DNA from: Actinomycetes bacterium
Lineage (GTDB): Bacteria; Actinomycetota; Acidimicrobiia; Acidimicrobiales; JAMCQF01
NCBI GenBank assembly: GCA_021851885.1
Contig: JAJZBS010000012.1
Location: 1-47,285 of the forward strand
Reading direction: 5' to 3'
DNA: 47,285 bases
Shown: piece after piece, positions 1 to 47,285 of the stretch
Position numbering within the stretch: position 1 is the first letter of the stretch
Layout: every line of letters starts with the position of its first letter
Position numbers and translations under genes: made by a program
The notes under the pieces: model-generated
Seen by the model: the letters and a program-made list of their open reading frames with translations, nothing else
What the model was told of the DNA's origin: nothing
Database searches by the model: none

Positions 1-126
1 CCGGCTTCGACGGTGGGGTCGTCGGGGGGGAGGTGCGCCCGGAGGGTGTCGGGGTCGAGCCCGTTGAGCGCGAGCCATGCGGCGGCGCGGGCGACGGTTT
101 CGGCGCCGACGGTGACCGGGCCGGGG
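1..126. repeat. Terminal direct repeat (copy 1); identical to 47141-47266
   Basis: ccggcttcgacggtggggtc...ggtgaccgggccgggg is identical at both ends, with divergence from base 127. Confidence 0.95.
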
Positions 127-314
127 GGCGGGGGGGGCGGCAGGCAGCGGCGCCACCAGCCGAGGGCGGGCCGCCTGCCGGCTGCGAGCATGTCGGCGAG
201 CTGGTCGAGCGCTTCTGGCGGTAGACGCCGGCGGGGGTTGTGTGCGCCGGCGCGTGCTTCGATCAGGTCGGCGACGTCGCGGAGGGTTCGGGGGTCGAGG
301 CCGCCGGCGGTCAC
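1..314 (-). CDS. Hypothetical protein; partial here, continues across the circular join into 47086-47140 (about 122 aa in total)
   Basis: GTG at 314 (VTAGGLDPRTLRDVADLIEARAG...PTVEAG), continuing as IRAGRQAASTLHQQGAA* at 47140-47086; stop overlaps the GTG start of the next gene. Confidence 0.65.
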   Translation of the reverse strand, partial: MTAGGLDPRTLRDVADLIEARAGAHNPRRRLPPEALDQLADMLAAGRRPALGWWRRCLPPPPPPGPVTVGAETVARAAAWLALNGLDPDTLRAHLPPDDPTVEA

Positions 315-659
315 CTACCCGAGCTTCCTCGCCCGGAGGCTGCGCCGCTGCCGGGGTGTGAGCCCGCCCCACACGCCGTGGTCGGTCTCGCCGTGGGTGA
401 GCGCCCAGTCGAGGCACGCTTCGATGACGGGGCAGCGGGCGCAGATGGCCTGCGCGGCGGTGTAGTCGACGCGGCCCCCAACGCCCGGGTCCGGGTAGAA
501 CAGGTCTGTCTTGTTGTGGCAGGCGGCCTGCCCGGGCCAGGGGCGGTCCCCGCCGGGGGCGTCGACGTGGGGCCGGTGGCCGGCGAGGCAGCCGAGGCAG
601 GCGGCGCCGACATCGAAGCCGCCAGCCCCAGCGAAGAGGTCGATGACGAGTCCGCTCAC
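315..659 (-). CDS. WhiB-family transcription factor with an N-terminal 'VIDLFAGAGGFDVGA' stretch resembling C5-MTase motif I
   Basis: C-terminal AACHNKTDLFYP...AICARCPVIEACLDWAL...DHGVWGGLTPRQRRSLRARK is WhiB-like (4 Cys, G-V-W-G-G turn). Confidence 0.85.
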   Translation of the reverse strand: MSGLVIDLFAGAGGFDVGAACLGCLAGHRPHVDAPGGDRPWPGQAACHNKTDLFYPDPGVGGRVDYTAAQAICARCPVIEACLDWALTHGETDHGVWGGLTPRQRRSLRARKLG

Positions 660-898
660 GACGCCTCCCGGGCGCGGGTGCCGTGCAGTTGCCACCAGAG
701 CCGTGCGGCGTGCATCGATGGGCCGTCGGTTTCGCTGCTCGCCGCCGGGGTATCCAGGCAAGCGCTGGAGTGGGTCAGGAAGTTCTCGTAGTCGGCGTCG
801 TCGTCGTCGAAGTCGCTCATGGTTCGGCCCCGGGCCGGGTCCACGACGAACAGCTCGCAGGCTGGCCACGAGCGGCGGATGTCGCTGGCGGCCGACAT
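656..898 (-). CDS. Hypothetical acidic protein (possible start at 820)
   Basis: MSAASDIRRSWPACELFVVDPARGRTMSDFDDDD...; high GC3 in this frame; TGA/GTG coupling to the WhiB ORF. Confidence 0.5.
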   Translation of the reverse strand: MSAASDIRRSWPACELFVVDPARGRTMSDFDDDDADYENFLTHSSACLDTPAASSETDGPSMHAARLWWQLHGTRAREAS

Positions 899-899
899 G

Positions 900-1346
900 G
901 CAGGAATGGCGTGGCGCCCCAGCCTTCGTGGTGCCCAAGCAGGAGAGGACCATCTCGGCCCGGTCCCAGGAAGCGAGGGCCTTGGATGACGGGAGGAGGC
1001 CAGACGCGGCCGGTCCTGCACCCCACGCTGCGACGACCTCGGAGGATGGGTAGGCGTCGAGCACGGCGCACCAGTGCTCCAGGTTGGCGGGGCCTTCTGG
1101 GTCGGGGTGGTCGAGCAGGTGCGCTGGCTTCGTGGCCCGCAGTGCGTACAGGTTGAGAACTTCGATCCCGTCGTAGTTCTCGCGCCGGGCGAAGCCGACG
1201 CAGCGCCGGATGGTCGGGTCGTCGATCTCAGCGTCCGCGGTGGAAGGGTTGAGCATGATCCACACCATGCGTGCCCCCGAGCCCCAGGCACGCCAGAGCC
1301 GGTAGCGGTAGAGCCCATCGTCAGACAGCGCGGTGCCCCGGTTCAC
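900..1346 (-). CDS. DUF1643-like protein; 3' end uncertain (frame does not close until 315)
   Basis: GTG 1346; ALSDDGLYRYRLWRAWG...VWIMLNPSTADAEIDDPTIRRCVGFAR...GIEVLNLYALRAT matches my memory of DUF1643. Confidence 0.7.
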
Positions 1347-1501
1347 GGCTCTCCCAGCCATTCGGCCCACATCGGCTCGGTCACATCGTCGCGCCAGGTG
1401 ACAAGATGGTGGGCCTGGTTGACGGTGGCGCCGGCGGCGACGATCCGGGCGTGCATCTCGTCGTCGGACAGGGACTCCACGAACGTGGTGAGGGTGGTCA
1501 T
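1343..1501 (-). CDS. Small hypothetical protein (52 aa)
   Basis: MTTLTTFVESLSDDEMHARIVAAGATVNQAHHLVTWRDDVTEPMWAEWLGEP*; fills the gap between coupled neighbours. Confidence 0.65.
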   Translation of the reverse strand: MTTLTTFVESLSDDEMHARIVAAGATVNQAHHLVTWRDDVTEPMWAEWLGEP

Positions 1502-1974
1502 GCGGACTCCTTGTCGGTGGCGGGCTGTCGCGCGCAGGTCACATACCAGTGCGCCAACAGCAACGCGTCCGCCCGGTTATGGTCTTTCACCCTGCGCAGC
1601 TGCGGTTCGAGTGTCGGGTAGGTGTCCATGGCGAGACGGCGGTGCTTTTCCTTGTCGGAGCCGACGTGCAACGCTTTGGTCCATTCGGCAGCCCGGACGT
1701 GGCGGACGGGGAGGCCGAGGCAGGCGATGACGCCGAGGATGACGCCGTAGTTGGCGCCGGTGCGGAATGTGGACGCGACCCCCTGTTTCGGCATCGCCTG
1801 CTGCGTTTCGACCACGACCACCTCGGGGTCCCAGCCGCGGAGCAGCTCGGCGACGGCGTGCCCGTTCACGTCGGGGCCGGTGACTGGCATGTCGAGCAAA
1901 CCGACACTCAAACCGTCCCAGCGGGCGAAAGCGCCGGTGGCGCCTGGATCGATGCTGGCGACGGTGAGAGTCAC
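1498..1974 (-). CDS. RuvC-like Holliday junction resolvase
   Basis: RNase H fold acidic motifs SIDPG..., VVVVETQQ, DHNRADALLLA; GTG 1974. Confidence 0.75.
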   Translation of the reverse strand: MTLTVASIDPGATGAFARWDGLSVGLLDMPVTGPDVNGHAVAELLRGWDPEVVVVETQQAMPKQGVASTFRTGANYGVILGVIACLGLPVRHVRAAEWTKALHVGSDKEKHRRLAMDTYPTLEPQLRRVKDHNRADALLLAHWYVTCARQPATDKESA

Positions 1975-2108
1975 TGGGAGGAAACCTGCGTGGAGCCTTC
2001 CCAGTCGGTGCGGACGACGGAGCGGTACCCGCAGAGACATTCGAGGACGCAGCCAGGCCAGCCGTAAGCAGTCCCGATGCCGTGGAGGATGGGTCCCACA
2101 TCGCTCAC
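1971..2108 (-). CDS. Small Cys-rich hypothetical protein
   Basis: GTG 2108: VSDVGPILHGIGTAYGWPGCVLECLCGYRSVVRTDWEGSTQVSSQ*; overlaps both neighbours' stop/start. Confidence 0.5.
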   Translation of the reverse strand: MSDVGPILHGIGTAYGWPGCVLECLCGYRSVVRTDWEGSTQVSSQ

Positions 2109-2386
2109 CTGACGACCGCCCATATGACAGCAGCCCAGAAACCGGCGCAGAACGCCAACATCCCGACCACAGCCCACCCGATGAGCGAGCGCACGAACCG
2201 GCCGCACCCGCAACACCCGCACCCGGTGGGAGTGGCGTGCGCGAGACGCGAATGCGAACAGACACAGCCGCGAGCCAACCGGCGCGCCTCGCGCCGGCTC
2301 GCCGGCTCCCACCCGGCCGGGAAGGGGACGAACGTGTCGAACGCCTCCTCGACCCGGCGGGCCAGGTCCGCCTCCAACGGCGTCAC
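2105..2386 (-). CDS. Cys-rich putative membrane protein
   Basis: ...CVCSHSRLAHATPTGCGCCGCGRFVRSLIGWAVVGMLAFCAGFWAAVIWAVVR*: Cys cluster plus C-terminal TM. Confidence 0.55.
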   Translation of the reverse strand: MTPLEADLARRVEEAFDTFVPFPAGWEPASRREARRLARGCVCSHSRLAHATPTGCGCCGCGRFVRSLIGWAVVGMLAFCAGFWAAVIWAVVR

Positions 2387-2393
2387 CGGACGA

Positions 2394-2810
2394 TCAGTCC
2401 GCCACAAGACGGACCTCATCGGCCATCTCACGCTGCCGACGAACCAGATAGCAGCCCGGCCCGACAGCGTTGGCGCCGTGCTCATCTGTGTGTGTGAGCA
2501 CAGCGACCGACCCTTCCGGGACGGTCACCACCCCCAAGTCCTGCCTGCCGCTGGTAGCGGGCGCCCAGAACACAGGGCCGGTCGCGGCGTCCAACCAATG
2601 CGTATTACCGGTCGCTTCCCCCGCGACCACCTGCACACCCCCAGCCGGGACCGGCACACCCGGCTTGGCGGACGGGCGCGTCGGGATGACTGCGAGGTCG
2701 CCTTGCAACTGGAGCCCGGTGAGAACAGGGACCTCGGCCTGGGCGACCAGGTGGGCGGGGATGTCGATGTTGTGGGCGGCGAGAGCGGCCCCGTACGTGA
2801 CAACCGACAT
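2394..2810 (-). CDS. Hypothetical protein adjacent to the repeat protein
   Basis: MSVVTYGAALAAHNIDIPAHLVAQAEVPVLTGLQLQGDLAVIPTRP... Confidence 0.6.
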   Translation of the reverse strand: MSVVTYGAALAAHNIDIPAHLVAQAEVPVLTGLQLQGDLAVIPTRPSAKPGVPVPAGGVQVVAGEATGNTHWLDAATGPVFWAPATSGRQDLGVVTVPEGSVAVLTHTDEHGANAVGPGCYLVRRQREMADEVRLVAD

Positions 2811-2842
2811 TCGATGGTTCTCCTTTGTTTGGGGATGGGGTT

Positions 2843-4417
2843 TCAGGTGCGGCGTTGCGCGGTGGCGTAAACATCGGGGTCAAGCCTGTAGGTCCACGCT
2901 GCGGCAGCCAGGGCCGAGGGCATATCAGCAGGCACGGTGAGCCCGTAGATCCGGTTAGCGCCGTGCCGGTCCGGGGAGCCGTTGACCGCGACCAGCAGTC
3001 GCACGGTGCCGTCTGTCGGGTCGCCGGTGGGCGCGGCGAGCGCATCAGGCAGCCCGTACAGGTGCAGTCGTCTGCCCGGGTTGCCGGGGTCGTCGCATGA
3101 GTCGACCAGGGTGCCGACCTCGGCGCACAGGCGGTCCCAGCCGTAACGCTCGGCGAGGACCCTGCGCTGCTCGCTGTTGGCGTTGGCGAGGATCGCCGCA
3201 GGGGTGAGCGTTTCGGGCCGCTCGATGAACTGGGCAGCGACACGCACGCCGTGCAGGGCGTGGACTGCCCACCCGTCCCCGAACTCGATAGCCGGGCCGC
3301 CAACGTTGTGCAACCGCTGCTCGCCGTCGAAGTGGTGGGCGGCGGGGCGCTCGGTGAGGACCACGGTCCCTTCAAACGGCCACCACCACCCTGTGCCGCA
3401 CATTGATTCCATCGCTGTGAGCCACCGATCCTGGGGTTCGGTGAGGCGGACGCCGATGTGGCGGGCGAACGCCCACCATGCCACCCACGGCGTGTCGGAC
3501 AGACCCCAGACAGCCACCTGGAGCTGGCCCTGGAGCTGGTCCTGGAGCTGGTCCCGGAGCTGGCCCGCGAGCTGGTCCCGGAGCTGGCCCTGGAGCTGGT
3601 CCCGGAGCTGGCCCGCGAGCTGGCCCTGGAGCTGGTCCCCGAGCTGGCCCCCGAGCTGGCCCCGGAGCTGGCCCCAGAGCAGGTCCCCGAGCTGGCCCCA
3701 GAGCTGGCCCGCGAGCTGGCCCCGGAGCTGGCCCGCGAGCTGGCCCCCGAGCTGGCCCCCGAGCTGGCCCGCGAGCTGGCCCCAGAGCTGGCCCCAGAGC
3801 TGGCCCTGGAGCTGGCCCGCGAGCTGGCCCCGGAGCTGGTCCCCGAGCTGGCCCTGGAGCTGGCCCCAGAGCTGGTCCCGGAGCTGGCCCCCGAGCTGGC
3901 CCCCGAGCTGGCCCCGGAGCTGGCCCTGGAGCTGGTCCCAGAGCAGGTCCCCGAGCTGGCCCTGGAGCTGGCCCCAGAGCTGGTCCCGGAGCTGGCCCGC
4001 GAGCTGGCCCCCGAGCTGGTCCCCGAGCTGGCCCCCGAGCTGGCCCGCGAGCTGGCCCCAGAGCTGGCCCCAGAGCTGGCCCTGGAGCTGGCCCTGGAGC
4101 TGGCCCCAGAGCTGGTCCCGGAGCTGGTCCCCGAGCTGGTCCCCGAGCTGGCCCTGGAGCTGGCCCCGGAGCTGGTCCCAGAGCTGGCCCTGGAACTGCC
4201 TGAGCGCCCACCCGGCGACACAGCCGCCGATGGGGCTGTCCATCCACACCACGACCTTCGGCGGCTCGTGCCCGCACGCCCGGTAGATCTCGGCGACCGC
4301 CGCCTCGATGCGGGGACGGTCGCAGCGGTCCGTGCACAGGGCTCGCTCACGCCACCGCTCACGCCACACCGGCAGCAACGCCTCCTGTTCCGGGGTGAGA
4401 GCCTCGATGCGGGTCAC
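2843..4417 (-). CDS. DUF6745-like protein carrying a 56-unit [WRQGA][GD]QL tetrapeptide repeat
   Basis: Non-repetitive N-terminus and C-terminus ([25 protein letters not shown]) flank ([20 protein letters not shown])n. Confidence 0.75.
3521..4192. repeat. 12-bp tandem minisatellite, 56 units (gagctggNccNN class)
   Basis: Counted directly: 56 tetrapeptide units = 672 bp; two gagcagg variant units exactly 264 bp (22 units) apart at 3677 and 3941. Confidence 0.95.
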
Positions 4418-4854
4418 GGCTGGTGCGTTCCTTCGACGCCACGGGTCTCACGGTCGGCGGCGCGGTGCTGCAACCAGTGCAGCACCTCTTGGAGGTGGGT
4501 GATGGCGAGGCTGTTCTCGCGGCACCGCAACTTGGTGCCGTTGTAGTGCTCCAGCCGGCCGATGGCAGCGACGATCACGTCCTCCACGAAGGCTCCGGTC
4601 GGGTCCCTCTCGCCGCTGTTGCAGTCGCAGGCGTGCTCGGGGCGAAGGCAGAAGACGTGGCTGTCCCGGTACTCGCACTCGTCGCTGGATGTGGTCTCCC
4701 AGCGGCATGTGGCCGTGTGTCCATCGACAGTGACCGGCTGGCGAAGCGGGCCGTCCTGCCAGTAGATGACGAACCCGAGACCCCAGGTCATCCCGCCGGC
4801 CGGGTTGCCATCGGCGTCGAGACGGTGGTCCTCGGTGATCTCCTGCGCGGTCAT
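4414..4854 (-). CDS. Acb2/Tad1-like hairpin-domain protein (candidate anti-CBASS/Thoeris sponge)
   Basis: GFVIYWQDGPL...GAFVEDVIVAAIGRLEHYN...CRENSLAITHLQEVLHWLQHRAADRETRGVEGTH: C-terminal helical hairpin pattern. Confidence 0.6.
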   Translation of the reverse strand: MTAQEITEDHRLDADGNPAGGMTWGLGFVIYWQDGPLRQPVTVDGHTATCRWETTSSDECEYRDSHVFCLRPEHACDCNSGERDPTGAFVEDVIVAAIGRLEHYNGTKLRCRENSLAITHLQEVLHWLQHRAADRETRGVEGTHQP

Positions 4855-5123
4855 GCTGCGTCTCCTTCGTCGTCGAACCATTCCGGCCAGATCTCGGCTG
4901 GGTGCACGTGCAGGACCTGGACCGCTACCCGGTCCGCGACCGGGACAGACAGACCGTGGCGGCGGCCGTAGCTGTTCAACTCCCACCCGGCGCGGCCCAT
5001 CTCGGCGATGCTGATGTGATGCTCGGCGAGCCAGTCCAGGAGAGAGCCGACCGGGAGACGAGCACCGCGGGCGTGCAGCGTCCCACCGGGAAGGCGGGGG
5101 TCAGAACGGGGCGGACAGGTCAT
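4851..5123 (-). CDS. Small HTH-like actinophage protein
   Basis: SLLDWLAEHHISIAEMGRAGWELNSYGRRHGLSVPVADRVAVQVLHVHPAEIWPEWFDDEG. Confidence 0.6.
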   Translation of the reverse strand: MTCPPRSDPRLPGGTLHARGARLPVGSLLDWLAEHHISIAEMGRAGWELNSYGRRHGLSVPVADRVAVQVLHVHPAEIWPEWFDDEGDAA

Positions 5124-6048
5124 CGCCGCCCCCCTCCTGCGCGGGGCCCGGACCGTCGGCGGCGCCGGTCAACTCGGCGATCAGCGCCACCACCTGCGAC
5201 TCCGCCAACGGCACCCCGCGGCCTTCGTCATCGGCCAGCTCCGGGTGGGACTCCACGAACGTCCCGCACACCTGCTTCGCCGCATCAGCGCCGATCCCCT
5301 GGTCCTCGACCGCGGCGAGCAGACGCATCTTCCACTCGCGTGCCAGCACCGCGCGCTCCCCAGCAATACGGGTGGGGGGAGGGCGGCGCCTGGTTGTAGC
5401 CGGCTTCGCGTCGACTACGATCTCTCCCGTCTCAACATCAGCGGCGGCCGGCTCACCGACGATGGCAGGCGCGGGGGGCTGGGTGAAGGTGGGCGCGTCG
5501 TCGAAGTCGGCCAGCTCGTCGGGGGTGTAGGACAAGCCGCCGATCACGTCAGCGAAATGGAGGCGGCACAGCTCGGAGGTGGCCCGGGCGACCAGCATCG
5601 CCCGGGGATACTTCCGCCAGTTGTCCCCGGCGCCAAGCCCGGCACGCTTAGCGTCGTCCATCGTCCACGTGACCGACACCACCGCATCGGTGGGGTCACC
5701 GAGACGCCAGCCGCACAACGTGACCGAAGTGTCAGTCATCTCGGTCGGCCAGATGCGGTGGCCCTTCTGGCGGACGAGAGCCCGCATCCCCTCCGGCTTG
5801 AGCCCCACGCGCCCCTTGATGGACTGGATGAGGCTGAGCGATTGCATCGGCCCGAGGCCCAACTCTCGGCCGTAGAGCATCGCCGCCAGGACCACCTCGG
5901 GGCGCCCGTTGAAGTCGGCAGGGACGAACTGCGTCTTGGCGATCTGGCCGGCGAGGTTGGCGTACTCGGCGACCGCCGCGCCGATCGAGAACTCGGGTGC
6001 CGTGGTCGCCACATCGTTGTGGTTGATGGTTGCAAGGTCGGTGCTCAT
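5101..6048 (-). CDS. recT: RecT-family single-strand annealing recombinase
   Basis: [46 protein letters not shown]...[38 protein letters not shown]. Confidence 0.8.
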
Positions 6049-6515
6049 GCTGGGTCCTTCAGTGTGTAGATGCGGCGGGCGTAGGCGCTTGCGCAGGCGC
6101 GGCAACGCCATCGGGTGATGCCATCAGCGCCGCGCGAGATACAAGTGTTCTGTTCGTCGTAAGGGTGGCCTTGAGGGCAGCGGGTCTTCGCGCGGGACGC
6201 CTTGCCTCCAACGCGTCCCTTCATGGCGCCGTCTCTCATATTGTCGGTGTGTGTGCCCCCGAACAGGTGGGTGGGGTTGCAGCATGCCGGGTTGTCGCAG
6301 TGGTGGCACGCTGCGGGCGGCCACTCTCGAACCTCCAGAAGGAACGCCAAGCGTGGAGCGATCTGGATCCGGCCGCCAATGTTGATCTTCCCGTAGCCGT
6401 GCTTGTCTTTGTATGCCGTCCATGGCCAGCACTGGTCACGGCCTGCACTGCGATCGACCTTGGATCGAAAGCGCGCAACGTCGCGTTCGGAAATGGACGG
6501 GGCTGGGCGACTCAT
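6045..6515 (-). CDS. HNH endonuclease
   Basis: [16 protein letters not shown]...[31 protein letters not shown]_3-like, plus a second Zn motif. Confidence 0.8.
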
Positions 6516-7348
6516 TGTGCCGGCTCCAGCAGCCGGAGCGGAACTTGCTCAACGAGGCCCTGGTCCTTCTTGACGGACTGGAGCCAGTCGTAGATCCCGC
6601 ACAGTTGGAGGAAGCGGTTGTGTTCGGTGCCGCCGGCCGTGACCTCGTAGAACGAGTACCGGCCATCGCCTCGCAAGAGGACGATCCCGCAGTGGGAAAC
6701 CGGGAAGTTCTTCTCGGTGTCGGTCTCCTCGGCCCCGTCGTAGTGGACGATCTCATCGGCGTAGGTGAGGGCGGCCAACTGGAGACGCCACGAGTCCGGG
6801 TAGACCCCCTTGCCGTCTTCGGTCTTGCCGGTGGTCTTGTAGTCGATCCTCCACGTCTCGCCGTTGATGAGGCAGCGCAGGTCGCAGGTGCCGATGTAGG
6901 CGTTCTGGCCGTTGTGCCGGACGACCTCTTCGACCGCGAGCACCTCGGGTTCCCAGTCGATCCACCACAGTTCGAGTCCGTCAATGAACCCGTTCGCTTC
7001 GACGATGACCTGTTCGGGGGTGAGGTGCTGCCAGATGCGCCCGGCGGCTTGGACCTCGGCGACGAGGGCCTCCACGTCAGCCTCCCCCTGGTCCGCCCAC
7101 GCCTCGGCAACGGCGTGGACGAGGGTGCCCATAGCGGCCCGCCCGTCCCAGATGCCCTTGTGGTGTTTGCGGAGCCGGTCGTACGCGTCGGCGTAGGAGA
7201 GATGGTCCCATTCCGCTTGGTGGTGCACGGCGAAAGCGGCGGTCTCGTTGGCTGCCCCCCACGGCAGGCCGGGCTTGTCGAGGACCCCGATGACGGTGGT
7301 GATTGACTTGATCTTGTCCCGGTAGGGACGGTGGACGCGGCCGTTCAC
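6512..7348 (-). CDS. PD-(D/E)XK (Cas4/RecB-like) nuclease
   Basis: [13 protein letters not shown]...[39 protein letters not shown]...[13 protein letters not shown]. Confidence 0.8.
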
Positions 7349-7608
7349 CTGTCCTCCTCTTGGTCGAACAGGCGGGGTGTAGCGGGACGGGTGTTGTGGT
7401 TGGCGAGGCGGCCGCGCAGCTGGGCGGCCAGATCACCGATCAGCCAAACGAGACGGACGACTTCGGGGTCGTCGTAGAAACCGGCGGGGGCGGTGGCGTT
7501 GACCCACACGACCTCCGCGCGGGCCTCGCCGAGCATCGCCTCCGCGAGGCCCGCGCCGGTCGCCTCGGGGGGGTTGTCGAGGACGTGAAGGACGGTCACG
7601 GGACGCAA
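7345..7608 (-). CDS. Hypothetical protein
   Basis: Coupled ORF MRPVTVLHVLDNPPEATGAGLAEAMLGEAR... Confidence 0.6.
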   Translation of the reverse strand: MRPVTVLHVLDNPPEATGAGLAEAMLGEARAEVVWVNATAPAGFYDDPEVVRLVWLIGDLAAQLRGRLANHNTRPATPRLFDQEEDR

Positions 7609-8348
7609 ACCTCGTCGCCTACCTCGCGGGCGGAGACGGCGGGGGCGTCACGAGCGAGGTCCCACGCGCACGGCATCGCTAACCCTCGAACCTCAGGCTC
7701 CTCGCCGAAGGTCACCAAGACCGGCTTGAGAGCGCCGCCGAAGCGGTGGTGGACAACGGTCCCATCGCCGTGGACTTTCGCTGCCTTCCCCAGCCGGGCG
7801 AGCATGTGGCCCGTCAGGGCGAGAACATCAGGACGGCCCGGCTTGTGGGAAGCGAACAGGCGGCGGGTGTCCGGGTAGTCGCCCTCGTACACCTCCAGTT
7901 GGACACGTTCATGGTCGGGGTGCTCGATCGTGACGGCCAGCGCAGCGAACCCATCGAGTTGCAGCTCGGCCGAGGGGATCTCCGCTGGTTGCCACGGCAC
8001 GTTCAGGTGGACCACGAGGTTCAGGTCGACGGTCTTCGCCTCGTCGCTCTTCCACAGGGCGAGCATGTGGCCGAGCAGACCAGCGGCGCGCCCGTAGGGG
8101 TCCAGGGCGACAGCGGCCGCGTAGGGGATCTCGTCGTCGGACGGGGCAGCTTCGAGCTCGTGGTGGAGGGCCGGAACCCAGGCGGAGAGGAGGAGATAGC
8201 TGTCGGCGGCGGTGAGGCGCAGCCCTTGGCCGAACTGCTCGATGTAGATCGAACGGTCGAGCTGCGGCCGTCCGGCGTCTTTGACGCTGGCGGTGCGGAC
8301 CGACAGCCAGCCGCGTGCCAGCGGGCCAGCGGGGATGGTGACGCTCAC
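7596..8348 (-). CDS. Putative DNA sliding-clamp-like protein
   Basis: Two clamp-like segments (VTIPAGPLARGWLSVRTASVKDAG...IEQFGQGLRLTAADSYLLLSAWVP); remote resemblance only. Confidence 0.45.
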   Translation of the reverse strand: MSVTIPAGPLARGWLSVRTASVKDAGRPQLDRSIYIEQFGQGLRLTAADSYLLLSAWVPALHHELEAAPSDDEIPYAAAVALDPYGRAAGLLGHMLALWKSDEAKTVDLNLVVHLNVPWQPAEIPSAELQLDGFAALAVTIEHPDHERVQLEVYEGDYPDTRRLFASHKPGRPDVLALTGHMLARLGKAAKVHGDGTVVHHRFGGALKPVLVTFGEEPEVRGLAMPCAWDLARDAPAVSAREVGDEVCVP

Positions 8349-8458
8349 GGTCGGCTCCTACGGTCGGTGGGGTGGTCTCTGCGGTCGAGGCGGCCGCAGC
8401 CGAACCCGGCGGCGAACACGGCCACGAGCAGCAGGAGCGTGACGAGCGGCAGGGTCAT
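8345..8458 (-). CDS. Small single-TM protein (37 aa)
   Basis: MTLPLVTLLLLVAVFAAGFGCGRLDRRDHPTDRRSRP*. Confidence 0.55.
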   Translation of the reverse strand: MTLPLVTLLLLVAVFAAGFGCGRLDRRDHPTDRRSRP

Positions 8459-9219
8459 CGGGGGTCCTCGCAGCGGAAGGTGCCGCACCACATGCACACG
8501 TCCATGCCGGCCGGGAGCCCAGAGAACGCGGCGGGTTCCCAGTCGTGGACGCCGCCGCAGATGGCGTGACAGCGGTCGCAGACGGGTATCGCGTTCCAGG
8601 TGCCGGCCGTGCAGGAGCGGCACGGCACCTCGTGTTCGCGGGGTTGCGGCCCGTGGATGTGGCAGCCGCGCAGGGCGCCGCATGCGCACGGGAGGACAGC
8701 GGCGGAGACGGTCATGCCGGGCTCCGGTCCTCGGCGGCGAGGGCCGTCGGCATCGGCTATCCGGTCCGCTAGGTCCTGGAGGTCGATTGGCCTGCCAGCG
8801 GCGTGCGCCGGGGATTGGGGCCCCGGCGTCCGGCGTTGGCTGAGGAGTTGACGCCGGCCGGCCCTCGACCTGGGCGACGCAGGGAGGGCCGGCCGGCGGG
8901 GTGGGGGTGCGGCGCAGGTGCGTCTCGGGGCTGCGCCAGGGCGCAAGGAGTTCCCGTCGTGGACGCCCTTCGCGGGGGGACAGCAACCGGCGTTCACGTC
9001 ACACCCCACGATCACGACTGCTCGTCTGCGTGCAAACGCCCGCTGCAACCGGGGGAGCGAGACACGCCAGTAGCGGGCCACTTTGCACGCCCCCGGCAGC
9101 CGACCCGTGCGGGCAAGTTGGCGGGCGGTCGACTCGGCGATCCCCAACGGCTCGGCCGCCTCCGCCAGGGAGAGGAGGTTCGGGTCGCGGCTCACATACG
9201 GGCGGGCGGCCGAGGTCAC
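8455..9219 (-). CDS. HTH DNA-binding N-terminus; ORF runs through a hairpin into a Cys-rich Zn-finger segment (possibly a separate gene starting at 8715)
   Basis: GTG 9219; LLSLAEAAEPLGIAESTARQLARTGRLPGACKVARYWRVSLPRLQRA, then low-complexity R/P, then MTVSAAVLPCACGALRGCHIHGPQ...CDRCHAICGGVH. Confidence 0.5.
   Translation of the reverse strand: MTSAARPYVSRDPNLLSLAEAAEPLGIAESTARQLARTGRLPGACKVARYWRVSLPRLQRAFARRRAVVIVGCDVNAGCCPPAKGVHDGNSLRPGAAPRRTCAAPPPRRPALPASPRSRAGRRQLLSQRRTPGPQSPAHAAGRPIDLQDLADRIADADGPRRRGPEPGMTVSAAVLPCACGALRGCHIHGPQPREHEVPCRSCTAGTWNAIPVCDRCHAICGGVHDWEPAAFSGLPAGMDVCMWCGTFRCEDPR
8852..8898. terminator. Long perfect inverted repeat (14-bp arms, 19-nt loop)
   Basis: cgccggccggccct (8852-8865) / agggccggccggcg (8885-8898). 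Confidence 0.6.
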
Positions 9220-9464
9220 CGCTGGCCTTTCGCTGCGCAGCACGGCCCTAGCCCTCGAGCCTGTGACAGCGGGTCGGTCAACGGGGCTCCGCAACGCCCG
9301 CAACGGACCATCGCCGCTTCAGCGACCGCTTGCTCCCACGCAGCGATGAGACGTGCACGTCGCGCGGGGCGGGTCGGTGAGTCGAACCGTTCCGCCTCGA
9401 TAGCGGCGATAGCCCGCTGGCAGTAGTCGATCCGGCGCTCCGCTGACAGCACCGAGATGGTCAT
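9216..9464 (-). CDS. DUF6011-like zinc-finger protein
   Basis: MTISVLSAERRIDYCQRAIAAIEAERFD...CGRCGAPLTDPLSQARGLGPCCAAK. Confidence 0.6.
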   Translation of the reverse strand: MTISVLSAERRIDYCQRAIAAIEAERFDSPTRPARRARLIAAWEQAVAEAAMVRCGRCGAPLTDPLSQARGLGPCCAAKGQR

Positions 9465-9673
9465 GATGCCCGCCGCTTCGGCGTGACCGCCCACAACTCG
9501 GCGATCAGGGCAGCGTCGGAGGGTGAGAACAGGTAGGCGCCGGTCGGGCCCGGGAGTTTGCTGCTCGGCCGGACACGGCCGGTCTGGACCCAGCGCACCA
9601 GTGTGCTGCGCTCCATGCCGACTGCTTTGGCGAGTGCCCCGGTGGTGAGCAGGTCGCTCGGAGGGTGGGCCAT
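9461..9673 (-). CDS. MerR/excisionase-like HTH protein (Cro/Xis candidate)
   Basis: LLTTGALAKAVGMERSTLVRWVQTGRVRPSSKLPGPTGAYLFSPSDAAL; divergent from the repressor. Confidence 0.7.
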   Translation of the reverse strand: MAHPPSDLLTTGALAKAVGMERSTLVRWVQTGRVRPSSKLPGPTGAYLFSPSDAALIAELWAVTPKRRAS

Positions 9674-9708
9674 GCCCTGACACTAAGCATTGCCCTGCCT
9701 GTTGTCAA
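9674..9708 (-). promoter_or_regulatory. Leftward promoter, -35 TTGACA / 17 bp / -10 TAGTGT, predicted leaderless start at ATG 9673
   Basis: Read directly on the minus strand: TTGACA 9703-9708, TAGTGT 9680-9685, 6 nt to ATG. Confidence 0.65.
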
Positions 9709-9740
9709 CACCCATTTATTCGGACATCTCACCCCGCCGC

Positions 9741-9775
9741 TTGCAACCCCACGAGTGTTGTCACATACTGTTGAC
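9741..9775 (+). promoter_or_regulatory. Rightward (repressor) promoter, -35 TTGCAA / 17 bp / -10 CATACT, predicted leaderless start at ATG 9776
   Basis: TTGCAA 9741-9746; CATACT 9764-9769; 6 nt to ATG. Confidence 0.5.
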
Positions 9776-10135
9776 ATGAGTGATGCTCAACAGGAGGGAG
9801 CCGTCCCCGTCTTCGAGACACGCCACCGCATGGCGCTCGCCCTCGAACACGCCGACGTCAGCGTCAGCGAGATGGCCGACTACCTAGCCGTCAACCGCAA
9901 CACTGTCGGGAACTGGCTCGCCGGCCGCGCCCACCCCCGAGACGCCTACCTACGGGTCTGGGCCATGCGCTGCGGCCTCCCCTACCGCTGGATCCGCTAC
10001 GGCGAAGCTCCCCCCTACACCGGCCCCGAACGCCGCTCCGAGCGCTCAACACGCTACAACGGCCCGGAAAGACGCTCTCACCAGGAGATACCTGGATCGT
10101 GGTGCACTCCCCAGTCCCTCAAGCCGGCTGCCTGA
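9776..10135 (+). CDS. Immunity-repressor-like HTH protein
   Basis: MALALEHADVSVSEMADYLAVNRNTVGNWLAGRAHPRDAYLRVWAMRCGLPYRWIRYG: HTH; sits beside the integrase. Confidence 0.75.
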   Translation: MSDAQQEGAVPVFETRHRMALALEHADVSVSEMADYLAVNRNTVGNWLAGRAHPRDAYLRVWAMRCGLPYRWIRYGEAPPYTGPERRSERSTRYNGPERRSHQEIPGSWCTPQSLKPAA

Positions 10136-10177
10136 ACTGCCGACATGTCTAGTGTTTCGACGCGGGGGTGGAAAGCA

Positions 10178-11119
10178 ATGAACGAAACGCTCGGACCGTA
10201 CATATGGCGCTACCTGGACGAGAGACGCCGCGCCGGGATGCTGGCTCCCCAAACCGCTCGCCGTTGCGGGTACCGCCTCCACCGCTTGTCCACGGCGTTC
10301 GGAGCCAGACCCCTCAACCACCTCAACCCACGCTACCTCGCTGAGTACGTCACCACCCTCGACGGCATGGCTGTCGGGACCCGCCGCCTCCACATCTCCA
10401 CCATCCGAGGCTTCTGCCACTGGCTCGTCGACACCGGCGTCATCAAAGCCGACCCCACGGCCAAGCTCCGCGGGCCCCGCAAACCACGCCGACTCCCCCG
10501 AGCTCTTCCAGCCGATCAGGTCGCCAAGATCCTCGCAGGCTGCCAAGACCCCCGAGTCGCCGCGATCGTCGCGTTGATGGTCGGCTGCGGGCTCCGCTGC
10601 GCCGAAGTGGCCGGCGCGCAGCTCGGAGACTACGACCGGACCGCACGCACACTGCGCGTGGTAGGCAAAGGCGGACACGAACGAGTACTGCCGATCCCGG
10701 AAGCCACTACCGTCGCTGTGTCCGCATACCTGAACGGAGCGCCGCAAGTAGCAGGGCCGCTTATCCGCTCCAAGACGAACCCGGCCGCACACCTCACCCC
10801 CCTCTACATCTCCCGTCTCGTCGGCGCGGCCATGGTCACTGCCGGAGTCAAGCACGCCCCCCGCGACGGCGTCTCCGCCCACGCCCTGCGCCACTCCGCC
10901 GCGACCGACGTTCTCGAGCACTCCGGCGACCTGCGCGCCGTGCAACAGATGCTCGGCCACGCCAACCTCGCCACCACATCCATCTATCTCGGCACCGCCC
11001 GCTTGGACCAGTTGCGGGAGGCTATGGAGGGTCGTAGCTACCGGGTGGTACCGTCCGCCGCCACTGCTGTCACTACGGCCGGCGTCACGCCGGCACTACC
11101 AGATAGGGGGAACAGATGA
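10178..11119 (+). CDS. int: Tyrosine recombinase / integrase (ORF opens at 10145)
   Basis: GCGLRCAEVAGAQLGDYD (Arg), GKGGHERVLPI, SAHALRHSAATDVLEHSGDLRAVQQMLGHANLATTSIYLG (H-x-x-R...H...Y). Confidence 0.92.
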   Translation: MNETLGPYIWRYLDERRRAGMLAPQTARRCGYRLHRLSTAFGARPLNHLNPRYLAEYVTTLDGMAVGTRRLHISTIRGFCHWLVDTGVIKADPTAKLRGPRKPRRLPRALPADQVAKILAGCQDPRVAAIVALMVGCGLRCAEVAGAQLGDYDRTARTLRVVGKGGHERVLPIPEATTVAVSAYLNGAPQVAGPLIRSKTNPAAHLTPLYISRLVGAAMVTAGVKHAPRDGVSAHALRHSAATDVLEHSGDLRAVQQMLGHANLATTSIYLGTARLDQLREAMEGRSYRVVPSAATAVTTAGVTPALPDRGNR

Positions 11120-11547
11120 GCAGCATCCGTCCGCATTGGCGCATCTTCACATGGGTGGTCGTCGCCTTCAACGTGATCATGCTGATCTGGATCATCACCG
11201 GCGCCGCGTCGGTGTCCCACTCGCCCTGCCACGATCTGTCCACCCAAACTTGCACCGCGGCCCGGGAGGTCGGCGGTGGCATAGCCGTGGCCGCTCTGAT
11301 CGCCCTGTGGGTCGCCGGGGACGTGATCCTCGGTGTGATCTGGATGGTGACCCGGCCGCGTGGCCGGGTCTGCCCGGCGTGCGGGACGAACGCGAAACGT
11401 GGGGTGCTCGCCTGCCGCTCCTGCGGCCACGACTTTCGTCGGCGCTGCTCGGTTGGTGCCGGGACGCGAAACGCCCTCCCAGCCGTAGCCGGGAGGGCGT
11501 CGGGCCGTGTGCCACACGGCGGGGGAGGCGCGCAGGGGTCACGATAG
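11116..11547 (+). CDS. Two-TM protein with zinc ribbon (superinfection-immunity-like)
   Basis: WVVVAFNVIMLIWIITGA...IAVAALIALWVAGDVILGVIWMVTRPRGRVCPACGTNAKRGVLACRSCGHDF. Confidence 0.65.
   Translation: MSSIRPHWRIFTWVVVAFNVIMLIWIITGAASVSHSPCHDLSTQTCTAAREVGGGIAVAALIALWVAGDVILGVIWMVTRPRGRVCPACGTNAKRGVLACRSCGHDFRRRCSVGAGTRNALPAVAGRASGRVPHGGGGAQGSR
11471..11500. terminator. Perfect 10-bp stem, probably bidirectional, between convergent genes
   Basis: acgccctccc / gggagggcgt with a 10-nt loop; inside the 3' end of the plus-strand ORF. Confidence 0.6.
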
Positions 11548-11856
11548 CGCTGGCGTGATGGTGAAGTCGAGCATCCGGCCGTTGGGGAACGTTTGGCGCC
11601 CGTTCGTCCAGACGGCGTGGAACTGGGCGAACGCGTTGCCGTACCCGGCGGTGTCGGCCGGCTGCCACGCCACGCTCACTTGGCCGGTGGCGGCGTCGGT
11701 GATCGTGCAGGCCCGGTCGGCGATCACCGCGACGCCCCCGAGGGTGAGCGAGAAGGTGACCGTTGCTCCGGTTAGGTTGACCGGACCGTTGGCGTCGTTC
11801 AGCGTGGCGGCGACAGCGGGGAGGGTGTCGCCTTGGGCGATGGTGAAGTCGGCCAT
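11539..11856 (-). CDS. Ig-like/BppU-N-type baseplate or fiber-associated protein
   Basis: MADFTIAQGDTLPAVAATLNDANGPVNLTGATVTFSLTLGG...TGQVSVAWQPADTAGYGNAFAQF. Confidence 0.6.
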   Translation of the reverse strand: MADFTIAQGDTLPAVAATLNDANGPVNLTGATVTFSLTLGGVAVIADRACTITDAATGQVSVAWQPADTAGYGNAFAQFHAVWTNGRQTFPNGRMLDFTITPALS

Positions 11857-11858
11857 GG

Positions 11859-13520
11859 TCAGGTGACCTCCGCGTAGGTGAGCGAGTTGGCGAGTATCGC
11901 GGTGGTGATACTGTCGTCGAGAGCAGCGGCGGTGCTGGTGGTAACGAGAAGCGCTGTGGTGAGGCTGTCGACAACGGCGGCCATCGTCGTGGACGCGGCA
12001 ATCTGGACGGTGAACGGTGGCACCAGGCTCGGTGCGCTGCCAGCGAAGAACCTTGCCGCCGTGATCGTGGTCGAAGCGGTGAGCGCCGCGAACAGGTCGG
12101 TGACCGTGGCGTATCCGCCGCCCCCCGTCGCCGATCCGGAGGTGGATGTCAGGGCGGCGACGACGGACAGGTCGGCTATGGTCTTCGTGGCCGAGGCGGC
12201 GGCGGCGGCGAAGTAGGCGCCGTCAAGCATCCCCGCGCTGGTACTGCTGCTCGCGGCTGCGGTGGCACCGAAGGTTGCTCCGTCGGCGAGGGTTCCGCTG
12301 CTACCGCTCGCCGAGGCGCTGGACGCCGTGAAGGTGCAGCCGGCTTGGAAGCTACCGCCCCCCCCACTGGCCGATGCTGACCTTGTGTCGAAGTTGGCGG
12401 CGTCGCCGAAGGCGACAACGGTGGCGCTGGCTGAGCCCGACGTGGCGTAGAAGCGGCTGGCAGCTGCGAGCGTGGCGCCCGAACCGGTCGCTGATGCCGA
12501 GGTCGCCGTGAATGTGACGACATCGGCGAACGCCGCTGCGGTTGTGGTGGTCGAAGCCGACGATGCGGTGAGGCCGGTGCGGCCGGCCGTGAACGATGCG
12601 AGTGTCCCGCTGGTCCAAGCTGCGGTGGCATCGAACAGGTCGGCTACGGCGAGGGGGGCCCCCGTAGCGCTCGACGACCCGGTGTCAGCGGCGAATAGGT
12701 CCGCTGCGTCGAACGCGGCCGGGGTGCCACTGGTCGAGGCGCTGGTTGCTTGGAACGCATCGGCCGCTGTGAACGTTGCTGCTGCGGCCGTGGTCGAACC
12801 GCTGGCGGCTTGGAACGGGTCGAAGTCAGCGAAGGTGGCGGCGCTGGTCGTGGTCGAGCCGGAGGAGGCGGCGAACAGCGCGGTATCGGCGAAGGTGGCG
12901 CTACTGGCGCTCGTGGACCCCGATGTTGTTGCCGTGAACGTGTCGGCAGCGTCGAAGGTGGCTGTAGTGGCGCTCGCCGAGCCGCTGGTCGCGTCGAAGG
13001 TATCGGCGACCACGAAGGTCCCTGCGGCCGCGTTCGTCGAAGCGGACGAGGCGACAAAACTTTCGCCATCGGCAACGGTGGCGGCGCTGGTGCTGGCGCT
13101 GGCGCTCGACGCAGCGAAGGCGCAGCCATCGACGAAGACGGCCGTGGATGTCGTGCGGCTGGCGTTCGATGCAGCGAAGGTGTCGGCGAGGTCGACAACG
13201 GCGCTGGCGATCGTGACGCTGGCCGAAACCGCGGCAAGAGCGTCTGCCGCTTGGAATGTCGCTGTCGTGGCCGTCAGCGAAGCGCTGGCGGCTAGGAGGG
13301 TGTCGAGGTCGGCGAAGGTTGCGGTCGAGACCGACGTGGACCCGGAGGCGGCAGCGAACGCGATGCTGGCCGAGACAGCATCCCCCAACCGGATCAGCCC
13401 GAGCCTGCTGGCGCCGAGCAGGTATGCGGACTGGAACGTCGGCCTCTCGTAGATGACACCTTCGGGGATCCCGAGTTGCGCAACCCCCAGTTGTGCCCGA
13501 CCGAGCAGGCACGCGGACAT
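11859..13520 (-). CDS. Repetitive fiber protein (about 22 x 20-aa repeats)
   Basis: MSACLLGRAQLGVAQLGIPEGVIYERPTFQSAYLLGASRLG, then TFxxADxFxATSxSxSxTxA repeats. Confidence 0.7.
   Translation of the reverse strand: MSACLLGRAQLGVAQLGIPEGVIYERPTFQSAYLLGASRLGLIRLGDAVSASIAFAAASGSTSVSTATFADLDTLLAASASLTATTATFQAADALAAVSASVTIASAVVDLADTFAASNASRTTSTAVFVDGCAFAASSASASTSAATVADGESFVASSASTNAAAGTFVVADTFDATSGSASATTATFDAADTFTATTSGSTSASSATFADTALFAASSGSTTTSAATFADFDPFQAASGSTTAAAATFTAADAFQATSASTSGTPAAFDAADLFAADTGSSSATGAPLAVADLFDATAAWTSGTLASFTAGRTGLTASSASTTTTAAAFADVVTFTATSASATGSGATLAAASRFYATSGSASATVVAFGDAANFDTRSASASGGGGSFQAGCTFTASSASASGSSGTLADGATFGATAAASSSTSAGMLDGAYFAAAAASATKTIADLSVVAALTSTSGSATGGGGYATVTDLFAALTASTTITAARFFAGSAPSLVPPFTVQIAASTTMAAVVDSLTTALLVTTSTAAALDDSITTAILANSLTYAEVT
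12045..13367 (-). repeat. 60-bp coding repeat array (20-aa period)
   Basis: Units such as TFDAADTFTATTSGSTSASSA, TFADTALFAASSGSTTTSAA, TFADFDPFQAASGSTTAAAA. Confidence 0.85.
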
Positions 13521-13534
13521 TCCGCTACCGACTG

Positions 13535-14401
13535 TCAGCCGACCATGACGGCCGTGTAACCGGTCGCCGGGACAGCCAAGACATCCCCGGTTGCCAGAGC
13601 CGTGCACGTGGAGGCCGAGGCGATGGCGTTGACCGCCAGCGTGCCCGCCGCGGTCACCGTGACCAGACAGGTGATGACAGCGTTCCCCGGATCCGAGGTC
13701 GTTCCATGAGCGTAGCCGCCACCGTATTGGGGGCCGGCGAACGTGCATGTGGCCGTCCCGGCCACAAGCTCAATCTGGTACGGCTGCCCCGTTGTGACAC
13801 CGACAACGTTCGTGTTGACGGTCACCAGCCATGTCCCGACCGCCAGGCTCGCCGTATTGAACACCAGCGTGGAAGTGGTGTTGATGGTGACGTTGGCGCT
13901 GATGGTGCCGCCGATAGCCGTCAGGGGGGGCGCCGAAACGGTCGTGGTCTTGTCGGTGAGGTTCGAGGCGCCTATCGAGGTCGTCGAGGCCGCCACATAC
14001 ACCTCCCCCAACAACACCGAACCCGCAGGGATAGCAGGTTTCACCGGTGGCGCACCGGTGGAGGTGGCGGTCCAGCCTGCCACAGTCGACGCCGTGCCGG
14101 TCGTCACGGACACCGCGCCGGAACTGTTGACGGTAACGATGTCGCGCCGGTCGCCCGCAGACGCCGCGGCTATCGCCAAAGACGCCACGGCTGCGACAGA
14201 CACGGTGGCGCCGTTCACGTACACGCTGCCCGCCGCCACCTGCACGGTCATGTTCGGCGTGGACTGCGCCGACACTTGGCAACCGGAGATGACCCCGGAC
14301 CCGTCGATGGCACTGCTCAAAGCGGCGACGTCGGTGGCATCGAGAACCGCCTGCGCGGGGAAGGCGGGGAGCGACTCGGCGTTCGGCGTGACAAGAGCCA
14401 T
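13535..14401 (-). CDS. Tail fiber / receptor-binding-like protein
   Basis: MTVQVAAGSVYVNGATVSVAAVASLAIAAASAGDRRDIVTVNSSGAVSVTTGTAS... typical fiber module. Confidence 0.65.
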   Translation of the reverse strand: MALVTPNAESLPAFPAQAVLDATDVAALSSAIDGSGVISGCQVSAQSTPNMTVQVAAGSVYVNGATVSVAAVASLAIAAASAGDRRDIVTVNSSGAVSVTTGTASTVAGWTATSTGAPPVKPAIPAGSVLLGEVYVAASTTSIGASNLTDKTTTVSAPPLTAIGGTISANVTINTTSTLVFNTASLAVGTWLVTVNTNVVGVTTGQPYQIELVAGTATCTFAGPQYGGGYAHGTTSDPGNAVITCLVTVTAAGTLAVNAIASASTCTALATGDVLAVPATGYTAVMVG

Positions 14402-14405
14402 CCCC

Positions 14406-15029
14406 TTACTCCAACGTCAGCGTGAGGTCCCCCGCCGGGATTGACGGCGACGACCCGCTACCGGCGGTGATGGCGGTGTTGAAACAGCCCCACTCCCACA
14501 CGTTGCCCGCCGTCGAAGCGTCGCATTTCATGTAGCCGACGCACTGCCCCCAGTTGGCGGTCGGCGTCGCGAACGTGATCGCCGCCGAAGTGACAGACGC
14601 CGATGGCCGCGCCGATGTGGCCGCAGCCCAGTTCGCTGTCGACGACGCCAGCGACGCCCGAGCATAAGAGCCAGCGGACGCCTGCTCGGCGCCCGTGAAC
14701 GTGCCGGCAGCGAACAGATCCGTCACCTCCGTCCACACCACCGTCCCATCGGCCACCGTCCCCCCGGCACCGGTCGACCCGTTGTTCAACCCGGTCGGGA
14801 TGGTCGACCCGGTGGTGCCAGCGGTGGTGCAGACGAACAGGCGCCCGGTACTGCCGGTCAGCGAGTTGAACGCCGTCGGGATCACGTACTCCCCGGCGGT
14901 GTACGCGGTCGACGCCTGCCACGATGGGGCGACCATCAGACCGAAATACCAGGTGGCGGGAGCGCCAAGAGCAGTCGCCTGGTTGAGGGCGTCGAGGACC
15001 TTCTGGTCGCCGTAAGTGGTCAGAGGCAT
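14406..15029 (-). CDS. Tail fiber-like protein
   Basis: MPLTTYGDQKVLDALNQATALGAPATWYFGLMVAPSWQASTAYTAGEYVIPTAFNSLTG... Confidence 0.65.
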   Translation of the reverse strand: MPLTTYGDQKVLDALNQATALGAPATWYFGLMVAPSWQASTAYTAGEYVIPTAFNSLTGSTGRLFVCTTAGTTGSTIPTGLNNGSTGAGGTVADGTVVWTEVTDLFAAGTFTGAEQASAGSYARASLASSTANWAAATSARPSASVTSAAITFATPTANWGQCVGYMKCDASTAGNVWEWGCFNTAITAGSGSSPSIPAGDLTLTLE

Positions 15030-15048
15030 AGGGGGGTTCTCCTTCGGT

Positions 15049-15828
15049 TCAGGATGCGGGGTGGCAGAACGGGCGCCGGCGCTCGGCTAGAGAGCTGATG
15101 TCATCTTGCAACTGGTCGACAGCGACTTCCGGGCCGCGGCCCGCCTCGATGAACTCGGCGGGGATCACCGCCCACGCCTCGGTGCAATAGGCAGCAAGCC
15201 ACGGGTACGACACCGCCGTCACGGCCCCCCACGTGACAGCGTACGCCCACTGGGGGTCGTAGCCGGCCAACAGGATGGCGTGCCCGCCGACCGGCCTGTC
15301 GCCGGTGTACGTCCACGGCAGGCCGGCAGCGAACTGCCGCTCCGCCGACGCTGGCAGCGCGACGCCCAGGTAGGCGAACCCGTACGCGGCCACCGCCTGG
15401 TGCACGTCGAGCAGGCTGGTGTGATCCACCGGCGCGAACGCTGCGATCCGGTTCCCGTCGAACAGGCCGTGCTGCTGCCATGCGGTGAGGACATCCGCCT
15501 CGACGCAGCCGGTGTCCGCGCCGCCGGTCAACGCCAGGTACTGGGCCACGGCCTGGTTTGCGTCCGGTGTCGGGTCCGAGGTGCCGACCTCGGCGTTGGC
15601 GGCCATGACCGCGTGCGCCGCCGCGGCGATCGTGCAGTCCCCGACCGGCACACTGCCGTGCGCGGTGAGCGTCGGGTCCGGGCCGTTGCCGAGCATCAGC
15701 CAGTCCCCCACCGCCGGCACCGGGCGCTGCTCCGGTGGTGCGGGGAGCCGGCCGTGGGCGTACACCTTCAGCTCGGCGACCTCGTTCTGGCGGATCGGGT
15801 CGAGCGCCCCGCGCAGCAGCCCGGTCAC
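15049..15828 (-). CDS. C39/papain-like cysteine peptidase family protein
   Basis: GTG 15828; VPVGDCTIAAAAHAVMAANAE (Cys) and RPVGGHAILLAGYDPQWAYAVTWG (His). Confidence 0.65.
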   Translation of the reverse strand: MTGLLRGALDPIRQNEVAELKVYAHGRLPAPPEQRPVPAVGDWLMLGNGPDPTLTAHGSVPVGDCTIAAAAHAVMAANAEVGTSDPTPDANQAVAQYLALTGGADTGCVEADVLTAWQQHGLFDGNRIAAFAPVDHTSLLDVHQAVAAYGFAYLGVALPASAERQFAAGLPWTYTGDRPVGGHAILLAGYDPQWAYAVTWGAVTAVSYPWLAAYCTEAWAVIPAEFIEAGRGPEVAVDQLQDDISSLAERRRPFCHPAS

Positions 15829-16169
15829 GCGCCGGCCGGCGGTGTGACGGCGGCTGGCGCCGGCTTGACGTGGTGGGCGCCGACCCTGGTCAGCGCCGTT
15901 TCCACGACCGAACCACGAAAGTACGCCCCGTAGGTCACCTGGCTCCCGGCCGCCACGAGGGCGACCAGCTCCACCAGCGGCGTCGTCTCGAACGACGCCC
16001 CCGCCAACACGATGCCGACCACCGCGACAGCGGCCGACACCACCAGGGCGATCAGCTGCTTCACCTGGGCAGACATCTTGGCGGTCTTGAGTAGCGACAC
16101 GATCGGCGGCACGACAGCCGACCCGACAGCGGAGATGGTGCCGACCTCGATCGGCGTCAGATTGGTCAT
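15825..16169 (-). CDS. Two-TM holin-like protein
   Basis: AVGSAVVPPIVSLLKTAKMSAQVKQLIALVVSAAVAVVGIVLAGASFETTPLVELVALVAAGSQ. Confidence 0.55.
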   Translation of the reverse strand: MTNLTPIEVGTISAVGSAVVPPIVSLLKTAKMSAQVKQLIALVVSAAVAVVGIVLAGASFETTPLVELVALVAAGSQVTYGAYFRGSVVETALTRVGAHHVKPAPAAVTPPAGA

Positions 16170-16270
16170 TGGGGGGCTCCTTGCTTGAGCATGTGGGCGT
16201 GGACCACATCGATCCGGGCTCGCGCCTCTGCAGCCACGTAGGCGTCACGGATCACGGTCAGCTGGTGCGT
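16166..16270 (-). pseudogene. Orphan C-terminal remnant of a PLD-like gene
   Basis: [34 protein letters not shown] matches [28 protein letters not shown] of the intact ORF; in-frame TAA directly upstream; stop coupled (ATGA) to 15825-16169. Confidence 0.85.
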
Positions 16271-16287
16271 TTAGACTTGATGGGTAA

Positions 16288-16785
16288 ATGGATGCGTGTG
16301 CGTGTGGGTGTGGGCAGATCCCAGTCCGAGGCCGCTTTGTCCGTGGTCACCAGTTTCGGGATGCCGCTATCCGAGAGAAGCGTGCGGCATCCCTGCGGGG
16401 TCGTCCCCTGAGCGCAGCCCACCGAGCGGCCCTTTCCCGGGTGCGCACTGGCGTGGTGTTCACGCCAGAACGGCGTGCCGCTGTCGCAGCGGGCCGCATG
16501 GCCGGAGACTCTCGTCCGCTGTACCGCGTGGAGGACCGAGGGTTCACCACGCCCTGCTGGGTCTGGAATCGGGCCCTCTTGAAGACTGGCTATGGGGCTG
16601 TTCGGCGCGGTGGACGCAACTTTCGAGCCCACCGCTGGGTCTACGAACAGCATGGCGGCGCCATCGCCGCGGGGCTGGTCCTGGATCACCTGTGTGTCGT
16701 CAAGGCATGCGTCAACCCGGACCACCTTGAGCCCGTCACTCGCGCCGAGAACACTCGGCGTCATTTTGGGAGCCGTCCAACCTGA
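16288..16785 (+). CDS. HNH homing endonuclease (opposite strand, inside the PLD-like locus)
   Basis: [12 protein letters not shown]..., then [37 protein letters not shown]...[30 protein letters not shown]. Confidence 0.88.
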
Positions 16786-17297
16786 AGCATGTGGGCGTGG
16801 ATGCAGTCAATGCGTGCCCGAGCTTCGGCTGCGATGAAGGGGTCCCTCAGCACAGAAAGTTGGTTGTCTTGCTGCGTCTCGCCCGAGTCGGACCAGTTCG
16901 TCGAGCCGGTCACCACGTCGAGCCCGTCGACGATCAGCAACTTCATGTGCATGATCGCCCCCTTCTCGCTGCGCCCCACCGCCATGCTGTTCGCCGGGAA
17001 GGCAGCCTTGGCGAGCAGCGCCCGCTCGTGGACGCCGCCGGCCTGGGACGAGTCCAAGGTGAGCTGCACGAAGATGTGCTCGTCGTCCAACTTGGTGTGC
17101 AGCGCGTTGCACAGGTCGTCGTCGTCGAAGCCGAACATCGCGACCACGAGACTCTTGGTGGCCGACACCGCCAAGTCCACGAGCACCCCGTGCACGTCAT
17201 CCACAGGGCTGTAGAACGTGAGGGCGTTGCCGGGATAGCCGACCACGAACGGCGAGTGCTTGTACTTGGCGAGCACCGACAGGTCAGGGAGTGCCAT
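16761..17297 (-). CDS. Phospholipase D-like / nuclease single-HKD protein
   Basis: [30 protein letters not shown] (HxKxxxxD, GSxNWS). Confidence 0.8.
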
Positions 17298-17404
17298 CAA
17301 TGCCACCTCCCGCAGTAGATGCAGGGCCCTTCGCCGTCGGGGTAGGTCGCCACGCCGAGCCGGTGCAGGAACCGCCGCCACGGAGACTGGTCGCGGTAGG
17401 TCAT
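17297..17404 (-). CDS. Small CxxC protein (35 aa)
   Basis: [40 protein letters not shown] junction with the PLD ORF. Confidence 0.55.
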
Positions 17405-17715
17405 CTCACGAGCGCCTTCCCGATGACCACGCCGGTCCAGGTGCCAGCGAAGTTCGCGGCCGACACCGAGGCGACGATGACCAATGACCGCTTGTTGCGC
17501 CAGCCGTGTTTGAGGATCGAGTCCAACGCAAGCACCGAGCAGATCAGGCTCGCCAGCCATCCGGCCACGTCCATGGCGCCGGCCAGGTTCGGCTGAAAAT
17601 GGGACTCGAACACGACCATGGCGGTGCCGAGCAGATCGGCTGCGAACATCGCGAGGAACGAGGCGCCGGCCGCTTTCCACAACGGCATCCGGTGGACGGG
17701 GGGAACGTCGGTCAT
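17401..17715 (-). CDS. Multi-TM holin-like protein
   Basis: [24 protein letters not shown]...[20 protein letters not shown]...[23 protein letters not shown]. Confidence 0.6.
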
Positions 17716-18020
17716 GGCCGCTCAACTCCGTGGTGGTCGAGCAGCGCCTCCAGGTGCGCCAAGATGACGGCGTTGGTCTGCTCGTTACGGTCGACGCGCC
17801 GCAAGATCGTGGCGTCCCGACGCGTCTGGGAGAACATGGCGATGCCGACCACCGACTCGATCAGCAACGCCATGTAGACGCCGCCAGGTTCCACCACGAG
17901 CGCACGAACCCGTTGCCGGCGAACCAGCCAACGGCGGACGATGCGCTGCACCTGCCACGACAGCTCCTCGCCGAGCGTGAGCCGGTCGCTGGTCGCCGGG
18001 TCCGTGAACGTTCGTCTCAC
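17712..18020 (-). CDS. Membrane protein
   Basis: Central TM GGVYMALLIESVVGIAMF; coupled ORF. Confidence 0.5.
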   Translation of the reverse strand: MRRTFTDPATSDRLTLGEELSWQVQRIVRRWLVRRQRVRALVVEPGGVYMALLIESVVGIAMFSQTRRDATILRRVDRNEQTNAVILAHLEALLDHHGVERP

Positions 18021-18352
18021 CGCTGGCTCGGGTCCGGCGGGCAGCCGGCGAGCAGCGGCGGGGGCGCATGCCCGGTCGCCGCCGCCAAGATCCGGTCCTC
18101 ATGGTTGTACAAGCACTCCTGCACCCGCACCAGAAGTTGCGTCCGCTCCCGGGCGGCCTGGACCAGTTGCCGGTCCAGCAGGTTCTCGTCGTGGATCGTG
18201 ACGGCCCCGAGCACGATCAGCAGCCCGCTCACCACGACAGCGCTGGCCGCCATCAGGCGGATCTGCCAGCGGGTGGTCCGCTCTGTCGCCGCCATCAGCT
18301 TCTCCGCCGCCTCCCTACCGGCCTCGACCCGCACCCTGGTCCGCTCGGTCAT
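18017..18352 (-). CDS. Single-TM protein
   Basis: RLMAASAVVVSGLLIVLGAVTI TM; ATGA overlap. Confidence 0.55.
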   Translation of the reverse strand: MTERTRVRVEAGREAAEKLMAATERTTRWQIRLMAASAVVVSGLLIVLGAVTIHDENLLDRQLVQAARERTQLLVRVQECLYNHEDRILAAATGHAPPPLLAGCPPDPSQR

Positions 18353-18729
18353 GTCCGCGCCTTCTGAACTTGGGCGAGCACCGCCGCCGTTGTGTGGTCG
18401 ATCCGGTCCGCCAATGTGACGAACCCGTGGTCGACCCGTTTCGTCAGCTCCTCGACAGCGGCGCGCTGGGTGACTTGCTCGTTGAGCCGGCCGATCTCCG
18501 CCTTCGCCTCGACCAGCAGCGCACGCAGTTCGGTCTGCTGCCCGGTGAGCACATCGATTTGGTGTTGCTGCTCCGCGTTCTGCGCCTGCAACGCTGTCGC
18601 CAGCTCCCGCCATGTGGCGAGCGCCGGCTCGACCCGGCCGGACCGGCCGGCCCGGTAGGCGACCCCGCCGACCGTGCCCGCGGCGACCGCGACAGCGGCG
18701 AGGACTTCGAGGAGCTGGTAGAGGCTCAC
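18349..18729 (-). CDS. TM plus coiled-coil protein (lysis-associated candidate)
   Basis: MSLYQLLEVLAAVAVAAGTVGGVAYRAG...LQAQNAEQQHQIDVLTGQQTELRALLVEAKAEIGRLNEQVTQ. Confidence 0.55.
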   Translation of the reverse strand: MSLYQLLEVLAAVAVAAGTVGGVAYRAGRSGRVEPALATWRELATALQAQNAEQQHQIDVLTGQQTELRALLVEAKAEIGRLNEQVTQRAAVEELTKRVDHGFVTLADRIDHTTAAVLAQVQKART

Positions 18730-18733
18730 AGGT

Positions 18734-19612
18734 TCAGGCGGTGAGCGCGGCGATCTGCTGCGGGGAGAACGTCACGATGTCGGTCGGGGCGCCGATGGCG
18801 GCGAGTTTCGCTTGCCACACTTTCAGGTCGGCGGGGTCGTGGACGGGGACGGCGTGGCCGCCATCGACCAGGTAGACGGTGGCTTGGTCGATGGCGCGGG
18901 CGAGGAACGGGGGCATGCGCTTCTCCTTCGGTGACGGTCTCGGCTTCGGTGACGGCGGCGCGGTGACGGTGAACAGCCGGTCGAACGCGGCCTGGTCAAA
19001 GCACACGTTCACATCGCACGGGCTGATGTTCGCGACCGCAGCAGACGACGTGTACTGGCGGGCGGTGTAGGCCGTCCAACCGGAGAACGGCTGGAACCAG
19101 CCGGGTGTCACCCCAGCGACGATCTGTCGCGGGTTCCCGGCGCCGGGCACGTAGTTCGGCCAGATCAGCCCGCACCTCGACGCCCGGACCGACACCCCGG
19201 CGGACGCCGCGACCCACGCGGCGGTGTACACCGAGACAGGGGCGTGCGGGGCGAGAACAGCCAACTCGGCCAGGAAGTCGTCGACGACCGCGGCGGCCGG
19301 GATCTGCCCGTTGTCGGCCTCCCAGTCCAACATCAACGGCACGCCCAGACCGCCGCACACGGTTTGGACGACCCCGGCGAAGTGCTGCGCCTGCGCCTGC
19401 CCGGAGCCGGTCTGGTCGAGGAAGTGGTAGGCCATCGTCGGCAGGCCGGCGGCTTTCGCGGCCGCCCAGTTCGCGGCGAACAGCCCGTCGACGAACCCGA
19501 TCCCTTGCGACGCCTTCGCCGACACCGCGCACATCCCCTCCTGCTTCGCCAGCGCCGCGTCCAACGCGACGCCGTTCGTGTTCGACACGTCAGGGAACAA
19601 CAAAGCCGCCAT
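18734..19612 (-). CDS. GH25-type (lysozyme) endolysin
   Basis: FPDVSNTNGVALDAALAKQEGMCAVSAKASQGIGFVDGLFAANWAAAKAAGLPTMAYHFLD...VPLMLDWEADNG...VSVYTAAWVA...ARQYTSSAAVANISPCDVNVCFDQAAFDRLF. Confidence 0.85.
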   Translation of the reverse strand: MAALLFPDVSNTNGVALDAALAKQEGMCAVSAKASQGIGFVDGLFAANWAAAKAAGLPTMAYHFLDQTGSGQAQAQHFAGVVQTVCGGLGVPLMLDWEADNGQIPAAAVVDDFLAELAVLAPHAPVSVYTAAWVAASAGVSVRASRCGLIWPNYVPGAGNPRQIVAGVTPGWFQPFSGWTAYTARQYTSSAAVANISPCDVNVCFDQAAFDRLFTVTAPPSPKPRPSPKEKRMPPFLARAIDQATVYLVDGGHAVPVHDPADLKVWQAKLAAIGAPTDIVTFSPQQIAALTA

Positions 19613-20370
19613 CACGCACCTCCGCAAGCGTTGTGCCACACGATCATCACGGTCCGGCCGGACGGCGCCCCGGCCGCGCAGACCGTCGCGGTGCCGGCAC
19701 GCTCCTGCGCGACGGTCTGCACCCAGTTCGACCACAGTGCGTCCGCCGGGACCAGGCGGGCCGGCACCCATCGCCGGTCCGGTCGCTCCAACCAGATGTT
19801 GGTGAAACGGGCGGTCCTGAAGTCCGGCCACGGGATCTGCGGCTGCCAACCCTCCGCCACCCACTCCACCGTCCGGGACACCGGCCCGCAGTAGCGGACC
19901 CGGGTCGCCCACCACCAACGCTGACGGGCGTCCACGAGACTCAGCCGCCACTCGCATGTGCCGGTGGAGATGACCGCCGTGCGCACCCGGTCGCCGGGGC
20001 GGACCGGGGCGCCTATCCACTGCGGGACGCAGCCGCGGCCGGGCTGGCGGCCGTAGGGGCAGGTCGTCCACCACGGGCTGTCCCCACCGGCCGCCTGGGG
20101 GGCGACCGAGACCCCGGTCTGGATGAGGGCGACGCCGGTCGCCCCGTACACCCCCACCCACATGTTGACCTGCGACGCCCACGCCGATCCGGCCGCGACC
20201 GCCGGCACAGCGAGCGTCGCGACCGTCCCGGTGTAGCCCGTGGCTGTCAGGTCGGCCCCCGCCCAGTACGCCCCGGACTGCCCTTCCGGCGCTGGCCGCC
20301 CCGCTGTGGGGGCACCGACACCAACGGTGATGGCGGCCGCGCCGAGCACGGCGGCGAGAACACGTCTCAT
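19612..20370 (-). CDS. Secreted eqolisin-like (peptidase G1, glutamic) peptidase
   Basis: RBS AAGGAGG; signal peptide MRRVLAAVLGAAAITVGVGAPTAG; YWAGADLTATGYTGTVATLAVPAV, VNMWVGVYGATGVALIQTGVSV (Gln), SRTVEWVAEGW (Glu). Confidence 0.7.
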   Translation of the reverse strand: MRRVLAAVLGAAAITVGVGAPTAGRPAPEGQSGAYWAGADLTATGYTGTVATLAVPAVAAGSAWASQVNMWVGVYGATGVALIQTGVSVAPQAAGGDSPWWTTCPYGRQPGRGCVPQWIGAPVRPGDRVRTAVISTGTCEWRLSLVDARQRWWWATRVRYCGPVSRTVEWVAEGWQPQIPWPDFRTARFTNIWLERPDRRWVPARLVPADALWSNWVQTVAQERAGTATVCAAGAPSGRTVMIVWHNACGGA

Positions 20371-20398
20371 ACCTATCCTCCTTCTCGGGGGGCCCCCG

Positions 20399-20917
20399 TC
20401 AGGCGAGCTTGCCGAGCACCACCCGGTCGGAGATCGACGGGCCTGCCCCCCGCGCCACGAACACCACATCCCCGGCGGCCGGCGTGTACGAGGCGAGGTA
20501 GCGGACACCGGGCGTGAGGTACTGGGTCTGCCGGAGGGTTTGGGTGCCGTCCAGGTACACGTCCAACGTGTTGGCGGACACGACTGTGGCGCCGCTCGCC
20601 TGCGACGACGGGAGCTCCGGGATGACGCCGACCGTGTACGGGCCGGCGCCGTTGACCGATGTGACGCGCACTGTCTGGTCGGTTGACGCCAGGGTGCCGA
20701 CGAGCAGCAGGTCGTTGAAGATCGGCGCGGCTGTGACAGACAGGCTCGTCGCCCCGGCCGCCGCGGCAGCGGCCAGCGTGGATGAGAACCCGCCGTGCAA
20801 TACGTAGACCACACCCCACTGGGTGGGGGCGGTCGTGAACGGGTCTCCGACCAGGTACCGCCGCAACGCCTGCGCTGTCGCGTTCGGGCCGACCCCAACA
20901 CCCGGGGTGCGTCTCAC
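20399..20917 (-). CDS. Minor tail / fiber-associated protein
   Basis: GTG 20917; ATSLSVTAAPIFNDLLLVGTLASTDQTVRVTSVNGAGPYTVGV... Confidence 0.55.
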   Translation of the reverse strand: MRRTPGVGVGPNATAQALRRYLVGDPFTTAPTQWGVVYVLHGGFSSTLAAAAAAGATSLSVTAAPIFNDLLLVGTLASTDQTVRVTSVNGAGPYTVGVIPELPSSQASGATVVSANTLDVYLDGTQTLRQTQYLTPGVRYLASYTPAAGDVVFVARGAGPSISDRVVLGKLA

Positions 20918-22159
20918 GCCACGACCCGGCCGGTGATCGTGCATGTGTCCGCGTAGCTGACGTTGAACGAGACGGTATCAATCACCACGAATATGTTGTT
21001 GAGCCCCACCCTTGGCCGGGTGATCGAGACTTTCTGGTCCACATCGAAGATCGGGTTGGGCGGGATGTCGATCGAGATCTGCCATGCAGCGGCGAGTGCC
21101 GCCTGGAGGTCGTTGTTGGCCATCTCCTGCGCCTGCGCTGTCGATGTGGGCAGGTTGGTGGACACGAACTGGGGGATGTCGCCCATGCCCCCATCGACGT
21201 AGGTTGGGCTGCTCGGGTTCGTGTCCCCGGCCGAGGCGAGGACCGGCTGGCTGTTACCCGAGGCGGTGTACGGGGCGTTCGATGTGCCGGTACCGGTGAC
21301 GAACACGTCGTTGTAGATCCCGTCGCGGGTCATCGTGATCGTCGTCGCGACCGGCGTCGAGTAGGGGGAGCCGAACAGTTGCGCGGACCCGCCGCCGGAC
21401 CCGGCGCCGCCGGCGCCGAAGATCGCGGTCTCCTGGTCGGTGAAGTTCCAGAAGATCGGCTGCGTGGCGGGGTCCGGGATCGGGTAGCCGGTCACGACAC
21501 CGTTCACGTCGAAGAACAGTTCGTAGCCGACCGCGTTCGCCATGTCCAACGCCGCCTGCCACGGGTCCGAGCCCTGCCCGTAAGAGGCGACAGGGACGGT
21601 CGCGTCGGTGGGGACGATGTTGTAGGTGAGCGCCGGCGGCCGCGGCCCCCACACCTGGTTGAGCAACGCCATGATCTCGGCGACGAAGTTCCCGGACGGG
21701 GTGGCGGGGAAGTTGTACGGCTGTAGGAACGCCCGCTGCGAGATCACCCATGACCGGTCGTAGACGGCCAATGTGAGGGCGAGGTCGTTCACGGTGTCTT
21801 GGACAGTGGTGGTGGCGATCGCGAACAGGCCGAGCGGAACCCACTGTTGGATTTCGGCGGTCTTGCCGCCGGTGGGGAGGCTGGCGATGCCGATCTCGAT
21901 GAACACTTCGTTGCCGAACGGGGCGAGCAGGCTCGACGGGGCGACGGGGAGGATCGGTGGTGGGGGGATCGACGGGACGACCTGCATGGTGATGGTGCCT
22001 TGGCGGCGGAACTCGCTGTTGCGGTCGACGGTGACGGCGAGGGCGGAGACTGGGAGGGTGGTGGTGGTGGGGGCGCCGCCGCTGTAGACGGTGAGCCTGG
22101 ACGCGACGAGCGTGGCGCCGTATCTGAGGGTGTCGACAAAGCCTGCTGTGTAGGCCATC
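20914..22159 (-). CDS. DUF5047-like minor tail (tail-tip) protein
   Basis: SRLTVYSGGAPTTTTLPVSALAVTVDRNSEFRRQGTITMQVVPSIPP...LAVYDRSWVISQRAFLQPYN...DVDQKVSITRPRVGL. Confidence 0.7.
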
Positions 22160-24770
22160 AGGTGGATGGCCTGGCAGCCGCGATGGCGGTGACCTGGACG
22201 GTGCGGTGCGGCGCCGACGCGGTGGATGGCATCAACTGCGCCTGTTTGGTTTGGACTCCGGCGCCGGTGGAGAGGCCGCCGGATTGGGGGCCGATGTTGA
22301 ACCAGCCGGTGTCGGTCGCGGAGAACGGGCTGGAGATGAACAGGGTGGCGGAGCTGGTGAGCAGGGCTTCGAGGGCGTCGTAGGTGGAGGCGTTGAAGAT
22401 CTCGAAGGTGGCGGAGAAGTCCTGGTTGAGCGGGACGTCGGTGACGAAGTTCATGACTTTCTGACCCATCACCTGATGGGCGGCGGCGGGGAGGGTGTTG
22501 ACCGGCTGCCAGTTGGTGACCTGCGCGGAGACGGCGCTGGATGGGTTGGTCGGGTCCAGTTCCCACCAACCGGAGGTGGTCACCGCCTGCTGCGCAGACG
22601 GGGCGCTGGGGGGGCTGGTGAGCGTCGTGGCCGAGTTGACGACCACCTGTGTCGTGGCCTGGTAGGTGTAGTCGTGTCCGGGCACCAGCTCGTAGTCGTT
22701 GAGGACCGCCTGCTGGGATGGTGTCGGCAACGTCGCCGGGTTGGCCTGCGACGCGCCGCGCACATAGAACGGGGTGCCGCCCAAACCGGTGCCCGTCTGG
22801 TCGGTGCGGGTGACTATGGCTTGGCCGACACCGGCGAAACCGCCGGCGGTCCATTCGGTCACCGTCCCGGGGAAGATGCCGGCGCAATCGATGTAGTGGA
22901 CCTCGCCTGACGCGGCCACAGCCGTGGGCATCATCACCCGGAGCGCCACTTGGTCGACACCGCTCGCCGGCACTTCCCCGGAGACGCTCACCGTCGTCCA
23001 GCCGCCAACTGTGTCGGTGACAGCGACACCGGAAGACACGGAACCGGTGAAAGCGCCATTTTGCCAGTACTCCAAGACCGCCTCGAACTGCTCAGCAGTA
23101 GCAGCGGCCCGGACAGAGGCCATGCCGAGGAGTGAAGCGCCCCCTAGGACTGGGTACGGACCGGTACGGGCGTACAGCTGAGCGGAGGCGACATCAGCCG
23201 TCAACGCGAGGCTGTAGGAACCGTCGAGTGCCTCGGCCGACGATTGAGAGAGCGAGGTCTCCCCGCCCGGAACCCACGTCCCTACGCCGGTCTCGAAGCT
23301 GGCGTCGACGGCGGAGAGCAGGTTGTCGTGTCCTTGGACGGTCACCTGGATCATCGGGCAGCCGGTCGCCGGGTCCGTCGTCGGCGTCGCCGTGATGGTG
23401 GGTGTGGCCGGCGAGTCGAAGGTGACGGTGCACGCCGAGGAGACGGTCGACGACCAGATCGTGCCGGTCTCGTACACCGCGGCGTAGGCGGTGTAACCGG
23501 TGTGGTTCAGCAGGCTCGCCCCGGAGGCCATCGCCACCGAGCCGGGGTTGCCGGTCCAGGTCACATCGGAGATGGCGCCGGCGGGGATGACGCCTTCACC
23601 GATGTCGATCGAGAACCCGGAGGCTTGGGTTGCGGCGGTCGTGTAGATCAGCCACCGGCCGCCCTGGATGCTGTCGCCCGATGCCGGGGTCGCCGTGTAC
23701 CCCAACGCGGGGGCGGCGGAGACGACAGTGCCGGTCGGGTAGGAGACGGTGAGGGATGGCGCGGCCGCGGTGTTGAACGTGAACGTCGACGCGTACGGGC
23801 CTTGCAGGTTGGCGCCAGCCTCCTGGGACCGGGCGGACCAGACGTAGGTGTTGCCGTTCGCCAACGCCGTACCTGGGATCGCCCAGGACCACGAAGCGCC
23901 CGGCGCGACCAACGACGAGTTGAACACCTCGGTCGACTGGAGGGCATTGGTGGAGGCGTTGTAGAAGCTGAACGCCGCGGCGCCGGACAGCTCGATCTCG
24001 GCCGCGTAAGCGTTCTGGTTGTAAGTATCGGTGGCGCTGTAGGCCGCCTGGAACACCACGCCGCCGCTGGCATCCAGCGACGAAGCGTTCGCGGGGGCCT
24101 GGAGGATCGGTGCGTTCGGTGCGGTCGCCCCTTCCGCCAACTGCACCGACGCGTACTGCATGGTCGCTGACTGGAGCGTCGGGCTCAGGTAGGTGTAGGA
24201 GGGGGTGATCGAGGCGTCCTCGAAACCGCCTTCGACCGCCCCGGCGGCGTCCGCGCCGAAAACCTCGAACACGGTAAAGCCGGTCGGGGTGGCGTACGGT
24301 CCGGCAGCACTCACGTTGTTGTTGCCCGTGTAGCTGCTGAGCAGTACCGCCTGGTTGAGGGGGTATGAGTTGGAAACCGCCGACCAGTCGAAGTTGGAGA
24401 CCGTGCCTGGGGCGCCGGCCTGCCCGCTGCCCGACACCACCAGCAGGTCGTTCCCCGAATACTGCGCCACAACCAGCCCAGCTACAGCGGTGTAGTTCCA
24501 AGTCCAGGTGTACGAGGACGGTTCGCTGCTGCCGACCACATGGGTCCAGATCCCGATGTTGCCGTTCGCCGTGCTGGCGGTGTCCGTGACAGCCTGGGAG
24601 GTCCATCCACCTGGGGGGGTTGGTAGTTGCCCCTGCCCGCCGAGCCCTACCACCAAAGCGGCTACAAGGATATTGCCGGGCGTCAGAGACGACGGCGCCG
24701 TAACTGTCAGGCTGGTCACCGCCGACACAGGCGACGCCGCCACCGAGTAGGACACCCGGCTGATCGTCAC
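22158..24770 (-). CDS. Minor tail protein / adhesin-like (870 aa)
   Basis: GNILVAALVVGLGGQGQLPTPPGGWTSQAV... and later jelly-roll/fibronectin-like modules. Confidence 0.7.
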   Translation of the reverse strand: MTISRVSYSVAASPVSAVTSLTVTAPSSLTPGNILVAALVVGLGGQGQLPTPPGGWTSQAVTDTASTANGNIGIWTHVVGSSEPSSYTWTWNYTAVAGLVVAQYSGNDLLVVSGSGQAGAPGTVSNFDWSAVSNSYPLNQAVLLSSYTGNNNVSAAGPYATPTGFTVFEVFGADAAGAVEGGFEDASITPSYTYLSPTLQSATMQYASVQLAEGATAPNAPILQAPANASSLDASGGVVFQAAYSATDTYNQNAYAAEIELSGAAAFSFYNASTNALQSTEVFNSSLVAPGASWSWAIPGTALANGNTYVWSARSQEAGANLQGPYASTFTFNTAAAPSLTVSYPTGTVVSAAPALGYTATPASGDSIQGGRWLIYTTAATQASGFSIDIGEGVIPAGAISDVTWTGNPGSVAMASGASLLNHTGYTAYAAVYETGTIWSSTVSSACTVTFDSPATPTITATPTTDPATGCPMIQVTVQGHDNLLSAVDASFETGVGTWVPGGETSLSQSSAEALDGSYSLALTADVASAQLYARTGPYPVLGGASLLGMASVRAAATAEQFEAVLEYWQNGAFTGSVSSGVAVTDTVGGWTTVSVSGEVPASGVDQVALRVMMPTAVAASGEVHYIDCAGIFPGTVTEWTAGGFAGVGQAIVTRTDQTGTGLGGTPFYVRGASQANPATLPTPSQQAVLNDYELVPGHDYTYQATTQVVVNSATTLTSPPSAPSAQQAVTTSGWWELDPTNPSSAVSAQVTNWQPVNTLPAAAHQVMGQKVMNFVTDVPLNQDFSATFEIFNASTYDALEALLTSSATLFISSPFSATDTGWFNIGPQSGGLSTGAGVQTKQAQLMPSTASAPHRTVQVTAIAAARPST

Positions 24771-25135
24771 GCTGCCACCCGCCTCGCCTGCTCGGCCTCG
24801 ACCAGCTTGCGGAACTCGCCCGACAGCCGCTTGCGCTTCACCAGCATCCCCAGCTGCGCCACGTCGAGCAGGGCCAGGTGCTCGGGGAGCGCGGAGGTGC
24901 CCCGCTGGCGTGCCTCGGCCAGCTCGATGTCACGCACCTTCGCCAACTCACGGCCCGCGGCATGACCCCAGTCCCGATGCGACACGCGAAACGACGCGCG
25001 CCCGACGCCGGCCAGTTCGCAGACGAACCAGCCGTGACAGCACGCCGAGCACAGCCACGGCGCCGTCTCCGGGCCGAGCGCCACCGGGACCAGCGGGCCG
25101 CCACACGCCAGGCAGGTGCGCAGGTAGCCGGTCAC
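24767..25135 (-). CDS. Zinc-ribbon protein
   Basis: CLACGGPLVPVALGPETAPWLCSACCHGW. Confidence 0.6.
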   Translation of the reverse strand: MTGYLRTCLACGGPLVPVALGPETAPWLCSACCHGWFVCELAGVGRASFRVSHRDWGHAAGRELAKVRDIELAEARQRGTSALPEHLALLDVAQLGMLVKRKRLSGEFRKLVEAEQARRVAA

Positions 25136-28100
25136 CGGTACGCGTTCCCGGCCTTCAGCCGGGCCACCAGCTGCTGGTCGTGAGCGACCAGCACCTGCCG
25201 CAACGCCCGGCCGATGTCCGCCCCGTTCCCTGTAGGGGCGTTCACCTGGATGTGGTAGATCGGCGAAAAGCCCCCGCCGCCCAACCCGCCGGCACCGCCG
25301 ACACCGACACCCCCCGCCAACGAGCCGGGCAGCGGCGCCACACCGCCAGCGAGGGCGCCCATGCCGCCACGCAACGGCAGCACAAGCTCCGGGACGCCGC
25401 CCTCACCGACCATCGCCAACGTCGGGCGCGTCACGATCCCTCCCGCAGCCAGGCCGAGCACATGGAACACGGAGCCGACCGCCCCGAGCGCCCCGCCCCC
25501 GAGGTGACCGATCGCGCCGCCCAGCGAGCTGATCCCCCCGATGATGGTTTTCACCGCCCCGCCGATAGCGGAGAAGATCGGCTGCAACACAGACCACACC
25601 GTCTGCACAGCGCTCTGTATCCCTTGCCACACCGTCTTCCACACGGACAGCACCGCACGGATCGGGTCGACCAGCGTGACCGCGGCGACAGCCTTGACCG
25701 CCTGCCACACCGTCTTGATCGCCCCCCAGATCGTCTGCACAGTCGTCTCGAGAGCGCCCCACACCGTCTTCCACGCCGACGACAGGACGCTCCCCACCGT
25801 CCGCCACACCGAGGTGAGAGCGGCGAGGAATGTGTGCCACGCCGTCTTCAACACACCCCAGATCGCGACCACCACCGCCTTGATGGCCGCCCAGTCGGCC
25901 TTCCACGCCGAGGACAGAGCAGCCGCCACCGTCTTCCACGCAGAGGTGAGCGCCTTGGTCACCGCCCGCCACGCCGCCCCGAGCGCGTGCCACACACCAA
26001 GCGCCACCGCCTTGATCGTCCCCCACACCTGCTTCCAGTGGGTCGCCACGTAGATGACCGCGGCGATCAGGGCCATGACCCCGGCAACGATCCCGAGCGT
26101 GGCGGCGTTCTCGGCGATGAACGCCGCGGTCGCCGAAGCGGCCATGGCCACGTTCTCCGCGATGTAGCTCGCCGCCATCACCGCGTGGACCGCCACCCAC
26201 ACCGCAGCGCGGGCGATCATCCTGGCGACCTGCACCGCGTACTGCGCGACCATCCGGGCGCCCGACGCGACGAACGAGGCGACCCCGCTCGCGAACCGGG
26301 CCACCATCGACCCGAAACTCGAAGCGAACGACGCGATCTTCCCGGGAAGAGCGACCAGGGCCTTCCCGAACCCGGCGATCTGGCCCGGGATCGCCGCGAT
26401 CGACCGGCCGAACCCGGCGATCTTGCCGCCCATGCTCCCCAGGAACGGCACCAGCTTCCCTACCGCGCTGCGCACCACCAGGATCGCGGCCGCCCACCCG
26501 GCGAACGTTGCGACCATGTTCCCGGTCCCCGTCTTGCCGGTGCCGCCGAACACCCACCGCAGCGCCCTCCCCAACGGCTGTAACGCGTCCGCCATCAGAC
26601 GGGTGGTAACCGTCATGATCTGCATCATCGCCTTCACGAACGACAGGGCCACCGGCACCACCGCTTGCAGCACCCCGCCGAACCCTTTCACCATCTGCGC
26701 GTAATGGGCGGAGAAGAACCCGTGCAACGCGTTCTTGTTGCCCATAGCGGACAGGAACTTGGCGACCGAACCGAGCACACCGGTGAACACCTTGATGATC
26801 CCGGTCCCCACCCCGGCGGTCACCCGCCCCAGGTCCCACAGGACCCGGATGATCGACAGCACGAACCGTCCCCACGTCCGGAAGATCCCGATCAACTTGC
26901 CGATCGTCCCCGCCAGCGCCGCCGCGTGCCCCGGCTTGTTCAAGTTGGTGAGCAGCCGGGCGATCGCGTGGATGAACGGGCCGACATACTGCGCCGAGTC
27001 ACGCACCACCTTCGCGAACAGCTCGATCCCCTGCGTCAGAGCTTTCATCCCGGTCGGCAAGTTCTTCGTGAAAATGCTCTCCAGGTCCTTGAAGATCCCG
27101 AGCCCGCCGAACTTGGTGCCGGACTTCAACCAGCCGAACAGGCCGCCCGCGCCGGTCTTCGCGTTGAACGGCTGGTTGAGCGACTGGGAGATCAGCTTCA
27201 TGTTCTTCGCCGCGTACTGCCCGATGATCGGCAGGAACTTCTCTCCGACCTTCATCGCCTGGTTGAGGATCTGCGCCCCGCGCTTCTCCGCCAACCCAGT
27301 CGCCTGGTCGAACACCGTCTCGAACTGGCCGGCCGTGTTCGCCGCAGCCAGCACCGCGCCCCGGGCGATCGGGCTGAAAGACCCGAGCGTGGCGTTCAGG
27401 TTCGCCTGCGCTGTGCGCACGTTCTGCAACGCCGCCTGCGCCACCGCCGACGCCGCCCCATACCGCTTCGCGAGGTACTGATAGTTCTGCATCGCCGTGT
27501 TCAACTGGTTCTGGGCGGCCACCACCAACTTGATGTCGTTGGCCGCCTGCCCCATCCCCGCCATGTTCGTGCCCATCCCGACACCCATCACCCCCATCGA
27601 GCCAGCGCCGAGCAGCCCCCCCCCCAAGGCCGCCTCCATCCCGGACAGGGCGACGCCGATGCCCGCGGTGGCGATGTGCTCCAAGCCGAGCCCGAACAGC
27701 GACCCGAGGCTCCCCATCGCAGCGAACCCGGCCACCCCGCCGCCGGCCTTCCCGAACCCGAGGCCGCCCAAGAGCCCGCCCCCCCCACCGCCGCTCCCCG
27801 CTTTCGCTCCGAGCAGAGCACCAAGCCAGCCGGGCAGCCCAGCCTTACCACCAGCCGCAGCCTCGCCGCCCGCGGCGCCGCCCATGGTGGTCACCAATGA
27901 GTCGGTCTTCAACCCGGCCAGCTGCTCACGCAGCACAGCGATCGAAGCCTCCGCCGCCGCGATATTCGCATCAATCTTGATGTCGAACGGCGACAGCATG
28001 CGCAGCTCGGCCCGTATGCGGGCGATCTCCGCCACCAACGGCGCCGCGTCAGCACCCAACCTCGCGTCGTACACCTGCCGGGCGAAGTTCAACAACTCCG

Positions 28101-28284
28101 CCTTCGTCGCCGCCAGATCGGACAGGAACACCCGGTCGTCCAACCCCACCTGCGGGTTCGTGTCCTGCTTGCCGAACGCGGCGAGCAGAGCCATGTCCTT
28201 CTTCAGGGTGGCAGCGAACAGGGCGTCCTCGGCGATGATCTGGACAACCACCGGCGGCAGATAGCCGCTCGACGCCCCAGGCAT
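25132..28284 (-). CDS. Tape measure protein
   Basis: 1050 aa, hydrophobic segments, Trp-repeat SVWKTVWQGIQSAVQTVWSVLQPIFSAIGG; C-terminal GEGGVPELVLPLRGG. Confidence 0.9.
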   Translation of the reverse strand: MPGASSGYLPPVVVQIIAEDALFAATLKKDMALLAAFGKQDTNPQVGLDDRVFLSDLAATKAELLNFARQVYDARLGADAAPLVAEIARIRAELRMLSPFDIKIDANIAAAEASIAVLREQLAGLKTDSLVTTMGGAAGGEAAAGGKAGLPGWLGALLGAKAGSGGGGGGLLGGLGFGKAGGGVAGFAAMGSLGSLFGLGLEHIATAGIGVALSGMEAALGGGLLGAGSMGVMGVGMGTNMAGMGQAANDIKLVVAAQNQLNTAMQNYQYLAKRYGAASAVAQAALQNVRTAQANLNATLGSFSPIARGAVLAAANTAGQFETVFDQATGLAEKRGAQILNQAMKVGEKFLPIIGQYAAKNMKLISQSLNQPFNAKTGAGGLFGWLKSGTKFGGLGIFKDLESIFTKNLPTGMKALTQGIELFAKVVRDSAQYVGPFIHAIARLLTNLNKPGHAAALAGTIGKLIGIFRTWGRFVLSIIRVLWDLGRVTAGVGTGIIKVFTGVLGSVAKFLSAMGNKNALHGFFSAHYAQMVKGFGGVLQAVVPVALSFVKAMMQIMTVTTRLMADALQPLGRALRWVFGGTGKTGTGNMVATFAGWAAAILVVRSAVGKLVPFLGSMGGKIAGFGRSIAAIPGQIAGFGKALVALPGKIASFASSFGSMVARFASGVASFVASGARMVAQYAVQVARMIARAAVWVAVHAVMAASYIAENVAMAASATAAFIAENAATLGIVAGVMALIAAVIYVATHWKQVWGTIKAVALGVWHALGAAWRAVTKALTSAWKTVAAALSSAWKADWAAIKAVVVAIWGVLKTAWHTFLAALTSVWRTVGSVLSSAWKTVWGALETTVQTIWGAIKTVWQAVKAVAAVTLVDPIRAVLSVWKTVWQGIQSAVQTVWSVLQPIFSAIGGAVKTIIGGISSLGGAIGHLGGGALGAVGSVFHVLGLAAGGIVTRPTLAMVGEGGVPELVLPLRGGMGALAGGVAPLPGSLAGGVGVGGAGGLGGGGFSPIYHIQVNAPTGNGADIGRALRQVLVAHDQQLVARLKAGNAYR

Positions 28285-28721
28285 CAGGCCGCCCCCGCCA
28301 CGGCGGCCACCTTCGCGGCCGCCATCACGTAGATCGCGTCACGCGTCTGCGCCAACCCGGGCTTCATGTACGGCTCCGGGTGCTGGTACACGTGCGACGC
28401 CAAGTGGCCCACCCCCGCAGCGTCGACCCAGTGGAGCGCCTTCGCCCGCACCGGGAAGATCGGGCCGCCAAGCTCGCGTTGCCGGCCGTAGATCACCGTC
28501 GGCCCGACCTTCGCCTCCCAGCCGAGCACAGACGGCAGCGGCCCTTTCACGTTGATCGACCGCCGCAGTTGGCCAGCGCCGGGCCGGTCCCCGACCGGGG
28601 CGAGCCCCATCGCCGCCGCCTGCACCATGTGCGCCCCCTCAACGACGATCTCCCGGCACGCCGTGCCCATCCCGCCGACCAGCGCGGCGAGCCCGGCGAC
28701 CGTCGCCGCGACCTCAGCCAT
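28284..28721 (-). CDS. HK97 gp10-like tail/connector protein
   Basis: SINVKGPLPSVLGWEAKVGPTVIYGRQRELGGPIFPVRAKALHWVDAAG. Confidence 0.6.
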   Translation of the reverse strand: MAEVAATVAGLAALVGGMGTACREIVVEGAHMVQAAAMGLAPVGDRPGAGQLRRSINVKGPLPSVLGWEAKVGPTVIYGRQRELGGPIFPVRAKALHWVDAAGVGHLASHVYQHPEPYMKPGLAQTRDAIYVMAAAKVAAVAGAA

Positions 28722-28947
28722 GCTGACGCTTCGCGTCGTCTTGCGCCCGTTTCATCGCAGCCTCTTCCATCTCGGCCTCCATGCGCGCGAACGCCAACGC
28801 CCAATCCACGACCTCGCACGGCTCGTCCAAGAACTCCTCGTGCGTCAACCCCGGGTACACCTTGCGGTACTGATGCTCACGCCACAGCTCCCGGGTGGCG
28901 AAGTCGACCGGTTTGCGGGAACGGCCCTCCAGCGCCCAGCGGAGCAC
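28714..28947 (-). CDS. Tail assembly chaperone, downstream frame (candidate -1 frameshift product)
   Basis: LRWALEGRSRKPVDFATRELWREHQYRKVYPGLTHEEFLDEP; no convincing SD at the GTG. Confidence 0.65.
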   Translation of the reverse strand: MLRWALEGRSRKPVDFATRELWREHQYRKVYPGLTHEEFLDEPCEVVDWALAFARMEAEMEEAAMKRAQDDAKRQHG

Positions 28948-28949
28948 CT

Positions 28950-29381
28950 TCAGGCGACGGTAGGGGTCTCGGCGTCACCGCCGGTCGGCTCGAAGTCGGT
29001 TTCCGCTACCGAGTCCGTGGCTTGCAACTTGCGGGCCTGCTCCACCAGCGCGTCGTACACCTCGGCGTCCAGGTCCAACAGGTCATCCGGGCTGCCCGGC
29101 AGGGGAGCATCCAACGTCCACGACTCGAGGAACGACAGGATGGTGGCGTCCATCAGGCCCATGACCGCGTCGGCCTCCTCCGCGGTGAGCGACAGGGCGC
29201 CCAGCTGCTCTGCGAGCTTGGTGTCGTCGGGGGGGCCGCTTTCAGCGGCTTGCGGCAGTTTCGCTATCGCCCCGGACGCGACGAACGCCGCCCGTTTGAT
29301 CGGGCGGCGCTGACGTTCCGTCGTCAGCTTGTCCCGGAACGTGGCTGTGCCCCCGGGGATGTCGACGGTGATTGAACCCAC
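28950..29381 (-). CDS. Tail assembly chaperone, upstream frame
   Basis: MGSITVDIPGGTATFRDKLTTERQRRPIKRAAF...; position between major tail and tape measure. Confidence 0.7.
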   Translation of the reverse strand: MGSITVDIPGGTATFRDKLTTERQRRPIKRAAFVASGAIAKLPQAAESGPPDDTKLAEQLGALSLTAEEADAVMGLMDATILSFLESWTLDAPLPGSPDDLLDLDAEVYDALVEQARKLQATDSVAETDFEPTGGDAETPTVA

Positions 29382-29426
29382 GGAAATGGCTCCTTCTCAG
29401 GGTATGTAGTGGGACGCCACGAACGG

Positions 29427-30623
29427 TCAGTAAGCGGCGCCGGCCGAGTTGGCGACCGTCGCCCGCAGGGGCGACACCCCGCCCGCGGTCGCGTCGCCGG
29501 CGGAGGGAAGCAGCTGGAAGTCGACCATGACCTCCACCCACTCTTTCGAGCGGTCCAGGTCGCCGGTCTTGTACATCATCACCGACGAGTGCAGATTCAA
29601 CGCCGCGCCATCGGCGATATCGAAAGTGGTGATGTCCAGGGACTGCTTGGTGCCGGCGAGGAAGTCGGCGAGGAACGGGCTGTTGGCCTGCTCCACGAAC
29701 GTGAACTTGCCGGTCGCCTCGATCGGCCCGGCGAAGTAGGTGTAGTACTCCTGGTTGCCGGTGAGGGCCGGGATCGGCTTCACGCCGCGCTTCAGGTCCA
29801 GTTCCCAGTCCTCGACCTGGGTGAGCTGGGTGCCGCCGATCAGGATGGCGCTCGTCCAGCCGGGCACCGCCGGCACGCTGGAATACGACGGCGATGGCGC
29901 GGTCGGCGTGGTCGCCGGGTTGGCGAACCAGGTGCAGGTGTAGTCCACCAACCCCGAGTTGTTACCCTTGATCGTCAGCTCGTCGATCTGGCCGCCGGAC
30001 AGCTGCCGCCAGACGTCGCCATCGAAGTCCGAGATGGTGTAGGTGGGCGGCTGGTCCCCGGCGGCGGCGTTGTTCAGCAGCGAGAACACATGCTTGTTCA
30101 GCGGAGTGACAGCCGCCCCGGAGGGTTGCGGGTAGATGAGCGCGGTCTGCAACGTCACCGTGTACGGGCCGGAGCCGGTCACGGCTGTGGTGTAGTGCGT
30201 TTCGACGGTGCCGCCGGAGCCGAGCGTGATCCAACTGTTCGCCGCTACCGAGGCGGTGGCCGAGATCGTCGACGACCCCGCGGCCGCGGCCGCGGCCAGC
30301 GTGGTAGCGCTCCCAGCGGCGGAGAACGTGTCGGGGGAGCCAAGCTCGGCTTGGAGGAACAGGGGGAAGGTGTCGAGGTAGGGGTAGGCGTCCCAGCCGT
30401 GGCTGTCGTAGCGCTGCCCGGGGACCAGGTTGTACACGGCCACCATCGACCCTTGGATGGTGTCGTCGGGGATCATGGTCAGGTCCGGCTTGTACTTCGG
30501 ACCTTTCACGGGCACCCACGCTGTGGGGGCTTCGGCCACGCCTCGGGTCGTTTCCTTCGCCAAACCGATCGTGGTCTGCGGGACCGCGAACGCGGTGCCG
30601 GCGCCGTAGATGGGAGCGGCCAT
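29427..30623 (-). CDS. Major tail protein
   Basis: IGLAKETTRGVAEAPTAWVPVKGPKYKPDLTMIPDD...GKFTFVEQANSPFLADFLAG; position. Confidence 0.8.
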   Translation of the reverse strand: MAAPIYGAGTAFAVPQTTIGLAKETTRGVAEAPTAWVPVKGPKYKPDLTMIPDDTIQGSMVAVYNLVPGQRYDSHGWDAYPYLDTFPLFLQAELGSPDTFSAAGSATTLAAAAAAGSSTISATASVAANSWITLGSGGTVETHYTTAVTGSGPYTVTLQTALIYPQPSGAAVTPLNKHVFSLLNNAAAGDQPPTYTISDFDGDVWRQLSGGQIDELTIKGNNSGLVDYTCTWFANPATTPTAPSPSYSSVPAVPGWTSAILIGGTQLTQVEDWELDLKRGVKPIPALTGNQEYYTYFAGPIEATGKFTFVEQANSPFLADFLAGTKQSLDITTFDIADGAALNLHSSVMMYKTGDLDRSKEWVEVMVDFQLLPSAGDATAGGVSPLRATVANSAGAAY

Positions 30624-30626
30624 CGT

Positions 30627-30866
30627 CTACTCCTTGGGGTCGGCGGCCGACACGGCCGGATCGGCGGGCTTGGCTGCGGGCTGCTCAGGCGCCTTGGCGG
30701 CCTGCGGCGTGGGGACCGGCGCCGGTCGCAGCCAGTGGTCCTCAAAGTCGTCAGGGACCTCGACCTCGGCGGTCTCGCCGGGCGCGAGGCTCAGCGTCGT
30801 GCCATCCGTCGCTCTCAGGGATGGCCAGACACGCGAGGCGACGTCGGCGTTGCGGAACAGCCCCAT
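30627..30866 (-). CDS. Hypothetical protein
   Basis: MGLFRNADVASRVWPSLRATDGTTLSLAPGETAEVEVPDDFEDHWL... Confidence 0.6.
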   Translation of the reverse strand: MGLFRNADVASRVWPSLRATDGTTLSLAPGETAEVEVPDDFEDHWLRPAPVPTPQAAKAPEQPAAKPADPAVSAADPKE

Positions 30867-30880
30867 GCGGATCTCCTTTG

Positions 30881-31408
30881 TCAGACGCCGACGCCGCTCA
30901 CCCATTCCCACGCCTCGAAGCGCAGGAGCCCGGCGATCAGCACCGTCATGCCGTCCTCGGATTGGAACGGTGTCGATTGCTCGTGAGTAACCCCGGCGGT
31001 GAACTCACCCACGGACCAGATGCCCTCCGGCGTCGGGTTGGCCCGGATGGCCACAGTGAGAGCGTCGACGATCGAGTCGTAGTCCTGCTGGGCCTCGATG
31101 CCTTGGGGCGCTGCGTTCCCGCCGCTCGACGCGAAGAACAGCTCCAGCGCCACGTCGTGCACGTTGGTGTCGTCTACGGCCCCACGTCCGACATCGGCGC
31201 GCCGCACTCGGCGGTCCGAAGGCAGGTTCACCACCGCTATGCAGGCGGACCCCGAAGGGGACTCGGCGATCGCCTGGCCGCTCATCGTCTGGGTGTAGGA
31301 GTCCTCGTCTGTTATCACCGGCCTCGCCGGCCACACGGTGCCGAGGTAGGGGATCTGGGCACCCTGGAGGCAGCTTTGGATGGCGGAGCGGACCGCTGCC
31401 CGTCCCAT
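30881..31408 (-). CDS. Tail terminator-like protein
   Basis: YDSIVDALTVAIRANPTPEGIWSVGEF; position upstream of the major tail gene. Confidence 0.55.
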   Translation of the reverse strand: MGRAAVRSAIQSCLQGAQIPYLGTVWPARPVITDEDSYTQTMSGQAIAESPSGSACIAVVNLPSDRRVRRADVGRGAVDDTNVHDVALELFFASSGGNAAPQGIEAQQDYDSIVDALTVAIRANPTPEGIWSVGEFTAGVTHEQSTPFQSEDGMTVLIAGLLRFEAWEWVSGVGV

Positions 31409-32440
31409 CTACAGCACGCCCTTGGAGTGGACCCGGTAGGGGGCGAGGAGCTTGGCGGCGATGTCCCAGTCCTCGAGCGCCCCTGCCTGTGCGAACGCCT
31501 GACGGCTGGCCTGTGGAACCCCACCGAGGCTCGGCATCACGAGTGCTCGGGCGCCGCGGGTCTTTATCAGCATCGTGGTGAGCGAGATCGCTGCCTGAGT
31601 GACATCGGGTGGCACCGCGCTCACCGCCAAGAAGTCCGGGGGCGCCGCCAGCGTGTGAGCGGAGGCGAACGGGCTCGTGGTCAGGACACAGGTAGCGGCC
31701 CCAGGGGCGATGGCCTGCACGTAGACCGACTCGGTGGAGGCGCCATCAGCGACGGTGAGCTGCGTGCCGGGAAAGGCGCCTGAGGCCGGATAGACGCCCC
31801 ACAGTCCACCGGCGCCGTCCGTGGCAGCAACGGTCGCCGTGGTGGCCCCGGCGGCGATCGAAGCGACCAGTTCGGTGTGCGGGTAGCCCGACACGTAGCT
31901 CCACACCGCGTAGACCGAGCTGGCCATGCCAGCGGTGGGCGGCAGGAGCGGGCTGTCCCCCGAGCGGCTCACCGCTGAGCCAGCCAGGGGGACGGTGATG
32001 CTGCGCCGTCCGATGCGCGCCATGGCCGCCGTGGCCGCCCCGACGCTCGTGGTGTTAGAGGGGTCGAAGCCGATGTCGATGCCGACCACTTCGAGGACCG
32101 GCTTGTAGTCGCACACCAGGCGCAAGAGACCTTGGCGGATTCGGACCTGGCCGGACTGCACGGCCAAGCTCGCTGCCAGGCTCGCGCCCTTGGTCGCCGG
32201 GTCTGTGCCGAAGCAGATGTTGTCGGCCCACGCCGAAGCGCGACGCAGGGTGTCGGCTAAAGCCTGCGCCTGCTGAGGGGGGCTGCCGCCCGGGACGAGG
32301 TGGGCTGCGTCGACTGCGGTGGGAGCAAAGAGGTACTGGCTGTTGGACAGGTACGGGAGCGCCGGGGCTCCGATCGAGCCGACCGCCGGGTTGACGATCG
32401 GCTGAGCGAACGGGGCCGGCGTGTAGGGACCGATGCTCAT
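31409..32440 (-). CDS. Head-tail connector-like protein
   Basis: Position; LRLVCDYKPVLEVVGIDIGFDPSNTTSV... Confidence 0.55.
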   Translation of the reverse strand: MSIGPYTPAPFAQPIVNPAVGSIGAPALPYLSNSQYLFAPTAVDAAHLVPGGSPPQQAQALADTLRRASAWADNICFGTDPATKGASLAASLAVQSGQVRIRQGLLRLVCDYKPVLEVVGIDIGFDPSNTTSVGAATAAMARIGRRSITVPLAGSAVSRSGDSPLLPPTAGMASSVYAVWSYVSGYPHTELVASIAAGATTATVAATDGAGGLWGVYPASGAFPGTQLTVADGASTESVYVQAIAPGAATCVLTTSPFASAHTLAAPPDFLAVSAVPPDVTQAAISLTTMLIKTRGARALVMPSLGGVPQASRQAFAQAGALEDWDIAAKLLAPYRVHSKGVL

Positions 32441-32631
32441 CGCTCACCTCGCCCCGACGCCAGCCTGACAGTCACCGTGGCTTCCACTGGCAGCAGCCGG
32501 CTTTTCGAGGTAGGGGCCCCGTACTCGATTTCGCAGATGACCGAGCACACTCCCCAGCCGTCCAGCTGCAAGCGGTGAAGCAGATGCGTGGCGGTGTCGA
32601 TGGTGTCGGGCGCCTCCGGGCGCTTGGCCAC
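32437..32631 (-). CDS. Small hypothetical protein
   Basis: MAKRPEAPDTIDTATHLLHRLQLDGWGVCSVICEIEYG; ATGA coupling. Confidence 0.55.
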   Translation of the reverse strand: MAKRPEAPDTIDTATHLLHRLQLDGWGVCSVICEIEYGAPTSKSRLLPVEATVTVRLASGRGER

Positions 32632-32957
32632 TAGGTCGTCGAGTCGCGCCGCGGGCGCCCGGGGCCTCGACGCTGCGGAGTGGCGTCGCCATCCGAGATG
32701 CGTCCGGCCATGACTTCCTCGTTCACCTCATGCGGGGTGAAGAACCGCTCGCCCTTGGGGAAGCGGACCCTGAGCACCGTCTCGCCCACCTCGTCGGGCA
32801 GGTCGATCCACCCGTCCTCGTCGGCGGCGTAGTTCTTCCCGCCGTGCGAAACGCCTGATGCCCCGCTCGCGACAAGGCGCTCCTCGAAGGTGCGCTTACC
32901 GGGGCGGAGGGGATCGGCCACCCGGACCTGCATGGCACGGAACTGCTTGAGGAACAT
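32631..32957 (-). CDS. Hypothetical protein
   Basis: MFLKQFRAMQVRVADPLRPGKRTFEERLVASG... Confidence 0.6.
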   Translation of the reverse strand: MFLKQFRAMQVRVADPLRPGKRTFEERLVASGASGVSHGGKNYAADEDGWIDLPDEVGETVLRVRFPKGERFFTPHEVNEEVMAGRISDGDATPQRRGPGRPRRDSTT

Positions 32958-33037
32958 GCCTGGGCTCCTTCGGTAGAGGTTCCCAGCGGCGCCGGAAGGC
33001 TGGAGCGCGCCTGGCGGCGCCGCTGGAGAGCAAAGAC

Positions 33038-33060
33038 GAGGCGGCCGGTCCGGCCGCTTC
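33038..33060 (-). terminator. Hairpin downstream of the capsid gene
   Basis: gcggccg-gtc-cggccgc stem followed on the minus strand by CTCGTCTTTG; second stem 32983-32993/33016-33026 nearby. Confidence 0.55.
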
Positions 33061-33091
33061 GCCGTTCGAGCCGGGGGCTCGGCCTAGGTTC

Positions 33092-34603
33092 TCAGGAGAG
33101 GCCCGGGGCGATGTTGCAGAGCACGCCCATCAGGGCGGACGCCTTGTTCTTGAACGCCTGGCGGCTCCGGACCTCGAAGTCGTAGCGGGGCCCGCCGTTG
33201 GCCACGCCGGTCTCCCGGTTGGCGCCGTAGTCGAAACGGAAGAAGTCGTAGAGGGTCTCGACTTCGAGCGTCGTGGCGATGTTGGCGCCCGGGAACGGCA
33301 CCTCATCGACCACCGAGACGATCATCCCGGGCGGTAGGTGGGGCTGAAGCTCCAGGGTGATCGGCTTGCCGTTGACGGTCTTGTTCAGGTAGATCGCCAC
33401 TGCGCCACCGACAGTCACCCGGTCACGCCCGTCGGGGGCGATGGGCAGCCAAGTGATGGCCTGAGGGCTGTCCAGCACGGCGTCGGCCAGGTCGTTGATG
33501 ACCTGCGACGACACCAGCATCCGGTTCGGGGTCAGCTGGTAGGTGTCGTAGATCGAGCGGTTCATCGCGTCGATCTGCTCCACCGCAGCGCCAGACACGG
33601 TGAGCTGGCCGCCGTCGAGCGACTGGTAATAGGCGCCCTGAGGGGTGCCGGTGCCAGGCGTGACGAGGTTGGCGACAGTCCCGGTGAGCCCGAGCTGGTC
33701 CAGCGACGCGGAGAAGTCACCGAGGATCGATGCTGTCAGCCCGTTCTGCCAGTACGGCTGGTAGGAGCTGTCGGCGGCGGGCACCGCAGGGCCAGGGTTG
33801 CCGGAGTTGTAGATGCCGGCGAGCGCCGGGACCTTCTGCGCGCCCGTCGGGACGAAGGTGACGGTCACCGTGTTGGTCGATGTGGTGGTGTAGTACACCT
33901 CGCCGCCGGCTGCGCCTCCCACGAACCAGTCGTAGGCCGCTGCGCCCTTGACCGCGGTGACGAAGCCGGTCACCGACGACGAGGCTGCGGCGGTCGTGAC
34001 TGTCGCCTCGCCCGATGCCACCCCGGAGCCGCCCCGGTAGTAGTTGAGGCCCGAGCGCGCCGCGCACTTCACGTACACGGCGGTGGCCGTCGGGATGGTC
34101 CCGCCGGAAGCCACCGGGCTCAGCGTCGGCGCAGGGCACGCCGGAAGGGCGAAGCTCTGAGCGTTCAGCTGGTGGATGTCGAGGGAGATGAGCTGCTGGT
34201 TGATCGACTGGAGGGTGTCGACCGCCAGCACATCCGCGTAGTTCTGGCCCTGCGAGAGGGCGTCCCACGACACGGTGCCACCGGCGCCGATCGTGGCGAA
34301 CGGCGAGTACATGTACTGGTTCTCGATATTGACCAGCGGGGCCGCGTAGTCCGCCTGCACCCCGCCGTCGGGCTGCGTGTTGTTGATGTTCTGCAACGCC
34401 TGCCAGACAGCGAAGAGGGCTCCCTGAGGAGCGGCCTTTCGGGCCGTGGAGTCGAAGAACGGGGTGTCGACCGGCACCCAGGAGATCAGGTCATCCATGT
34501 GGATGCCCGCGACTCCGGCGCCGGTGGTGATGCCGCTCGTGACGGCCTTGATCATTTCGAACGTGTCCTCGGTGACGCCGAGAGCGTCAGATCCCCAAGA
34601 CAT
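33092..34603 (-). CDS. Major capsid protein with an inserted Ig/Fn3-like domain
   Basis: Start 34603; position after scaffold; YQLTPNRMLVSSQVINDLADAVLDSPQAITW...VDEVPFPGANIATTLEVETLYDFFRFDYGANR. Confidence 0.8.
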   Translation of the reverse strand: MSWGSDALGVTEDTFEMIKAVTSGITTGAGVAGIHMDDLISWVPVDTPFFDSTARKAAPQGALFAVWQALQNINNTQPDGGVQADYAAPLVNIENQYMYSPFATIGAGGTVSWDALSQGQNYADVLAVDTLQSINQQLISLDIHQLNAQSFALPACPAPTLSPVASGGTIPTATAVYVKCAARSGLNYYRGGSGVASGEATVTTAAASSSVTGFVTAVKGAAAYDWFVGGAAGGEVYYTTTSTNTVTVTFVPTGAQKVPALAGIYNSGNPGPAVPAADSSYQPYWQNGLTASILGDFSASLDQLGLTGTVANLVTPGTGTPQGAYYQSLDGGQLTVSGAAVEQIDAMNRSIYDTYQLTPNRMLVSSQVINDLADAVLDSPQAITWLPIAPDGRDRVTVGGAVAIYLNKTVNGKPITLELQPHLPPGMIVSVVDEVPFPGANIATTLEVETLYDFFRFDYGANRETGVANGGPRYDFEVRSRQAFKNKASALMGVLCNIAPGLS

Positions 34604-34726
34604 GAGGGGGGCCCTTCCTTTCGGGAAGAAGAAGTGGGAGGCCCCGGGGGGCGTCGACATGGCCGCCTGTCGGGCCGCCAGTCCGCTCACGGTGCGGGGC
34701 GTGTGCGCCCTAGCGGGCGCGGTCGG

Positions 34727-36202
34727 TCAGTCCGCCAAGAGGCGGGTGGGGCCGTTGGTCGGGCCTTGCGCGACCCGGCCTCGCTCGGCGGCGATCATCT
34801 TCGCCTTCAGCAGCTCGACTCCGAGCATCTGGCGCTCCCTCGGGGACTTCGCCTTTTCGAGACGCTCCTCCAGGGCACCGAATGCGGAGGCGCCGTCACC
34901 CCGCAACGCTGGCGTGCCGCTGAGGCCCGCGGTGTTGAGGAACGGGCCCGGCATCGGCTGCTTCTCGACGGTTTCGAGGCGCTGTGCGAGCGCCTCGATC
35001 TGCTTGCGTAGCTGCGCCTTCTCGGCGGCGACGGCTTCGGCAGCGGCCGGGTCGGTCCCCTCTGGCGCGCCAGCGCCCTTCGAGACCTTCTCCTGCTTGC
35101 CCTTCGCCTTCTTCGCGGCCTTGCGGGCAGTGGCCTTCGCCGCCTTGGCGGCCTTCGCCGCCTTGGCGGCCTTCGCGGCCTTCGCCTTCCGGAACGCCCG
35201 GCGAGCTGCGTCACGCTCGTCGAGCAGCTTGATCAGCTCGTCGTTCGTCATCTCATCCAACTCCTTGAGAGTGTCGGTACTGCCATCGGTGTCGTCCAGC
35301 AACGCCTGAAGGGCGTCCATGCAGCGACGGATAGCTCCTTCCGTCTTCCCGGACAGGCGCCGGCCGGCCTTGGCGGCCTTGCCGTTGCCTTCCGCCTTCT
35401 CGCGCTCGGTGAAGGTCCGCACCACCTCCGCCAGCTCGGCGACCAGGCGCTCAGCCTTCTCCCCCAGCGCGACATCTTTAGCCTCCCAAGCGGCCGACCC
35501 CGGGTCGCTGTCAGCGGAGGACCGCTTGGCCTTCGCCTTGCGGGACTCCGCCTCGGTCTGGCCCTCGGCCTCTCGCTTCGCTTCGGCGTCGGCCTCGGCG
35601 CCGCCCGGAGCGACGTCGCCGCCTCCGTCGCTGGCGTCAGCCTTGCGTGCCACCGCGCCCGTCTGGCTCAGAGCGGCCGCCTTCGGGACGGCCTTGTCTG
35701 GAGCGGTGTCGCCCTGGCCGTCGCCGTCGGCCAAGGCGTCGGCCTCCCAGCCCCGGTCCCGAGGTGAGCCCCCGCCCGGCTGGGCGTTGCCGGAGCGAAC
35801 CGGCCCGTTCTCGGGGTGGTTCTCCTCGGTCTGGTGCTCGAAGTCTTCCTTGGCCACGTTCCAGTCCTTGGGGAGCTTCGAGGTGAGCCCAAGCGCTCGG
35901 GCTCGCTTGATGATGTGTGCCTTCGCTGCGGCCTGGTCGCCCTTGTAGGTCGAGAGAAAGCCGATGGCGGACTCCAGGTGAGCCGCGTCGGGGATCGGGA
36001 AAGCGCCGTTGGGCATCGCGACCCCGGAGCGAGCCATCTTGTGGCGCTGCGCCGCGGTGATCTTCGCCTTCTCGACTGCGGCTGCCTCGTCCAGAGACTC
36101 AGCCACAGCCTTGGCGAGCAGGGGAGAGAAACCGTTCGCTCCGGCGGCCACGAGATGCAGCGACTCGGGGTCCAGTGCGTCGAACTCGTACACATCTGAC
36201 AT
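34727..36202 (-). CDS. Scaffold-like protein with K/A-rich repeats
   Basis: Charged, AAKAAKAAKAAKAAKATARKAAKKAKGK tract, coiled coil AQLRKQIEALAQRLETVEKQP; position. Confidence 0.65.
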   Translation of the reverse strand: MSDVYEFDALDPESLHLVAAGANGFSPLLAKAVAESLDEAAAVEKAKITAAQRHKMARSGVAMPNGAFPIPDAAHLESAIGFLSTYKGDQAAAKAHIIKRARALGLTSKLPKDWNVAKEDFEHQTEENHPENGPVRSGNAQPGGGSPRDRGWEADALADGDGQGDTAPDKAVPKAAALSQTGAVARKADASDGGGDVAPGGAEADAEAKREAEGQTEAESRKAKAKRSSADSDPGSAAWEAKDVALGEKAERLVAELAEVVRTFTEREKAEGNGKAAKAGRRLSGKTEGAIRRCMDALQALLDDTDGSTDTLKELDEMTNDELIKLLDERDAARRAFRKAKAAKAAKAAKAAKAAKATARKAAKKAKGKQEKVSKGAGAPEGTDPAAAEAVAAEKAQLRKQIEALAQRLETVEKQPMPGPFLNTAGLSGTPALRGDGASAFGALEERLEKAKSPRERQMLGVELLKAKMIAAERGRVAQGPTNGPTRLLAD

Positions 36203-36205
36203 GCG

Positions 36206-36802
36206 TCAGCTCCTCACTCGGGAAAGCGTCTCGGGTGACGCGGGGCGCCTAGCAGCACGACCCTGCGGAGAGGCCCCGCCGATGGCACCGGCCTTGTACA
36301 ACCGCCACGTCGGGGGGTCGAGGATCAGTCCGACGATCCAGTCCCCCGCCTCGATGCGCTCCTCCGCGCCGCTCGGCGCCTTGAGCACCCACGGTGTCGA
36401 GGCTCGGTAGACGTAGTTCTCGACCACCCGAGCGGCCTGCTCGTGGCCGTCCTCGTGCCAGAGCCCGACGCGGGCGCCGTTATCCATGAACCGCCAGCAC
36501 GCCTTTTCCAGCACCTCGGGGCGGACCACGTCGACGTAGCCATCAGCTCCGCGCTGCGGCATCCGGTTCGGCGAGTAGGCGACCAACAGCAGGAACCGGT
36601 TCTCGTCATCGGCCTTGAGGACTGTGCCGCCCACAGCCGCTTTGGCGAGTTGGTGCTCGGTCGCCGACAGCAGGTTCTCCGCGGCCCGTTCGGGATCCAC
36701 GCCAGCGTCCTCCGCCGCCGCCACCAAGTCCGCCCACACAAGGGCGTGAGGCTGGTCCTCGTGACGCTGCGTGGGCTCCCCGCACTCGCACACGAGGCAC
36801 AC
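36206..36802 (-). CDS. XkdF-type prohead protease
   Basis: RFLLLVAYSPNRMPQRGADGYVDVVRPEVLEKACWRFMDNGARVGLWHEDGHEQAARVVENYV...GDWIVGLIL. Confidence 0.65.
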   Translation of the reverse strand: MCLVCECGEPTQRHEDQPHALVWADLVAAAEDAGVDPERAAENLLSATEHQLAKAAVGGTVLKADDENRFLLLVAYSPNRMPQRGADGYVDVVRPEVLEKACWRFMDNGARVGLWHEDGHEQAARVVENYVYRASTPWVLKAPSGAEERIEAGDWIVGLILDPPTWRLYKAGAIGGASPQGRAARRPASPETLSRVRS

Positions 36803-36805
36803 GGC

Positions 36806-37120
36806 TCAGACGACCCGCACCCACGTGGCGTCGCCGGTAGCGCCAGGGGCGGCCGGCGCGAAGGTCGGCAAGCCTCCCTCCCCGAGAGCCACAGGGCGCG
36901 GCTGGTTGGTCGGCGTAGCCCACTCGGTCCCGCCCACCTTGAGCGACAGGGCGTAGGAGCCGGGCTGGGCGACGTAGAAGGTAGTGGGATTGGCCGCCAC
37001 TGGTGTGCCGGCGCTGACGGCAGCCCCGGGATCGAAGAACAGGGCGACCGCTGCGCCTCCGCTGGTGAGCGCCACGGTTGTCGGGTTCGCCCCGGGGTTC
37101 ACCTTGAAGCCTGCGCTCAT
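36806..37120 (-). CDS. Hypothetical virion-region protein
   Basis: MSAGFKVNPGANPTTVALTSGGAAVALFFDPGAAVSAG... Confidence 0.55.
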   Translation of the reverse strand: MSAGFKVNPGANPTTVALTSGGAAVALFFDPGAAVSAGTPVAANPTTFYVAQPGSYALSLKVGGTEWATPTNQPRPVALGEGGLPTFAPAAPGATGDATWVRVV

Positions 37121-37129
37121 CGGGCCACC

Positions 37130-37480
37130 TCAGTCCACCTTGTCGTTCCATGCGAGGAACACGGTCGTATAGGGGGCCGCCAGCTGCGCGTTGGCGACGC
37201 TGTTGTCGATGTAGAGGTCGACGTGGTGCTTGCGGATCCACTTCGCCTTCGCCTTGTGCGGAGGGTCCCCGAACAGGACGATCTTGTCGTAGCAATGCCC
37301 GCAGCCGATCTCTTCGAGGAGCTGCTTCTTCTCACGCTTGTCGGCCTTGGTCGGCTTGGGCGCCGAGCATCCGGTGAGGATCACGACCTGGTGGCCCGCT
37401 GCGCGCAGCGACGACATGAGGCTCTGGAAGGTGGCGGGGTCCTCGTCAACGGTCCCATTCAGGTCGAGCCCCACCTTCAC
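37130..37480 (-). CDS. HAD-superfamily phosphatase/kinase-phosphatase-like protein
   Basis: GTG 37480; VKVGLDLNGTVDEDPATFQSLMSSLRAAGHQVVILTG... Confidence 0.65.
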   Translation of the reverse strand: MKVGLDLNGTVDEDPATFQSLMSSLRAAGHQVVILTGCSAPKPTKADKREKKQLLEEIGCGHCYDKIVLFGDPPHKAKAKWIRKHHVDLYIDNSVANAQLAAPYTTVFLAWNDKVD

Positions 37481-40344
37481 TTGGGCGCTCCTCTGGTTGG
37501 CAGGAATGCGTAGTAGGGAGCAACGGCGCAGCGCTCGTGGGGATGCACCGGGATCGGCCCGTTGGGCCAGCGCGCGCCGATGGGGATCGGCGACGCCGCC
37601 TCGTTCTGCTTGCACAACACGCAGGCGGTCGGCTCGGCGAGCCACGCCAGCTCTTGGACACCGTTGGCCCGGTAGGTGTCCATAGCTCCGGCGCCGAACG
37701 CCCGGGTCAGTTCCGTCTCTGCGATCAGGCGTGCCCGAGCCGGGTCGCCGACGATGGCGCCGACGGCCTCCTGCGTGCGGGCGGGGTCCCACCCTTCTCG
37801 GATGCCCGAGGCGATGGCATCGCCGATGCGGTCGATCTGGGTGGTGGTGATCTCGGCCATCCACACCTCCGCGTCCGCCAGGAGCGCTCGGAGCCCGCCC
37901 GAGGCGGCCGCCGCGATCATCGGCGCCAGCTCGGGGCGCCAGTCCTCGATGAACTGCTCAGCGCTGCGGTCCAAGGTGGCGGACCACGCCGGCATCTGAC
38001 CGCCGGACGCTTGGGCGGCCTCCGCTGCGCCCTGCGTCCAGCCGTCCGCGTAGATGGATGCGAAGACCGCTCGCAGTTCAGTCAGGTGCCGAGCTGCTGA
38101 GCGCAGAACCGTGAGCGCCGCCTGGAGCGCGTCGGTCGCGTAGCCCTTCTCGACGTGGGCTGCGAGGGCCTCAGCCACCGCTCGCTCACCCAGTTCCCGA
38201 GCGAAGGCTTGCTGGAGCAACGGGGTGTAGTGCTCCACCAGGCGGTCCGTGTTGTGGTGAAAGTCGGCCCACGTGGCGACCCTGCGGGCCTTGGTGAAGG
38301 CGGCGTCGACCTGCTCCCGGCTGGACGCGTGGCGGAGCGCCGCCCACACCTGGTCGTACCGCGCTGAGGTGATCTGGGAATCGACGAAGGGGCGAGGGGA
38401 GCGGCCCTTGTCCACCCGGCTGCGCGACTGGGAGCGCCAGCGGCGAAGGTCCGCCTGTTCGGCCGCCTCTTGCTCGGCGCTTTCATCAGCGGGGCTCTGC
38501 CCGTAGCCGGCTGGTTCGCGGGGGTGGCTGGCCTCGTCGATGGGCCACGGGTCGTCGCCGGCTTCGAGCGCCTTGCGTGCGGCTGCCAGCCGGGACTTTC
38601 CCTCGCCTGGCAGAGCCCGGCTGCGCACGAATGCGTGAGGGTCGTCGGGGTCGCTCTGCGCTGCGGCGCCGACAAGAGCCGTCATGCCCGGCGGCACGTA
38701 CTCTCGGGGGACCACGGAGCCAGGCACCGGCGCACCGGTGAGTGGGTCGATCTGGCCGGCAACCGATAGCAAGTAGGAGACCGGGATCGGGCCTAGGCGC
38801 ACCGAGTCGAAGAACCGGGGGACCTTCTCGGCGGGGTTGGTGGGGTGGCCGAGCACCTTCTCGCGCACCTCGTCAGGACTCTCGGCGCCGATGCTCACGT
38901 AGATCTGATGCGCCTGAGCCTCCATGAGGCGGTCTTCGCGCTCGCGTCCCGTGTCGAAGCGCACCTGGACCGGCAGGTCCAAGTCGCACTGCAACACGTC
39001 GTCGAGCATGTCCTCGTAGTACGCGCAGTGCGGGAGCGTGTTGATCCTGAACTGCACATCCATCTGCGTGTCGCCGCTGGCCTTGTTCACCCCATCGGTG
39101 AACCCGAGGTCGCTCGGCGTCATCTGAAACGCGGCCACCGTCCGGCGCATCACGTACTCGGCGATGTGCGGGTCGAACTGCTGGGGCTTGTAGAACTTGA
39201 GGTCCGTGCCCGCCGGCAGCCAACGGAGACCCCAGCGCTCGGACTGGTCGCCGAAGGTCCAGTCGTTCCACGTCTCCTGCCACTCCGCGAGTGAGTCCGG
39301 GTCCGATTGGCCTTCGGGCGCCACAGCGAAGGCTTCCGGAACTTGCCCCGTGGTGAAAAACTGCAAAAAGTAGGTCTGGAGACGCACGTCGGTGTTTGCG
39401 TTTATCAACACTGTCTCGAGTGGCGCCACCCCGTAGGGCGACTCCGGCAACGGCCACATCGGGACGTACACGAGGTCTCGGGTGGTCAGCCAGTCCCACG
39501 GGATGCCCTGAATGAACTGCTGGAAGGCGGGCGCGTCGCCCTGGGGGGTGGCCCCGAAGTAGTCCAGCATGGGAGCGACCGTGGTGGCGTCGATCACCTG
39601 CAAAGAAACCAGCCGTCCGGCCCGGTCGCGCTGGCGGTAGAACGCGCCAGCGTCGTACCGCCACACGTTCATGGCATGCTCTGCAAGCCAGTTGCGCAAG
39701 CTTTGGATGCCGTCTGGCTTGCGTAGGAACGCCTTGGCGGCGGCGATCTCCTTGACCGGGTTGTCCTCGTAGCCGTCCATCGGCTCGAAGCGCAGCCGCA
39801 TCGAGCGCAGGTCGTTGATGGCGTGGCGAGTGCAGATGGCCGCCACGTCGTAGCCCTCGAACAGCCGCTTCAGGGTGGCGAACGGGATCCGGTCCGGGCG
39901 GGTGTCGGTCGTGATGTTGCGCCCGACGGTGTAGTCGTAGTTGCGGGGGCGCCGTCCGTAGCCGTAGTAGGGGACCAGCGGGGCGCCGGGGGCGAAGGGC
40001 TCCACCCAATCCATGCCCTGGCGTCGCAGAGCCACCTCGATCTCCGCTGGCGTCACACTCGCCGACGGGCCTAGGTGGCGGTGGGCCCGTTCGGCGAGCG
40101 TCTGCGCCGAGACCGGCCGGGCGTTGCCGAGGTTGCCGGCCGGTCCGCCCGAACGGGTCCAGGAGGCGGCGGTCTGAACGGCCTTGACCAGTTCGAGCAC
40201 CTGGGGCCGGTCCGGGCCGGTCATCTCAGTGTCGAGCTTGGGGTCCCGGGCGACGCGTAGTGCCTTGGTGAGCAACTCGCTGCGGGCCTCGATGGTGAGG
40301 GGCGCCGAGGTGTGGCGCCGATACCGGCGGAGAGACAGAGCCAA
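37477..40344 (-). CDS. Portal protein fused to a MuF-like C-terminal domain
   Basis: TTG 40344 preceded by GAGGAGG; portal core; C-terminal RLIAETELTRAFGAGAMDTYRANGVQELAWLAEPTACVLCKQNEAA...VHPHERCAVAPYYAFL. Confidence 0.85.
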   Translation of the reverse strand: MALSLRRYRRHTSAPLTIEARSELLTKALRVARDPKLDTEMTGPDRPQVLELVKAVQTAASWTRSGGPAGNLGNARPVSAQTLAERAHRHLGPSASVTPAEIEVALRRQGMDWVEPFAPGAPLVPYYGYGRRPRNYDYTVGRNITTDTRPDRIPFATLKRLFEGYDVAAICTRHAINDLRSMRLRFEPMDGYEDNPVKEIAAAKAFLRKPDGIQSLRNWLAEHAMNVWRYDAGAFYRQRDRAGRLVSLQVIDATTVAPMLDYFGATPQGDAPAFQQFIQGIPWDWLTTRDLVYVPMWPLPESPYGVAPLETVLINANTDVRLQTYFLQFFTTGQVPEAFAVAPEGQSDPDSLAEWQETWNDWTFGDQSERWGLRWLPAGTDLKFYKPQQFDPHIAEYVMRRTVAAFQMTPSDLGFTDGVNKASGDTQMDVQFRINTLPHCAYYEDMLDDVLQCDLDLPVQVRFDTGREREDRLMEAQAHQIYVSIGAESPDEVREKVLGHPTNPAEKVPRFFDSVRLGPIPVSYLLSVAGQIDPLTGAPVPGSVVPREYVPPGMTALVGAAAQSDPDDPHAFVRSRALPGEGKSRLAAARKALEAGDDPWPIDEASHPREPAGYGQSPADESAEQEAAEQADLRRWRSQSRSRVDKGRSPRPFVDSQITSARYDQVWAALRHASSREQVDAAFTKARRVATWADFHHNTDRLVEHYTPLLQQAFARELGERAVAEALAAHVEKGYATDALQAALTVLRSAARHLTELRAVFASIYADGWTQGAAEAAQASGGQMPAWSATLDRSAEQFIEDWRPELAPMIAAAASGGLRALLADAEVWMAEITTTQIDRIGDAIASGIREGWDPARTQEAVGAIVGDPARARLIAETELTRAFGAGAMDTYRANGVQELAWLAEPTACVLCKQNEAASPIPIGARWPNGPIPVHPHERCAVAPYYAFLPTRGAPK

Positions 40345-40385
40345 TCTTCTGCCTCCTCGGCCGCGCCGGAGTCTCGCAGGAGCTT

Positions 40386-41918
40386 CTAGTGCGCCGCCTG
40401 GCGGGTGGCTGCACAAAACACGCAGGTCCCGGTGGTCCGCCAGCGGTGCTCGCAGCGGGCCACCCTGGCGGGGGGGGAACGCCGGGCGGCCACGCTGCGG
40501 TGATGGCGCCGAACCGCTCGGACCGCTGGGTCTGGGTCGGTTCCTCGCGCTGCGATCTGGCTGCGCATGAACTCCAGGTAGGCGGGTCCCACTCCCCACC
40601 CGGCCTGGCCGAGCAGGATATGGCACGCCATGCCGATGGTCACTGCCTGGTCGTCGTGGGCCGCCTTGTCGTGGTCCAAGCGGACCACGCCCGGCGACGA
40701 CTCCCGTAGGCGGACCCGCAGCAGCTCCTCTTTCAGTTCTGGGGTGTCGCGCAGCCATATCTGCTGGTTGCGGAACGTCTGGACCAGGGCCGTGGCGACC
40801 TCACCCACCGACGAGGCGGTGAACTGCCACTCGCTGGCCCGCACTCCCCGCCGGTTGAGTGCCTGCACGCTGCCCCGGAACTGCGTCGGGTCTGCGTAGA
40901 CCTTCGCCCGGTTCCACCGCCGCGACTCCCGCACCAACCAGTCCTCGACCGACGCGAGACGCACCGGCCGCCGCTTCGAGCCGAGCCAGCGTTCCACATG
41001 GTCGACCACGACCCGGTGCGGGCCGAAGCGGTCCGTCGAGTCCACCGGCTCCTTGTGAGCGACCACCATCACAGTGGCATCGCGGGTGATCCCCACGTCT
41101 ACGCAGATGATGTAGGCCACCCCCGGAAGAGGGACCGGCGCGGAGAGCAACTGGCATGCCCAGTCGTAGTTCTCCGGGCTGACGGCTCGGTCCTCGTCCT
41201 CGGCCCAGTGGTTGAGGATCAGCCGCTCGTACTCGCTCGGGCGCAGCTCCCGGCGCAGCGACTCCAGCTCGATCGGATCCTGCCACGGCACCGGCCCGGG
41301 CGCTTCCGACACCCGCCAGGTGGGGTCCGCCTTGGCCTTGACCATCACGTCCTCGAAGGACCAGTGCGACGGCTCTCCAGCCGAGGAGAGCAGCACCAAA
41401 CGGCAGCCGTCCACCTTCTGGACCGTCGAGCGGATCGCGGTCCAGACCCGGCGAGCCGCGCGGGTCTCCGGCCACTGGGCGAACTCGTCGCAGATCAGCA
41501 GATGCGCATCTCGCAGTCCCCATGCGCCGGAGTCCGACAGGGACAACACCCTGATCCACGCCCCGTTGGCCCCGACAAGGCGCTCGTTCTCGACGCCGAG
41601 CAGCCCGCCCAGCTCAGGAGTGCGTGTGACGAGCCCAGCTGCCGCGTCGATGAGGATCGCCGCCTGCTCGGCATTGGAAGCCACCACGTAGCCACGGGCA
41701 CGCTCGGGGGCCTCGACCGCCAACCAGGAGAGGGCCACGCCGCCGAGGTCCGTGGTCTTACTTCCCCCGCGAGGGCGGGTGATGAAGTGCCGGTGTGGAC
41801 GCCCGGCAGAGAAGATCGCGGTGGCGTCCGCCACCTGGAACTCGGCGGCCACCTCTCCCCACCGGGCGCCGGACTCGAGCACCAGGCCGAACATCATGTC
41901 CAGCGCTGCGTCGGACAT
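40386..41918 (-). CDS. terL: Terminase large subunit
   Basis: HFITRPRGGSKTTDLGGVAL (Walker A-like), AHLLICDEFAQWPE, nuclease VDVGITRDATVMVVAH. Confidence 0.85.
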   Translation of the reverse strand: MSDAALDMMFGLVLESGARWGEVAAEFQVADATAIFSAGRPHRHFITRPRGGSKTTDLGGVALSWLAVEAPERARGYVVASNAEQAAILIDAAAGLVTRTPELGGLLGVENERLVGANGAWIRVLSLSDSGAWGLRDAHLLICDEFAQWPETRAARRVWTAIRSTVQKVDGCRLVLLSSAGEPSHWSFEDVMVKAKADPTWRVSEAPGPVPWQDPIELESLRRELRPSEYERLILNHWAEDEDRAVSPENYDWACQLLSAPVPLPGVAYIICVDVGITRDATVMVVAHKEPVDSTDRFGPHRVVVDHVERWLGSKRRPVRLASVEDWLVRESRRWNRAKVYADPTQFRGSVQALNRRGVRASEWQFTASSVGEVATALVQTFRNQQIWLRDTPELKEELLRVRLRESSPGVVRLDHDKAAHDDQAVTIGMACHILLGQAGWGVGPAYLEFMRSQIAARGTDPDPAVRAVRRHHRSVAARRSPPARVARCEHRWRTTGTCVFCAATRQAAH

Positions 41919-41923
41919 TGGTC

Positions 41924-42463
41924 TCAGTCCTTGGCTGGAGTGCTCCGGGCGGCCGCCTCCCGAGATGTGCGCACCCTGCGCCCTGCGGCCATGAGCTCAT
42001 CGAGGCTGGCGCCAGCCAGACGCTTAGCCCATGCCGAGTCCTTCATCAACTCGGCCTGGCCCTTCGGGTCCAGCCCGAGCCGCTCAGCGAGCTTGGTGGC
42101 CTGCGCCTCGGCTCGGGTCGCCTCAGTCCAGAGATAGGGAGGGACCGCTTCGATGCCGGTGCTCGGGCGGTCTCGGCTGGGGAAAGCCTCTCGGTCTCCC
42201 TCCACCACCGAGTCGATGTAGTCGTTGATCATCCGCATCTTGGCGACCGCCTTGCAGAACAGCTCCACGACCGAGGGATGAGCGGTAGCCGCCCACGGGT
42301 GAGTCTCCGCAAGCACCTCCATCTCGGCCCGGACCTGCGCGGCTCGCGCGTCGAGCACCCGGCTCGTCGTGGCGCGCACCCCGGAGCGCAACGCTGCCGT
42401 GTTGCCGACCTGGAAAGGCTGCGCGTCGCGGCGCACCCAAGGCTGCTTCGCAGGAACGGTCAA
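41924..42463 (-). CDS. Terminase small subunit-like protein
   Basis: P27-like helical ORF directly upstream of terL. Confidence 0.65.
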   Translation of the reverse strand: MTVPAKQPWVRRDAQPFQVGNTAALRSGVRATTSRVLDARAAQVRAEMEVLAETHPWAATAHPSVVELFCKAVAKMRMINDYIDSVVEGDREAFPSRDRPSTGIEAVPPYLWTEATRAEAQATKLAERLGLDPKGQAELMKDSAWAKRLAGASLDELMAAGRRVRTSREAAARSTPAKD

Positions 42464-42747
42464 GGCGCCTCCCGGGCGGCGGCGGCGTCAGCGGCGATCT
42501 GCCAGTCCGCCTTGGTGAGCGGCTCCCAGTGCGGAGAACGCCCCCCGTGGACCTCGCAAAACCGGGAGCGTTCGGTCAGGTTGGGGCACGGCCACGGACG
42601 AGAGCCTCCATGGCCGGCGCAGGACTCGTGGACCAGCCCGCATCCCGCACAGTTGGAGACCACCAAACCGGACGCCCCCTCACCAAGAGCCCACCGCCCC
42701 GAGAGCCGCCCGCCGTGGGAGCGGCCCATCCAGGGGCGGCGGGACAC
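42460..42747 (-). CDS. Cys/His-rich hypothetical protein
   Basis: NCAGCGLVHESCAGHGGSRPWPCPNLTERSRFCEVHGGRSPHWEPLTKADW. Confidence 0.6.
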   Translation of the reverse strand: MSRRPWMGRSHGGRLSGRWALGEGASGLVVSNCAGCGLVHESCAGHGGSRPWPCPNLTERSRFCEVHGGRSPHWEPLTKADWQIAADAAAAREAP

Positions 42748-42798
42748 GGGACCGCGAAGTCCCTCTACTAGTAGACCGAGCCGAGCAGCGACCTGCGG

Positions 42799-43110
42799 TT
42801 ATGTCGCCGCGCAGGCCCTACACGACTTCGCCCACGCAGCCCGCCGGCGGCGCCGCCCGCACACCTCGCACAGCGCCGCGACCCGAGCGCGTTCCGCCTC
42901 CCACACCTCGGCCTCTTGGGACGCCACCGCCTCCGCCCGCCGCCACCCCGGGTTGCGCCGAGTCCCCGGCCGCCCCCCTCCCGCCTCCCAATAGTCCGGC
43001 TCCACCCCCTCCGGGAGCGACACCGCCCGCTCCGCTCCGATCACAGCCGGGAAGTCGCCGGCGGCCTCCGGGCGCGCCGCCCGCACCCACTCCGCCGCCA
43101 CATCGGTCAC
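42799..43110 (-). CDS. Zinc-ribbon hypothetical protein
   Basis: GTG 43110 overlapping the stop of the upstream ORF; C-terminal CEVCGRRRRRAAWAKSCRACAAT. Confidence 0.6.
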   Translation of the reverse strand: MTDVAAEWVRAARPEAAGDFPAVIGAERAVSLPEGVEPDYWEAGGGRPGTRRNPGWRRAEAVASQEAEVWEAERARVAALCEVCGRRRRRAAWAKSCRACAAT

Positions 43111-43793
43111 CGCCGGCCGGCGCACAGCTCCCCCCCCACGAGCGCCGCCCGCGCACCAGCCACCCACACCCCCCGGTCCGCGCCGCCCCCCCGAGCCTCC
43201 ACCCAGCGAGCGAAATCCGCCGGGCACAACCCCGAACGCAACCTCGCCGGGGCCTCAGGCACGCCGTCACACACCAGGCACGCCGCCGCCGCCACCTTCG
43301 CCCACCGCCGCCTGGCGTCGATCTCGTCCTGGGTGCGCCCATCCCACGCCGGCCGCCCCGCGTTCAACGCCGCCACCATCGCCGGCACACGCCCCTCCAG
43401 GCCCGCCACCGCCGCCCGCAACGTCCCCGCCGCCGCCAACCACTCCCCCTGAGCAGCCCGCACCCGCACCAACGCATCCAAAACCCCCAACATCGCCCGG
43501 CCGTCCACCCCCTCAACCGGGCACCAACCCGAGACAGCCCCCTCCCCCGTCGGATCCGCATAATCCGAACCATCCAACCCATCGCCAATCAGCGCGCCGC
43601 GCAAGCCCGTCGGCAGCGGCGCCGCAAACCGGCCCCCACACCCACCATCAAGACGCAACCCCGCCACCAACGGCCACACCCTCGCCACACGAGCCGCCCC
43701 CCCCGCCACCTCCTCGCACAACCCCGCCACCACCCCCGCCGACAACAACCGACCAGAACCAGCCAACCCGACCTCCCAACAAGCCGCCACCAC
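43107..43793 (-). CDS. Hypothetical protein
   Basis: MVAACWEVGLAGSGRLLSAGVVAGLCEEVAGGAARVARVWPLVAGLRLDGG... Confidence 0.55.
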   Translation of the reverse strand: MVAACWEVGLAGSGRLLSAGVVAGLCEEVAGGAARVARVWPLVAGLRLDGGCGGRFAAPLPTGLRGALIGDGLDGSDYADPTGEGAVSGWCPVEGVDGRAMLGVLDALVRVRAAQGEWLAAAGTLRAAVAGLEGRVPAMVAALNAGRPAWDGRTQDEIDARRRWAKVAAAACLVCDGVPEAPARLRSGLCPADFARWVEARGGGADRGVWVAGARAALVGGELCAGRR

Positions 43794-44308
43794 AACAGCT
43801 CCCAGCGAGGATCATCCCACATCACGGCTTCGCTATGCAAGCAAGCACCGACCGGCCCGATCACTCTTGGTGGCCGGAGCTACTTCGGCTTGCCAGACAC
43901 GACGGCAGCGACGACTATCGCCGCGAGCAGGCCAGGCGCGATAGAGGCCCCCGTCACGCGTGGCGCGATGGAAGGGACCAACGGATATATCCCGCGCGCG
44001 AAAAGGTAACTTTCGGCATATCTGGACATCAGAGGCGGGGCCTCAGGGTGCCGCCTTGAGGCGTCCGGCTCCCCCGGGGCGCTATGCAGCCGCTTGAGCT
44101 AGGAGTTACAGATAACCCCGGCTATCTGTGGTTGGGCAGGGCTCTGACCTGCGGTGATGCGCTGGACCTGCTGGTTATGGGTTTATGCGGTCGGTTCGGC
44201 CACGGTCTGTGGTGGCTTGTGAAGCCGTTCACAGCTTGAGTGTATGGGTATGCACTGTCGTGGATCGTTGTGGATCCGCTTGGCACTGGCTCGTGTTAGG
44301 CCCGTCGG

Positions 44309-44473
44309 CTCGAAGCGGTCGCCGCCGAGCTGGAGCGGCTCCGGGCTGAACGGGACCTGCTCGTGGTGGCCCGCCGAGCCGAGGGTGCGTCGCTGGGGCA
44401 GATCGGCGCCGAGGCGGGGATGACGCGCCAGGGCGTAGCCGACCTGCTCGCTCGGGTCGAGCGGGGCCGCTGA
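44309..44473 (+). pseudogene. HTH-domain fragment without a start codon
   Basis: LEAVAAELERLRAERDLLVVARRAEGASLGQIGAEAGMTRQGVADLLARVERGR*; opens after TAG with no ATG/GTG/TTG before the domain. Confidence 0.5.
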
Positions 44474-44778
44474 GGGGGCGGAACGGGCATTCGCGAGGCC
44501 CCGAGGAGGGCCTGGGGGCTGCCTCCACCCGTTCTCGGTGCTTGCGGGGCGCATTCGACTGCTGCTCAGGCGCTCAGGCGACGCTGGTACTCGCCAGCGC
44601 CGGCCCATGTCGGGCCGCTGCGGCGCTCGACGAGCTTCAGCCTCGGCTCCCCGCTGCGGGAGCGCAATGTCGCGGGGTCACGGCACTCGACCGGCCCGGC
44701 GTGGGCATCGGCGTTCTTCACGCAGGCCGGTCCATGTCCGGTGGCCAGCAGAGAGGCGGTCTGAATGTCCGATTTAGG

Positions 44779-44901
44779 CGATCACGGGCGATCACGCTCG
44801 GGCGCAAAAGTCCTGGTCGGGCGATCACGCACCGATCACGGGCGATCACGGGCACCGACCACGGGCGAAACCACCAAAACCACCCACCGATGGCGTGATC
44901 G
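44779..44901. repeat. CGATCACG iteron cluster (5 exact direct, 1 degenerate, 1 inverted)
   Basis: Exact starts 44779, 44789, 44822, 44833, 44843; CGACCACG 44856; CGTGATCG 44894. Confidence 0.9.
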
Positions 44902-45211
44902 TGGACGATCCGCAGCGGACCGACGTCTCGTCGGCTCGGGTCGACCAGGTGCCCTGAGCGAGGTCCGGGCGCTGAAGGGGCCGTAGCGCCTTCGACCCCC
45001 CCCTCGCCGCCCTCGGATACCTGCCGGCGGTTTGCGGGGCTGAGATCCCCGCACAGCAGGCTCTCAGGGGAAGATGGGAGCGCTGGCGGTGCGCGTCGCG
45101 CGGGGTCCAGGTGCGGTGACAGCCGCGGCAGTGCGTGGCGCGCCGCGCGCCGAGCCAGTGGTGGTCGTCGGCGTGGGCGCAGATGGGCTCCTTCACGAGA
45201 TAGCTTAGCAA
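44846..45211 (-). CDS. Small zinc-finger-like protein (TTG start; real 3' end uncertain)
   Basis: LLSYLVKEPICAHADDHHWLGARRATHCRGCHRTWTPRDAHRQRSH: high GC3 at the 5' part only. Confidence 0.35.
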   Translation of the reverse strand: MLSYLVKEPICAHADDHHWLGARRATHCRGCHRTWTPRDAHRQRSHLPLRACCAGISAPQTAGRYPRAARGGSKALRPLQRPDLAQGTWSTRADETSVRCGSSTITPSVGGFGGFARGRCP

Positions 45212-45219
45212 CGCTCATA

Positions 45220-45248
45220 GTCGGATGTCCGACTGTCGGACATCCGAC
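45220..45248. promoter_or_regulatory. Double palindrome GTCGGATGTCCGAC-T-GTCGGACATCCGAC
   Basis: 14-bp perfect arms with a 1-nt centre; each arm is itself a GTCGGA-N2-TCCGAC dyad. Confidence 0.9.
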
Positions 45249-45317
45249 GGTGCGCGCGGGTCCGTCACTGGCGCGCCCGGCGCGCCCGGCTGGCACGGGG
45301 GCGCTTGGGGGGGGGCG

Positions 45318-45362
45318 TTTCTGGTGGTTTTGGTGGTTTTGGTGGTTTTGGTGGTTTTGGGT
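45318..45362. repeat. Tandem GGTGGTTTT 9-mers
   Basis: ggtggttttggtggttttggtggttttggtggttttggg. Confidence 0.9.
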
Positions 45363-45372
45363 GGGGGGTGGG

Positions 45373-45692
45373 GACCGTGCCTAACCGTGCCCAGGGTGTG
45401 GGCGGGGTTGTGGGGTTTTTTTGGTGGTGCCAGGGGGCACTGTGCAATGCGTGCCCCCCCCTTAGGGGGGGGGGCACGGTGCACAGCACTGGTGTGCCCA
45501 GTGTGGTTGTGGGCACGGTTGGGCACGGTTGGGCACGGTGGGCACGGTTGGCATGGGAATGCCCCCATTTGGGACATGCGGGTCGAGTTCGGTGGTTGGG
45601 TTGGGGGTGTGGGCTGGCGTGCTGCTAGGTGGAACCGTGCCCAACCGTGCCCAAAAGGTGTGCCCAAAAAGTGGGCACGGTTGGGCACGGTT
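45373..45692. repeat. GGGCACGGTT iteron array (11 decamers, both orientations)
   Basis: Direct at 45472, 45511, 45521, 45531, 45540, 45673, 45683; inverted (AACCGTGCCC or near) at 45373, 45383, 45633, 45643. Confidence 0.9.
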
Positions 45693-45724
45693 TGGCACAC
45701 GTGCCGTGACCTGCATGTTTGTTG

Positions 45725-47089
45725 TCATGGGGTTGTGTGGTGGGGGGCGGGGTGGGGGCAGGTTTCGGTGTCGGGGTGGGGGGGGCCGCTGTAGTGGCGG
45801 AGGCGCTGCCCGTCGCCTTCGTGGGTGTGGATGAGCCCTCTTCGGCGGGCGGCGCCGATGGCGTCGGCCTGGGTGGTGTGGTTGCCGCCGAGGGTGTCTC
45901 GGAGGGCTCTGGTGAGGATGCCGGGGTTGTCTGCTACGACTTCGGCTACGCGGGCGGCGGCCTGGGTTTCGCGGGCGGCGCGGCGGTTCTCGCCTATGGT
46001 GTGCTCGGGGAGCAGGAGCCGGCCGGTGGCGGGGTCGTGGTGGAGGCGGCTTTCGGGGAGGCTGTAGGCGGAGCGGCCTTCGGACGCGAGGAAGCGTTGG
46101 CCGGTGTCGCGGTCTTTGGTGAGCGTGAGGCGGATGTCGCACCAGTCGTCGAGGACGGTGGCGCCCCGGCCGTGCTCGGCTCCTTCGTCTTGGGCGGCGC
46201 GGCCGGTGTGGTGGGTGACGAGGGTGGTGTGGACGTCGGTGTCGGCTTTGATGGCGTCCCAGGCCATGAGGAGCCTGCGGGCGGCGGCGTTGTCGTTCTC
46301 GTTGTCGACGGAGGGGGCTGAGGCCGCCCCGTAGGTGTCGACGACGGCGAAGTTGCTGCGGTGGGCGGCGAGGCGGTCTGTGAGCCAGCGCCGGCCGTGG
46401 GGGGCGGTGAGGGAGAGGCCGACGCCGCGTAGGTTGATGATGAGGAGCCGGGAGAGGGCTTGGGCGGGGACGCCGAGGGCTTGGACGCGGGCGCGGGCGT
46501 CGTCGACGGTGAGCTCGTAGTTGAGGAGGGCGACGCGGTACGGGCCGCGGATCTCGAAGGTGCCGAGGAACGGTTCGCCGGTGACGAGGGACGCGACGGC
46601 GTTCAAGACGAGGGTGGTCTTGCCGGTCTTGTAGCCGGCGGTGAGGAGGGCGTTGTGGCCTTCGGCGACGAGGTGGCCGAGGCAGGGGGTGGGGGGTGTG
46701 GTGCGTTCGGTGACGAAGCGCTCGGCGGTGACGACGTGCGCCCGGTCGAGGCGCATGGCGGCTGCGGCCTCGGTGTCGTCGACGATGCGCCGGACGAGGC
46801 GGCGGCGTTGTTCGACGGTGACGCCTTCGGCGACGGCGACGGCGAGGAGGAGACAAGCGTCGGCGTCGAGGTCGGGGCGGGCGGCGGCGACCTCGGCGAG
46901 GATGCCAGGTGGCGGGGGGGCCGGCGGGTCGTCGGGTCCGTCGGCGGCTACGGGCTGGCCGGTGTCGTCGGGGTCGGTGGGCCCTTCGGGCTGGTTGGGG
47001 ACGGCGGTCCAACTGTCGGGGTGGGCGCGGAGGTGGCGGATGGTGCGTTCGGTGAGCGCGTCGATGTCGATCGGGTCTGTGTCGGTCAC
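45725..47089 (-). CDS. RepA-like AAA_25 (RecA-fold) replication ATPase/helicase
   Basis: GTG 47089; Walker A LLTAGYKTGKTTLVLNAVASLVTGEPFLGTF; Walker B NFAVVDTYGA; TTLVTHHTGR...RGATVLDDWCDIRLTL. Confidence 0.85.
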   Translation of the reverse strand: MTDTDPIDIDALTERTIRHLRAHPDSWTAVPNQPEGPTDPDDTGQPVAADGPDDPPAPPPPGILAEVAAARPDLDADACLLLAVAVAEGVTVEQRRRLVRRIVDDTEAAAAMRLDRAHVVTAERFVTERTTPPTPCLGHLVAEGHNALLTAGYKTGKTTLVLNAVASLVTGEPFLGTFEIRGPYRVALLNYELTVDDARARVQALGVPAQALSRLLIINLRGVGLSLTAPHGRRWLTDRLAAHRSNFAVVDTYGAASAPSVDNENDNAAARRLLMAWDAIKADTDVHTTLVTHHTGRAAQDEGAEHGRGATVLDDWCDIRLTLTKDRDTGQRFLASEGRSAYSLPESRLHHDPATGRLLLPEHTIGENRRAARETQAAARVAEVVADNPGILTRALRDTLGGNHTTQADAIGAARRRGLIHTHEGDGQRLRHYSGPPHPDTETCPHPAPHHTTP

Positions 47090-47140
47090 GCTGCGCCTTG
47101 CTGGTGGAGGGTGCTGGCGGCCTGGCGGCCCGCCCGGATA

Positions 47141-47266
47141 CCGGCTTCGACGGTGGGGTCGTCGGGGGGGAGGTGCGCCCGGAGGGTGTCGGGGTCGAGC
47201 CCGTTGAGCGCGAGCCATGCGGCGGCGCGGGCGACGGTTTCGGCGCCGACGGTGACCGGGCCGGGG
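47141..47266. repeat. Terminal direct repeat (copy 2)
   Basis: Direct comparison with 1-126; the final 19 bases (47267-47285) differ from bases 127-145. Confidence 0.95.
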
Positions 47267-47285
47267 ACCTCGGCGGAGACGAGAT

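Follow-up and report, generated by a model that had tools for sequence, protein, structure and literature searches.

A predicted secreted G1 (eqolisin-like) peptidase encoded beside the endolysin of a phage of a probable Acidimicrobiales host

Between the tail genes and the endolysin gene of what is most simply a complete temperate tailed phage lies a gene for an eqolisin-like (G1) glutamic peptidase, with a predicted signal sequence and a Gln/Glu pair that maps to the catalytic dyad of the family. The novelty is one of setting, with G1 peptidases encoded in two groups of phages, and of the departures displayed by this particular protein, not of a new fold or chemistry. The observation made in an earlier note on this DNA is confirmed and its interpretation appears largely right; the roles it suggested (action on surface proteins, prophage release or a moron) are conjectural.

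The gene in its phage

The window is the whole 47,285-nucleotide stretch that was analysed. Its first 126 nucleotides are repeated at 47141-47266, followed by 19 unmatched nucleotides, and joining the ends creates one intact 122-aa ORF read in the same direction as its neighbours. Since this repeat circularises the contig, and structural, lysin and integrase genes are present (terminase, portal-MuF fusion, prohead protease, tape measure, hub, GH25 lysin and tyrosine integrase), the sequence most simply represents a complete circular temperate member of the Caudoviricetes, of approximately 47.1 kb. A search for the attachment site of the phage found none. The GC content and tetranucleotides agree (r 0.92-0.96) with those of further contigs in the assembly, the rpoB of which matches Aciditerrimonas ferrireducens at 84% and bog and palsa MAGs at 82-83%, and the host is probably a member of the Acidimicrobiales. 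The named species related to it are acidophiles, and it is probably an actinobacterium of soil or of an acid habitat. The principal features are as follows.

40386..41918, minus strand, terminase large subunit (phrog_9)
37477..40758, minus strand, portal-MuF fusion (phrog_2662, PF04860; Arthrobacter phage Sonali 37%)
25132..28284, minus strand, tape measure protein (phrog_1535)
20914..22158, minus strand, tail/baseplate hub protein, 414 aa (phrog_1887; matches actinophage minor tail proteins and a baseplate hub protein)
20399..20944, minus strand, 181-aa hub-distal tail protein conserved in relatives (42% to L072; 40% to a fibre-like ORF of L201, 648 aa long, over its N-terminal part)
20377..20383, minus strand, Shine-Dalgarno sequence AAGGAGG, 6-nt spacer to the eqolisin ATG (read from the sequence)
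20290..20370, minus strand, predicted signal sequence, about residues 1-27 (n-region MRR and hydrophobic stretch, KD)
19612..20370, minus strand, eqolisin-like (G1/A4) peptidase gene, 252 aa (PF01828, AF2 and Foldseek)
18734..19612, minus strand, GH25 endolysin (PF01183 61.8 bits, phrog_291)
17401..18729, minus strand, small ORFs with predicted TM segments after the lysin, candidate holins (KD scan; function suggested by position)
10145..11119, plus strand, tyrosine integrase of a temperate phage (PF00589 88.6 bits)

The eqolisin ORF starts with ATG at 20370 and ends with TGA at 19614-19612. These limits are exactly those reported previously, with the correction that the gene is on the minus strand. 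The sequence described as an ideal Shine-Dalgarno is indeed positioned 6 nt before the ATG, and the proposed signal peptide corresponds to a hydrophobic leader, residues 4-22, behind MRR (KD 1.87 in a KD scan). The hub gene is upstream of that for the 181-aa tail protein, which a 28-nt gap separates from the eqolisin. On the other side the eqolisin stop codon overlaps the ATG of the GH25 lysin (TGATG), and a GGAGG for the lysin is contained within the last eqolisin codons. This arrangement bears out the placement at a tail/lysis junction of an actinophage, beside the endolysin. The long ORF on the opposite strand is a shadow ORF, with a GC3 of 0.61 as opposed to 0.89 for the eqolisin ORF, which resembles its neighbours (other late genes, 0.83-0.91).

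Other ORFs nearby encode a PLD-like protein (PLDc_2) among the lysis genes (16761-17381, minus strand), a homing-type HNH_3 endonuclease that is oriented against the late genes surrounding it (16288-16785, plus strand) and a 399-aa protein (15049-16248, minus strand) that has, by eye only, the look of a papain-like cysteine peptidase, its sole match being phrog_19005, of unknown function. Elsewhere in the window DUF1643 and WhiB domains are combined in one ORF (315-1370, minus strand), and a long repetitive protein rich in Ala, Ser and Thr, with no Pfam match, is encoded at 11859-13748 (minus strand).

Family, fold and active site

Peptidase_A4 (PF01828) is the sole Pfam family matched, at 52.5 bits (E 5.8e-14, residues 35-200) where the curated cut-off is 22.3 bits; the model has no match in 14 control genomes. 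An AlphaFold (AF2) model, derived from an alignment of 35 bacterial homologues of the same family as the query, has pLDDT 80.6 and pTM 0.83. Comparison of this model with the PDB using Foldseek, a check suggested in the earlier note in case the fold should prove not to be that of an eqolisin, returns scytalidoglutamic peptidase (SGP) as the top three matches (2ifr, 2ifw and 1s2b; TM 0.66-0.75, best E 9e-12), with neprosin and aspergilloglutamic peptidase (AGP) ranked lower. The protein is predicted to adopt the eqolisin double beta-sheet fold. Four codons are of particular relevance to the active site.

20119..20121, minus strand, putative catalytic Gln, Q84, equivalent to Q53 of SGP (invariant column in 36 aligned proteins; SGP alignment)
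19852..19854, minus strand, putative catalytic Glu, E173, equivalent to E136 of SGP (invariant column in 36 aligned proteins; SGP alignment)
20146..20148, minus strand, Y75 in place of D43 of SGP (alignment; departure from family)
20065..20067, minus strand, T102 in place of E69 of SGP (alignment; departure from family)

The catalytic dyad maps to Gln84 and Glu173, in agreement with the Gln and Glu singled out previously, and both residues fall within strands that the AF2 model predicts (its positions 54-61 and 140-147). The protein also retains W67, the LIQTG motif and all four of the conserved glycines. The claim of a full eqolisin pattern requires qualification: the PF01828 match and the Gln/Glu columns stand, but the equivalents of D43 and E69 do not. 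E69 is described as strictly conserved in eqolisins, and G and S are tolerated elsewhere at the D43 position (PMC6154417). A threonine at position 69 also occurs in the chromosomal homologues L001, from the same genome, and L037, the motifs of which are otherwise canonical. Only a few residues separate leader from domain, such that the propeptide is almost absent. On account of this and of the two substitutions, peptidase activity is probable rather than certain. The composition of the 224 residues that follow residue 28 is 18 Trp, 19 Arg and no Lys, with a pI of 9.3.

The window protein shares with SGP/SCP-B (PDB 1s2b, 2ifw; MEROPS G1) the predicted double beta-sheet fold, the Gln/Glu dyad, W67 and the glycines. 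It differs in the two substitutions and the near lack of a propeptide, sequence identity is 17-19%, and SGP is fungal whereas the window gene belongs to a phage. The predicted fold and the dyad are also common to AGP (PDB 1y43), but that enzyme is processed into two chains whereas the window protein is one chain with hardly any pro-region. A bacterial secreted G1 enzyme is known from a thermoacidophile, pepG1 of Alicyclobacillus sp. DSM 15716; unlike the window gene it is chromosomal (PMC3009609). The strawberry mottle virus domain provides a further viral glutamic protease, with a concanavalin-like fold modelled in this plant-virus domain, but it processes the polyprotein of an RNA virus and differs from the eqolisins in the sequence and spacing of the catalytic residues (PMC6357015).

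Origin and possible roles of the window eqolisin

Eqolisins are best known from moulds and other fungi. That generalisation, made in the earlier note, does not extend to the Acidimicrobiales, in which they are not mainly fungal enzymes but common in chromosomes, PF01828 proteins being present in 44 of 198 genomes of the order. With the window protein as query the matches are 33/397 in the host order as against 9/397 across the phylum, and elsewhere in the host genome, on contigs other than the window, two strong eqolisins are encoded. Chromosomal Acidimicrobiales eqolisins (L177, L001, L002 and others) resemble the window protein in matching PF01828 and, for L001 and L037, in the threonine at 69, but have longer N-terminal regions and at most 36% identity to it; no close relative was found, that value being the best. 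In the tree the window protein occupies a very long branch (3.46) joined to a fungal pair, which is probably long-branch attraction. The simplest origin for the window gene is that it was captured from the chromosome of a host.

The hub is common to four IMG/VR contigs and one prophage (50-65% identity). L198 and L201, the two relatives readable far enough downstream, have no ORF matching the eqolisin profile. In L201 a fibre-like gene is followed by a lysin-like gene with no Pfam match, and in L198 a GH12 glucanase with a hydrophobic leader (11071-12045) is encoded about 4 kb downstream in the late region. A second tailed phage of the assembly that contains the window (G000:C209, L074) possesses a distant hub (about 26-31% identity), then a spike-like and a lysin-like protein, with no eqolisin at that place. 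Because neither the readable relatives nor, at that place, this second phage has an eqolisin, the window gene looks like an insertion into a tail-to-lysin gene order. A sister prophage contig in genome G021 stops short of the position, and neither PF01828 nor the lysin was found elsewhere in that genome. The late region of L201 also encodes a 393-aa protein with a leader and no Pfam match (11712-12893).

What might such an enzyme do for the phage? We propose, with confidence that is about evenly balanced, a secreted G1 endopeptidase active in acid, which is produced late, acts on the outside of the cell and either aids release or spread or nourishes the infected cell. In a temperate phage whose host belongs to the Acidimicrobiales, the gene would probably be transcribed with the late tail/lysis operon, and its translation would immediately precede that of the GH25 endolysin and be coupled to it. 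The signal peptide would take the product across the membrane ahead of holin action, and the enzyme would work only outside, in an acidic setting, through the Gln84/Glu173 dyad. There it may cut cell-surface, matrix or released proteins, and such cleavage would help progeny to leave and spread, or feed the infected cell. We infer late expression, export, activity at low pH and the nature of the target from the gene and its context together with the acid optimum of G1 enzymes (PMC3009609). Counting against an active enzyme are the very long branch and the replacement of E69 and D43, two residues with a supporting role at the active site of characterised enzymes.

The same facts would fit a lysogenic cargo, that is, a moron or auxiliary gene by which the prophage gives its host an extra secreted, digestive acid protease, much like those encoded by the host chromosome itself, with no part in release. 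We consider this doubtful, though still worth serious attention. The gene has a strong Shine-Dalgarno sequence of its own, the phage has an integrase, the host genome already contains two strong eqolisins, and related phages lack the gene while one has a GH12 enzyme, as cargo genes do; because that GH12 enzyme also looks like cargo, a host-feeding role of this kind is compatible with the data. However, the eqolisin gene is within the late array and its stop overlaps the lysin start, therefore expression in the lysogen is not expected. That the fold is catalytically dead or repurposed, for example as a secreted or virion-surface binding protein, appears improbable. The two substitutions, the long branch and the odd composition are in keeping with such a fate, but both catalytic residues, W67, the four glycines and LIQTG persist, and L001 and L037 also have threonine at position 69.

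A virion-associated tail-tip protease that cuts surface proteins during entry might be imagined from the adjoining hub and tail-tip genes; it is very unlikely, as the leader would send the protein out of the producing cell and not into virions, and there is no fusion to a tail domain. That faulty assembly has placed a bacterial gene in this contig is scarcely credible. The assembly is of metagenome type and has 221 contigs, of which the window is one, but the gene fits between tail and GH25 genes, 28 nt from the former and overlapping the latter, and the two ends of the contig share 126 bp and yield an intact ORF once joined.

A second group of phages with eqolisins

No phage eqolisin was found in PHROGs, in INPHARED by tblastn with four eqolisins, or by a structure search of BFVD, where the best TMq was 0.49 and the matches, as far as named, were beta-sandwiches of other families. 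Literature searches found no report of an eqolisin in phages, and a 2019 review records that, besides the strawberry mottle virus domain, no viral protease with a similar fold had been reported (PMC6357015). Scanning GTDB and IMG/VR contigs with the window protein as a single sequence gave no match, alignment A2 found no relatives in IMG/VR, and the 36-row alignment was too diverse for use in a pattern scan. Scans of IMG/VR with eqolisin alignments identified 20 contigs, some near-identical (L046-L063, L077 and L082), that carry a phage eqolisin. The hits L039, L041, L042 and L044, which have no match to the eqolisin profile, were dropped. The eqolisin of L090, an IMG/VR contig of 68.8 kb, was left uncounted; bacterial-looking genes surround it and it is probably in host flank near a prophage edge.

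The 20 contigs have about 44% GC, extend up to 38 kb and encode a P22-like portal, terminase and major capsid protein (MCP). Wherever the flanks reach, the gene order is terL, portal, eqolisin, MCP. Seven of these podophage-type eqolisins were scanned with PF01828 and score 88-107 bits. The aligned proteins keep the equivalents of D43, E69, Q53 and E136, a leader and a pro-like region, and they form one clade (100/100); SGP is again the first match to the predicted fold of one of them. In common with the window protein they are phage-encoded, with a predicted leader peptide, the G1 dyad and a predicted SGP fold. They differ in the type and GC content of the phage, in the position between portal and capsid genes, in the canonical D43 and E69 and in retention of the pro-region. 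The occurrence of a canonical eqolisin at a fixed late position in a second phage group suggests that enzymes of this kind are of use to phages. By AU test, the window eqolisin may share its origin either with the podophage group (p 0.29) or with L001/L037 (p 0.49), neither being rejected, and independent capture is therefore not shown.

A broader idea, speculative and rather unlikely as it stands, is that phages of acidic or soil habitats repeatedly took up secreted glutamic peptidases as an acid-switched, extracellular arm of release. If true, the peptidase would be silent in the neutral cytoplasm and active once outside. The two phage groups raise a question that can be tested: why secrete an acid protease from a cell about to burst? 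Those who annotate phages gain a family that PHROGs appears to lack.

In one contig of the second group the major capsid gene (L060, 13732-15893) is in two phrog_1357 pieces, split by a LAGLIDADG endonuclease ORF (14124-15182) in what looks like an intron- or intein-type insertion.
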